NCBI GenBank assembly: GCA_964035545.1 | Contig: OZ037765.1 | Location: forward strand, 34,857,504 to 34,921,503 | Length of the DNA stretch: 64,000 nucleotides | Reading direction: 5' to 3' | Source of the DNA: Bugula neritina | Lineage: Eukaryota > Bryozoa > Gymnolaemata > Cheilostomatida > Bugulidae | In this document: positions 1-64,000 of the stretch, piece after piece | Numbering within the stretch: position 1 is the first letter of the stretch | Layout: each line of letters starts with the position of its first letter | The notes under the pieces: model-generated | Told to the model about the DNA's origin: nothing | Database searches by the model: none | Seen by the model: only the letters and a program-made list of their open reading frames with translations | Made by a program: the position numbers and the translations under genes

Positions 1-708
1 ATCCTAGGCGACGTCCGGCCAGTATGAGTATTCTTTCTTTTGTGACTTCATGATACAACATGTGCTGGCAAGAATTTGTGAGGCTACTGTGTGGTTTGCC
101 AGTTGGCACAGCAGCCCTCTCCACTATGCAGTGTCAATTGAGCTGGCAAGGATTATCCAAGACGAGCTCAGACTCTGAGTAGTCGCAGTGACCGGCCGGA
201 TATAATTCATCAAGTGAAGAATAACCGCCCTTGCAGGATGTCACAAGCCTGTCTTTTCTGTCTGGGTGTAGCTCCCATAGATCCCTGAGCCGTTAGCCTG
301 GTAGAACCAGTTACCAGTGGTGACCACGAGGAGGTGCCTCAGAGTCTTGATGATTGGTGACTTCACCAGTTTTTACTTCGTCGCCTCAGCATCCTTGGAG
401 TGTCTTCCTTCACTTTAGTAAGTTTGGCAGACATCCACCACCATTATTATAAACTGGTAAATAATGTAGGACTGTATAAAGCTGTGTTAGCCCACCTGTC
501 AAACTGCTACCATTTTTTGGTCGTGCAAATTCTATTACTTTGATACTGATAGGGTCTGAGTTTGTAGCTTTTAGTCTCGTTTCTAATATTTATTATCATA
601 GCACTCACTCTAGCACTCCATACCAACCATATGAAACTCAGGCAGATTAGAATGTTGCTGTCCTCACCATGTAACTGATATTTCATATACCTGTATGTTA
701 TGTTACAG
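1..708. other. Upstream flank / intron 5' of first visible LRR cassette
   Basis: No exon recognised. About 430-708 is the same intron module found before other LRR cassettes: the tract beginning near the GCAAATTCTATTACTTTGATAC segment and ending in the acceptor TGTTACAG. Positions 1-420 are less AT-rich than the rest and unique in this window. They could be a decayed mobile-element segment, but I could not assign it. The N-terminal exons of gene A are presumably beyond the left edge. Confidence 0.5.
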
Positions 709-852
709 CATGTCTTCACTGAGGAATCTTGAGGTATTCAATATATCAAGGAATAACCTATATGAAGGTCTACCTGACAATATATTCACATCCTTACTAT
801 CATTGAGAGAGTTGAACATGGAGAACTGTGAACTGTCAACTCTACCAAACAG
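709..852 (+). CDS. Gene A LRR cassette 1
   Basis: A 144-nt exon between acceptor TGTTACAG and donor GTGTGT, phase 2 at both ends. It encodes 48 residues, i.e. two LRRs with periods of 25 and 23. Numbering residue 1 as the Ser formed across the acceptor, the exposed residues 35, 37, 39, 40 and 42 are E, N, E, N, E. The second repeat is the same as in cassette 5. Confidence 0.85.
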
Positions 853-3800
853 GTGTGTATTATATTATAGTGTAGAATAATACTGTAATATATATATATA
901 ATATCTCATCAGTAACTCAGCAACTGTCTGCATACATAGCAAAGGTTTCTACAGTTAACACTCAAGTTGAGGATGTTCTGTCAACATTTAAAATTATTCA
1001 AAGTTATTCTATAAAACTCATTTGTTAACTGGCATTTTAACTTAACCAGTTCTAAGTCTATGATTTGTCTATACAAGAAACTGCTTTCTCTGTTTGTTAG
1101 AGTTATCTTCCCTCTAATATAACCAACTGTCACTCACACTTCTGTTATGTCATATTGGACCTCTGCAGTTCAAACCAAGCTGTCACACAACTTATTTAAA
1201 TTCTCTCCAAATTCTCATTTACTACTTGACTACTAACTGACTTCGTTAATTCTCAGTCTATGATTTACCAAATCCTAGACTACAGAATGAGTTCATACCT
1301 GTATGTTGTTTTACAGCATATTTTCACTGAAGAATATTGAGGTATTGAATATATCAGATAATAACCTATCTGAAGGTCTACCTGACAATATATTCACATC
1401 CTTACCATCATTGAGAAAGTTGTACATGAATTACTGTGAACTGTCAACTCTACCGAACAGGTGTGTATTATATTATAGTGTAGAATGATACTGTAATAAA
1501 TATATATATTGTTCTTGCAAATTATATTACTTTGATACTGGAAAGGTCTGAGTTTGTAGTTTTTAATCTCGTTTCTAATATATATTATCATATCACTCAC
1601 TCTAGCACTCCATACCAACCATATGAAACTCAGGCAGATTAGAATGTTGCTGTCCTCACCATGTAACTGATATTTCATATACCTGTATGTTATGTTACAG
1701 CATGTCTTCACTGAGGAATCTTGAGGTATTCAATATATCAAGGAATAACCTATCTGAAGGTCTACCTGACAATATATTCACATCCTTACTATCATTGAGA
1801 GAGTTGAACATGTTGCGCTGTAAGCTGTCAACTCTACCAAACAGGTGTGTATTATATTATAGTGTAGAATGATACTGTAATATATATAATATCTCATCAG
1901 TAACTCAGCAACTGTCTGTATACATAGCAAAGGTTTCTACAGTTACACTCAAGTTGAGGATAGTCTGTTGAGACTAGAGCTAAGCTGTCAGCGTGTCAGC
2001 ATTTTCCATGATATTTTCTTAATTCTGTGTATTTCCTGCCTGTTTTAGCTGTGAGTCATTTAGGAAGGCGAATTGCATTTTTGTTGGTTAGAAGGGATAG
2101 GATTTCTACTTGATAGCTTACCATGTGTACAGTACTAATTCCTGTGTACTCTGAAGCTAGGATATTTCTGATCAGCTATCAGATTTACAAATTGTTAGAT
2201 GCTACAGAATTTGGGGTTTAGAGTTCAGACAATAGTTTGTATACAAACACTGCACCCTACGACCCCAAGCTTTGTGCTGCATTCATCAATTCCCATCAGA
2301 TTTTATCCCATGCAGTTGTTGGTTGTTGAGTGCTGATTGGCTGAGTTGTTCCGCTTGTATCACGTGCTGCAAGCCTGAATGTTTTCTCTTTTACTGGAAG
2401 TTCATTTATTCAGTTTAAAAAACCACAATCATAAACATGAAGGGTGGTTTGCCTTCTTCCATCTATAAGTAGAACATATAATTGGTTGTTGAATGCAAAC
2501 AAGTCTGACCCTCCTACCTGTCAGGGACTTGAAGTGAATATCTTTCAACCATTGGTTGGTGAGTAATATCTCTGTGCATAACACAGATGTTACAGGATTT
2601 AATTCACTTAGCCATATCTCTACACAGAGCTGGCCACCAGAAGTGGTGCTGAGTCCTCACTCTACACTCATGTACCCCCTGATGGCCCTTGTGACACATT
2701 TCTAAATATCCTGACTGTAGAAAGACTAGGGAATGTACACCCTGGACTTGTACATTAGCATGTTATTATAAGCTTGTAAATAATGTAGGACTGTATAAAG
2801 CTGTGTTAGCCCACCTGTCAAACCGCTACCATTTTTTGGTCGTGCAAATTCTATTACTATTATACTGATATGGTCTGAGTTTGTAGTTTGTAGTGTCGTT
2901 TCTAATATTTATTATCATATCACTCACTCTAGTACTCAATACCAACCATATGGATCTCAGACAGATTAGAATGTTGCTAACCTCACCATGTAACAGATCT
3001 TTCATACCTGTATGTTATGTTACAGCATGTCTTCACTGAAGAATCTTGAGGTATTGAATATATCATGGAATAAGCTATCTGAAGATCTACTTGACAATAT
3101 ATTCACATCCTTACTATCATTGAGAAAGTTGAACATGAGTTACTGTGAACTGCCAACTCTACCAAACAGGTGTGTAATATATTATAGTGTAGAATGATAC
3201 TGTAATATATATATAATATCTCATCAGTAACTCAGCAACTGTCTGCATACATAGCAAAGGTTTCTACAGTTAACACTGAGGTTGAGGATACTCTGTTAGG
3301 ACTTAAGCTAAGCTGTCAGCATTTAAGCATTTTCCATGATAATTTTTTATTTCTGTGTATTTTCCACCTGCTTTTAGCTGTGAGTCATTCAGGGAGGTGA
3401 ATTGCATTTTTGTTGGTTAGAAGGGATAGGATTTCTACTTGATAGCTTACCATGTGTACAGTACTAATTCCTGTGTACTCTGAAGCTAGGATATTTCAGA
3501 TCAGCTATCAGATTTACAAATTGTTAGTTGCTACAGAATTTGGGGTTTAGAGTTCAGACAATAGTTAGTATACAAACACTGCACCCCACGACCCCAAGTT
3601 TTGTGCTGCACTCATCAATTCCCATCAGATTTTATCCCATGCAGTTGTTGGTTGTTGAATGCTGATTGGCTGATTTGTTCTGCTTGTATCACGTGCTGCA
3701 AGCCGGAATGTTTTCTCTTTTGCTGGAAGTTCATCTATTCAGTTTAAAAAACTACAATTATAAACATGAAGGGTGGTTTGCCTTCTTCCATCTATAAGTA

Positions 3801-6800
3801 CAACATATAATTGGTTGTTGAATGCAAACAAGTCTGACCCTCCTACCTGTCAGGGACTTGAAGTGAATATCTGTCAACCATTGGTTGGTGAGTAATATCT
3901 CTGTGCATAACACAGATGTTGCAGGATTTAATTCACTTAGCCATATCTCTACACAGAGCTGGCCACCAGAAGTGGTGCTGAGTCCTCACTCTACACTCAT
4001 GTACCCCCTGATAGCCCTTGTGACACATTTCTAAATATCCTGACCGTATAAAGGCTAGGGAATATAAAGGTCTGAGTTTGTAGCTTTTAGTCTCGTTTCT
4101 AATATGTATTATCATAGCACTCACTCTAGTACTCAATACCAACCATATGGATCTCAGACAGATTAGAATGTTGCTAACCTCACCATGTAACAGATATTTC
4201 ATATCTGTATGTTGTGTTACAGCATATCTTCACTGAGGAATCTTGAGGTATTGAATATATCAGATAATAACCTATATGAAGGTCTACCTGACAATATATT
4301 CACATCCTTACTATCATTGAGAGAGTTGAACATGGAGAACTGTGAACTGTCAACTCTACCAAACAGGTGTGTATTATATTATAGTGTAGAATGATACTGT
4401 AATATATATATAATATCTCATCAGTAACTCAGCAACTGTCTGCATACAAAGCAAAGGTTTCTACAGTTACACTCAAGTTGAGGATATTCTGTCAACATTT
4501 AAAATTATTCAAAGTTATTCTATAAAACTCATTTGTTAACTGGCATTTTAACTTAACCAGTTCTCAGTCTATGATTTGTCTATACAAGAAACTGCTTTCT
4601 CTGTTTATTAGAGTTATCTTCCCTCTAATATAACCAACTCTGTCACTCACACTTCTGTTATGTCATATTGGACCTCTGTAGCTCAAACTAAACTGTCACA
4701 CAACTTATTTAAAGTTTCTCCAAATTCTCATTTACTACTTGACTAATAACTGACTCCGTTAACTCTCAGTCTATGATTTGCCAGATCCTAGGCTATAGAA
4801 TGAGTTCATACCTGTATGTTATGTTACAGCATGTCTTCACTGAGGAATCTTGAGGTATTGGATATATCAAGGAATAACCTATCTGAAGGTCTACCTGACA
4901 ATATATTCACATCCTTACTATCATTGAGAGAGTTGGACATGGGGTACTGTAAACTGTCAACTCTACCAAACAGGTGTGTATTATATTATAGTGTAGAATA
5001 ATACTGTAATATATATAATATCTCATCAGTAACTCAGCAACTGTCTGCATACATAGCAAAGGTTTCTACAGTTACACTCAGGTTGAGGATATTCTGTTGA
5101 GACTAGAGCTAAGCTGTCAGCATTTAAGCATTTTCCATGATAATCTTTTATTTCTGTATCATGTGCTGCAAGCCGGAATGTTTTCTCTTTTACTGGAAGT
5201 TCACCTATTCAGTTTAAAAAAGTGCAATTATAAACATGAAGGGTGGTTTGCCTTCTTCCATCTATAAGTACAACATATAATTGGTTGTTGAATGCAAACA
5301 AGTCTGACCCTCCTACCTGTCAGGGGCTTGAAGTGAATCTTTCAACCATTGGTTGGTGAGTAATATCTCTGTGCATAACACAGATGTTGCAGGATTTAAT
5401 TCACTTAGCCATATCTCTACACAGAGCTGGTCACCAGAAGTGGTGCTGTGCCCTATCTCTACATTCATTTACCCCCTGATGGCCTTGTGGCACATTTCTA
5501 AATATCCTGACTGTAAAGACTAGGGAATATACACTCTGGACTTGTACATTAGCATATTATTATAAGCTGGTAAATAATGTAGGACTGTATAAAGCTGTGT
5601 TAGCCCACCTGTCAAACTGCTACCATTTTTTGGTCGTGCAAATTCTAATACTTTTATACTGATAGGGTCTGAGTTTATAGTTTGTAGTGTCGTTTCTAAT
5701 ATTTATTATCATATCACTCACTCTAGTACTCAATACCAACCATATGGATCTCAGACAGATTAGAATGTTGCTAACCTCACCATGTAACAGATATTTCATA
5801 TATGTATGTTGTGTTACAGCATGTCTTCACTGAAGAATCTTGAGGTATTGAGGATATCATGGAATAACCTATCTGAAGGTCTACCTGACAATATATTCAC
5901 ATCCTTACTATCATTGAGAGGGTTGAGCATGCAGAGCTCTGAACTGCCAACTCTACCAAACAGGTGTGTATTATATTATAGTGTAGAATGATACTGTAAT
6001 AAATATAATATCTCATCAGTAACTCAGCAACTGTCTGCATACATAGCAAAGGTTTCTACAGTTACACTCAGGTTGAGGATATTCTGTTGAGACTAGAGCT
6101 AAGCTGTCAACGTGTCACATTTAAGCCATTTTCCATGATAATTTTTTAATTTTATGTATTTCCCCGAATTGCATTTTTGTTGGTTAGAAGGGATAGGATT
6201 TCTACTTGATAGCTTACCATGTGTACAGTACTAATTCCTGTGTACTCTGAAGCTAGGATATTTCAGCTCAGCTATCAGATTTGTGACACATATCTAAATA
6301 TCCTGACTGTAGAAAGACTAGGGAATGTACACCCTGGACTTGTACATTAGCATATTATTATAAGCTGGTAAATAATGTGGGACTGTATAAAGTTGTGTTA
6401 GCCCACTTGTCAAACTGCTACCATTTTTTGGTCGTGCAAATTCTATTACTTTGATACTGATAGGGTCTGAGTTTGTAGCTTTTAGTCTCGTTTCTAATAT
6501 TTATTATCATAGCACTCACTCTAGTACTCAATACCAACCATATGAAACTCAGGCAGATTAGAATGTTGCTAACCTCACCATGTAACAGATATTTCATATC
6601 TGTATGTTGTGTTACAGCATGTCTTCACTGAAGAATCTTGAGGTATTGAATATATCAGGGAATAACCTATCTAAAGGACTACCTGACAATATATTCACAT
6701 CCTTACTATCATTGAGAGAGTTGACCATGAGGAACTGTAAACTGCCAACTCTACCAAACAGGTGTGTATTATATTATAGTGTAGAATGATACTGTAATAA

Positions 6801-9800
6801 ATATATCATCAGTAACTCAGCAACTGTCTGCATACATAGCAAAGGTTTCTACAGTTACACTCTGGTTGAGGATATTCTGTTGAGACTTAAGCTAAGCTGT
6901 TAGTAATTTCTATGACATCACAGCTGCCATAAGGCTTTGGTTTACTGGTCATAAAATAATTTAAGCTTTCATTAGTTTATGTATTTGAATTTTTAATAAT
7001 TTGGCTCAAAGTTTGGGTATCTAATAAATTTTATCTAGCAAAAATAGAAGCAGAATAAGTGGTAGTAAAATTATCATTGAACGTCAACACTGACTCAACC
7101 ATGTTTTTTTACACTTTCATGCAGCTGGTAGAATTGAAAACACAATTGTTTTCTTTTTTGTTCAATGCAAGACAACTTTGTACGGGTTGCATAGGAAGGA
7201 GTAGTTTTTTATTCAATTCCATGGAAGAGTAGCACATTGGATAAAGTTATGTTAGCAGATTTAACTAAATACTTTTATTCATTTTCACCCTTACTATTGT
7301 AAGTTATGTAGATAATACCAAATCTAATTTTAATTAGTGGAGTATTAGATATACTACCCAGCTGCAGGCTAGGATAGCTATACAATAACTATTTACAGTG
7401 TGCAGTAATATATATATTATGTGGTATAAACAGAAATAATTATTAAGATATGATTATTAGATTGTGTGAACAATGCATAGAATACTGTGATATCTGGTAA
7501 CAACATTTACCAGATATCCACAAAATATATATTTCTATATCAACAAACCCTGCCTTTGTTTGAACTCTCTATTATTTGTGATGTTTACCAAAGCAGTTCA
7601 TACAAAGGTCAAGGATACATTCTTTAACTATAATATATAACCATTCTATAACTTTCTATATTACCCATTAATGTAATGAATATATTTGCAATGTTAACTT
7701 CTAGACATTATCACTCAACAAAGAGGGTGCTCTTATTTTTGCATGAAGTCAAATTTTTGATATAAAAGTTATCATGTGATAGTAAAGACACTACAACTTG
7801 TACTGACAGTGTATAGTGTTCTATTTACTAGCATGCAGAGTCTACAGAAGTTGGAGATACTGGAAATACCAGATAATAAGTTCACCAGTTTACCATCTCC
7901 TGTGTGCCCACTGAGTAGTCTGCAGAAACTGAATATATCCTCCAATAAGTCCCTGACATCCTTAGATCCTGAGATACTACAGCTAACTCAACTTCGTACA
8001 CTGTATGTATATGGTTGTAATGCTCTCACCTCTCCTCCACCAGAAGTATGTGAGAGAGGAGTAGATGCTGTGAGACAATATTACACAGACTTGGCTGAAG
8101 GTGCTGGTAGAAGTCTTCCATTTGCTACTATAGCTGTGCTGGGTAATACGATGGCTGGGAAGACCAGTCTAATCAGAACATTACAGAATGCTGGCCGAAA
8201 GAGAGTTCTGACCGACAGAGGACCAGATGCTGTGAGAGATGAGACAACAAAGGTGTTTAATGTTGAAGAAGTGGAGGTGGATGGTACAGTACTCCGTGTC
8301 ATTGATATGGGAGGCCAGGAGGTCTACCATATCACCTATCAACTGACACTGAGACAGAACTGTATTCCAGTCATAGTAGTCAACATGGAACAGTATGAGG
8401 AGATTTCAAGTGAATCAACACACAGAGAAGCTGTTAGAAGATTAGCCTTTGATTACATGTCTCACCTCTATCTGGCTAACCCAACTCTGGGTGCTCCAAA
8501 ACTTATCTTCACACATAAAGATAAGTTTCAAAATGCAGAATTCCAGAAGCTTCGAAAAAACTTTCTAGAAACTTCCAATCAACTGTGTGAGGAAATGATT
8601 AGAGAAGAGAAAGCATTGGGTGGAAAATTTGCTCAAATCAAACATTTTAGTGAATCAACTGAAGGAGTCTTTCTTGGTGAGGACATTTATGAGGTGGGGA
8701 AAGATGATACGTATGAAGTGTTTGACCTGATCAAGGAGTCTCTTCTTCAAAGCAGTCAACATTTTGTGAAACCTTTACCTTTGGTCTGGGAGGAAATGAA
8801 TGAAAAAGTGCTCTCTATTTCCTCTGTGTACAGCACTTTTGATGAGATACTGAACTATGTGCAAACCGAACTTCAACACATTGAGTCAAGTCAGCTGGAC
8901 ATAATCCTCACACACATGCATGACTGCGGCAAAGTCTTGTGGTATAAAGATATCAGCTCTCTCCGGCCATACATATTCCACAAAATTTCACAAGTCACCA
9001 AACTTCTCTGTGTCTTGTATCATCATGATCCTAGCATATGGCAGAGTAGAGTTGACAAGTTCCAGCCATGTTTTTCAGAGGACGGGATGCCTGTTGAAAA
9101 AGAAGACTTTGAGAGATTTGTTAATCATTTCACTGAGACTGGTTTGATGATGCAATGCCTTCTCATTCATCTGGTTAAACAAGAAACATTATTTACCAGT
9201 CTGGAAGACGTAGAAGTTGCTGTTTGCTTGCTTCGCACATTCCGTTTGTTATATGGTCCTTTACCTGGTGATTCCAAGGAGCCCTGCTTTATTGTTCCCC
9301 AGTTTGCTAACGACCTCTTTGATACCTCTCACTCCTCACCAAAAAACATGCTCCTTCGAGTTGAAACTAAATTCAATGGTCTAGCCCTGCCACACTATGT
9401 TTACCACCAGATGATTGTTGGGTTGTTGGAGCTGTTTCCAGACGAGTTTGCCGTGATTGAAGTGAGAAGAAATGGAGCCAATGTCTATCAAGATGGGATC
9501 TACACACAGCTGGTACACGACTATACATCTAGAAAGGTGTTGCTCTACGTATCATCTAATGCTGCCAACATCAGCAGAATGTGGGAGAGACTCATCACCG
9601 CCAACAAAAACATCCTTAGACATGTTCTAGAAACTTGGACGGCAAGTAGACCAGTCACTACATGCTACTGTGCTCACTGTCTTCTGCTAGGACTTCCTTG
9701 TCCTAAGAAAGTGATGAATCCTCCATGGTGTCTTCGTTCCTTGAAACATTCCACACCACGTCCCGGACTGTGTAGTGGATCTTCAACAACTCTGTGTGGT

Positions 9801-12709
9801 TATGAGGAGATACCGAGTGCTTTTCTCTATCCATGTATGTTTACATTCAGTTTGAAGTGAATATCTAGTTTTGCTCGCTTTCAGCAGTCTTTCCACTATT
9901 TATGTTCTGATAGTAATAAACATATAACTTCCATGTGGTAACTGACAGTTTTTCATTCTCTAGGCAGTCCTCTCTCTCCAGAAGAAGCTGATAACATAAA
10001 AGAACGCGTCAACAAACTGAGATCTGCAAGAGAAGAGACTGCTTCAACTGTCCCTGGTATGATCAGTTTTCTATCATAAACTGTCACTGTTAGAAGTAAC
10101 ATCCTCTGCCTGAGCTCAGTCATATGTAAACAGCAATAGACAAGAACTCATGACACTCAGTTATATAGAACAAGATCACTCAGCTTCAGTTATTGTAATT
10201 GATCTATATAATTACTGATTAAAAGTGGAAAATATGATTCTGTTCCTGGTTTACAGTCATTTTGATACTTAGTATATCTTTTACTTATTAGCACTGAACA
10301 TATCTCCTTTTTTGTTTATTTTAGTACTGGGTGAAGATGATAACCTCAGTGAATGCTCTGATGTAGAAGAGGAAGGATATGCTGATTTTACTAAAGATGA
10401 CCTTGAACCTTTCATATCTCTAGTTGAGGGTATGCAGCTGAAACCTACCATCAGTGAACGAGTTAGACAGAAGTTTGACAACCACCAGCAGGTAAAGCAA
10501 ATAATATTGTCTCTGACTATTTCCTAAATCATTGAATATTTTTTGAAAAATATTGGGTTACATCACATAATTTCAAAAAAATGTGATTTTTATTCTATTT
10601 ATCCACTTTTAGTAAGATAAAATTGATTGGTTTACAGGTTTATGCGATGAGTAACCCTGTTAGAGGTCGTGTCATGATCATAAACAATGAGAGATTCTTT
10701 AGAGATGATGGCAGTGAACTGACTGAGGCAACCCGAGATGGTTCATACATTGACTTTGTTAACATCAAAACTCTGTTGAAAGACATGGGATTTGTTGTAG
10801 CCAATGAAGCTGATCCTCTGTTTGACCTGAGTAAACAGGTTACTGTATCAATCTCTTATCTTTTTGTGTAGTTCATTCTCCCTAGGGCCTATAGACTGTC
10901 ACTAGCTGTCAAATACTATCCAGTACAGAGATGTATTGTAGTCCAACAAGTCTACACCATGGTGTTCAAATTAATAGTGTTATAATTTTACAATTATAGT
11001 GCGTGGGTTCTATTGTGCGTAGCTAGTATTCACTTCTAGTTAAGCAATCACTTGGGTAGTAGCCGGATAATAGTCTTTATTATTTAACTCAAACACAATA
11101 CAAAACATCACTCTAAATTACAATACAACAATAGCCATATAATACGTGCATTCAATCTGAGTCCTCGCTCACGACAGCCTAACTATACGGAGGAACTCTC
11201 ACTTGCCAAGAGCCCGCCTTCAAGTCCTTCTCATTGGATGGTTTGCCGTGACCTTTCTCCTATAAATGTGTCCTTTAGTATTCTCCAAACAGAAGGAAGA
11301 TAATTCTACATTATTATATTATGCAAATCCACCACAATAGTTTTTGTCAGTTTTGATTTTTAGTTTAGCACTACTTATTATTTTACCTTTGTGATAAATA
11401 TTTCAATATAGCTTTGAAGCAGCTTTGGCTTGGGTGTAGACACATTTACTTATCCTAACTTGCTTTTACACACCATTATATGCTTTTATTTTGCCAGGAG
11501 ATATTATCAGAAGTGAGGAAGGAGACCACCCACAGAGACCACAAAGATCTTGGCATGTTCATTCTAGTCATCATGTCACACGGAACTTCTGGAAACATCT
11601 TCTATGACAGACACTGTAAACCTGTCAACTTGTCAGAAGTCAAAGATTTACTCTCAGCTAGTAAATTTTCTGCCATGAGAGGAAAACCCAAACTCATCAT
11701 CTTCCATGCCTGTTCTGGCAGTGAGTAATGCAGAGTTGTTCCTCATGTTACTAGAACTAGCAGTTATATTGCATAATTTCCTATAACTATTACATTAATT
11801 AACTTAAGAAATCATTATTTTCAAGATGCCTAATGTTATTGGAGTATGCCTATGTGGAAGTGAGCTACACCTCATAACTAGAATTCAATAAACAGTGCTG
11901 TGTAATAGAGTTCTGCTTGTGAATCCAGTCCTAAGTTATTACTCACTATCATACCACAGAGTCTACATTATATGTATTTCGTATACAGGCAGAGCTGACT
12001 TTGGTAATGCTGCACAGTCACAAAGCCCAGACACCGTCTCACCACCAACACCAACCCCTCTACCCTCATCTTCTGCAACAGCTGGGAGTGAGTCTTCTGC
12101 AGGTCAACATGTGTCTCCAAATATTCACTTTGATAGATTCACTCACCTGGATGCTGATGACTTCTACATTGTGAAGCCAAGTACAGAAAGTTAGTGAGAA
12201 GAAAATTATATTTGAGTTGACTGAAACTTATATAATTTGCACAAATTAAAATATTTGTTGCATGTAAACAAAATTGTTGCAAGTTTTAAATATAAAATAA
12301 TTTACATAATAATTTGACATTCATATTTAACTGCTCATTTTCATGTGTTACAGCTTACAAGGCTGGTAGGAATGAGAATTATGGTACCTGGTTTATCAGA
12401 GTACTGGTGGCTACATTCTACAGACACAGCTGTCACAGAGATGTTAGTGAGCTGTTTAGGATAGTAAGTACTTCAGTATTACTCTTTGTATGATACTGTG
12501 GAGTGTGTTGAGTCATCAGCTTTATATTTCTCTTCTATTTATACTTACAGATACAAGACAGAGTTAGAAGAGTCAGTATTGCATATTGTAAGAAGACAGG
12601 AGATGAAGCAGCTGGTGGTAATGTACCTAATTGTCAGGAATGTACTTTCACTCACCTCAGAAAACTTTTCTTCTTTCCAAAGTTCCATGGCAGACAACTC
12701 CCACAGTGA
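709..12709 (+). CDS. Gene A: LRR-Roc-COR-caspase fusion protein (5' partial)
   Basis: Multi-exon gene built from eight 144-nt LRR cassettes, one 2,003-nt LRR-Roc-COR exon and seven downstream exons, with stop TGA at 12707-12709. All joins use GT-AG sites and keep one frame; the visible exons sum to 1,436 codons plus stop. Domain order is LRRs, Roc (P-loop GNTMAGKT, switch DMGGQ, THKD), COR, acidic linker, caspase p20 (SHG histidine, HACSG cysteine) and caspase p10. In known families, LRRs bind ligands, Roc-COR is a GTP-dependent dimerisation switch, and caspases are Cys/His proteases. I infer a cytosolic receptor that couples recognition to proteolysis, perhaps in immunity or cell death. The start lies left of the window; by analogy with gene B it should be a short first exon plus an N-terminal LRR exon. 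Which cassettes are used in a transcript is unknown. Confidence 0.85.
1317..1460 (+). CDS. Gene A LRR cassette 2
   Basis: 144-nt phase-2 exon, acceptor TTTTACAG, donor GTGTGT. Exposed residues 35, 37, 39, 40, 42 are K, Y, N, Y, E. It is the most divergent framework of the array (IFSLKNIEV at the start, S-to-P change before the second repeat). Confidence 0.82.
1701..1844 (+). CDS. Gene A LRR cassette 3
   Basis: 144-nt phase-2 exon with the standard acceptor and donor. The first repeat nearly matches cassette 1, but exposed residues 35, 37, 39, 40, 42 are E, N, L, R, K. Confidence 0.85.
2437..2725 (-). mobile_element. Ty3/Gypsy-type integrase relic in LRR intron (copy 1)
   Basis: Minus-strand remnant of an integrase zinc-binding region (H..H..CxxC type), recognised because it is the same sequence as the clearer copy near 26510-26794. 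It is broken by stops and lies in the intron between cassettes 3 and 4. It appears to have been duplicated together with the cassettes. Confidence 0.6.
3026..3169 (+). CDS. Gene A LRR cassette 4
   Basis: 144-nt phase-2 exon. Exposed residues 35, 37, 39, 40, 42 are K, N, S, Y, E; residue 15 is W. It has LLDN instead of LPDN in the loop, and its donor reads GTGTGTAATA rather than GTGTGTATTA. Confidence 0.83.
3755..4050 (-). mobile_element. Ty3/Gypsy-type integrase relic in LRR intron (copy 2)
   Basis: Minus-strand copy of the same integrase fragment. A short open stretch reads HKGYQGVHECR then FWWPALCRDMAK before a stop, matching the H2C2 integrase pattern. It lies in the intron between cassettes 4 and 5. 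Confidence 0.65.
4223..4366 (+). CDS. Gene A LRR cassette 5
   Basis: 144-nt phase-2 exon. Exposed residues 35, 37, 39, 40, 42 are E, N, E, N, E, as in cassette 1. The intron after it also matches the intron after cassette 1, so cassettes 5-6 look like a block duplicate of cassettes 1-2. Confidence 0.85.
4830..4973 (+). CDS. Gene A LRR cassette 6
   Basis: 144-nt phase-2 exon. Exposed residues 35, 37, 39, 40, 42 are E, D, G, Y, K; residue 12 is D and residue 15 is R. Confidence 0.85.
5225..5525 (-). mobile_element. Ty3/Gypsy-type integrase relic in LRR intron (copy 3)
   Basis: Third minus-strand copy of the integrase fragment, in the intron between cassettes 6 and 7. It has small deletions compared with the other copies. 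Confidence 0.55.
5820..5963 (+). CDS. Gene A LRR cassette 7
   Basis: 144-nt phase-2 exon. Exposed residues 35, 37, 39, 40, 42 are G, S, Q, S, E. It is the only cassette in which the conserved Cys 41 is replaced (by Ser). Confidence 0.84.
6618..6761 (+). CDS. Gene A LRR cassette 8
   Basis: 144-nt phase-2 exon, the last before the Roc-COR exon. Exposed residues 35, 37, 39, 40, 42 are E, T, R, N, K. The following intron is homologous to the intron after cassette 11 of gene B. Confidence 0.85.
6762..7831 (+). other. Gene A intron between last LRR cassette and Roc-COR exon
   Basis: About 1.07 kb of AT-rich sequence with no exon. It aligns along its length with the gene B intron 49235-51090, apart from small indels and the MITE found only in gene B. 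The position matching that MITE insertion is the unoccupied ATT at 7619-7621. Confidence 0.75.
7832..9834 (+). CDS. Gene A large exon: LRR, Roc GTPase and COR
   Basis: A 2,003-nt exon from acceptor TACTAG to donor GTATGT, in phase with the cassettes (AG|C gives Ser). Order: about three LRRs; the LRR-Roc linker CERGVDAVRQYY; Roc with P-loop GNTMAGKTS near 8140-8166, switch-II DMGGQ near 8305 and G4 THKDK near 8512; COR-A from about 8755 (PLVWEEMNEKV, then CGKVLWYKD and YIFHKISQVTKLL); and COR-B from about 9290 with a Cys-rich CYCAHC plus PCP element near 9660. Roc-COR domains are GTP-dependent dimerising switches, as in LRRK2 and bacterial Roco proteins. All nucleotide-binding motifs look intact. 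The gene B exon has the same length and is about 90% identical in protein by eye. Confidence 0.92.
9964..10056 (+). CDS. Gene A linker exon 1
   Basis: 93-nt exon, phase 1 in and out, encoding SPLSPEEADNIKERVNKL followed by an RSAREE stretch. It is charged and likely helical, between COR and caspase. Gene B has an exon of the same length and phase but little sequence identity. Confidence 0.75.
10325..10491 (+). CDS. Gene A linker exon 2 (acidic)
   Basis: 167-nt exon, phase 1 in and 0 out, donor CAG|GTAAAG. It starts with a strongly acidic segment (GEDDNLSECSDVEEEG) and ends in a basic helix (ISERVRQKFDNHQQ) leading into the caspase. The gene B counterpart is also acidic (NEDLSDLSDDEENL). An activation linker is plausible but not shown. 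Confidence 0.78.
10638..10838 (+). CDS. Gene A caspase p20, first half
   Basis: 201-nt exon, phase 0. It encodes the start of a caspase fold: RGRVMIINNERF (first beta strand), TRDGSYIDFVNIKTLL with the Arg expected to line the S1 pocket, and DMGFVV. This matches the caspase pattern G-x-x-L-I-I-N-N ... R-x-G-s-x-x-D ... L-G-F. Confidence 0.88.
10996..11340 (-). mobile_element. Solo LTR with CTAT target duplication
   Basis: Element 11000-11336 (337 bp) reads TGTGGTGGAT... to ...CCCACGCA on the minus strand, so it has TG..CA ends. It contains an AATAAA on that strand and is flanked by a 4-bp direct repeat, ATAG on plus (10996-10999 and 11337-11340). It sits in the intron between the two p20 exons of gene A. 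No internal retroelement sequence remains, so this is a solo LTR. Confidence 0.72.
11498..11720 (+). CDS. Gene A caspase p20, catalytic half (His, Cys)
   Basis: 223-nt exon, phase 0 in and 1 out, donor A|GTGAGT. It carries both catalytic residues: MSHGTSG (His) and IIFHACSGS (Cys). In the canonical QACxG pentapeptide, Gln is replaced by His here. The gene B exon has exactly the same length and phase. Confidence 0.9.
11989..12189 (+). CDS. Gene A caspase inter-subunit linker exon
   Basis: 201-nt exon, phase 1 in and out. It begins RADFG after the catalytic Cys, continues with a Pro/Ser/Thr-rich low-complexity stretch, and ends LDADDFYIVKPSTES, which matches the start of the caspase small subunit. 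Several Asp residues (for example LDADD) could be cleavage sites; this is inference. Confidence 0.82.
12354..12463 (+). CDS. Gene A caspase p10, first half
   Basis: 110-nt exon, phase 1 in and 0 out. AGRNENYGTWFIRVLVATF matches the caspase p10 signature (R-N-...-G-S-W-F-I), including the Arg that helps bind the P1 Asp in canonical caspases. Confidence 0.86.
12551..12709 (+). CDS. Gene A caspase p10, last half and stop
   Basis: 159-nt terminal exon, phase 0, ending TGA at 12707-12709. It encodes IQDRVRRVSIAYCKK, then CQECTFTHLRKLFFFPKF, which matches the caspase C-terminal strand (TLxKxLYF). Confidence 0.86.
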   Translation: MQDRVRRVSIAYCKKTGDEAAGGNVPNCQECTFTHLRKLFFFPKFHGRQLPQ

Positions 12710-13640
12710 ATGACGTCTGCAGCACATCACGTGTTCACATGCAGCAGACACAGACCTGCCATATTAGCTAGATACTTGCAGCTACTAGACAGACTTGTCA
12801 TATGTCTTTGATTTTATGAAACCATTTCTAATTATATGAATTCATATAGTTTGCCTGTTCCTGTGATTTAAGTAGAAAGGTGAGTTACCACATCCACTTT
12901 TTATTCAACTTGCATGCTAAACAACATAACTTCTTTGTGCGTTTTTTGCCTTTTTACTTTTACTGAATTTATAGACACTTTCACATCTTATGTGCATAGA
13001 AGTTTATTTAGCTGTAAAACCTGATTAAAATCTGTTGAATTAACTTAAACATGTTTATGGAGTTTTATGCTTAGCCCCATTATCTATGTTATTTCTGCAC
13101 TTTATCTCATTACCATCTATTCAACATATCATTCTTAGGATGTAGAGAAACCATTGCATATGCCTTAGTAAATATAATTGATTTGAAGAGTTGTCTCTAC
13201 TTGTGATTAGATGATCCAGTAACCAGTGAGTAAGCAAAGTAGTCAAGAAGAGCAAGTGTATCTTTGTTTACTGGTTGCTAAGTGATGTACTACTAGTTGG
13301 ATTCCATCATGGGAAAGTTGGGGAGTGAATAACTCTAAAATACTCCAAATATGTAGTATAAGTCATTTAGTCAGTCAGTTTATAGCCATATCACTGAATA
13401 AATCTAGAAGTTTCCATAAAGTTGATTGAAGCAGAATAAAGTATGAGTGTATTGCTAGGATGAGGTGACCTCCCAAGGAGTAGTACTTTAATAAATATAT
13501 TTTATAAAATTAACAAATTTAGTAGAAAGCAACTTAGGAGATGAAGCAAATAATATTGAAACAGTAACTTAGCAGTATAATATTGTATGCAGGCTGTATT
13601 GTTAGTAGAGTAACTTGACACACAGAAGACGGGTGGTCTG
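12710..13640. other. Intergenic: gene A 3' flank
   Basis: AT-rich presumed 3' untranslated and flanking sequence with no exon. Parts of 12640-13300 are repeated in inverted orientation at 16110-16930. Gene A and the coiled-coil exon are convergent across this interval. Confidence 0.6.
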
Positions 13641-13643
13641 CCA

Positions 13644-13898
13644 CTAGTTCCTAGAGTCACTGTGAATATGAGACAGGGCTAGGAACTTCACATTCTCACA
13701 CTCTGCTCTGAGACACTCGGCTCTCACCAACTGACTACTCAACTCTCTCTGCTGCCTACGTAATGAGTCCTTCACCTTCTTATTTAATGTGTCGTACTTT
13801 TCCACGGCGGTCTTCAACTTTGCAACTTTCCTTTCTTCTTCCAATTCATACTTCTTCTTAGACTCTGCTGTCACCGACTCCAATTTATTCACATCTTC
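13644..13898 (-). CDS. Terminal exon of an unidentified coiled-coil protein
   Basis: Minus-strand terminal exon with acceptor TTCAATTCAG then GAAGATG, and stop TAG at 13646-13644. It encodes about 84 residues, rich in Glu, Lys, Arg and Leu with heptad-like spacing (NKLESVTAESKKKYELEEER, later KKVKDSLRRQQREL), so a coiled coil is likely. Upstream exons would lie at higher coordinates. I could not identify them; a donor-like CGTGAG near 13977 is too weak to assign. The family is unknown. It is GC-richer and more codon-like than its surroundings, so I consider it real, either as a gene or a retained gene fragment. Confidence 0.5.
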   Translation of the reverse strand, partial: EDVNKLESVTAESKKKYELEEERKVAKLKTAVEKYDTLNKKVKDSLRRQQRELSSQLVRAECLRAECENVKFLALSHIHSDSRN

Positions 13899-14739
13899 CT
13901 GAATTGAAAGTTTTTGCACTGATATACATGCAACATTCAATATGTCAGTCTTGAGGCTGTAATGTTTGTGTTATTACTCACGGAAAGTTGCCAGATCTCT
14001 AGGTGGTAGGAGTTGTGCTACCCATGACGTAACTGGCCAGTAAATAACTTTATGCTTACACAACACACTCCTTCACTTCAACAGAAAGGGGAACATACAA
14101 ACTTTGGAATCTTACGGAAAAAATTCTTCAAATTTATAACACTTAAAAACTACTAGCACTTAAATTTGTACATATTACAGTTGTTTGTACATCGCTAGAG
14201 GCAGCACATTGTTTGGGGTCAGTGCATCATTGCAGGGCCCCTCCTCAAAACCACTGTTCCCAATGACCTTGAGTGTTGTGCTGCTCCAAATGACTTTCTC
14301 ACGGGGAGGGGGGGGAGGGGCCCATAACTATTGTATAATGTCTCAATAATTGTACGAAATACAACAAATCTCTGGATAATATTGCAGTCAAATGTGGTTA
14401 TAAATACCTTACCATGACGATAATTTACAGTCAGAACTCGGAGTCACTTGTGATGCATTTTCTATAATCTATTCGTAAACTTAAATGTATTATTACTATA
14501 AACATGTTGTATCTAGTTTTAACTTGGCTAACGATCTTCTCTTGCAAAGAGAGCACAACTCTACTCAACTAAATAATATGTCTGCAGCAACATAATTATC
14601 ATAGTGATACTTAAGAATAGTGAAATAACTATTGAATATAAAAGGGAGCTAGTATGTGTGAGATAAAGGGGAAGTGATAGACTGAAGGATTATAGATACA
14701 GAGTTTGAGTAGATACTGCACTTACAGAACGTGTGTATA

Positions 14740-14810
14740 CTGAGATATTGTGGACATCTCTGACTTGCAAGCAAGTGTGCTACCATTACACTACAGAGTA
14801 AACCCAATAC
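14740..14810 (-). repeat. tRNA-derived SINE-like relic
   Basis: On the minus strand, TGTAGTGTAATGGTAGCACA followed by CTTGCTTGCAAGTC resembles a tRNA D-arm (A box) and anticodon arm. No intact T-arm or acceptor stem follows, so this is a repeat relic rather than a tRNA gene. Confidence 0.4.
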
Positions 14811-15369
14811 TACAGGTTCAAGTTTAGAGTTGGGGGCAATGAACTGGAAAATATTTCTAGCTCAGTGGTTGTGGGTTCAATAGATATAAACACGAACTCC
14901 TAACTCGAAATAATATTGGGACTAGAGCTGGCCACAATGAACAATGAACTCCTATGGCAAACAACCAAGCAACTTGTTCCAATACAACGACCCCCATTCT
15001 AGCTCAAGGCTAAGGTATAATATTATTTAGCTAGCTAAGTAAATAACTTAAACTCTTGGTTCCATTATAACAAATGCAATATTTTTAGTTATAATTATTA
15101 TACTTTATACTTATGGCCTAGTTATTGGATTACTATTGTTAATACTATGATCACTATTAGTATTATATCTACCATTATAATTAGGCAACTAGTAGCAATT
15201 ATCCAATTGTGTATATTATATATAGCCATGCAGTAATACACACAAATAACTACACATATTATTCCTGTAGATACAATAGAGGTGTACTATTCCTTGAATA
15301 TGTTTTCTAAAGATACTGTTTATTAAAGTGAGACCAGAAGTCTATGTATAATAGTAACTAACCTTACAG

Positions 15370-15690
15370 CTATCAGTAAATTATATTGAAAAGTAGGAGA
15401 ATAAAATAATGCAGTTTTGGTAAGAGCGCTACCAACTGATTTTAATAAGCTTATCAAAAGTTTATATACTGTGGTTGTTGTTACTCAACCATGCAAAAAT
15501 ATGTAGAATAAACACAATTGTTCTTAAAGATACCACAATGATTGTGTCCCAAAACATAGCAGTCACTCACTGGGTAGCCTCAGGGTATCAACATAGCCTA
15601 GTAGAAGTAGGGCATGAATGACGGTCACCCTAACCACAACAGCATAACCACAGATCTATAATAGTCAGCACAAGGCAGACATGAGTAATG
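15370..15690. repeat. Dispersed repeat family A, truncated copy
   Basis: Diverged copy of the central part of the repeat at 18670-20338 and 59745-60443. It shares blocks such as ACCACAATGATTGTGTCCCA and TAGTCAGCACAAGGCAGA and ends near GAGTAATG. Both ends of the element are missing. Confidence 0.7.
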
Positions 15691-16109
15691 TCTTTGTATT
15701 ATATACTTCTGCTAGAGTGTATTTAACTAAAATCATGTACTGAGGAAGGCATAGTAATAAAAATTAAGCTACACACAATATTTAAGCTCTATCACTAACC
15801 ATACAGTGTTTTCTGTTTTAAAATTATTCTCCCAAGTTAGCTCTACACATTATTTATATGAACAGTTTCACTGTAAAGTAGGTATAATGTATTGCTGTAC
15901 ATGAGGTGATAACTCCAACTTATTCATTGACACATATCTCCCAGGGAATAAACCCTTGTAATATAATTTGAGGAGATGTTGAAGTACACTATGCTGTAGC
16001 TGTCAGAGAAAGCTACCATAACACTCCTTAACCAAATTATAGAACATACAAGTATACTAGGCACACTAGTTTTAATTTATTTAAAAAACTTTGTATTTAT
16101 GATAGGAGG

Positions 16110-16930
16110 CTAAGAATTGTCACCTAGCAACCAGTAAACAAATATGCAATGGATAGTATCCTACATTAACACAACTTAGATGACATATTTTGCTCTTCCT
16201 GACATGCTCAATGGCCCTGCCAGACCTGGCACACACTAGGAGAGTGCTCTAACCAATAGACTACAGCTGCTCCCTGCTACACTAATTGAATTAAATATTA
16301 TGGAGCTTAGGCTATACAAGAGACTTTTAAACAACTGGTCTGTTTGTATGCAGCATGCTTGCTATCTTCAGACTATATTTATGATTATTGGTATTACAGT
16401 AGCTTATGTAATAAGAAAGTAATAATCTACCTGAGAGTTATATTACCTGTGAAACAACACCCTGAGTCATGGTTTCAACACGTGACTCAACACACTTCTA
16501 TTCATAATACTGAGAATTCTCACAACAGACTTTATTTTCTTAGATATGATGACACGTGTTTACTGAGGAATAAAATAAACAAAGCTAATTACATAAATTG
16601 TCTTATTCTGGTTCTATTGATTGTAATACTTTGAAACTGCTGAAGAAATAAACATAAAATAAAGAAGTTATGTTGGTTAAGAAAGAAATGAAGCAAATCT
16701 TTTTTTTATTCAAATCACAGAAATTATTAGAAACAATATAAAAAGCAACAAATTTAGAAACCATATAAAATCATAGGCATATGACAAGTCTGTTTATAGT
16801 TAATATGACAGGTCTGTGTCTGCTGTGTTGTAGCCACGTGCAGTGCTGTAGACGTCACTCGCCATAGAAGCTTCCTGCTATCAGAAAGTGAAGACAGAAT
16901 TCCTGAGGTGAGTGAGGTTACGTTAGTACT
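16110..16930 (-). pseudogene. Inverted degenerate copy of gene A 3' end
   Basis: Read on the minus strand, this resembles gene A's last exon and 3' flank (about 12640-13300) in the same order. Shared blocks include CAGACACAGACCTG, the region around GACGTC, and TTTGTTTACTGGTTGCTA. The part matching the last caspase exon is full of changes and is not coding. The duplication formed an imperfect inverted repeat with gene A's 3' end about 3 kb away. Confidence 0.6.
16215..16285 (-). repeat. tRNA-derived SINE-like relic
   Basis: Minus strand reads TGTAGTCTATTGGTTAGAGC, then CTCTCCTAG, like a tRNA A box and anticodon arm. It lies inside the inverted-duplication interval. No complete cloverleaf is visible. 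Confidence 0.35.
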
Positions 16931-17139
16931 CTTATAGTTTGCTACACAATACATGTAAAACTTTCAACTTGCCAAAAGCAACCCTTCAGAGTTTACAGAA
17001 TTTTGTCATTTATTTAGAATGAAAATATGAATTATTTAGTTTGCAGTTAGCTTGATGTTATAGTGTGTAGAAAATCAATGAAGCCCTTTAGTTTTTCTTT
17101 TTGGACTTTTTAATTAGGATTTTTTTTAGAAACTCCTGA

Positions 17140-17262
17140 CTGAATTCAATGGCAGACAACTCCCACAGTGAGTGCCATATTAGCTAAATACTTGCAGCTG
17201 CTAGAAGCACTTGTCACAAGCCTCTGATTTTGTTATGATGTGTAATTCTTCATCTTTGTGTG
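17140..17262 (+). pseudogene. Direct degenerate copy of gene A stop region
   Basis: Matches gene A 12690-12810: ATGGCAGACAACTCCCACAG around the stop codon, then GCCATATTAGCTA and ATACTTGCAGCT. An internal segment is deleted. It is a non-coding fragment of the 3' end in direct orientation, close to the inverted copy. Confidence 0.65.
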
Positions 17263-18512
17263 ACTAATACATATAACTTCTTTGTGTGTTTTTCTGCGTT
17301 TACCTTCAAAAAGCTTATATAGGCATATTTATACCTATAGTGGTTGTGTACACTGTAAAATAATTAGGTTATTAGAATTGCATACTTTTTAAATAAAATT
17401 TAAGAAAAATATATCCTAGCTTTAGATAATAGGATAAAATAGCTGTCTGTTTACTTAAATATAATTCACCAAACTTGGTCACTGTAACTTAAAAGTAAAA
17501 AGATGGTGCGGTTAATTTCATGCTATATAGGTATGGCTAACCCAGGTGTAGTTCAGTATATATAGGCAGGTAATAATATGACTCTATCTAATAGTTATGA
17601 TACTATTACAGCTGCCAAATTATTCTCATGTATAAATTCATGGATGCCACTGCATTCAGCTATCCAACTATTATACTCACTAGTAGGCAGTAGCTACTGC
17701 CAACCACAATTTTCCTGTTGGCTATTTGCCAAATGTAATTCATAAACTAGTTCAGAGTATATAGAATAATGTGATTGACATCCAAGACTTGAAGGAATTC
17801 TGATATTATTTCTACTCAGTAACTCTGTCTCTGCATGATACAAAGTCCTGTCTGACTGTATTGTAGAATACTAAAAGTTTATGTATACCTGATTATTAAC
17901 TAATACACTTATGGTGATAATTTCTCTAAAACCTTCAAAAATACGTATTTGAAAAGTGTTCCTTGAGAAGAATTCCATACTTTAACGTATTGTTACTAAC
18001 TACTGTAGTTGTCTCACCTGTAGTGTTTGTGTTACAATCACCCACTTGCACAACTTGCTGTTGTTATTGTTGTTTACCATAACTTGTTTGTAACAAAAGG
18101 ATATTGCAACAGGAAGTAACATTCCTTCATATTGTTTCATAATAATGTATGATTGTACACCACCTATATATAAATGGTTTAGTTTATAGAATAAAACAGT
18201 TTATGTTATAACAGTACTGCTGTGTGTTGTGCCTACTGTAATAGAACCACGTGCATTGTATATAACGGAAATAATATATACAATACAAAATATAAATATA
18301 TAAAATCACCCTGATCTTATACACTCCTATGTTGATTAGTAACTCATAATTATTGTGAAGATTCTAATAAAAACTGGTATGATATTTAAATATTAGTGAA
18401 AGAACGTTGACTCATTATTTAGTAGATCTGGTTTAGAATACACTGACATGGTTGTTACAGATGAGAATGAAGACTATTGAATACAACTAGAGCTGTAATC
18501 AGTGACTACAGG

Positions 18513-18561
18513 ATGGGTCAACGTAAATCTCTACTTCCACCTCCACCTCCACCTCCACCAG
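18513..18561 (+). CDS. Gene B exon 1: myristoylation-type start and polyproline
   Basis: A 49-nt exon from ATG to donor G|GTTAGT encoding MGQRKSLLPPPPPPPP and the first base of the next codon (phase 1). Gly 2, Ser 6 and nearby basic residues fit an N-myristoylation signal, and a run of eight prolines follows. Phase 1 matches the exon at 25163. The link across a 6.6-kb intron is inferred from phase, strand and order. Confidence 0.6.
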
Positions 18562-21500
18562 GTTAGTAAATATAATTTATACACAGTGTGTCAAATTAAT
18601 TCTGTAAAAAGTTAGTAAACACTGAATGAGTTTCAGTGATAAGGAAAGTTTCACTGGTTGTATTCAGTGTAACTGGCCCCGTATGATATATTTATTGTGT
18701 ACTTGCTGATAAACTTGCTGGTAAAAACTAAATAAAATAAAAGAAGAGTTATATAAATGATTGCATGCATAAATGGGGTTAAAAATATCAAAATAATGCT
18801 CACAAAAACTATGTACAAGAAAAGCCATAAAAGTGTTTATTACAAAATAATAATTCAGATGATATAATAATATGAATGAAATTAACCAACCTCTTGGGTC
18901 TTTCATACACAGCGCCAATAAATTATATTGAACAACCAGAATAAAATGATACAATTTTGCTGCCAACTAATTTTAATAAGTTTACCAAGGATCTATATAC
19001 TATGGCTCCTGTTACTGTATCAGGCAAAAGTATTGTCCCTAACATACCACAATGATTGTGTCCCAAAACATAGTGAACATTCACTGGGTAGCCCCAGGGT
19101 ACCAACATAGCCTAGTAGAGGTAGAACAAGAATAACAGCCGCCTCAACCACAATGACTTGACCACAGATCTAATAGTCAGCACAAGGCAGATGAGTGAGG
19201 CCTGCTGCTGTATGTCACCTAAACATAAATAGGAAGTTAATGGGGTCAATAGTTATTTATAGTGGGTAATGAGATCAATAGTTATTTATAGTAGGTAATG
19301 AGGCCAATAGTTATTTATAGTGGGTAATGAGGTCAATAGTTATTCACCGGCTTTCCATGTACCGATCTCAGATCGATCTCGCTGAGATCGATCTGAGAAA
19401 TGTGCTGATCAGATCGATCGTTTTTCCATGAGAGTGTCAGATCGATCTAGCGGAGTTGCCTCCTCTTAAGTGAAGAGTACTTTAATATTATATTTTTTAA
19501 CCCACCTGGGTGATTCAAGCTAATGCTTTTGAAAAAACAAAATTTCCATAGTCTAAAATTCAGTGCCAGCTATAAACTCTACGCAGTAAAGCTTTTAGTA
19601 AGAAGTAATTTAGCCAACTTAAGATAATTCATTTTAATATTTTAGTTTGACAGCTTATATAAAATTGATAGCTGTTGTGCAGATTATTCATAAACTTACA
19701 GGACTATTGGGCTTAAAAATAAGCAGCAAATAACTAATGAAAGTAAGTTTTACTAGCCATTTAAATTCAATTTAAATGCTCCTACTTTTTCCACTTTCTA
19801 CCGTCTATAATTTTATATAATTGAGTTTGTTTAATCATAGTACTGAAAGTCAAAGTTTTGGCATCTGAAAATGTGGCTATAGTAATTATTAAGTAATTTG
19901 CTTAGTAATTACCAATAAATTATCATTTTTATTAGCGGCGACATTTTAGCGAACAGTCTTTTTCTATTTCTCAGATCGAACTTTCGTCTTTCCATGACCT
20001 TATTGCCTTGAGATCGATCTGAGTTCGAGCTCTACAGACCGACCAGCTCAGAACGACTGAGATCGATCTTTAGCGTCTTTCCATGGATCGATCTCAGCGA
20101 GATCGATCTGAGATCGGTACATGGAAAGCCGGTGATTTATAGTGGGTAATGAGGTTAATAGTTATTTATAGTGGGTAATGAGGTCAATGGTTATTTATAG
20201 TGGGTGATGAGGTCAATAGTTATTTATAGTGGGTAATGAGGTCAATAGTTATTTATAGTGGGTAATGAGGTCAATAGTTATTTATAGTGGGTGATGAGGT
20301 CAATAGTTATTTATAGTGGGTAATGCACAACCAGTTATAACAATCACGGGCTTTCCATGTACCGATCTCAGATCGATCTCAGCGAGATCGATCTGAGAAA
20401 TGTGCTCAGATCGATCGTTTTTCCATGAGAGTGTCAGATCGATCTCGCCAAAGTTGCCTCCTCTTAAGTGAAGGATACTTTAAAAGTATAATTTGTTCAC
20501 TTATTTGAGTGATAAAACCTACTACTGTTGAAAACAAGATGGTCGTAGTCTAAAATTTGATCCCAGCTATAAACTGTACGCAGCAAAGCTTTCAGTGTAT
20601 GGTAATTTGGCCAATTTAAAATGATTAATTTTAATTTTTTAGCTTGACAGCTTATATAAAGTTAATGGCTGTCTTGCAGATTATTAATAAACTTACAGGA
20701 CTGTTAGGCTTAAAATTACAAAGAAAATAGCTAATGAAACTAAGTTTTAATAGTCTTTTAAATTCGATTTGAATTCTCCAATTTTTTTTACCTTCTACTG
20801 CATATAATTGAGTTTTCTTAATCATTGTACTGAAAGTCAAAGTTTTGGCATCTGAAAAGGTGGCTATCATAATTATTTAACACTTTGCTTAGTAACTATC
20901 AATAAGTTATCATTTTTATTAGCAGACAACATTGTAGCGTGCAGTCTTTTTCTACTTCTCAGATCGATCTGGCGTCTTTCCATGGTCTTATTGACATGAG
21001 ATCGATCTGAGTTCGAGCTCCACAGACCGACCAGCTCAGATCGACGGAGATCGATCTTTGGCGTCTTTCCATGGATCGATCTCGCTGAGATCGACCTGAG
21101 ATCGGTACATGGAAAGCCGGTGATTCAGAAACCAAAGTTTTTGTCATCTCACAGTTGCAGTACATCTTCTGTCTATAAAAGCTTGTGGTGTGAGTTTACG
21201 TTGCAAACAAAAGAAAACGATAACTTAATATACATACACACACGCGCACGCATGCACGCACACACACTTATATTCATATAAGCTAAACACAGAGAGAAAT
21301 ATTACTGCAGTGCTTGCACTAAAGTTGTTCAAAGAGCCTTTTATTGTTGGTATAGCCTGCACCACACCTCTAATAGTTGTTAGACCTGCACTTATTTTGA
21401 TGAAATTGAAAATTAATCCAATTAGTGTAAGCTGAAAAATATTTTGTAGTAGCTCTGAAACCACTTAGTTGTTAAGCCAACGCTACTTTTCACAAGTATT

Positions 21501-24500
21501 ACGTAATTATCAACCCTAGGTCTTAATGAAGCTAAACAGTAATTGATAGGAGCAGAAAGTGAGATCAATGCTACAACTACATATGTTCAAGCAAAATTTT
21601 ATTTACATAAGAATTATGGAACAATCGGCAGTTGTTCACCTAACAACATTATTCGTTCACATGTGCACTAATGATGATCACAAACCTTTATAGGAAGCTA
21701 GGACCCTACATTTGGGTCATTTCGATTGGTGCTTCCCAGTTAGATGCTATTTATACATTTTACGTGCAATTTATTTGAATACTATTGAAATATATGTGCA
21801 TTTAAATAAATTTGAGTCAATTGCTTTTTATAATTGGCACACAAATAAATTTCTTTGCTCTGCATAAACCTATTAATTTTGCATTTCCTATATTTTTTGT
21901 TTTTTGAAAAAATGTTATTATTAATGCATTTAATGCTTTTTTTCAACACAAATTTGGAAAAATTTAAATATTATTGCAAATATATCATATTAATGGTTAT
22001 TTTATGTTTAGCAATTGATATGAAAGTTATATAAGGATATATAGGTATATAATACTTAGTACAAAACAAGAAATACAACCTAACTGGGGAGCATATAATA
22101 AGTGGAATGAAACTCCTTCAACCTACTAGCTGTTTATGATTTCGAAATTTTTTTGAAGCCAAGACATTTTCAAATAGCTTGTTACCAGACTACTATTAAA
22201 CATTGCCCCACTCCGTTTATCAAAGACTGAAGTTGAATTTATCAACAAAAAATTTCAACTGCACATATCTCTTGCGTGGGTAGTTTAGGCTTCACTAGTC
22301 AATTTCATTCATGGAAAGGAAAGCCAACTAATTTAAAATGTGTGTAAAAGAGAAATCAGGGAGATGCACCATTAAACTCCAATGTACTCAGTTATCAGCA
22401 AATGTGTTTCAAACAAGAAGCTTAAAATTAACAATGAAACAAGCTACTGAATAGTCAATTGTGGATCAGGTGAACCACTTCAAAAGCCTTGTGTAAACTT
22501 GTGTAAACTACCTGGTGGAACAAAAGAAGATGTTGCATAACAGAGCTATAGTAAGGAAATATTTAAATTGTAATTCAAAGGCAAGAAACTGGCTTACCAA
22601 GCATCGAAAGAGCAAAACAAATGTTATTACATAACAGCACATAGTTTTCATTCACTGCTATTGACAGAAGAAATATTCTGCCGGCATAGTGAACACCAGA
22701 GGCTCAGACTAAGAGGTTGTGCTTTGAGATTCAGTGAATTTGTGCTTCCAAACAACTTCACAACATGGAAAACATTGAATCATTTCATCACATGGGTAAA
22801 GATTGCAGCTACCTCTCAGAGATAGAAGATGATCACTTTCTTTCAGAGTTAGGAACTGAAGTTGTCATTGCAGCAAAAGGTAAGCTCAATCATTTGCTTA
22901 ACGTTGTCATTTTGATTTTATATCACAATCACAATGACAGTATGACTATTGCTGTAGACAGATAATTGAATTTGTGCAACTATAACTTTTAAGAGACCAC
23001 ATTAACTGATATTTCCCAAACTACTCTATTCCTATATCAATTTGATACAAGTTTTCCTGTAACAATATATTTTCAAAAAATGTAGCTTTTTATTTCCACT
23101 TCACCTCCTAGCAATTTGTGCTAAATTCATTAATTTGAATCCCCCCCCCTCATTGTAGAAGTATCCATATTGTTAATAATGCAGTTTAGCAGCCTACAAG
23201 TAGTTATTAGCCTTAAGCAGCTGCCAAGCTAGCTTCTTGTTTTATAGCTAAGTACCAAAATGCCAATATTAGTGGTGAGTTGGCAAAAATTTTTAATAAC
23301 TTCTGTGCTACCAGTTTATTCTTTTATTTATCTTTGTACGGCACAATTAAATATAAAAATATGTTTAAGTAGCAATATTTTTCTTGGTAGTACTTTATTT
23401 GTTTTTCAATTTATAGACATACTGAAACTTATCAATATCTGTTATCTCGATATGAGGGGTCCATATAAAATGCTGACTCCAGCTTAAATTGTGGTTCACT
23501 GACATTTTGAGATAATTTTAATGCAGAGAAGCTTCTATTAACTAAACTAATTATGCCCAACAGCTCTTGCATTTGTAATTAAGAAAGAAGTAAAATAAAA
23601 TGATGGCCAAAATTGTTACTAAATTTTGATAAGCTCAAACTAACCCAAACACTGCGCAACATAATGATCATAAGTTTGCCACAGCCTGTATGGTTATTCA
23701 GAATCAAACTATTGGTACTATGGTGCTGAAAATATGCTGAAAGATTTATAGCTAACATCATTGATACTATTAGTTTTGGCCTTAGACTTCAGCTTCTTCA
23801 AAGTTGAGCTTAATTTATAAGCTGCTTGTGATTGTATATCTTAACCAAATGTTTACTGTTCATACTAATACAGTTTAAATATTACCCAACTTTTATCTTT
23901 TGTTGTAGATCCCATAACATTTTTTAAGAACATGCACTCAAAGATGCTGAATAGGAGCACAAAAAAGAATTTGACCGCTACAAAACTTTGAATCATGCTG
24001 AGACCTTCAGCCTGCAAGCAGGCGCACTCACCACTACATTACAAGCGTCACTGGGTGCTCTCGGCACTACACCTTACCCACTTTTCAAGAACTCAGCTGC
24101 CTTTTTTATACTACTCCTTCAAGCTTCCCTGGCCACTCAACTCCTCTTGGAATACTACCACACTTTACTAACTGCTGGAATTAGTTATAAAACTTCCCCT
24201 TCCCTCCTCCCGTACTTGGGTTACTATCACAGACCTCGGACTTGCACACAGGTGTGCTAACCATTACACACCACAACTGCTTGGTTATCGCTACACTACA
24301 GAGCAAGAATGTAATGACACACACTATGGTCTTAGCAGGTTCTGCTAATATTGAGCAAAGTTAACTGAATTTACAGTCGTAGAAAAATTCTGCAAATGCT
24401 TATTTTCATGTTTTTTTTTCTTATTTTAATCTTTAGAAGTTATTTTTTGTTGCATTTCTTATATTCAACTATCATATACAATAAAATCCACATTACTATA

Positions 24501-27500
24501 CTCTCATACTGGTTAGAAGTTATGACAAGTTAGTTCAGAGTGATCAGTAATAATTTTTGCAGAAGCTTATTTCCAACAAAAATTAGAGCAGCATGGAACA
24601 TTTATAAGTTCAGCTTTGAATATAACTTAGTTCAGCATTGAGCATATCTAAGATCATCATTGAACAGAAATAAGATCATCATTAAACATATATAATATCA
24701 CTATTGAGCATAAATAAGATCACCATTGAACATATATAATATCACTATTGAACATAAATAAGATCACTATTAAACATATATAATATCACTATTGAGCATA
24801 AATAAGATCACTGTTGAAAATATTTAAGCTCACCATTGAACATATATAAGATCACCATTGAACATAACTTGGCTCATTGTGATAAATACAAAGAATCAAC
24901 TTCACAACTCTTTATATCAACATTGATCTAACATACTATTCACTGTGAACAGTACCTGACACTAATTTCTATTCACTGCTGGTCAATTTAGGAATCCAAA
25001 AAACGAGCTGTTTTAGTTGTCAGCTAATGTTCACTCTAACACTAATATTTCTCTCTGTGAAGTTGAGGTATTTCAACATGATTTACTGGCCAGTGGCATA
25101 CTGTGTATAATCAGTTAGTCAAACTGATTATTATTATTTATGAAGTGGTGGATATTTTGTAGAGAAGTACAGTGTGTGGTTCAACACATCCAGTATAGAT
25201 GGGGCTGATGATGAGTGGATGTGGAAAAGTACTACACCCTACACTATAGAAGAGATCAAGAAGAAAAGTAGACATCATACAGTTACTCATGTTAGACTGG
25301 TGTATGACATTCCTCCAAATATCAACACACTGTTTCCTCATCTCACACATCTGAGGGTATCTGGAGTATACAGGAATGCTGCCTGGACCAGGTATGATAT
25401 TGTGTCCAACACATGCAGTATAAGAGAAGAAAATGAGAAGTTCTTGTCAGTGGTGAAGTTTGAACCCTTACAGTAGTAAATACCCCCTTATCCACTTTAC
25501 CAGCAGACTATACTTAAATATTAGGTGAATACACACTACACAGAGTACTCCCACCTATTCATACTGTTAGCTAGTATTTAGTGACTATTCATACTGCTAG
25601 CTAGTATTTAGTGACTATTCATACTGCTAGCTAGTATTTAGTGACTATTCATACTGCTAGCTAGTATTTAGTATTATAGTATAGAATGATACTGTAATAT
25701 ATATAATATCCCATCACCGAATCATCTATCTAGTTCTCAATCTATCATATATTAGTATTTAGGTTATCTTTAGAGTTATCTTTGTTTTCATATCTGTATG
25801 TTATGTTACAGCATATCTTCACTGAAGAATCTTGAGGTATTGGATATATCAGATAATAACTTATCTGACGGTCTACCTGACAATATATTCACATCCTTAC
25901 TATCATTGAGAAGGTTGTACATGGTGAGGTGTAAACTGTCAACTCTACCAAACAGGTGTGTATTATATTATAGTGTAGAATGATACTGTAATTTAAATAA
26001 TATCTTATCAGTGACTCAGCAACTGTCTGGATACATAGCAAAGGTTTCTACAATTAACACTCAGGTTGAGGATATTCTGTTGAGACTAGAGCTAAACTGT
26101 CAGGTCAGCGTGTAGCATTTAAGCCATTTTCTATGATAATTTTTTAATTTTGTGTATTCCCCCCCAATTGCATTTTTGTTGGTTAGAAGAGATAGGATTT
26201 CTACTTGATAGCTTACCATGTGTACAGTACTAATTCCTGTGTACTCTGAAGCTAGGATATTTCAGATCAGCTATCAGATTTACAAATTGTTAGATGCTAC
26301 AGAATTTGGGGTTTAGAGTTCAGACAATAGTTTGTATACAAACACTGCACCCTACGACCCCAAGCTTTGTGCTGCATTCATCAAATCCCATCAGCTTTTA
26401 TCCCATGCAGTTGGTAGTTGTTGAGTGCTGATTGGCTGATTTGTTCTACTTGTATCACGTGCTGCAAGGCCGAATGTTTTCTCTTTTACTGGAAGTTCAT
26501 TTATTCAGTTTAATAATTACAATTATAAACATGAAGGATGGTTTGCCTTCTTCCATCTATAAGTACAACATATAATTGGTTGTTGAATGCAAACAAGTCT
26601 GACCCTCCTACCTGCCAGGGGCATATTGAAGTGAACCTTTCAACCATTGGTTGGTGAGTAATATCTCTGTGCATAACACAGATGTTGCAGGATTTAATTA
26701 ACTTAGCCACATCTCTACACAGGACTGGCCACCAGAAGTGGTGCTGAGCCCTCACTCTACATTCATGTACCCTCTGATGGCCCTTGTGGCACATTTCTAA
26801 ATATCCTGACTGTAAAGACTAGGGAATATACACTCTGGACTTGTATATCAGCATATTATTATAAGCTGGTAAATAATGTAGTACTGTAAAAAGCTGTGTT
26901 AGCCCACCTCTCAGACTGCTTCCATTTTTGGTCGTGCAAATTCTATTACTTTTATACTGATAGGGTCTGAGTTTGTAGTTTTTAGTCTCGTTTCTAATAT
27001 ATATTATCATAGAAGTTAGTAGTCTCTATAATAGAACTTACATATGACTCAATGTCACCATTTGATTCCTCTAGGGCATAATTTCACAGTATCTCGTCCT
27101 CAGACATAACACTTATGTACCAATACGAGATACATTACATCATAATTAAATGTTGTCTATCGGCAAAAATTTTGCAGTAGCCAATCATAGTACTATAACA
27201 GGGCAGTCTGAGTGTAGTATCTCGTTTATCCGCATAATTATAATAGCCCGTAGTTGAAGATGGAGTTGGAAGCTTTTCAAATACCTCCCGCATATAATAG
27301 CATTTATGCTAGTCCTTAAAACTAAATAAACATTATGGTAGACCAATAATCATGAAAGCTCTACTCATTTGTAACTGGAGGATTTGTAGCACCACAATAC
27401 TAAATTTCTTGCATTGGAGGTGCTTAGGCTGTGTTGTCATAGTGATATGTACTTATTGGGGCTTGGTATAAAATTAAACCTGACAATTATAAGGAGTAAG

Positions 27501-30500
27501 GTATTATTGCTGTGGTTTCAACTGACCAACTTTGGAGTTATTATCTCGATTCTTTGTCAGGAATGGTTAGATAATTTCATGCAATAATGAGTTTTGGCTT
27601 TATATCATTATAAATAATGAGTTTTGGCTTTATATCATTATAAATATCTACATTGATGGCAGCACTGAGCTAGAATTCTAATATCTTTTCAAGCTTATTG
27701 GGTGGCAGCTTATCGGCTAAATTTTATGCAGATATTGAATAATGTGGTTTGATAGTTATGCTATATTGTTAGGTTCACAAGCATCTTTAAAAAGTTATAA
27801 TTATTACGTTAACCATAGGTCAAAAAATTACCTAAAGAGAGGGCAGACAACTCCAAAAGATTGTTTTCGCAGAAGCAAGTAAAATTCAGCTAAACTGAAT
27901 ACTCCAACTGATCAACATTTTCATCTATTAAAATTGAAGAAAAGTTAAATATTATTATACTATTCTAATCATGAATAGGCACAAGCTAAAAAGATATTTA
28001 TTTCAAAAAATATAAAAAGTAAAGTAACACAACAATGTTTGCAAACGCAGACCTAAAAATGTGAATATTCTAGCTTGAAATTAAGTCTGAAATTCAGACT
28101 TTTCTAGGTTGAATTGACTTTAATTGACTCACCAAAAAAAACAATTAATAAAATTATAAAAACAAGCATGTAATGAAAAATGTAGTTCATTAGCAAAACT
28201 GGAGGAAAGCACTTTTTTTTCTAGAAATTGTTCGATTACATAATACATTTTTGTGCAAATGATATTTTTTAATAAAATGAAACTGTTGTATTGTTTGGCT
28301 AGATGAAGTTTCAAAAGTATTTTTAATATTTTCTCAAATAAAGTAGACATGCACTCCATTTTCACATTTTTTGGCAAAACATATGATTGGGATTCAGTAG
28401 TCAAATCAGTTAAGCTTGACACAAGGAGTTGTCACATCCATCCTAAAGAACAAGACCATCTACAATAACAAACATGGAAAGTACTTAAAATTACATTTAA
28501 GTTTACAATAATCCTTAAAATATATGTTGCCTTCTGCAAATGCTAAATAAAACACGATGTAATGCTATGTTTACTTAGAATAAATCTTGCTGACTTACAA
28601 TGAAATTCATTCATTTCAATTTGAAAATTCCTGTCAATAACTTGACTCTATGCTAACAACTAATTGTAATACCAAAATCACACTGCTACTTTTAGTTTAG
28701 GGAATTTATTTTCATTATTAGTTCAATATTCAGCAGAGGTTTTTCTTTAATGAACAAACAATAGGCATACATGCAGATGAAAGATTAGGTCTAGTGGATA
28801 CTAATTTTGTGCCTAACAAAAAAAAATGAAAGACTGCATGATAAACTAACAACTCTAAAAAATTGCAATTTGAATGAGGCTCAGGCTTTTAGGTGAGCAA
28901 GAGTAACCAGAAGAGCTACTTTAATGGAAGAAATTACTAACTGATTGTGTAGTTGCAGGCTGCATGATGTGTTTTGATTGTCACAACCACTTTTGAAAAG
29001 GGAAAATCCATTAAATTAAGACTACTGGCAAACAACAGAACGATAAGGAAAAAATACCAAGTAGAAATTCACTTCTCAAAGCAAACTGTAGTTAATACAT
29101 TATAGATGCTTAGAAGAAGCAGGCAATAGTGAATGCTATATATAGTGTAGATCAGGATTCTATACAATGACAAGTAAACTGAAATTCCAGTGCACTTTGA
29201 AACTACTTGTAAGAATGGGCTTAGTGCTTTATAGTGCCTTGAAATTTTTTCAAGTCTAATTGGCACCATGCTATTAGAATTCGCAGAGAGATGACCCTTT
29301 AAACTTTCACTTTAAACTTTAATACCTTCACGATTTTGAGTAAGAAATTCAATTTATATAGGTCTGAAATTTCACCGAGTTGCATAGCAAGCCGCTGGTC
29401 AAAATGTTTAGTTTGTGATAACTTAATCAGCTGATTTCAGAATAACAATCATTGGGAATGACATCTTCATGTAGATATAGATATTTATGCTTATAATTAT
29501 ATCGGCTGCCTTCATCAATCATCGATACTATGCTGCCAAATCAACTAATTAATTACAGTTGGAAACTTCAAAGGGCATTGAATAGCAATTAAGCAAGTTA
29601 TACTTTTAATATTACAAAAAGAACTTATGCATCAATATGATTTAAAATATAGGTGGGCACTCCGCTAGTGATATTAACTTAAACTGAAACTTTTTTCATG
29701 CAGGAAAAGCAAAAACGCATCTCAACAGAAACTTAAAAATGTCCAGCACACTTTATGCTTTGGCAACACGCACACAATAACTTCGCACACAATAATTTCG
29801 TTTATGGTACAAACCTTTTTGTTGATTGTTTTCCAACATTTTCACTAGAGCAAAGCCGAAAGAAATTTGGAAACTGCATAATGATGCCAGCCACCGTGGC
29901 ATCATCTTCTCTGGAAAATTATTGACAAATCATCACCCAAAAACTTCAGCAAAGCCTCCATCAATAGTATGTAATACTCTAGGTGAAACTAAAAAGAAAG
30001 AGACAATATTTTCGTGTAATTTAACCCATCAATAAACGCATCAATAGTTAGTGTGGCCAAGGTTTAAACCTCATTAATTTCATGCTATTTAAGGCTTTTA
30101 CAACTTAAAAGATGTAATTCATCTGTAAGAGAAATGTTAGGTATATGAAATGAGTAGAAGTGCAAAAGCAAGCAGGTATTAAGGAAGGACGAGTTAGTAG
30201 GTGTACTTTGACTTGCGATAAATCAATGTGATACCAGATGTGAATTTTGAGGTGTGTTTACTCCAATCTCACTGAAAAGGTAGAAATAGCTCAATTTACG
30301 AGACACACAATATTTTATGAAATACTGCACATTCATTAAAACTTTATAAAACTCTAGTGTGAAGGGTGACTCACACTTTTAAACCGTAGATGAGCTAAGT
30401 TGTAAAAGTTTGATAGGAACCTTTTACTCTATAAATTTATACAATATAAAATACTCTCCACATATTCAACAGCTACAAAGTTTTGTTGAAGATAAACTTC

Positions 30501-33500
30501 CTCAACAAATATACAGAAAAAAGCTATTTGAAAGCCAAATTTCATTAGCATAATATAAGATTATTTGTGTTTCATCTTTATAAACAGTGATATAATCATT
30601 TAACGGATAACTAATGATTTCACTTTGTTTTTCATTCAATAAAAACTAAGTGTAGTTGGTATTAAAAACAGCTTTCATTTCTCACTTTTTTTCTCACCCT
30701 AATCTGCGTAGGCAAACAATTGGTTTGTTTCAAACACCACAACAGTAAAGCGTGACAGCATAGCCAGTGGAGAAAACAATCATCTATACTGCTGGATCAG
30801 TGGCAACTTGCGAGTGTGTCAGAGTAGTGTCTTGTTGTGTGATTCTACAAATAAATTATGAATTTGAATATACTACAAAGTTGCAAACATTGTTTTAACA
30901 AAACACAGCCTTTATTTGATATTATATGTAAAGCTCAAGTTGGTATAATATATATTAAATAAATTTTAGCTTTCCTTTTGGATACTCTGAAACAAAATAA
31001 AAAAATAAACCAGAATTGGGTAAAGCCATGCAAACTAGAGAGAGAAAGAGAGTGGGAGAGGGGTGGGGGTGGGAGAGAAAGGTTAGGAGAGAGGATGGAA
31101 GAGAGATGGGGTAGAAGAGAGAAAGGGAGAGAGTCAGAGAGATAGTGGAAAAGGGGAAGAGAGAAAGGTTAGGAGAGAGAGAAGGTGGGAGAGATGGAGA
31201 GTGGGAGAGAGAGGGAGAAGGTGGGAGAGGGAGAAGGTGGGAGAGAGGGAGGGTGGGAGAGAGGGAGGGTGGGAGAGAGGGAGAGAGGTTGAGTGGAAGG
31301 TGTGGGAGAAAGAGACAGAGAGAGGAGTGAGAGAGCTTCCAAACTAACACCATTGACTTAAAAAATGTTGATAAAAACTGCAGCAAGTCTTTAAAAACGA
31401 TGCTAGCAAGTTCAAAGCTCACTATAACTTTCAAAATCAATAAAATGTCAAGTTCAAAAAACTCATCTGCGAGCAAAAAATAGTTACAGAGACAACCAGG
31501 TATTGGGCAAGAGCCAGCTAATAGGAGTACCTTTTTAGATAAACTGCATGCAGGCACAGTGAGATAGCATCGGTGAGTTGTGTCTTCATTTTAATTTCCT
31601 AAAAATGAACATAAACAAATGCTAGTAATGAAAGTTTTCAGGGTTATTAAGGGTGCAATTTTATCACTAAACATCATAGCAATAGCAAAAATTGCTCAGT
31701 ACAAATTTAAGAAAAATTTCTTTCATCCATTACATAATACCCGAAATCAAATCCATTTATTCAATTCATCAAGCTGAAAAACCAAGAATATTCAGAAAGA
31801 CAGTAAAATCACTTTCTAGTAAAAAACAGCTTTAGATCATAATTGTTGGGTTCAGCTCTTAAGCTAAGACACCGATGCACTGAAATACGAAAAAGATCAG
31901 CATACTTTTGACTGTCACAAAATTTATTTTACGTGCAACAGACATTTTAAGGTCACCCGCCACCCGCGCAGGACCACGTTGGTGAAAGGTGACCAGATAT
32001 TTTAAGGTCAATCAAAATCAAGCAAAGTTCATCGTCATATTGCTTACTGCTTAATGCTGCAGCTTATTTTTGCTTACCAAGTTTCTTTCTGCAGAATAAT
32101 TGTAGCTAGCTTCTCGATTTGCCATCTTTATTCTAGTCCAGGTTCAAATGACATCTTGATCGTTGCAAATATCCATGCAAGCTAAAAAATATTTATCAAT
32201 CAGTAAAACAACAGAAATACTTACAATGATCCAAATATTACTATTACATTACTATAACATTACACAGTAACACTATGTTTATAATTGTAATACGGAAGCA
32301 TGACTTTGTGGTAGTTTGATATGCTATAGCAAAAGGTAGAAAAATCAACTGAAAAACCGACAGAAATAATCAAGTACAATTAACTAAAGCAAATAAACTT
32401 ACTGAATAGTAAATATTTTACTATACTTAGTGAATTGATTTACTTCCACTAGGTTTACTTTCATGATTAAATGCTTCTGTCTATTTTCCAGTTTATAGGA
32501 ATATATTAAAAGTGAAACCAATTATAATTACTATTACCTTATCTAGTTTTGACTATATATTTTTCACAAATATAAACATAGTTATATGCATATCCCTATT
32601 GTGACTGCAGATACCATTGCGGTAACTGAAATCAAACTTCATTCTACTTCAAGTTTCTAACATTGTCCCAGTTCAAAGACTAACAAGTGAATAATTATTA
32701 ACTGTAAAAGGTGCAATAAGTTACTTCATTATTAAATAAGATACAACTGATTCTACCGTATATGATACTATGGTATCTGTATTAAATTAAAACATAATTA
32801 TGAAAATCAAAAGTTGTATTTTGAGCACTTATATTATAGTAATTAAATTAACAGCTTAAAATAGGCACATTAAACCATGATTGGAATTTTTATCCATTTA
32901 TCTTTATAATTATATTTATTCTTTATTCTGAAAGTTGACCCAACACTGGTAACAAAACTAAAAGTAATTGATTAAGTATGATTTATTCTTACACACTTTA
33001 CCATTATATTTAGTCTTCCTGACTTTCAGTCTGTCATAATGATTACTACTATATGAAAATGACTTTGACTTAGGAGTCATAATTATAGTCACAGTGTTGA
33101 TAAGTCAACAGTGTAGGATTAACACAGCACTAGACTAGTACTACCTCCAGCTTTCAAGTTTATGTTAGAGTATCTCTAAGACTAAAGAGTAACCCTAATA
33201 ATGTAAGCAAAGAGCAGTGAGTAATAAGCATGCTATTCAACTTCAAGTTTCACTAGTACTATAACCAATACCACATGTATTTTAATAAAATTATGTAGCT
33301 GGTGAGTGAACTATAAAATTAAATAGGGATCAAACTTTGAGCAATATTAATAGAAATAATATTAGGACAGAGGTTTCCAATTATTAGTATGTGAAACCAA
33401 AGGGGAATGGATAACTACTATTAGTATTATTACATTTACTTTATATTTAATTTTACCAGTTCGTATTATGATTATCTTACTTTGAATTGTAAAGTATAAT

Positions 33501-36500
33501 AATTATAATATTCATAGTAGTATATTTATATTAGTAATTAATATGTATATTAGTAAAAACATTTGTTTTAAGTTGCTTGTTTATTAAATTATTCTAAATC
33601 CTAATAACGATAATCTTAATATTAGTGATAATCATTATGCTCATCACTGTCCCCAAGTGCTATCAGTATGACCATCGCAATGTGAACCTAGACGTGAATG
33701 TAAAAAGGCACTGCAAAACAGAACACGGGATGGAGGCAGATATCCATACCATAATACAAATATCGATATTGAATTTGATAATCATAATTATTATACAAAT
33801 ATAATGATAATAACTACAATGATCAAAAATAAATAATACCAAAGAGTTTTCGAATTACTATTCATAAAATCAAATATCATATTTATAAAGATATAATCAT
33901 ATCTATTATTAAATTTAAGTCAATTATACTAATAGCAATAGTAATATAAATAGAAAAAAGAATCATTGACCAGGAGTAGGTGCAAAATAAAAGTCAATTT
34001 TAAGACAAAGAGTAAGAAAAATACTAAATCGATATTTAAAATTACTTATTTTTAATCTTAGTCACTAACAGTCAGTTTTAGTTTAATTTTTACTACTAAG
34101 TCTTTAATTTCAAGTTCATTTTGACAATAAACTTGAAGACTTTAACTAAGAATATGTATAATTCAAAATTCCAAACTGGTACAAGTAAAAGTTGCTACTG
34201 AAGCTTTGTAATACTATTTTAAATTATTGGTATGATAGCATTATATTTTGATTCATAGCAATATTGATAGTGACAATTTCAAACATACCCATACCATTAC
34301 TGTTACAGTTTAAGTTACTATTGCCATTGTGATTGCCGGTAATGAGTAAATATAACTTAAATTTATATGACTATTACTATTACTATTAGTATTACTATCA
34401 CTTTCAGTACCGGTCTAGTATCAGTATCACCTTAATTCAAAATCAATGTATAATTTATCAAATTACTTTTATATTATCATTCATCAATAATATGTCTACC
34501 ACTATGATATTATCATGATATTGATTTTTAATTTAAACATAATAAAATCATAGGTATAATCATAATGATAATCATAATCATAATGCTTAATTTTACTTTT
34601 AGTTCAGGTTCAATGATTCAAGAGTAAGTGAAAGTTACTATAACTATTGCCATTGTGATTGCTAGAAATAAGTAAATATAATTTAAATTTATATGACTAT
34701 TATTATTACCAACACTCAGACTTACTCGGACTCACTCTGTCTCTAACTCTAAGTCTGAGTTTCACTCCACCAGAGTGAGAGTGACACTGAATTACTATAA
34801 CTATTAGTATTAGTATTAGCAAAATATATCAACCTTATGATTATCTTATTAGTTATTACAATATGTTCGGCATTGATATTGAACTAAAAATATTAATATT
34901 TATTACTATATTACAATCACAATGACAATCACAATGCCAATATGAATATCAATATGAATAAGATCAAAGACAAATGATTCCAAGCAGTTTGAGTTGAAGG
35001 TAAGTTATAAGTTGAAGTAGTACGTAAGTGGTAATTGATACTGATACTATCATTGATAGGTCTATACTCCATACCAATGAACTCAATAATATTACCTATA
35101 TATTACCATAAATTATATTACTATTAGTATTACCTATAATTAAAATATATTATTTCTTTTCCAGCTCAGTGCTTTATACCCTCTACTTAGTCTAATGCCG
35201 CGCGCATGACGAGAATGTGAGGTAAAGGTCACTCACAGCTAAAATCGCCAAGGATCTGTAATCACTAGGAGTAGTAGTTCTAGTACTAGTAGTCGTACTA
35301 CCAGTAATCTGGCTTCGCTATGGCACTACGAATTGAATGTTGACAAGACGCATGCATGTTTGCTGTTAGTAAACTAATTTTTACTGAATTTTAATCATGC
35401 TTAGCTGCAACCTATTTTCTAATGAAATGATATATTCAATAATAATATAATAAATATAATAATAATAATTATCATTATAATATTTTATCATTTAATTTTA
35501 TAACTTTTACTTTTAGTTTTAGTATTTTGGTTTTACATCAAAATTTACATCAAAATTTACATCATTATGATTATCATTATGATTACAAAATGAAAATAAT
35601 TATCAATAATCGTTACCTTTTAATTTATGATTATAATTAATGTTAGAAAAACCACAATTACAATCATAATGATAATGGCATAATGCCAATGATAATCACA
35701 ATCGTAACACTAATAATAATAGTAATAGTCAAACTCAAGGATTGAGCCAATGATTCAGATTGTCTCAATTTAATTAAATAAATTTCAGCCTTGGGTTTAA
35801 CTTTACAGTTCACAATTTTATTTTACATTACGACTGAGAGTCACAGTAAGACTAAGAAAAAGAGTAAGTCATACCTTTCTTGCAGTTATTTTCAAAGTTT
35901 GTAGTTGTACTAGTACAGTAGTAGACCTAGTAGTAGTACTAGTAGTAGTAGTAGTAACAGTACTATTAGTAGTAGTAGTAGTACTAGTACTAGTAGCAGT
36001 ACAAGTACTAGTTGTAGTACTAGTATCAGTGGTAGTAGTAATAGGACTCAATCTTAGATGTAAGTTTAATGAAATACGAATAATAATAGTATAAGTATAA
36101 CTTTTACATATTTAGTTTTACTATAAGTGTAAATATAATGAGTAATAGTAAAACTCAAAGTATATACATTAACTCAGTTTAGCATTAATGATAAAATATA
36201 ATAATTATAATAAAGTAATATGATCACCATTGCGATTATAATTAAAATTCTTAGTAACACTTTTATGATACTTAGTTTAATTTATTAATATTAAACATTA
36301 GTTTGGCTACCACAAATAACTAATAAGTGCTACTATAGCTAACTGTAAAGATAAGTATAAATTTAACTATAACATAGACTATCAGCAATAATAATATATC
36401 ATATTGGTATTAAACTATATATGAATAATGCAAATCATAGATCATACCTCATGATAATTATTCCTAATGATCTTACTTTTTATATGCTGATGCTAATAAG

Positions 36501-39500
36501 TAGTAATTTTAAATTTGATAACTCATGAATGATGAATAAGATAACAAGAATAATACTGGACCTAGTAATACTATTAGTCCTACTACTAGAATTTTATTAC
36601 CTTATATGTGTAATACGCTTCTTTTAGTAATACTGCTGGTCAAAGTTAGTGTTAATCATATTTATAGTTAAATGTTGAAGGAATAAATTAGTTCATAACA
36701 TAAACATTGCACTATGTGAATATGAAATTTAATATGAATATCCCAATTACACTTGCTGTTGCTCTTTAGAGACTAGAGTTATAACTTATAACTATGATAT
36801 AATAATGAATACCATTATTTTAACTAATCATATTACTCAGCTAATGTTAATGATAACTGTAAGTCTAAAAACCATTACGGTTATAGGTATCACTGACTAA
36901 TATTATTAATAATATAATCATTCGTTTTATACTTGTACCTATATTTATATTTATACTTATACCTATTTTTATACTTATGATCATATCTATACTTTCACGT
37001 ATGCTTGTACATTTTACTCATAGTATCAGGGTGGCAATCGAAAAGTCATAATCGATATGCTAATCTAATAATAGAACCAACTGCACTAATATAGTTGTAT
37101 ATTATTATTATTGTTGATTGACCATAGTTTTTTAGCTGGTGTAACCTTTTACCATTGGCCTAGTTATACTAGGCTGAAATGGATAGAACTTTCCTCAGGA
37201 TGTGAGCTTATCCTGATCCTAGTAAGGGTGTCTGCTGAATTAATGAGCATTTGTTTTCAGCTACTCCAAGTAGTGTCAGCCAGTCTACAATCTTGTATAA
37301 AGCTCCAAAGGCTCCAGTTACAACGGGATGACTTTTTTGATGTTTTCCAAAGGCGGGTTTATTCTAGTGCTAAATTCTGATATTTTCCTAACTTTTCGAA
37401 TTTTTTTTCTTTTACTCTGTAGTTAACAGGGACTGTGATATCAATTATCGTTGTTTCAGCATTATGCTTGTCAACTACTAATATATCGGGTCTCCTAACT
37501 TTGATGACTACGTCAGTGTGTATGTTAAAATCTTACAAGGTTTTTACACTATCATTTTCCACTACTGATTCTGCTTGATGGCCGTACCAATTCTAACTTT
37601 TCTGAAACCCACGAAGTTCACACAACTACTATTGAAATTATCAATGCCAAAAGGTTGTGTTTTTTCTTATATTCTCCTTCTGCTACCTTCTCAAACTCAC
37701 TCAATACGTGCATCGAAGTTTTGTCTCTTGCGTTACACATTCCTCACTTCTTGCTACCCTGTTCTCTCATCATAGCCACTTTATAATTTCTAGTAGTGAA
37801 TAGTTGATCTTGCGCAGCTGTCAGCAGTCCTTCTGTTTTCCTTTTCCTTCCCTTCTGCTAAAATACAGCCTGCCTACATCTGCTCTCGGATAGGGTGCAC
37901 GGTTTGTTGTCATTAGCTTCCTTGTCTCCCAGTCCATATTTTTTAGCTCATGAAACAGTTCAGTCAAGTATTCTAGCTGTGTAATGCACTGCTGTTACTG
38001 CCCATGTGTTTATTGCTTTGATTGTGTTCTCACCATTCAGTTTTGAATCCAGAACTTTTCTTATTTGTTTGTAGTACTCCTTGATCTTATTTTTCATTTC
38101 ATATATTTGTATTCTATCAATCTCAAGAACTCCTAGATATTTATACGGCTTCTCACCCAGATCTTTGATTACCTGTTCATCAGGCAAACTGATTCCTGTA
38201 TCCTTGATTTTCTTTCCCTTTCTCATAACCAGTGTGGCACATTTTTTAATCCAAATTTCATTTCTATATTCCTTGTGAAGATCCCGGCAGTGTTTACCAA
38301 AGCTTCCAGTTCTGACTTTGATTTCCTATTTACCTTCAGGTCATCCACATATAGGAGATGGTTTGTTATCTGTCTCGTCGAAATTTGCATCATTGAGCCG
38401 CTTCTGTCATGCGAATCGGTAGTTGGAGAAAAGGGATAGAGATAAAGAGTCTCCTTGGAAAATTCTTAGTTTGATCTTTATTTCTCCTATCTTTTCTTCC
38501 AGGTATTTCAGTTGTGTTTTCCAGGTTTCATGCTTTTTCTTATCAACCTTATGACATTAATTGCTATTCCAGTTGTTTGCATCGTTTCTAAGATCTAATT
38601 TCCTTGTCTTTACATATGCTCCAATTTGTTGCTAACTTTATTTAGTCATTCTGCATTGGTATTATTTTTAGTTGGCTGACCCCATATATTTTATCAGAAT
38701 GCTTTTGATTTCCTTGTCAGGTGCCTCTTTAGATGTACATTCATTTTCTCGTAATTCTTGATAAAAGCGCTTATCATTGTAAACATTGTGTTCTGATTAT
38801 ATTGATCAACTCATTCTGTATATATGTTTATCTTCTGGCTTACAGCTCTCAGGTTTTGCTTCAGTTTTTCAATCACTACACCACACTCTTTGTTCTTTAT
38901 CCTATATTTTTCTTCAACCATTCTTCTCAATGAATCATTGTAAGCTCTACTTTTTCACTCTGCTATTTTACTTAAGTCTGATCTAATTTCTTTTTATTTC
39001 TTCTGCAGTCGTATTTTCCATACTTGTACATTGTCAGTTTTTCTTTTTCCTTTTTGTTACACACTTGTTCTGTTACTATTTTTCGCACAAGCCATGGTGG
39101 TGTTATTAAGCTCAATGGTATTAATAATCTCAACACAGTTTAGCACATCATTAATCTGTTTTACTGCCTGTAGTAATTTGACCCTCTCAATGTGCCTAAG
39201 GGCTCTTAGTGTTGGTCGATCATTAGATAGTTTGTTATGCTCATTTATAATTTTTCTACTAACACTTTTTCCACCTCTGAACTAGGTTTTCTTAAAATTC
39301 TCATGGCTGATTTATATGCTATCTCATGTTGTACTATAACATCCTCTATTTGCAAATTTAGCTCTTCATTATCTTCTTCACCAATTGATGTGCCTAGTTC
39401 TTGCAAGGTTCCTTCTTCAATCTTATGGAGTTCTTCTTCCATAAAATGCTTGTGTTTCTTCATAGTTCTTGCTTAATCCGCTAGTCTCTATTCGCTGATG

Positions 39501-42500
39501 TTAAACTCTCCTCTGTTTTCCAGCGTTTGCACATTCTTTTTAAATAATTCTTTGATCCGGGTCTACAGAGCTCATACATTGTTTTTCTATAACCTCTCAA
39601 TTTGGGTGTACTTTTGAAGCAGCATTTCATGACAACTTTGTTGTCTTCTCTTGAGTATCTTCTTTTAGTTGTGCCATTAACGGGTTGACGGCCGTAGGTT
39701 GCCTGGCCCTCCACATACCCACTGCCAGACGAGACATGCCATGTTTAGTTAGACATACCATTAACGTCGTTGGCTTTATTAGTTCTATTTTAATGGATCA
39801 TATTATTATTTTTAATTATTATTATTATCACTATCAGTAGCAAATAAATAATTTTATATTTGTTATTAGTTACTACTTATAGAAATTGAGTGCCACAGCT
39901 TGAGGGTTATAAAGTCAGTCTTAGTCAATGTAATGGGGATGCTGATACTGACATTTGGCTTCGAGCTCATAGTTAAATTGCTAACAACTATACCTAAGGA
40001 TAACAGGAGTATTAAAATGTTAATTTATAAGGATTATAACCTTAGAGTGGAGATATTATTCTCAATTTATTTAGTTTTTACTTTACTAACTTTTATTTTA
40101 TTCATCAACCTTACTGTCTATTTAAATAGCAAACTAAAGAATAATTATGAAGGCCTTTGAATTGAAGTACTTTTCTGTAGCTGATTAGATTTCAAGTATT
40201 AAAATAACATACTAAGACAGAATACCATTATATGAGCTAGATTAATAAAGTAAAGAAGATTTCTTTGTTAATCAAAATATAGGTGTCACATATGCCTATT
40301 TTTAAGATTATGTTCTTATATGTGCTGTCTTTTTATTAGTTTCAAAGTGCTACATTTTGAGGGTGGCCTACATCAATATGACTTCCCTGTAATTGCTTGT
40401 CAACTATAAGAGTTAGACCTATAAACTGTCTCATTTTCAAATTATCTTTACTTTTCTAATTGATGTTAACATGACTATTCCTATTAGTATTTTGGTGTTT
40501 ACCATTAGTAATGTTTGAACTAACATCAATATCATTGTTAATTTGTCTAATTATTCAAATTTTAATATTCATCATTTGTGAACAGTAATAAAATTTTGTC
40601 TTTCTTAAATTAATGTGATGCTAGATTAGCTACTCTAGCAAGTGTGTATTGTGCAATGAGTACTAATGCCATATTTTTGCACTTCTTGTTCTATATAATT
40701 TAGATTTAAGGTAACAATTCCTAAAGCTATCACATATTGCTGCTATCAGTTATAAAGATGTCACTGATCCAAACATTGAAAACCAGCTGAGTGCATGCAA
40801 GGTTGAAAACTTATTTTCTCTGGTTAGGTAAGTAGAAAGGTATTTGTTGTAATTTACAACTATTTTGTTTTCAACATCCTTGATGTTCATCTCTAAAAGA
40901 TAAGTAGCACAAAATGGTACCTGTTTTACTTAGCAGAAGAAATTATTGTCAAAGCTCTATTACTACATTTTAAATTGTATGACACTCTTTTGACTACATT
41001 TGATTTCATATCTCAAATAATTATATTTCTGACTCATGAAACTGTAACCACACACTTGAGAACAAAATAAATAATGATATGGAAGCTTTCTTTAACTTTG
41101 TCAATTTAGTCAACAGCCAATGACTGAAAACACGTTTTGTACACTATTGATTGCCTCTCTAATTCCGCTATAAGGCAGAAACTTTAATCTCAAAATTTAA
41201 GACACTGGCAATTCTTCCCAATAATACGTTGTTCAAAACAAATATTTTTTGCCAAGTAATATAGTATTTAATTATATTTTTTAGTCAAAGAAATTTGTTT
41301 GGTTTCTTGTGTCATCTTGAATAGCTTGTTATTCATTATCTTTTTCTTCGTGTTATGACTATGAGTGTATATAACCTTTGCTGACAGGTTTTTCCCCCAT
41401 CACTATATGTTTCTCTGTTTACTCTCTAACATTTTTATTTCCGTTCATTTTTTAGAGTTTACTAAAATGACATGGGTGTGCTTTGTTGTGGCTCCTAATT
41501 GAGCGCATCCGTTGAGATTATTGGAAGTTTTGTTGAAACTGAGCTGAGGCCTCTTACTCCTAAAGGCAAGAATTTGAGTCATCTTAGCTACTTGTAGCAT
41601 ATCAACATCGAACAGCACCATTCCGCTACTCTAAGCTTAAGGTTTTGGCTGCATTAGATCAACAGGTAAGTTTAATAGTTTGTATTTCATACACTATTTC
41701 ATGATGTCTGTTCAGCATTTACTTGGTAGCACACATTTATAGATTTTGCATTCTTTTAGTTTTTTGCAGTACAACTTTTCTACGCAACTATTACACTGTT
41801 GTTGCTGTTAATTGTAGTTTATTCTGCTTGACCATGCAATTATTGAATTATGTTGCAAAGGTGATTGAGTCCTTTTATTTAATTTAGTACACACTGGAAA
41901 TCTGCAGTTTTTAGCCATTTTTACAATTTAGCTGCTAATGAACAATGCTTTTTGCTTAAAATTAGTGAGACATCAAGAAATACACCTAAATAATCAAGGT
42001 TCTTCTTAATTTTGCATGATTTCTCATGTTTTTTCCTATTTATTCATTTCATTTGGATTGCCTACTGTTACAAACTAACCGTGGCGATCCCCAGTCAGAA
42101 GTTGCTGTAATTAGAAATAGCATAGGAAATCAAAGAAAATTAAAAAGAGCCTTGATTATTTAGGTGTATTTATTGATAGTTATTTATTTATAGTTTCGGG
42201 CCAAAACTCATGTTCATTAGCAAAAACTTGAGATCTTCAGTATGTACTAACTTAAATAAAATGAACCAATTGCAGTAAATTTCTGCATTTTCTAATACTT
42301 CTTAAATTTACACCTAAAATAGTGCTGTCTTAAGAAAATGACACTAGCTGCTGTTTTCATGTATGTGCCCCAATTGTATATAATGCTGTTGATTTGTTTA
42401 GTGCTTTTTCTATTTGTTTGTTATATAACTTTTCTTTTATGGTTGTTGCCAGCACCTAAAGCATTATTCATTAGTGTCAATTAATTTCTACTCACAGTTT

Positions 42501-45500
42501 TACTGTTACATAGTTTATAAAGCCCTTGTGTCAACTTTTCTAGATATCCTGGTTAAAATTGTTCCACTTGATGAATGGCATAGGGCATATGCAATAGCAA
42601 AACAGTTGCAGGCTGTTTTGGAAAAAAAATTGTGCATATAACCTTTATTTTATACATGTTATTTAGGCTTTGGTAGAACTGTTGGAGAGCCTTCCTCTTG
42701 AATAAAGCTACTCAACTTCCCGGATTCTACTTTATTGACAATAACCCACTACCTACAAAACGCCTTGAAATTTAGCTAATAAATTATGTATTTTGTGATT
42801 TTTTTTTAAATTTACAATGTTATGTATAAATTACAATCAGTTTATATATATATACATGTCTTTTACTACTTAGTATTACAGTGTAAAAAGCATTTCAGGG
42901 TTAACAATTTAAATAATTGGCCCTAACAGTATTTATGTATAATACAGATTTGCAGATGCTTTAAATGAACCCAAAAAGCTGATGTTGTTAAACAGTGTAC
43001 AAAATAGTCACCTCATATCAGCCAGACATGCTTAGTCATTACCTAGCATTAAATCATATTATGAATGCAGTCAAGTTTTGATATGCATCCCTATTATTGA
43101 TAGTTTGTGAACCAGCAATTAAATATCAAGAAGCAATATTACTAACCAATGTGCTGGTTAAAGAGTTTCAAGTTGTAGTTATAGTATCAAACTATTATAA
43201 TGGCATAAAAACTATCAGTTAAAACATCTTATTAATATTTACTACAGGAATACATATTATAGGTGTGCTAAAAATCTGGTAGAAGCATCAATTATTTTAG
43301 ATGTTTTGGATTTAGTATCTCTGTACTATAATGTAATATACAGAACATCAGATGCTGTCTCCACAGTGCATTGATGGCACTAATGAATATTAATACATGC
43401 AGGCAGTGTTGGTAATGATTTATTGAAATAGGAGTTTAAAAACTGTTTAAACAACAATGAAAAGCCTGAGATTAGTCCAAGGAGAGGGGTATTTCAAGCT
43501 AGCAGATGAGCAATATAGATGCGAAAGTCTTGCCTAAAAATCATTATTGTTATATCTAGTCATTAATTTCTTGCAATAGATCTATTTCACTATTGAGAAG
43601 AACAAAATTAGCTAGTAAACACTGTAATAGAGTCAAGGCACTTTGGCAGTGCTAGTTTAAAATAAACCTGGGATAGTCGAATAGCAGAAGTACTTGTTGA
43701 TGCATAATATAATTATGTACAGCTTAAGATTTTGCAATACTGTGTTTTCAGTGAGATATTAATTTCAATAGCTACATTAAAATAATGTACAATTCTAGCA
43801 AGTGATGCAAAATCTTCTAAGATGCTATGACTGTAGCAGTTTGCTACTAGTCTCAAGTAACAAACCAAATAGCCTTTCTTTGTGCCATCATCCAAATGCC
43901 AAACAAATAACTCATTCACTCTGTAACAACATGGTGGTCTCCCAAGTAGATTGTTAGACATTTCAGGCATTAATAACCAAAGGCTTTTCACTTTGGCATT
44001 ATTGTATAGTTACCCAGCTAAATAAATAATGTATTCATGGTATTGTAATTGCCAGCCATGCATTTATCTGTGAATGCAGCTAAGTAGTTAATACGGCCAT
44101 ATATTTATGTACTATGTAGCAATGCCTAATGTAGCTATCAAGCTTCTACTTATACTCATTTTACTGATGCTTTACTTCTGATTGCATGATTACAAACATA
44201 TCAGTTCAAACAAAATTATTTTAGATAGGAATAAATATAATGCTCCTAGCAAATGTTGTAAAACTATTTTCCAAAAACATATACTTTGCAAACAAACTTT
44301 TCAGAAAGTTATAATGCATTTATCATATTATTGTTTCATTTAAAAGTTATAATGATAGAATATTATAATTAAAACACACTCAAATTTTTAGATTCTTGTA
44401 ATATTGTTAAACAAGAGTTAACAGTAAGATTGGCTGTAGAGTAGAATGTGTAGCTGTTTGTACTAAAGCTAACAAGTAACTGGCATTAAAAAGAGTTGTA
44501 GATAAAAAGTAACAGAATAACAACTGGCTTGTATATTGGTAGTGCAAAAAGCTGTATATAACAGTTTAAACAAATACCCATTAGAATAAGTGGTAACCCA
44601 GTACATAAAATGTGGTATGTCATAATACATCTTTGTGGTGTATTGACTAGGCTAGATCAACACATAGCACTATGTAATTGCTTTAGTATTTACAATTAGT
44701 TTGTGGTCTGGTGGGACTTGTTGATAGCCATTGTCTTTATTAACATAACAGTTTCATAAAATTAGCAGTTTTCCTTATTCACCTAGTTAATTTTTAAGAT
44801 TTATGTACAATATTTACATATTTGGATATAAAAAATATCTTCAACCAGTGAATATCAAAATAATGATTAAAGACATATTTTATGTCATATTTTTGTGGCA
44901 ATCTAAATAATAAGCTGGTCTAAATTGTACTTGTGCAAACAGAACCAGCTCATGAATATATGTTGTCTTTTTTTAACTTGACAGTTAATCTAATATGGAT
45001 GTGTATTTTATACTTGCTTTTGTGTTTAAGGTGATAGAATTGCACTGGTAAAGTTAATAAACATTGCTTGTTTGGCATGCTTTTGCGTGGCATTGCATAT
45101 TATGCTAAACTAATGGCCAGTTTTGCAGTAGCTTCACCATAACCTTCAAAAGAATGCAAATATCATCTAATTATTGTAAGCTTTTTAAGTTAATTTGTCT
45201 AGCTATAAACAACAATTTCAATTTCACGATATACATAGCTCTATAATTCTGAAAAACTGCTAGGTAGAGTGGAAATTAAACACGATCTATTCATTGCTAA
45301 AGTATTACAGCTATGAATAATATATATGTGATTACCTGAGTGATATCACAATCTCCACTTGCTAAGTTAGTTTAAATACAGGAAAAAAAATTAATCTGGC
45401 GAAAGATTATATATGAGAAGCTGTTTTTGTAATAATTTCCTGCTCTAGGGTGATTTAAAAGAATTGTTTTAAAGCAAAACTTTTGCATACATGAGTTGAA

Positions 45501-48500
45501 TAAAATCATTGAGAGTTTTATGAAGGTCTATTTGTGTATAGGTAGCCCTATGTCACAACTCAAGTTTTTAGATTTTATGCAATTTGTGGTGCAAAGTTGC
45601 AAATAAAAACCTTATTTTAATAATACTTAGACATATGCAAGCAATAAAGATAATGAAAAAAATGCTATAGTTGCTAATTAGCTAATATTACTTGCATATG
45701 ATGCAAATATTTGTATGCATGCATGTTTAGTTTGTTAGCATTGGTTAGATATAATTGAATATATAGATTTGATGTGGAGATTGAAGAAAATCAATATGTT
45801 GTGTTCTATATACAACAACAGTTTTTACATTGGTTTGTTAATTACTTCATAAATCATTTATTACTTCATGCAATATTTGTTCCTGCAACTTTGCAGAGTG
45901 GCAAAATGCATTTCAAAGACATATATTAAGTGATTTTAATTATACTAGAATTTTCAAACTAAGAATTTTTGTGGAGTTTTCTTCTTCCTAAGACATATGT
46001 GGCAATTGAACACATAATAAGTTGTGGGCTACAACTCCTTTATACAACCTTGCAAGAAATTATGCAGCTATTAATTAAATAGAAAAGGAATTATTGAATT
46101 TATTTATTCAACATTATTAGTATTTTATAAATATTTGTTGCATTTAATTAATGAGCATAAAATTTGTTTTACAAATACTGTAATTAACAGCATGGTAAAA
46201 ATATATTATATATACTGGTATATATTTTGTATTGTATTAGATTTAGGCTACATTGCAAGACATTTATAATTAAAATGAGTTAATGGCTAAGTTTAAATAT
46301 CTTCGACTTATAGATTACATTTTTATGTGCTATAAAAATTTAACTCGTTTGTTACGACATTTCTCCCTGCATAAAAGCAAAACTTACTGCAAGAAATCCT
46401 TAGCTAGAAAGATAAATAATAATTTACTTCAATTACATCAAAAGCTAATATCAGCCAGCATTCTATAAATAATGGTAATTTACCTAGTGTAATTTTTCTT
46501 AAACTAGCTAAGCTTGCTTGGTACTTTAATAAGTTTATTGGCATAGTGTATTATTTTATACTTATATATTTTTAAGACTTTAAGGAAAATGATGTTTTAG
46601 CTTCGTTATTCCTAATGCAAGCCTTATAAATTTACAATATATACTAAAATATTATATTTGTAATCAGAAAGAAAACAAATTACTTTCATAAACTTATAAT
46701 TATTGCATTCTGTTATTGTTAATGCTAGAATAACAAATTGAACACGGCATATGCTTCGCTAACCAGATGCTTTTAAACGGATTAAAAATAATTTGTCAAT
46801 TTCTAATTATGAGGAACAAACTCCTCGATAGTTTCTACATTTGCGCATGATTTTATCAAGATAGGCTTGTTTTTGTGTCAACCTGTAGCCAGTGCAACTA
46901 TACTTTATGTAACGAGTAAAACAGACTCATTTCAAAGTACACAGTCTAAAGGGTAGGAATTACTACAAAGAAAAGTGCCGGTTAAAAGTTAATTATAATT
47001 GGAAATAAGGTGAGATATCAGTCAGAAATTAAAAAGTGTCAACTAAAAAGGTGTATTTTTATTTCTTTTTGGCTTAATGAAAATGTTTTTTGAGGAAGAA
47101 GTACGAGAAACATCTAGGAGGGGTTCATATCCACCACTGGCGACTACCTGTTTATTGATGAAGAACTATCCAATGATAGTACAGTATTATGGTCTTTTGC
47201 CTTATAATTGGCTTTGATTTTTTTATGTCTAATTACGAGATACTAAACAGATGCAAAGTATGTTGTGCATAGGCAGTTTTTTTATGTCTCTAAACAACAT
47301 TCTAGGAAAATATATACTGGATTCCTCACACTGCTTGCAATGTGGGTAGGCCTACTCAGTGTCTCAGCTCTGAACATGTCTTTGCCATTTCTTTGCCTTT
47401 ATCAGTGTTCTCCTCTCCCTAGATAATATCTCTTGGTTCTCACTGTAAATATATATCTCTGTTTCTTGAGCTCACTCTAGCACTCAATACCAGCCATATG
47501 AAACTCAGACAGATTAGAATGTTGCTGTCCTCACCATGTAACAGATATTTCATACCTGTATGTTACGTTACAGTATGTCTTCACTGAAGAATCTTGAGGT
47601 ATTGAATATATCATGGAATAACCTATCTGAAGATCTACCTGACAATATATTCACATCATTACTATCATTGAGAAAGTTGCACATGTGGGACTGTGAACTG
47701 TCAACTCTACCAAACAGGTGTGTATTATATTATAGTGTAGAATGATACTGTAATATATATATATAATATCTCATCAGTAACTCAGCAACTGTCTGCATAC
47801 ATAGCAAAGGTTTCTACAGTTACACTCAGGTTGAGGATAGTCTGTTGAGACTAGAGCTAAGCTGTCAGCGTGTCAGCATTGTTCATGAGATTTTTTAATT
47901 TTGTGTATTTTCCGCCTGCTTTTAGCTGTCAGTCATCAATGAAAGTGAATTGCATTTTTGTTGGTTAGAAGGGATAGGATTTCTACTTGATAGCTTACCA
48001 TGTGTACAGTACTAATTCCTGTGTACTCTGAAGATAGGATATTTCAGATCAGCTATCAGAGTTACAAATTGTTAGATGTTACAGAATTTGGGGTTTAGAG
48101 TTCAGACAATAGTTTGTATACAAACACTGCACCCACGACCCCAGGCTTTGTGCTGCATTCATCAATTCCCATCAGATTTTATCCCATGCAGTTGGTGGTT
48201 GTTGAGTGCTGATTGGCTGATTTGTTCCACTTGTATCACGTGCTGCAAGCCCGAATGTTTTCTCTTTCACTGGAAGTTCATCTATTCAGTTTTAAAAGTT
48301 ACAATTATAATTATGAAGGGTGGTTTGCTTTCTTCCATCTATAAGTACAACATATTGTTGTTGAATGCAAACAAGTCTGACCCTCCTACCTGTCAGGGAC
48401 TTGAAGTGAATCTTTCAACCATTGGCTGGTGAGTAATATCTCTGTGCATAACACAGATATTGCAGGATTTAATTAACTTAGCCATATCTCTACACAGGGC

Positions 48501-51500
48501 TGGCCACCAGAAGTGGTGCTGAGCCCTCACTCTACATTCATGCACCCTCTAATGGCCCTGATAGCACATTTCTAAATATCCTGACTGTAAAGACTAGGGA
48601 ATATACACCCTGGACTTGTACATTAGCATATTATAAGCTAGTAAATAATGTAGGACTGTATAAAGCTGTGTTAGCCCACCTATCAAACTGCAACCATTTT
48701 TTGGTCGTGCAAATTCTATTACTTTTATACTGATAGGGTCTGAGTTGGTAGTTTTTAGTCTCGTTTCTTATATTTATTATCATAGAGGTTAGTAGTCTTT
48801 ATGATAGAACTTACATATGACTCAATGTCACCATTTGATTCCTCACACTGCATGTAATGTGGGTAGGCTTACTCAGTGTCTCAGCTATGAACATGTCTTT
48901 GCCATTTCTTTGCCTTTATCAGTGTCCTCCTCTCCCTAGATAATATCTCTTGGTTCTCACTGTGAATATATACCTCTGTTTCTTGAGCTCACTCTAGCAC
49001 TCAATACCAACCATATGAAACTCAGGCAGATTAGAATGTTGCTGTCCTCACCATGTAACAGATATTTCATACCTGTATGTTATGTTACAGCATGTCTTCA
49101 CTGGAGAATCTTGAGGTATTGGTAATATCAGGGAATTACCTATCTAAAGGTCTACCTGACAATATATTCACACCCTTACTATCATTGAGAGAGTTGAACA
49201 TGACGCACTGTGGACTGTCAACTCTACCAAACAGGTGTGTATTATATTATAGTGTAGAATGATACTGTAATATATATATATATAATATCTCATCAGTAAC
49301 TCAGCAACTGTCTGTATACATAGCAAAGGTTTCTACAGTTACACTCAAGTTGAGGATATTCTGTTGAGACTTAAGCTAAGCTGTTAGTAATTTCTATGAC
49401 ATCACAGCCGCCATAAGGCTTTGGTTTACTGGTCATAAAATAATTTAAGCTTTCGTTAGTTTCTGTATTTGAATTTTTTAAAACTTAGCTCAAAGTTTGG
49501 GTATCTAATAAATTTTATCTAGCAAAAACAGAGGCAGAATAAGTGGTAGTACGTGGAATTATCATTGGACGTCAACACTGACTCAACCATGTTCTTTTAC
49601 ACTTTCATTCATCTGGTAGAATTGAAAGCACAATTGTTTTTTTTGTTCAAGGCAAGACATCTTTGTACAGGAAGGAGTAGTTTTTTAGTCAATTCCATGG
49701 AAGAGTAGTGATGTGCACATTGGATAAAGTTATGTTAGCAGATTTAACTGAATACTGGTATTCATTTTCACCCTTACTATTGCAAGTTATGTAGATAATA
49801 CCAAATCTAATTCTAATTAGTTGAGTATTAGATACTACCCAGCTGCAGGCTAGGATAGCTATACAATAACTATTTGCAGTGAACAGTAATATATATCATT
49901 TGGTATAAACAGAAATGATTATTAAGATATGATTATTAGATTGTGTGAACAATGCATAGAATACTGTGATATCTAGTGACAACATTTACCAGATGACAAC
50001 TAAATATATATTTCTATATCAACAAACCCTGCCTTTGTTTGAACTCTCTATTATTTGTGATGTTTGCCAAAGCAGTTCATTCAAAGGTCAAGGACACATT
50101 CACCGGCTTTCCATGTACCGATCTCAGGTCGATCTCAGCGAGATCGATCCATGGAAAGACGCCAAAGATCGATCTCCGTCGATCTGAGCTGGTCGGTCTG
50201 TGGAGCTCGAACTCAGATCGATCTCATGTCAATAAGACCATGGAAAGACGCCAGATCGATCCGAAAAGTAGAAAAAGACTGTGCGCTACAATGTTGTCTG
50301 CTAATAAAAATGATAACTTATTGATAATTACTAAGCAAAGTATTAAATAATTATGATAGCCACCTTTTCAAATGCTAAAACTTTGACTTTCAATACAATG
50401 ATTAAGAAAACGCAATTATATGCAGTAGAAGGTAAAAAAAATGGGAGAATTTAAATTGAATTTAATTCACTATTAAAACTTAGTTTCATTGGCTATTTTC
50501 TTTATAATTTCAAGCCTAACAGTCTTGTTAGTTTATTAATAATCTGCAAGACAGCCATTAATTTTATATAAGCTGTCAAGCTAAAAAATTAAAATTAATT
50601 ATTTTAAATTGGCCAAATCACCATACACTGAAAGCTTTGCTGCGTAAAGTTTATAGCTGAAATTAAATTTTAGACTAGGACCATCTTGTTTTCAACAGTA
50701 GTAGTTTTAATCACTCAAATAGGTGAACAAATTATACTTTTAAAGTATTCTTCACTTAAGAGGAGGCAACTTCGCGAGATCGATCTGACACTCTCATGGA
50801 AAAACGATCGATCTGAGCACATCTCTCAGATCGATCTTAGCGAGATCGATCTGAGATCGGTACATGGAAAGCCCGTGATTGTTTAACTATAATATATAGC
50901 CATTTTATAACTTTCTATATTACCCATTATTGTAATGAATATATTTGCAATGTCAACTTCTAGACATTATCACTCAACAAAGATGGTGCTCTTATTTCTG
51001 CATAAAATCAAATTTTTGATATAAAAGCTATCATGTGATAATAAAGATGCTTCAACTTGTACTGACAGTGTATAGTGTTCTGTTCACTAGCATACAGAGT
51101 CTACAGAAGTTGGAGGAACTGGACATATCATATAATAACTTCACGAGTTTACCATCTCCTGTGTGCACACTCAGTAGTCTGCAGAAACTGGATATATCCT
51201 CCAATAAGTCCCTGACATCCTTAGATCCTGAGATACTACAGCTAACTCAACTTCGTACACTGTATGTTGGATATTGCTCTGCTCTCACATCTCCTCCAAT
51301 AGAAGTATGTGAGAGAGGAGTAGATGCTGTGAGACAATACTACACAGACTTGGCTAAAGGTGCTGGTAGAAGTCTTCCATTTGCTACTATAGCTGTACTG
51401 GGTAATACGATGGCTGGGAAGACCAGTCTAATCAGAACATTACAGAATGCTGACAGAAAGAGAGTTCTGACCAACAGAGGGCCAGATGCTGTGAGAGATG

Positions 51501-54500
51501 AGACAACAAAGGTGTTTAATGTTGAAGAGGTGGAGGTGGATGGTACAGTTCTCCGTGTCATTGATATGGGAGGCCAGGAGGTCTACCATATCACCTATCA
51601 ACTGACACTGAGACAGAATTGTATTCCAGTCATAGTAGTCAACATGGAACAGTATGAGGAGATCTCAAGTGATTCAACACACAGAGAAGCTGTTAGAAGA
51701 TTAGCCTTTGATTACATGTCTCACCTCTATCTGGCTAACCCAACTCTTGGTGCTCCAAAACTTATCTTCACACATAAAGATAAGTTTCAAAGTGCAAAAT
51801 TCCAAAAGCTTCAAAAAAATTTCCTTGGAACTTCAAATCAACTGTGTGAGGAGATGATTAGGGAAGAGAAAGCATTGGGTGGACAATTTGCTCAAATCAA
51901 ACATTTCAGTGAATCAACTGAAAGAGTCTTTCTTGATGAAGACATTTATGAGGTGGGGAAAGATGATAAGTATGGGGTGTTTGACCTGATCAAGGAGTCT
52001 CTTCTTCAAAGCAGTCAACATTTTGTGAAATCTTTACCTCTGGTTTGGGAGGAAGTGAATGAAAAAGTGCTGTCTATTCCCTCTGTGTACAGCACCTTTG
52101 ATGAAATACTGAACTACGTACAAACCGAACTTCAACACATTGAGTCAAGTCAGCTGGACATAATCCTCACATACATGCATGACTGCGGCAAAGTCTTGTG
52201 GTATAAAGATATCAGCTCTCTCCGCCCATACATATTCCACAAAATTTCACAAGTCACCAAACTTCTCTGTGTCTTGTATCATCATGATGCTAATATATGG
52301 CAGAGTAGAGTTAACAAGTTCCAGCCATATTTTTCAGAAAATGGGGTACCTGTTGAAAAAGAAGACTTTGAGAGATTTGTTAATCATTTCACTGAGACTG
52401 GTTTGATGATGCAATGCCTTCTCACTCATCTGGTTAAACAAGAAACACCATTTACCAGTCTGGAAGATGTAAAAGTTGCTGTTTGTTTGCTTCAAACCTT
52501 CCGTTTGTTATATGGTCCTTTACCTGCTGATTCCAAGGAGCCCTGTTTTATTGTTCCTCAGTTTGCTAGGGACCTCTTTGATACCTCTTACTCCTCGCCA
52601 AAAAACGTGCTCCTTCATGTTGAAACTAAATTCAATGGTCTAGCCCTGCCACACTATGTCTATCAGCAGATGAGTGTTGGTTTGTTGGAGTTGTTTCCAG
52701 ACGAGTTTGCTGTGATTAAGGTGAGAAGAAATGGAGCCAATGTCTATCAAGATGGGATCTACACACAGCTGGTACACGACTACAAATCCCGAAAAGTGTT
52801 GCTCTACGCGTCATCTAATGCTGTGAACATCAGCAGAATGTGGGAGAGACTTATCAGCACCAACAACAACATCCTCAGACATGTTCTAGAAACTTGGACA
52901 GCGAGTAGAGCTGTCACTACATGCTACTGTTCTCACTGTCTTCTGCTAAGCCTCCCTTGTCCTAAGAAAGTGCTCAATCCTCCATGGTGTCTTCGTACCT
53001 TGAAACATTTACCACCAGATGGGAAACTGTGTAGCGGATCTTCAATGACGTTGTGCCATGATGAAGAGATTCCCAGTGCACTTTTATACCCATGTATGTT
53101 CACTTATGTTATAGTCTAGCAGTTTGAGAAAAATATTCTCTCAGTTAGCATGAGTATTAGCAACTTTCCAACAAATTTTATATACATTATGTTTCCTTGA
53201 TTTGTCATCATCATTTTGAACTCCCAAAAGTCTAAGACTTCAAAAAATGTTTGAAATTGAATCATTTTCTAGGTCAGACATTGTCAGAGAGCGAGACTGC
53301 TATGTTAACAGAAGTTGTCAAAGAACTGAAAGTTAGAGGAGCTCAAGAAATGTCAGCTCCACCTGGTAAATACTCAGAATTGTGTTTCTGCACCAAATAT
53401 ATTATTTTAACTTATATGTTTAATCTTCATTCGGTTTGTTATAAGAAACCTCTACACGATAGCTGAAGAGCATTTTACTGGTTGTCATAGCCTACTATAC
53501 TTCTTGTTTTAAACCTCCCGTCATTTTGTTTATTATGTTTTACTTGTACTCTGTTTGTACTCTATAGCTGCAAACAGTAGCCAATCAAATCTCTTGACCA
53601 CCCCAATAACAGCCAATGAAGATCTCAGTGATCTCTCTGATGATGAGGAGAATCTGTACCCTGATGGAAAGGAAGTTGAAGATATGAAGTTTATAAGACT
53701 CAGACTGAATCCCACCAGTAACCCAAAGATAAGACAGCTGTTCTCAAACACTGACAAGGTGCTCATATATTAAACGCTACTACGAGTATTTAACATTCTT
53801 GCCAGTTGTTTAGTTCAGCAGTAACAAGTATTTCTCTGTTACATCCAGGTGTTTACTATGACTAGAAAGAGAGGAAGAGCTCTGATAATAAACAACATGA
53901 ACTTTGATAAGAGACCAGATTTGTGTAGGAAAGGTTCAGATGTTGATGTTGAGAATATGTCTGCCATGTTGAAATCTCTCAAGTTTGATGTTGTGACACA
54001 CACAGACTTGAAGGCTGAGGTATGTTTTATTAGGAATATTAAATACAATATTTCATTTTGATTTACTGTTTAAAAGTTATCTAACAGGGGTTAAATTCCT
54101 AAAAGTATTTTTATTAGTTGTAGCAACTTTTCCAAATTTTGATAAAACTTCTGCCATGTTATCTACAATATTTGTAGGAAATGATTTCTGCTGTAAAATC
54201 TGAGGTGACAAAAGAGGAACACGAAGATCTGGGATGTCATGTGTTGGTTATCATGACTCATGGAGGGCTAAACAACCACATCTATGGTACAGACCTGAAA
54301 CGAGTCCAACTAACAGATGTGTATGACCTTCTGACCCCTTTGAACTTCCCAGGAATGGCTGGCAAACCAAAGGTTGTTATACTGGAAGTCTGTAGTGGAG
54401 GTAATTATTTGCTACAGGAAAATGAATACTATTTTTGTTTACACAGTCTCTTTTTAGATAACATTATTCAGATATTTATATAGTACATCAAGTGAAGGTA

Positions 54501-57500
54501 CTGTACTTGTAATAGAAATTTAGGTAAATATTATCCTTTTGCACTGTTGGTAGTGGATTGTCCCCTCCTGTAATCTATGTTATTGATATTGAAATATTTT
54601 CTTGATATATATATTACATTATACTAATATTTTAATACTATAATTAGAAGTTAGTTTATAACCGTGATACACTATATTAGTTGACCTCCAAAGGGTAGAA
54701 TTAGGAAGTTATATTGTAGTTGTGTAGTAGTAGCTTATTAATGTATACAGATGTCTACCTTACAAGTATCTCCATTTTCTACAATTCTATCCATCATTTT
54801 AGTATTGTAGTACGTGCTTCATGTTGGTGTGAGGCAGTTTTAAACTAACTACTGTTGTGTTACAATAGATATAAACTAACATTAGCATTGGATATAGATT
54901 GAGTATGAATAGGACCTGTTTTATGTTACAGAGAGGAATATAGGACTAGTTTTATGTTACAGAAAAGAGTATAGTATAGGGCTAGTTTTATGTTACAGAG
55001 AGTAGTATAGTATAGGACTAGTTTTATGTTACAGAGAGTAGTATAGTATAGGGCTAGTTTTATGTTACAGAGAGGAGTATAGTATAGGACTAGTTTTATG
55101 TTACAGAGAGGAGTAGTATAGTATAGGACTAGTTTTATGTTACAGAGAGGAGTATAGTATAGGACTAGTTTTATGTTACAGAGAGTAGTATAGGACTAGT
55201 TATATGTTACAGAGAGTAGTATAGTATAGGACTAGTTTTATGTTACAGAGAGGAGTATAGTATAGGGCTAGTTTTATGTTACAGAGAGGAGTATAGAACT
55301 AGTTTTATGTTACAGAGAGTAGTATAGTATAGGACTAGTTTTATGTTACAGAGAGGAGTATAGGACTAGTTTTATGTTACAGAGAGTAGTATAGTATAGG
55401 GCTAGTTTTATGTTACAGAGAGGAGTATAGTATAGGACTAGTTTTATGTTACAGAGAGTAGTATAGTATAGGACTAGTTTTATGTTACAGAGAGGAGTAT
55501 AGTATAGGACTAGTTTTATGTTACAGAGAGGAGTATAGTATAGGGATAGTTTTATGTTACAGAGAGTAGTATAGTATAGGACTAGTTTTATGTTACAGAG
55601 AGTAGTATAGTATAGGACTAGTTTTATGTTACAGAGAGTAGTATAGTATAGGACTAGTTTTATGTTACAGAGAGGAGTATAGTATAGGACTAGTTTTATG
55701 TTACAGAGAGGAGTATAGTATAGGACTAGTTTTATGTTACAGAGAGTAGTATAGTATAGGACTAGTTTTATGTTACAGAGAGTAGTATAGTATAGGACTA
55801 GTTTTATGTTACAGAGAGTAGTATAGGGCATATGATGAAGATATAAACTGACTACTCATATGTGTACAGTGTATGCTATCTTCCCTCCATATATTATTAT
55901 CGGAAAAATTTAAAAAATGTTGCCTTCTATTATTATACTTTCAAACTATAAGCTGTCTCAAAATTAGAGATTAAATGCAAAACTAGATGTGTTTGAGTTG
56001 ATTTACTTATCATATCAAATGAATATAAAGTTTGATGTCTGTATTACAGAGAGGAGTGATTATGGCCAAAGAGGTATAGACAGATTTGATATCGGAGAAT
56101 CACAAAAGGAGGGGGAGAGTATCTCTCCTCCACTTGCTAAAGTTCCTGGAGACAAAAAAGCTGAGGCTATGAATAGACTGAACTATGATGACCTGCTAGT
56201 AGTGAAATCAAGCATGGAGTGTAAGTAACGCACATGTAATACTACTTGATATTATACTGTGTGTAATATACTATGTGTAATATACAGTGTGTAATATACT
56301 GTGTGTAATATACTGTGTGTAATATACCGTGTGTAATATACTGTGTGTAATATACTGTGTGTAATATACTGTGTGTAATATACAGTGTGTAATATACTGT
56401 GTGTAATATACTGTGTGTAATATACTGTGTGTAATATACTGTGTGTAATATACTGTGTGTAATATACTGTGTGTAATGTACTGTGTGTAATATACTGTGT
56501 TATACTGTGTGTAATATACTGTGTGTAATATACTGTGTGTAATATATACTGTGTGTAATATACTGTGTGTAATATACTGTGTGTAATATACTGTGTGTAA
56601 TATACTGTGTGTAATATACTGTGTGTAATATACTGTGTGTAATATACTGTGTGTAATATACAGTGTGTAATATACTGTGTGTAATATACTGTGTGTAATA
56701 TACAGTGTGTAATATACTGTGTGTAATATACTGTGTGTAATATACTGTGTGTAATATACTGTGTGTAATATACAGTGTGTAATATACTGTGTGACACATA
56801 CTGTGTCTAATATACTGTGTGTAATATACTGTGTGTAATATACAGTGTGTAATATACTGTGTGTAATATACTGTCTGTAATATACTGTGTGTAATACACT
56901 GTGTGTAATATACTGTGTGTAATATACTGTGTGTAATATACTGTGTTATACTGTGTGTAATATACTGTGTGTAATATACTGTGTGTAATATATACTGTGT
57001 GTAATATACTGTGTGTAATATACTGTGTGTAATATACTGTGTGTAATATACTGTGTGTAATATACTGTGTGTAATATACTGTGTGTAATATACTGTGTGT
57101 AATATACAGTGTGTAATATACTGTGTGTAATATACTGTGTTATACTGTGTGTAATATACTGTGTGTAATATACTGTGTGTAATATATACTGTGTGTAATA
57201 TACTGTGTGTAATATACTGTGTGTAATATACTGTGTGTAATACACTGTGTGTAATATACTGTGTGTAATATACTGTGTGTAATATACTGTGTGTAATATA
57301 CAGTGTGTAATATACTGTGTGTAATATACTGTGTGTAATATACAGTGTGTAATATACTGTGTGTAATATACTGTGTGTAATATACTGTGTGTAATATACT
57401 GTGTGTAATATACAGTGTGTAATATACTGTGTGACACATACTGTGTCTAATATACTGTGTGTAATATACTGTGTGTAATATACAGTGTGTAATATACTGT

Positions 57501-60500
57501 GTGTAATATACTGTCTGTAATATACTGTGTGTAATACACTGTGTGTAATATACTGTGTGTAATATACTGTGTGTAATATACTGTGTGTAATATACTGTGT
57601 GTAATATACTGTGTGTAATATACTGTGTGTAATATACTGTGTGTAATATACAGTGTGTAATATACTGTGTGTAATATACTGTGTGTAATATACTGTGTGT
57701 AATATACTGTGTGTAATATACTGTGTGTAATATACTGTGTGTAATATACTGTGTGTAATATACAGTGTGTAATATACTGTGTGTAATATACTGTGTGTAA
57801 TATACTGTGTGTAATATACTGTGTGTAATATACTGTGTGTAATATACTGTGTGTAATATACTGTGTGTAATATACAGTGTGTAATATACTGTGTGTAATA
57901 TACTGTGTTTAATATACTGTGTGTAATATACTGTCTGTAATACACTGTGTGTAATACACTGTGTGTAATATACTGTGTGTAATTTACTGTGTGTAATATA
58001 CTGTGTGTAATATACTGTGTGTAATATACTGTGTGTAATATACTACGTGTAATATACTGTGTGTAATATACTGTGTGTAATATACTGTGTGTAGTATACT
58101 GTGTGTAATATACAGTGTGTAATATACTGTGTGTAATATACTGTGTGTAATATACTGTGTGTAATATATACTGTGTGTAATATACTGTGTGTAATATACT
58201 GTGTGTAATATACAGTGTGTAATATACTGTGTGACACATACTGTGTCTATTATACTGTGTGTAATATACTGTGTGTAATATACAGTGTGTAATATACTGT
58301 GTGTAATATACTGTCTGTAATATACTGTGTGTAATATACTGTGTGTAATATACTGTGTGTAATATACTGTGTGTAATATACTGTGTGTAATATACTGTGT
58401 GTAATATACTGTGTGTAATATACTGTGTGTAATATACTGTGTGTAATATACTGTGTGTAATATACTGTGTGTAATATACTGTGTGTAATATACTGTGTGT
58501 AATATACAGTGTGTAATATACTGTGTGTAATATACTGTGTTTAATATACTGTGTGTAATATACTGTCTGTAATACACTGTGTGTAATACACTGTGTGTAA
58601 TACACTGTGTGTAATTTACTGTGTGTAATATACTGTGTGTAATATACTGTGTGTAATATACTACGTGTAATATACTGTGTGTAATATACTGTGTGTAATA
58701 TACTGTGTTTAATATACTGTGTGTAATTTACTGTGTGTAATATACTGTGTGTAATATACTGTGTGTAATATACTGTGTGTAATATACTGTGTGTGATATA
58801 CTGTGTGTAATATACTGTGTGTAATATACTGTGTGTAATATACTGTGTGTAATATACTGTGTGTAATATACTGTGTGTAATATACTGTGTGTGATATACT
58901 GTGTGTAATATACTGTGTTATACTGTGTGTAATGTACTGTGTGTAATATACTGTGTGTAATATACTGTGTGTAATATACTGTGTGTAATATACTGTGTGT
59001 AATATACTGTGTGTAATATACAGTGTGTAATATACTGTGTGTAATATACTGTGTGTAATATACTGTGTGTAATATACTGTGTGTAATATACTGTGTGTAA
59101 TATACAGTGTGTAATATACTGTGTGTAATATACTGTGTGTAATATACTGTGTGTAATATACTGTGTGTAATATACTGTGTTATACTGTGTGTAATGTACT
59201 GTGTGTAATATACTGTGTGTAATATACTGTGTGTAATATACTGTGTGTAATATACTGTGTGTAATATACTGTGTGTAATATACTGTGTGTAATATACTGT
59301 GTGTAATATACTACGTGTGTAATATACTGTGTGTAATATACTGTGTGTAATATACTGTGTGTAATATACTGTGTTTAATATACTGTGTGTAATATACTGT
59401 GTTTAATATACTGTGTGTAATATACTGTCTGTAATACACTGTGTGTAATACACTGTGTGTAATACCCTGTGTGTAATATACTGTGTGTAATATACTGTGT
59501 GTAATATACTGTGTGTAATATACTGTGTGTAATATACTGTGTGTAATATACAGTGTGTAATATACTGTGTGTAATATACTGTGTGTAATATACTGTGTGT
59601 AATATACTGTGTGTTTTCCTGTAGCATTCATAGCAAAGGTTCACCCTGTGTATGGATCTCTAATGATTAGAGCTCTTGTATCCTCCATGTATAAACATGC
59701 CTGTCACCATGACCTCTACACTATATTCAAACAGGTGAGTATTGTTACTGGCCCCGTATGAATTAAACCAGGATTTCCAAACGCAGAAGTTTATTGGTTA
59801 TACTTGTTGGTAAACTTGCTGATAAATTCTCTGATAAACTTGCTGTGATAAACTTGCTGGTAAAAACTACATAAGAAAGGCAAAAGTTATATAAATGATT
59901 GCATGCATATAAATGTGGTTAAAAATATTAAAGTAATGCTCACAAAAACCATAAAGTAAATTTATTATAAAATAATAATTCAGATAATAATATGAATAAA
60001 AGTAACTAACCTCTTGGGTCCTTCATAAACTGTGCCAGTAAATAACATATTGTCGAACCAGTAGGAGAATAAAATAATAAGTACAGTTTTGTTAAAGAGT
60101 GCTGCCAACTGATTGTATTAAGTTTGTAAAGTGTTTATATACTCTGGTTGTTGTTACTGTACCAGGCAAAAACATATTGCATAAACGACTATTGTCCCTA
60201 AAAATTACCACAATGATTGTGTCCCAAAACATAGTAAACATTCACTAGGTAGCCTCAGGGTACCAACCCAGCCCGTACAGGTAGGGCAAGAATGACAGCC
60301 ACCCCAACCACAATGACCTGACCACAAATCTAATAGTCAGCACAAGGAAGATGAGTAATGCCTGCTGACGTATGTCACCTAAACATAAATAGGAAGTTAA
60401 TGGGGTCAATAGTTATTTATAGTGGGCAACACACAACCAGTTACAATAATATAACTTTACTAAATTAGCTGCCTATCCTTAGGATTATAAACAGGAAGAA

Positions 60501-60788
60501 GTGCTGTAGCAAGTAGTAATAAAAATATCACGTGACAAGTTTAATTGGCTGAATATGAAAATGCTATATTGGGTAGACTTCGAGATTAGTAACTGTATTA
60601 TTTCACCATCCTCTGTAAACAATCTATAAACTGTTATTCAGGTACAGACTAAAGTGAGAAAACTTTGCTTAGATAAAAATCTAGAGAGTGGAGGACAGTT
60701 GGTTGTAGTCTGGGATACTCTCACTCATATGAGAAAACTTTACCTGTTTCCTGGGTTTAATGGCCACAAAAGAGAAGATGACTTCTAA
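18513..60788 (+). CDS. Gene B: LRR-Roc-COR-caspase fusion protein
   Basis: Thirteen predicted exons give one frame of 3,819 nt (1,272 residues plus stop TAA at 60786-60788). Order: N-terminal exon (myristoylation-type start, polyproline), N-terminal LRR exon, three LRR cassettes, LRR-Roc-COR exon, two linker exons, caspase p20 (two exons), inter-subunit linker, and p10 (two exons). Its Roc-COR exon is about 90% identical to gene A by eye, but its linker and caspase exons are far more diverged. Catalytic His (THG) and Cys (EVCSG) remain, while the p10 Arg-Asn signature is lost. The gene spans about 42 kb, mainly because introns contain repeats and an insertion of about 20 kb. I infer a membrane-tethered receptor-protease. 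Expression and exon use need transcript data. Confidence 0.8.
19222..20330. repeat. 29-bp minisatellite in family A copy 1
   Basis: Tandem 29-bp units of the form GTGGGTAATGAGGTCAATAG plus TTATTTATA occupy about 19222-19344 and 20135-20330. They are split by MITE copy 1. The family A copy at 60400 has only about one unit, so the array expanded locally. Confidence 0.85.
19345..20134 (+). mobile_element. MITE with GATCGATC subterminal repeats, copy 1
   Basis: 790-bp element with terminal inverted repeats starting CACCGGCTTTCCATGTACCG, flanked by ATT (19342-19344 and 20135-20137). Both ends are dense in the palindrome AGATCGATCT; the AT-rich centre has no ORF. It interrupts the 29-bp minisatellite, and joining the flanks at one ATT restores an uninterrupted repeat unit. 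A 3-bp duplication and CAC-type ends are compatible with CACTA-like or similar cut-and-paste families. No transposase is seen. Confidence 0.85.
20345..21122 (+). mobile_element. MITE with GATCGATC subterminal repeats, copy 2
   Basis: 778-bp copy in the same orientation as copy 1, left end CACGGGCTTTCCATG, right end GGAAAGCCGGTG. It sits just past the right end of family A copy 1. Flanks are AAT (left) and ATT (right), so its target duplication is not exact. Confidence 0.82.
21228..21266. repeat. CA-type microsatellite
   Basis: Short degenerate (CA)n with CG interruptions (acacacacgcgcacgc). Confidence 0.7.
22765..22880 (+). CDS. Weak exon candidate in gene B intron 1
   Basis: ATG at 22765 opens about 39 codons (MENIESFHHMGKDCSYLSEI, then EDDHFLSELGTE) before a good donor-like G|GTAAGC. 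Another frame across the same DNA is also open for about 54 codons (including LRLRGCALRFSEFVL), which suggests a decayed coding or mobile-element segment instead. No family is recognised and no partner exon is identified. Confidence 0.15.
23990..24285 (-). repeat. tRNA-derived SINE-like relics (two)
   Basis: On the minus strand, 24215-24285 reads GTAATGGTTAGCACACCTGT then GCAAGTCCGAGGTC, and 23990-24050 reads GTAGTGGTGAGTGCGCCTGC then TTGCAGGCTGAAGGTC. Both resemble tRNA A-box and anticodon arms without a complete tRNA. They are probably SINE remnants. Confidence 0.4.
24618..24880. repeat. Minisatellite with about 22-bp units
   Basis: Alternating units of the type AAGATCACCATTGAACATAT and AATATCACTATTGAGCATAA. 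About a dozen imperfect copies in gene B intron 1. Confidence 0.8.
25163..25391 (+). CDS. Gene B exon 2: N-terminal LRR region
   Basis: A 229-nt exon between acceptor TTTTGTAG and donor AG|GTATGA, phase 1 in and phase 2 out, so it fits exon 1 on one side and any LRR cassette on the other. It encodes KYSVWFNTSSIDGADDEWMW, a charged stretch, then VTHVRLVYDIPPNINTLFPH followed by LTHLRVSGV, which looks like LRR capping and first repeats. An in-frame stop lies upstream of the acceptor and there is no usable ATG, so it must be internal. Confidence 0.75.
25554..25672. repeat. 30-bp tandem repeat, four copies
   Basis: Unit CTATTCATACTGCTAGCTAG plus TATTTAGTGA, almost perfect, in the intron before cassette 9 of gene B. 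Confidence 0.9.
25812..25955 (+). CDS. Gene B LRR cassette 9
   Basis: 144-nt phase-2 exon with the standard TGTTACAG acceptor and GTGTGT donor. Exposed residues 35, 37, 39, 40, 42 are R, Y, V, R, K. It is now separated from the next cassette by about 21.6 kb. Confidence 0.82.
26510..26815 (-). mobile_element. Ty3/Gypsy-type integrase relic (clearest copy)
   Basis: Minus-strand open segment with the integrase zinc-binding pattern: CHKGHQRVHECR, FWWPVLCRDV, SCNIC (two His, then two Cys), then PWQVGGSDLF and LYVVLID, which match the start of the integrase core. About 94 codons remain open. Neighbouring gag, reverse transcriptase and LTR sequence is absent. The same fragment occurs in introns of both genes' LRR arrays. 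Confidence 0.8.
27585..27647. repeat. 31-bp direct duplication
   Basis: Two adjacent copies of AATAATGAGTTTTGGCTTTA plus TATCATTATAA. Confidence 0.9.
27648..31029. other. AT-rich stretch without recognised genes
   Basis: Left part of the large insertion. Only short random open frames; none shows a domain, splice context or codon pattern I can support. Confidence 0.5.
31030..31335 (+). repeat. Polypurine GA-rich tract
   Basis: About 300 bp of almost pure purine on the plus strand, built from GAGAGAGGGAGA and GGTGGGAGAG variants. Open frames of about 200 codons (minus) and 61 codons (plus) across it are consequences of the repeat. Confidence 0.9.
31336..37140. other. AT-rich, triplet-like low-complexity stretch
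   Basis: No genes recognised. From about 33400 to 37080 the sequence is dominated by short ATT, TAC, TAG and ATA motifs resembling decayed triplet repeats, with a denser block at 35900-36045. Confidence 0.5.
35900..36045. repeat. (TAG)n-rich microsatellite
   Basis: Imperfect TAG/TAC triplet array. It opens a spurious Thr/Ser-rich frame on the minus strand. Confidence 0.85.
37150..39720 (-). mobile_element. Decayed R2-like non-LTR retrotransposon (LINE)
   Basis: Minus-strand relic, readable in pieces across frames. From the 5' end: RRYSREDNKVVMKCCFKSTP at 39660-39590, a Myb-like N-terminal motif; a region around IFQGDSLS near 38460; the reverse transcriptase active site HLLYVDDLKVN near 38350; the open block YKYLGVLE...SKLNGENTIKAINTWAV at 38226-37960; DWETRKLMTTNRAPYPRADV near 37940; and a PVVTGALG-like tail near 37280. 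Frameshifts (for example near 38245) and stops show it is inactive. The R2-like assignment rests on remembered family pattern. Confidence 0.72.
39721..47319. other. AT-rich right part of the large insertion
   Basis: No supported gene. An 86-codon frame at 39900-40160 starting TTG is hydrophobic but AT-driven. A donor-like CAACAG|GTAAGT near 41666 follows a short open stretch (KLKVLAALDQQ) that could be a mobile-element fragment. A 92-codon minus frame at 43713-43991 has no recognised motif. A TA-type microsatellite is at about 42845. Confidence 0.4.
47574..47717 (+). CDS. Gene B LRR cassette 10
   Basis: 144-nt phase-2 exon; acceptor CGTTACAG then TATG, so the joint codon is AGT (Ser). Exposed residues 35, 37, 39, 40, 42 are K, H, W, D, E. 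Confidence 0.83.
48290..48605 (-). mobile_element. Ty3/Gypsy-type integrase relic in LRR intron (copy 5)
   Basis: Minus-strand copy of the same integrase fragment, between cassettes 10 and 11, with disabling changes. Confidence 0.6.
49091..49234 (+). CDS. Gene B LRR cassette 11
   Basis: 144-nt phase-2 exon, the last before the Roc-COR exon. Exposed residues 35, 37, 39, 40, 42 are E, N, T, H, G; residue 12 is V. Framework changes include E for K/R at residue 6 and TPLL for TSLL. Confidence 0.83.
49235..51090 (+). other. Gene B intron between last cassette and Roc-COR exon
   Basis: Homologous to gene A 6762-7831 except for MITE copy 3 at 50101-50877. No exon is present in the rest. Confidence 0.75.
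50101..50877 (-). mobile_element. MITE with GATCGATC subterminal repeats, copy 3
   Basis: 777-bp copy in the opposite orientation to copies 1 and 2, ends CACCGGCTTTCCATG and GGAAAGCCCGTG, flanked by ATT on both sides (50098-50100, 50878-50880). The paralogous intron of gene A has a single ATT at 7619-7621 in otherwise matching sequence, an empty site. The insertion therefore postdates the duplication or conversion linking the two introns. Confidence 0.9.
51091..53093 (+). CDS. Gene B large exon: LRR, Roc GTPase and COR
   Basis: A 2,003-nt exon, the same length and phases as in gene A; acceptor TTCACTAG, donor GTATGT. Roc motifs GNTMAGKTS, DMGGQ and THKDK are intact, as are the COR blocks (CGKVLWYKD, YIFHKISQ, CYCSHC). 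Differences from gene A are scattered, with a local excess in the exposed LRR residues (for example EELDISYNN against EILEIPDNK) and rising divergence after about 53000. Confidence 0.92.
53273..53365 (+). CDS. Gene B linker exon 1
   Basis: 93-nt exon, phase 1 in and out, encoding QTLSESETAMLTEVVKELKV then a short RGAQEMSAPP tail. Same length and phase as in gene A, with weak sequence similarity. Confidence 0.72.
53568..53758 (+). CDS. Gene B linker exon 2 (acidic)
   Basis: 191-nt exon, phase 1 in and 0 out; donor AAG|GTGCTC is weak. It contains ANEDLSDLSDDEENLYPDG and ends NPKIRQLFSNTDK. It matches gene A linker exon 2 in position and charge. Confidence 0.72.
53849..54019 (+). CDS. Gene B caspase p20, first half
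   Basis: 171-nt exon, phase 0. RKRGRALIINNMNFD, then CRKGSDVDVENMSAML with the S1-pocket Arg, then LKFDVV. This is closer to canonical caspases (RxGSDVD) than gene A, but 30 nt shorter. Confidence 0.87.
54178..54400 (+). CDS. Gene B caspase p20, catalytic half (His, Cys)
   Basis: 223-nt exon, phase 0 in and 1 out, donor G|GTAATT. Catalytic His in VIMTHGGLNN and Cys in VILEVCSGG. The QACxG Gln is Glu here, and the residue before the Cys is Val. Confidence 0.88.
54401..56049 (+). other. Gene B intron with splice-site minisatellite
   Basis: 1.65-kb intron; the equivalent gene A intron is about 270 bp. Most of the excess is the 36-bp minisatellite annotated separately. The remainder is AT-rich. 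Confidence 0.8.
54905..55830. repeat. 36-bp minisatellite containing a 3' splice-site-like core
   Basis: About 26 copies of a 36-bp unit (GGACTAGTTTTATGTTACAG plus AGAGGAGTATAGTATA), some shortened by 5-8 bp. Many units contain TTACAGAGAGGAGT, identical to the 14 nt spanning the real acceptor of the exon at 56050. The minus-strand 161-codon open frame is a by-product. Confidence 0.93.
56050..56220 (+). CDS. Gene B caspase inter-subunit linker exon
   Basis: 171-nt exon, phase 1 in and out, acceptor TATTACAG, donor GTAAGT. It encodes RSDYGQRGIDRFDIGESQKE, then a Ser/Pro/Lys segment, then LNYDDLLVVKSSMEC, which matches the start of p10. It lies between two introns filled with tandem repeats. 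Confidence 0.82.
56255..59615. repeat. 14-bp satellite array (about 240 copies) in gene B intron
   Basis: Unit TGTGTGTAATATAC repeated for about 3.35 kb with point variants (CAGTG, TACACTG, TACTACG, short TATA insertions). The variant block GTGTGACACATACTGTGTCT recurs near 56790, 57430 and 58230 with the same neighbouring variants, showing higher-order duplication of segments of about 640-800 bp. Because 14 is not a multiple of 3, all frames cycle every 42 nt and long minus-strand open frames appear; they are not genes. Confidence 0.97.
59625..59734 (+). CDS. Gene B caspase p10, first half
   Basis: 110-nt exon, phase 1 in and 0 out, acceptor TTCCTGTAG directly after the satellite, donor GTGAGT. 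It encodes SFIAKVHPVYGSLMIRALVS. The position and GS..I motif match p10, but the Arg-Asn before the Gly and the Trp-Phe of GxWF are replaced. Confidence 0.84.
59745..60443. repeat. Dispersed repeat family A, copy 3
   Basis: Begins TTACTGGCCCCGTATGA and ends ACAACCAGTTA, inserted just 10 bp after the donor of the p10 exon. It has one unit of the 29-bp motif near 60400 and no MITE. Non-coding. Confidence 0.75.
60642..60788 (+). CDS. Gene B caspase p10, last half and stop
   Basis: 147-nt terminal exon, phase 0, stop TAA at 60786-60788. It encodes VQTKVRKLCLDKNLESGGQL, then VVWDTLTHMRKLYLFPGF, matching the caspase terminal strand, and ends HKREDDF. Confidence 0.86.
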   Translation, partial: VQTKVRKLCLDKNLESGGQLVVVWDTLTHMRKLYLFPGFNGHKREDDF

Positions 60789-60842
60789 ATGTGTTTATTC
60801 CACAAATATCATGTATAACATGCTGCTACAGCTCCTTCAGTA

Positions 60843-60848
60843 AATAAA
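60843..60848 (+). promoter_or_regulatory. Candidate polyadenylation signal of gene B
   Basis: AATAAA 54 bases after the stop codon, within AT-rich sequence. Confidence 0.45.
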
Positions 60849-62034
60849 CAATTATACACAATTACTATAGTTTAGATATATATAGTATATATACACTATG
60901 GCATGTCATTACAGGTGACACTATGAGACAGGTTGCTTGATTTATTTTAAGCTCCATGTATTTCCTTCTGAATGAATGATTAACTATATTTCATGTTTTA
61001 TTTTATTCTTATCATTTAACTGAAGTACTTCATTTTACACTTTATATATCCAAACTTGTGACAATTTTAACAAACTCCAGACAATTGACTATAAATATTC
61101 CTGTACCAAACTGTCTGTGCTCTGTGTAGACGGATAACTTATGTTAAGAGGGCAAAAGTTACTCCCTGAAAGCAACTTCAGGTTTCTTTGCACCTGTTGC
61201 ACTTTTAGTTTTTTTATTTATATAATATACTATATTATCATCCTGTGTGTTCCATATTTTAATAAATAAGTTATATTAGTAATACACCTTGGGCAGTTGT
61301 CTCTCTATTCAAGAGAATATAACCACAGTGCGTATTCATGAAATATATCACATTAAAATATGTCTATTAAGCAGGTAACAGATGGCATACTAACTTGTTT
61401 ATATTGGTATTAGGGTTGTGGCTATCATACACCCCCCCCCCCTTCACATAGATATATCTGGTAGTCATCAGCATTCTATACGTCCTATAGGAAATCGCTT
61501 GAAGCTGTAGCAGTGAGTTGGAAGCCACTGGGTGCAGTGGTTTGGACACAGATGTCTATACAAGTACTGCACTCAGTCACCCCCAACTCAGAGCTGCTTC
61601 TAGCAACTTTCAAGATGAAATATGCAGATGAGCAGATCATGAAGGTAGAGGAATATGACTGGCCACTATTGAGATATTCATTATACTTTCTGCACACATC
61701 TGGTATCAGAACTTAAGCTGAGTGCATAGCATATACATTATATCATCTGCATGTAAACTACACACTATTAGGGGAGACAGCTAGGTTATTGTTCCTGTAT
61801 AATATACTTAATATCAGATAACACACTAGAGGAATGTATATTGATTACAGAGAAAGTGAAGTATTCTCTGACGAGTGCAGTTTGACACTCTACGAAACTA
61901 TTTAGTCGTGTGAGATTTTAAATAAAAAATTTATATCTTTAACAATCTGAAAGCACTACATTATATTAGCTCTGTCACTTGTGATATCAAGCACTTTATT
62001 TTGCTGGAACTCCAACTAGATTGACAATCAGCAT
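60849..62034. other. Intergenic after gene B
   Basis: AT-rich. At about 61467-61716 a plus-strand open stretch of about 80 codons (AVAVSWKPLGAVVWTQMSIQ near its start, LRYSLYFLHTSGIRT at its end, stop TAA) follows acceptor-like AGTCATCAG. It has reasonable composition but no recognised domain and could be an exon or an element fragment. A poly-C run lies near 61430. Confidence 0.35.

Positions 62035-62037
<3 letters not shown>

Positions 62038-62080
<43 letters not shown>
62038..62080. repeat. (TA)n microsatellite
   Basis: About 20 TA dinucleotides. Confidence 0.95.
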
Positions 62081-62085
<5 letters not shown>

Positions 62086-62423
62086 GTATACGAGAAACAT
62101 TGTTATTTATTACTTTATTAGGTAAAGTAATTACACTGATATTTCGGGTACCACTGTACCCATCTTCAGAGTAGCAATGAATGAAATTCAAAAATTATTA
62201 TGTTACGTTAGACGTTATGCATGACACAAAGAATAGAGAGTGACAGTTATTGTAAATTATTGAAACTTAAAGGAGATAATCTTATTTTATATATTACGCA
62301 GGTCAAAAATTATACTGATTTTTTTTTTTTTTTGCATAAAAAATAAATTAGAGTTGACAAAAAAAATAGATATCCAAATATAAAAACAGCAAGAATTAGT
62401 GAAACTATGTAAGAGTTGAGTAG

Positions 62424-64000
62424 TGTGAAAAAGAAAAAGAAGGTATACAACAATCTATCACTGAAGTCAAGCAATATCTTCAAAAGAAATTAAGTTTACT
62501 TTTTTATCTAGTCCTTATAAGTAGAATAACCTCTCGTATTTCAAAGGAACGCAAATTTATTCATTGCAAACATGACCGAAAAATTAAACAACTTCGAAAC
62601 TGCATTCAAGACCCTAAAGCTCAAGAATTAGACACTATGAAAAGCCTACACAATTTCTCTTCAGTTCAACTTACAAATCAACAACAACAAGCTATTGCCA
62701 GAGGATTAGATGTACACATTCCTACAAAAACCAACAATATTCATATTAAATCACAACTCGAATCTTTCTACCAACAAATTTCCTCAAATCAACATCAAGT
62801 ATCTGAAGATAAGCTTGAAGTAATTAAAGGTAAACTCTTAGACACGTACTCCAAATTTATACAGATTAAGATGCCAAAATATTTTGATGATGCTCTAAAG
62901 AAATTGAAAAATAATAAGGATATCTCATTAATTAAACAAGACAAAGGAAAAGGTACTGTTGTCATGAATAAGAAGGATTACATCAACAAATGTTTAGAAA
63001 TACTAAATACACCAAAATTTTCAATATGTTCCACAGATCCAACAAAAACTATTGAAAATCGAATACAATTAGAATTGCGTAGTATCAAAAAACATTTTTC
63101 TGACACTGACTATAAAAGGATATATCCAACAGGTTCAGCACCTGGGAAATTTTACGGGATGGCCAAAATACACAAACTCAAACAAGGAGATGGTATAGAG
63201 AAGCTACAAATGCGACCAATAATTTCTAACATAGGCACTGCATCATACCAACTTGCGAAATACCTGGCCAAAATGCTAAAACCACTTAGTGAATCTGAAA
63301 GTAATATCGAATCAACCGATAGTTTTCTTACATATATACGGCAACTTCATATTCCAGCAAACCATCAACTGATATCATTTGATGTTGTTTCCCTCTTTAC
63401 TTCTGTACCACTTGACTACACGATTTCAGCAATCATAAATGATATTTATGAGAAACAACGAATCCAAACAACTATGCCAAAGAAGAAAATGATAAACTTA
63501 CTCAACCTTTGTACAAAACAAGTTCACTTTACTTTCAACGACATCATTTATACACAGACGGATGGTGTTGCTATGGGATTTCCTCTAGGACCAATAATTG
63601 CGAATATATTCATGACAAAACTAGAACAGAAAGTAATACCAAAGTTGAATTCAATGTCACCTTGGGTGAGATACATAGATGACACATTTGCAACAATAGA
63701 CCCTGAGTATATTAACACAACACTCAACACACTTAATAATTTTCATCCTAACATAAAATTTACTCACGAACTAGAAACCAATAAATCACTTTCTTTTCTG
63801 GATGTTACTGTTTTGCGACACAATAGCTCAGTGGAAACCACAGTATTCCGCAAACCAACACATAACGATACATACTTACATTGGAACTCTTTCTCACTAA
63901 AAACATGGAAGCTAAGCACACTCAAGTCACTAGTATTAAGGGCTAACAAAATCTGTTCTACTCCAGCACTTAAGACCCAAGAACTAAACTATATTCGAAA
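62424..64000 (+). CDS. Penelope-like element reverse transcriptase (3' partial)
   Basis: Open from after the in-frame TAG at 62421 to the window end; the first Met is at 62637. Family features in order: KQDKGKGTVVMNKKDYI near 62937; APGKFYGMAKIHK near 63138; RPIISNIGTASYQLAKYL near 63215; FDVVSLFTSVPL near 63379; DGVAMGFPLGPIIANIF near 63560; the catalytic WVRYIDDTF near 63664; HPNIKFTHELE near 63744; and FLDVTV then FRKPTH near 63797. This is the pattern of Penelope-like elements, whose GIY-YIG endonuclease would follow past the edge. There is no frameshift or stop in about 1.57 kb, so it may be young. It is a mobile element, not a host gene. Confidence 0.85.

Follow-up and report, generated by a model that had tools for sequence, protein, structure and literature searches.

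In the variable lymphocyte receptors (VLRs) of lampreys, diversity lies on the concave face of leucine-rich repeats (LRRs) and is assembled somatically. The zinc-finger array of PRDM9, which binds DNA, consists of near-identical tandem units that differ at contact residues. Animal NLRs and the Apaf-1 apoptosome combine sensor repeats, a nucleotide switch and a caspase output.

Brown algal ROCO genes, as described in passages of PMC11378527 (which cites Zambounis 2012), encode LRR-ROC-COR proteins whose LRRs lie on uniform 72 bp phase-2 exons subject to exon shuffling; positive selection on concave LRR residues and alternative splicing are also reported there. In Podospora, passages of PMC1805685 describe HNWD/NLR repeats (het-d, het-e) that are homogenised within and between loci, with four surface codons under diversifying selection and repeat shuffling raising the mutation supply. 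Tetrahymena carries arrays of 90-bp LRR exons, many of them uniform phase-2 exons spread by exon shuffling (passages of PMC6564038). Among animals, a placozoan ROCO protein carries CARD and death domains (in part of PMC4104024), and Aplysia has TLRs with ROC-COR (in part of PMC9334734).

Here we analyse a 64,000-nt stretch of Bugula neritina DNA (the window). In our assessment it is about 77% probable that its tandem 144-nt cassettes belong to a multigene LRR array-LRR-ROC-COR-linker-caspase family, in which a few concave codons are diversified by selection and the framework is kept by purifying selection and probable exchange.

Cassette exons in the window and the genome

The window contains 11 LRR cassettes, all on the + strand (tblastn, E < 1e-18), with matches starting at 710, 1324 (exon start 1317), 1702, 3027, 4224, 4831, 5821, 6619, 25813, 47575 and 49092. 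The cassette is a 144-nt symmetric exon of phase 2-2 that codes two LRRs. The initial annotation, given for 709-6761, counted eleven cassettes; eleven do exist in the window, but only eight lie inside that range, whose ends are one exon start and one exon end.

709..852, + strand: LRR cassette exon, gene 1 (AG/GT borders, open frame; 144 nt, phase 2-2, two LRRs)
1317..1460, + strand: LRR cassette exon, gene 1 (tblastn, AG/GT borders, open frame)
1701..1844, + strand: LRR cassette exon, gene 1 (tblastn, AG/GT borders, open frame)
3026..3169, + strand: LRR cassette exon, gene 1 (tblastn, AG/GT borders, open frame)
4223..4366, + strand: LRR cassette exon, gene 1 (tblastn, AG/GT borders, open frame)
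4830..4973, + strand: LRR cassette exon, gene 1 (tblastn, AG/GT borders, open frame)
5820..5963, + strand: LRR cassette exon, gene 1 (tblastn, AG/GT borders, open frame)
6618..6761, + strand: LRR cassette exon, gene 1 (tblastn, AG/GT borders, open frame)
25812..25955, + strand: isolated LRR cassette of the same kind, not assigned to gene 1 or 2 (tblastn)
47574..47717, + strand: LRR cassette exon, gene 2 (tblastn, gene 2 joining)
49091..49234, + strand: LRR cassette exon, gene 2 (tblastn, gene 2 joining)

For the cassette family in the genome, 150 of 767 candidates were scored. These gave 178 readings, overlapping loci included, which became 161 cassettes once readings identical through their 40-bp flanks were merged. 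Because 43 gapped alignments were excluded, indel-bearing cassettes are missing from this set; loci L043, L044, L071, L074 and L075 yielded none. Among the matches listed in this genome, the borders at 144 nt are AG in 161/161 and GT in 159/161. Diversity, third-base, nearest-pair and linkage counts used 136 cassettes (135 distinct exons), after exclusion of the 25/161 with E ≥ 1e-16, and flank pairs and between-gene pairs were drawn from all 161 cassettes or from named genes. The cassettes compared are paralogues in one assembly, not population alleles. The N-terminal exon of the cassette gene was not found, and a phage collection gave no match. Mitochondrial cox1 is read with ATA as Met, AGR as Ser and TGA as Trp, as in the invertebrate mitochondrial code, and a sponge origin of the DNA was therefore rejected.

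Evidence for selection on the concave codons

Ten concave positions were fixed from the LxxLxLxxNxL motif, independently of variability. Seven of the eight most variable of the 48 codons are concave (136 cassettes; hypergeometric p = 1.2e-5; rank test p = 5.9e-6). The proposal that variation is confined to the exposed LRR surface therefore holds as a concentration beyond chance but not as strict confinement: codon 43 varies (0.57) outside the concave set, and two concave codons, 9 and 13, lack such variability (0.26 for codon 13).

The hypervariable (HV) codons are near linkage equilibrium: the 135 exons contain 125 distinct six-codon sets for LRR2. Clear linkage is seen for codons 38-39, with a z of 6.8 (next highest z 3.3). 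On account of this near equilibrium, conversion of whole HV sets as blocks was considered and rejected. Partial block sharing does exist, since identical six-codon sets exceed shuffles (10 pairs compared to a mean of 1.7 and a maximum of 9 in 300 shuffles).

Three clocks (within the exon, intron flanks, and ROC exons of the same genes) support the earlier suggestion of diversifying selection on a recognition-type surface. Within the exon, 63 disjoint nearest cassette pairs have a pN of 0.199 and a pS of 0.110 at concave codons, compared to 0.029 and 0.057 in the framework. Choosing pairs by exon similarity often gives flanks that do not align, so nearest-exon pairs were abandoned as a flank clock and flank-matched pairs were used. 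In the 33 pairs with alignable intron flanks (the disjoint ones among 102), the ratio to flank divergence is 7.2 (6.1-8.5) for HV pN and 1.1 (0.8-1.5) for framework pS. Finally, HV pN is 0.376 over 497 between-gene cassette pairs, and ROC-exon pS in the same 20 gene pairs is 0.152-0.293; HV pN equals or exceeds ROC pS in 20/20 gene pairs (nearest, 0.295 and 0.293). We take these patterns to mean that selection favours nonsynonymous change at some nine codons, of which eight belong to the concave (ligand) face, and that purifying selection holds the remainder of the cassette exon.

Exposed LRR positions are generally tolerant of change, and the surface codons might merely be free to vary, without positive selection. 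We give such relaxed constraint almost no credence, since neutrality limits the ratio to one, and HV pN is 7.2 times intron divergence and falls below ROC-exon pS in none of the 20 gene pairs; only strong constraint on the flanks themselves would alter this verdict.

Alternatively, the HV diversity could be old, with balancing or frequency-dependent selection keeping HV alleles and exchange homogenising the framework, so that the cassette-clock ratio overstates speed. HV pS is higher than framework pS (0.117 compared to 0.042), same-residue synonymous diversity rises close to HV codons (0.239, against 0.089 farther away, p = 0.004), and cassettes with few exon differences can have barely alignable flanks. 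Pooled HV pS (0.121) is below the ROC-exon range. However, in flank-matched pairs the flank rate is matched by framework pS and exceeded 7.2-fold by HV pN, so recent change is also fast. Older alleles would explain the raised synonymous change at and near HV codons; a modest local mutation excess would too. We regard old diversity as possible but unlikely as the fuller account; it is a shade of the best explanation, and both can act together.

Between genes, the frameworks themselves differ less than the ROC exons belonging to the same genes (framework pS of 0.007-0.080 in 20 gene pairs, against the ROC range given above), which suggests cassette exchange. We infer from these sequence comparisons that exchange is the probable cause, most likely by gene conversion, unequal crossing over or exon duplication, although constraint on synonymous sites could also produce similar frameworks. 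A PHI-like test found no distance structure within the exon (p = 0.64 for the framework, 0.97 for all sites), so recombination inside the exon is not demonstrated. Pairs with similar flanks and different exons were also considered as proof of exchange, and discarded because fast HV change accounts for most of them.

The residue strings and third-base counts of the initial annotation are exact once its numbering is lowered by one: in the 11 window cassettes the third base is G at codon 34 (11/11), C at 36 (11/11), G at 38 (9/11), C at 39 (10/11) and A at 41 (10/11). Its statement that codons change only at positions 1 and 2 fails already among these 11, in which the third base of codon 14 is G in 8 and T in 3. 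Across 136 cassettes the third base is kept at codons 34, 36 and 41 (128/136, 127/136 and 124/136) and varies at codons 14, 16 and 38, mostly where the residue alters. Codon 14 has G in 81 and T in 45, and codon 38 has G in 88 and T in 36; their diversities at codon positions 1/2/3 are 0.62/0.60/0.53 and 0.61/0.60/0.51, respectively. Third-base departures in these cassettes are 58 synonymous and 138 nonsynonymous at variable codons, compared to 177 and 58 in the framework, and 42 transitions and 154 transversions at variable codons, with the framework reversed (Fisher p 8e-22 for the nonsynonymous and 3e-25 for the transversional excess). At codons 34 and 43 departures are mostly synonymous (5/8 and 6/7).

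Starting from a uniform exon template, a targeted mutator (DGR-like, deaminase or other) acting in germline or soma could rewrite the first two bases of particular codons. Such a process would fit a framework that is almost uniform, synonymous sites included, over seven C1 genes, a codon 36 that keeps its C while bases 1 and 2 vary, and whole-codon changes (all three bases changed in 16/297 HV codon comparisons compared to 0/1287 in the framework). It is nonetheless very improbable. The third-base departures that accompany residue changes at codons 14, 16 and 38, together with their transversional excess, indicate diversifying selection and not a first/second-base mutator, and framework synonymous change proceeds at the intron rate in flank-matched pairs. 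An adenine-targeted mutator is further opposed by framework third-position A, which stays A in 95.3%, and by variable codons, whose differences extend to G, T and C positions. Therefore, our data do not support the targeted diversification process that had been offered beside selection. A fixed third base beside two varying bases requires no mutator; low synonymous divergence and residue selection suffice.

Predicted ROC-COR and caspase exons downstream of the cassettes

Downstream of 709-6761 sit predicted ROC-COR and caspase exons that were absent from the initial description. When the exons of gene 1 are joined in silico, a single open frame runs from the cassettes through an LRR-ROC-COR exon and a complete caspase to a stop. 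Borders of the ROC and later exons were placed by eye where GT-AG signals suited the reading frame, and the joined model ran to 12713, four bases beyond the stop.

7832..9834, + strand: LRR-ROC-COR exon, gene 1 (Pfam LRR_4 6.7e-8, Roc 6.5e-7; Foldseek LRRK1 and Chlorobium Roco, weak TM-scores; open frame, splice borders)
9964..10056, + strand: linker exon, gene 1 (in-frame GT-AG; gene 2 counterpart also 93 nt)
10325..10491, + strand: linker exon with acidic stretch, gene 1 (in-frame joining)
10638..10838, + strand: caspase p20, first part, gene 1 (Pfam Peptidase_C14 0.0015 for this exon by itself, under the cut-off, and 5.4e-27 for the joined C-terminus)
11498..11720, + strand: caspase p20, second part, gene 1, with predicted catalytic His (SHG) and Cys (HACSG) (Pfam 2.3e-10; aligned with caspase-3)
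11989..12189, + strand: caspase linker between p20 and p10, gene 1 (joined frame, Pfam on C-terminus)
12354..12463, + strand: caspase p10, first part, gene 1 (joined frame; caspase-3 alignment)
12551..12709, + strand: caspase p10, last part, gene 1, stop codon 12707-12709 (joined frame)
51091..53093, + strand: LRR-ROC-COR exon, gene 2 (Pfam Roc 3.1e-7; COR-A 0.0043, below cut-off)
53273..53365, + strand: linker exon, gene 2 (gene 2 joining)
53568..53758, + strand: linker exon, gene 2 (gene 2 joining)
53849..54019, + strand: caspase p20, first part, gene 2 (Pfam 9.2e-11)
54178..54400, + strand: caspase p20, second part, gene 2, THG and VCSG (Pfam 9.4e-11)
56050..56220, + strand: caspase linker exon, gene 2 (gene 2 joining)
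59651..59731, + strand: probable caspase p10 piece, gene 2, unjoined (tblastn with gene 1 p10, E = 3e-6)
60717..60758, + strand: possible last caspase p10 piece, gene 2, unjoined (tblastn, E = 0.002)

The Roc domain (PF08477) is found with E ≤ 0.01 in 13/13 ROC exons, above the cut-off in both window genes, and P-loop residues G104 and A108-S112 are invariant in all 13. COR (PF16095) has E ≤ 0.01 in 8/13, with gene 1 (E = 0.052) and gene 2 (E = 0.0043) both below the cut-off. First Foldseek hits include LRRK1 (8e04, 1.7e-14), Chlorobium Roco (6hlu, 2.7e-12) and RocCOR (3dpu, 6.3e-11), for a model with a pLDDT of 62.6 and TM of 0.19-0.24. The gene 1 caspase matches Peptidase_C14 at 5.4e-27 over profile positions 1-227 of 233; its best PDB relative is caspase-3 (1.1e-19), and SHG and ACSG align with SHG and ACRG of caspase-3, placing the predicted catalytic His and Cys. 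For gene 2 only p20 was joined, with THG and VCSG recognised by reading. In the parts of the gene that were recovered (cassette array, ROC exon and C-terminus), Pfam gives neither NACHT nor NB-ARC.

For linkage across the genome we used the 39 Roc matches with an open frame of at least 450 aa among the 150 listed of 338 candidates (a list that lacks the gene 1 ROC exon), and 150 of at least 176 caspase matches. Among the matches listed, a caspase lies less than 10 kb downstream on the same strand for 32/39 Roc matches, at 2.4-8.7 kb; the three other arrangements occur for 0/39, and 7/39 have no listed caspase nearby.

It is possible that a neighbouring gene of its own encodes the caspase and that the LRR-ROC-COR protein ends alone, given that the exons were joined in silico and that the caspase parts of genes 1 and 2 are too diverged for blastn. 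We consider this improbable. In both window genes the GT donor of the ROC exon splits the Cys codon of a YPC motif, and 12/13 ROC exons have Y/H-P-C at this place, with divergence beyond (eleven were trimmed at this motif for residue alignment). The frame stays open across seven further exons up to the stop of gene 1 and across the five that were joined in gene 2, and the linkage among the matches listed is in one orientation only. Splicing of all exons into one mRNA is the likely arrangement, judging from the sequence.

Proposed function and comparison with known systems

The predicted product has the order LRR array, LRR, ROC GTPase, COR, linker, caspase. Its LRR face may bind variable ligands such as pathogen or non-self molecules; ligand binding and nucleotide-driven ROC-COR assembly would then bring caspase domains together, and their proximity would trigger proteolysis or cell death. 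We propose an immune or allorecognition function. We put at even odds the broader proposal that these genes form a recognition system not yet described in animals. The family would be diversified in the germline and would unite a modular, hypervariable LRR array, ROC-COR and a complete caspase in one polypeptide, linking non-self or pathogen recognition to direct caspase assembly; with symmetric exons, splicing could also omit or combine cassettes, so that one gene might yield many receptors. If so, an animal has built an NLR-like sensor, switch and executioner from ROCO parts, the chain that carries a death protease also carries a surface evolving at roughly seven times the pace of introns, and the search for a ligand can start from a defined set of codons.

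The resemblance to lamprey VLRs drawn in the initial annotation stands only for diversity on the exposed concave surface. VLRs are assembled somatically; the diversity seen in the cassettes lies between many copies in one assembled genome, and intracellular-type domains are attached. No LRRNT or LRRCT cap families are among the Pfam hits of the cassette array as recovered. PRDM9 shares tandem units varying at contact residues but binds DNA through another domain. The plan resembles that of NLRs and Apaf-1, with the difference that the switch is ROC-COR and the caspase is in the same polypeptide.

In the literature searched that names caspase, no ROC-COR-caspase fusion was met. The placozoan ROCO and Aplysia TLRs similarly join animal ROC-COR to death or immune domains, but the relevant passages of PMC4104024 and PMC9334734 name no caspase fusion or hypervariable LRR exons. 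Tetrahymena arrays share numerous uniform phase-2 LRR exons but differ in unit length, and passages of PMC6564038 name no ROC-COR or caspase. The pattern of selection has close precedents in brown algal ROCO and fungal HNWD genes. Brown algal ROCO genes share uniform phase-2 LRR exons (144 = 2 x 72), positively selected concave sites and an LRR-ROC gene, but belong to an alga and have one LRR per exon, and the word 'caspase' is absent from the main text of PMC11378527. Podospora HNWD genes share homogenised repeats with selection on few surface codons, but have WD40 instead of LRR and NACHT instead of ROC-COR, in a fungus with RIP (PMC1805685). If the proposed recognition system is real, it becomes possible to test directly whether brown algae, fungi and animals have converged on a shared plan, in which uniform repeat units undergo exchange and a few contact codons are selected.

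Hypervariable codons of the cassette exons

The pattern of hypervariable LRR codons reported in the initial annotation is real and was correctly seen. Its evolutionary cause is ordinary, and the surprising part of the finding is the gene family that bears it. The window lies at 34.86–34.92 Mb of contig C1 (35.6 Mb; assembly 216 Mb). By tblastn it does contain eleven cassettes, but only eight lie inside 709–6761, the interval assigned to them. In the eleven, the residue lists and third-base counts previously given are exact, with the codon numbering shifted down by one. Each cassette is a 144-nt exon coding two LRRs. Among 161 distinct genome cassettes, from which indel-bearing ones had been removed beforehand, AG stands one base ahead of the first codon shown in every case, GT follows the last AG in 159, and there are no stop codons. 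Both borders sit after codon base 2, so that addition or skipping of a cassette keeps the frame. Among the best 150 of 767 cassette matches, the majority lie at 32.5–35.3 Mb of C1 and 14.3–17.3 Mb of contig C5; others are on C3, C7, C8 and other parts of C1.

Amino-acid diversity across 135 distinct exons declines from 0.89 to 0.44 in the order codons 14, 38, 39, 36, 41, 11, 43, 16 and 34, the nine hypervariable (HV) codons, and falls to 0.34 at codon 18, the next in rank. Confinement of this variation to the exposed LRR surface is largely borne out: seven of the top eight codons are among the ten concave positions, which we set from the LRR consensus and the structural meaning of its positions. 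However, codon 43 lies outside these ten, and codons 9 and 13 lie inside but vary little. In the three fixed LRRs of the ROC exon (window 7833–8050), paralogues differ at concave-type positions in an alignment read by eye.

The proposal that only bases 1 and 2 change is correct for codons 34, 36 and 41, where the third base is kept, but not for codons 14, 16 and 38. Counting sequences rather than independent events, the HV codons show 196 third-base departures (138 nonsynonymous and 58 synonymous; 154 transversions and 42 transitions), compared to 235 in the framework, the remaining codons (58 and 177; 69 and 166). Both contrasts are strong (Fisher p = 8e-22 for synonymous/nonsynonymous and 3e-25 for transition/transversion). 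The pooled pattern would be expected from selection on the residue and not from a protein-blind process, although third-base departures at codons 34 and 43 run opposite to the pooled nonsynonymous excess. At two codons, third-position changes are nearly as frequent as those at the other positions, where the initial annotation expected them to be rarer; this strengthens the selection reading rather than refuting it.

Rates of change against three clocks

We compared nonsynonymous (pN) and synonymous (pS) differences with three clocks. Inside the exon, 63 disjoint nearest cassette pairs give pN 0.199 and pS 0.110 at concave codons, and pN 0.029 and pS 0.057 in the framework. The second clock is the intron flank, using 33 disjoint pairs with both flanks less than 10% different. 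Here flank difference is 0.039, framework pS 0.042 and pN 0.035, and HV pN 0.278 and pS 0.117. HV pN is thus 7.2 times the flank value (bootstrap 6.1–8.5), while framework pS is 1.1 times (0.8–1.5). For the eight closest pairs (1.5% flanks) these ratios are 12.2 (7.8–15.8) and 1.4 (0.4–2.6).

The third clock, the mildest and one that carries no interval, is the ROC exon in 20 pairs of seven C1 genes (genes 1 and 2 of the window and L080–L084), leaving out the recent pair L080/L081 (ROC pS 0.029). ROC-exon pS is 0.152–0.293, and with dN/dS of 0.23–0.45 these exons are under purifying selection. Between-gene cassette comparisons (497 pairs) give a pooled HV pN of 0.376, and 0.489 at five core codons; HV pN is at or above ROC pS in 20 of 20 gene pairs. 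All three clocks point to positive selection at the HV codons. In a recently duplicated gene pair at 34.229 and 34.296 Mb of C1 (L035/L061 and L036/L032; ROC pS 0.029), the cassettes already differ. The sole exon difference in one flank-matched pair (L032 608 and L061 248) is a codon altered at all three bases.

Probable exchange between cassettes

In the 20 C1 gene pairs, framework pS of cassettes is 0.007–0.080, well below that of their ROC exons. Furthermore, cassettes only 3–6 exon differences apart can carry barely alignable flanks; in such pairs, which were picked by exon likeness, flank mismatch rises from 0.105 beside the exon to about 0.3 at 180–200 nt. Low framework pS and flank decay together speak for exchange between copies, with a probable unit of about exon size. 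It is possible that synonymous-site constraint, rather than exchange, keeps the frameworks alike. Some pairs with flanks 1–4% different have 10–23 exon differences, yet other such pairs have none; most of the flank-similar, exon-different pairs are explained by rapid change at the HV codons. Across cassettes the HV codons come close to linkage equilibrium, and some blocks are shared; this pattern could come from exchange, recurrent change, or both.

The proposed LRR-ROC-COR-caspase gene family

The main features of the two window genes and their surroundings, besides the tandem cassettes, are:

7832–9834, plus strand: gene 1 exon continuing the cassette frame, with three LRRs, then Roc (Pfam 6.5e-7)
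12707–12709, plus strand: gene 1 stop codon
25812–25955, plus strand: isolated cassette, about 21 kb upstream of those of gene 2; its flanks resemble the flanks of gene 1 cassettes
54900–59400: later intron of gene 2, with short-repeat arrays, one of a unit resembling TTATGTTACAGAGAG that starts near 54.9 kb and one of a unit resembling GTGTAATATACT that starts near 56.25 kb; these arrays produce long spurious minus-strand ORFs

The stretch after Roc has LRRK1 and a Chlorobium Roco protein as closest structural neighbours (low-confidence model, mean pLDDT 62.6). From this exon gene 1 continues through GT-AG exons in one frame, with borders downstream picked by eye, and when joined in silico from the window's first cassette it meets no earlier stop. 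Its C-terminus matches caspase (Pfam 5.4e-27; caspase-3 in the PDB, 1.1e-19, His and Cys aligned) and, judged from these matches, is a complete caspase. Gene 2 has the same layout as far as p20, followed by unjoined putative p10 pieces.

This linkage recurs across the genome, in counts that are lower bounds. A listed caspase lies within 10 kb downstream on the same strand for at least 11 of 13 studied ROC exons and at least 32 of 39 long-frame Roc matches (2.4–4.3 kb away in 30 of the 32); among the matches listed, no caspase lies within 10 kb of any of the 39 in another arrangement, be it upstream or on the opposite strand. Of 42 cassette clusters, at least 24 have a same-strand caspase within 15 kb downstream, at least five have a same-strand one upstream, and none has a caspase on the opposite strand among the matches listed. 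A second large cluster, at 3.5–6.2 Mb of contig C6, has long-frame Roc matches with caspase downstream among the matches listed and no cassette of this kind among the best 150 of 767. Other LRR exons may be in use there.

C6, with its ROC-caspase genes, also holds a host cox1 copy (C6:11174072–11175412). The mitochondrial cox1 reads cleanly against its best PDB chains, the mammalian 5j4z and 1occ, when TGA is taken as Trp, ATA as Met, AGR as Ser and AAA as Lys. This code usage points to an invertebrate animal, probably a bilaterian. The copy on the nuclear contig C6 also has nine TGA codons within its match and is probably a mitochondrial insertion. Six contigs (C58, C90, C99, C36, C144 and C210) have Roc/Ras-like matches with in-frame TAA and TAG and no TGA. 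Some ciliates read TAA/TAG as Gln, and these frames may be ciliate DNA within the assembly. A bacterial-looking cbb3-type oxidase contig and a second mitochondrial-type cox1 (L092 on C17 and L093 on C196) point to other organisms in the assembly. This second cox1 consists of two matches separated by about 2.8 kb, between which runs an open frame that reads as intron-like.

Building on exon units, selected codons, the in silico in-frame fusion and genomic linkage, we propose that cassettes are exchanged between copies and that all exons would be spliced into one mRNA. The LRR face would contact varied ligands. In Roco proteins ROC-COR serves as a nucleotide-dependent switch for assembly; it may do so here, after which caspase domains would be gathered and act. 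Selection of this kind is usually caused by self/non-self or pathogen recognition, which by analogy may be the role of this family.

An LRR-ROC-COR-caspase fusion was found neither in a limited literature search on caspase fusions and ROCO expansion nor in the available portions of PMC8195603 and PMC7159879, which is weak evidence of absence. Among precedents, ROCO proteins of placozoans have CARD and death domains (PMC4104024), and two Aplysia TLRs contain ROC-COR (PMC9334734). Phase-2 LRR exons occur in Tetrahymena (90 bp; PMC6564038), and Podospora HNWD repeats have four selected surface codons alongside concerted evolution (PMC1805685). In brown algal ROCO genes the phase-2 LRR exons are 72 bp long and undergo shuffling, and four concave sites are under positive selection (PMC11378527).
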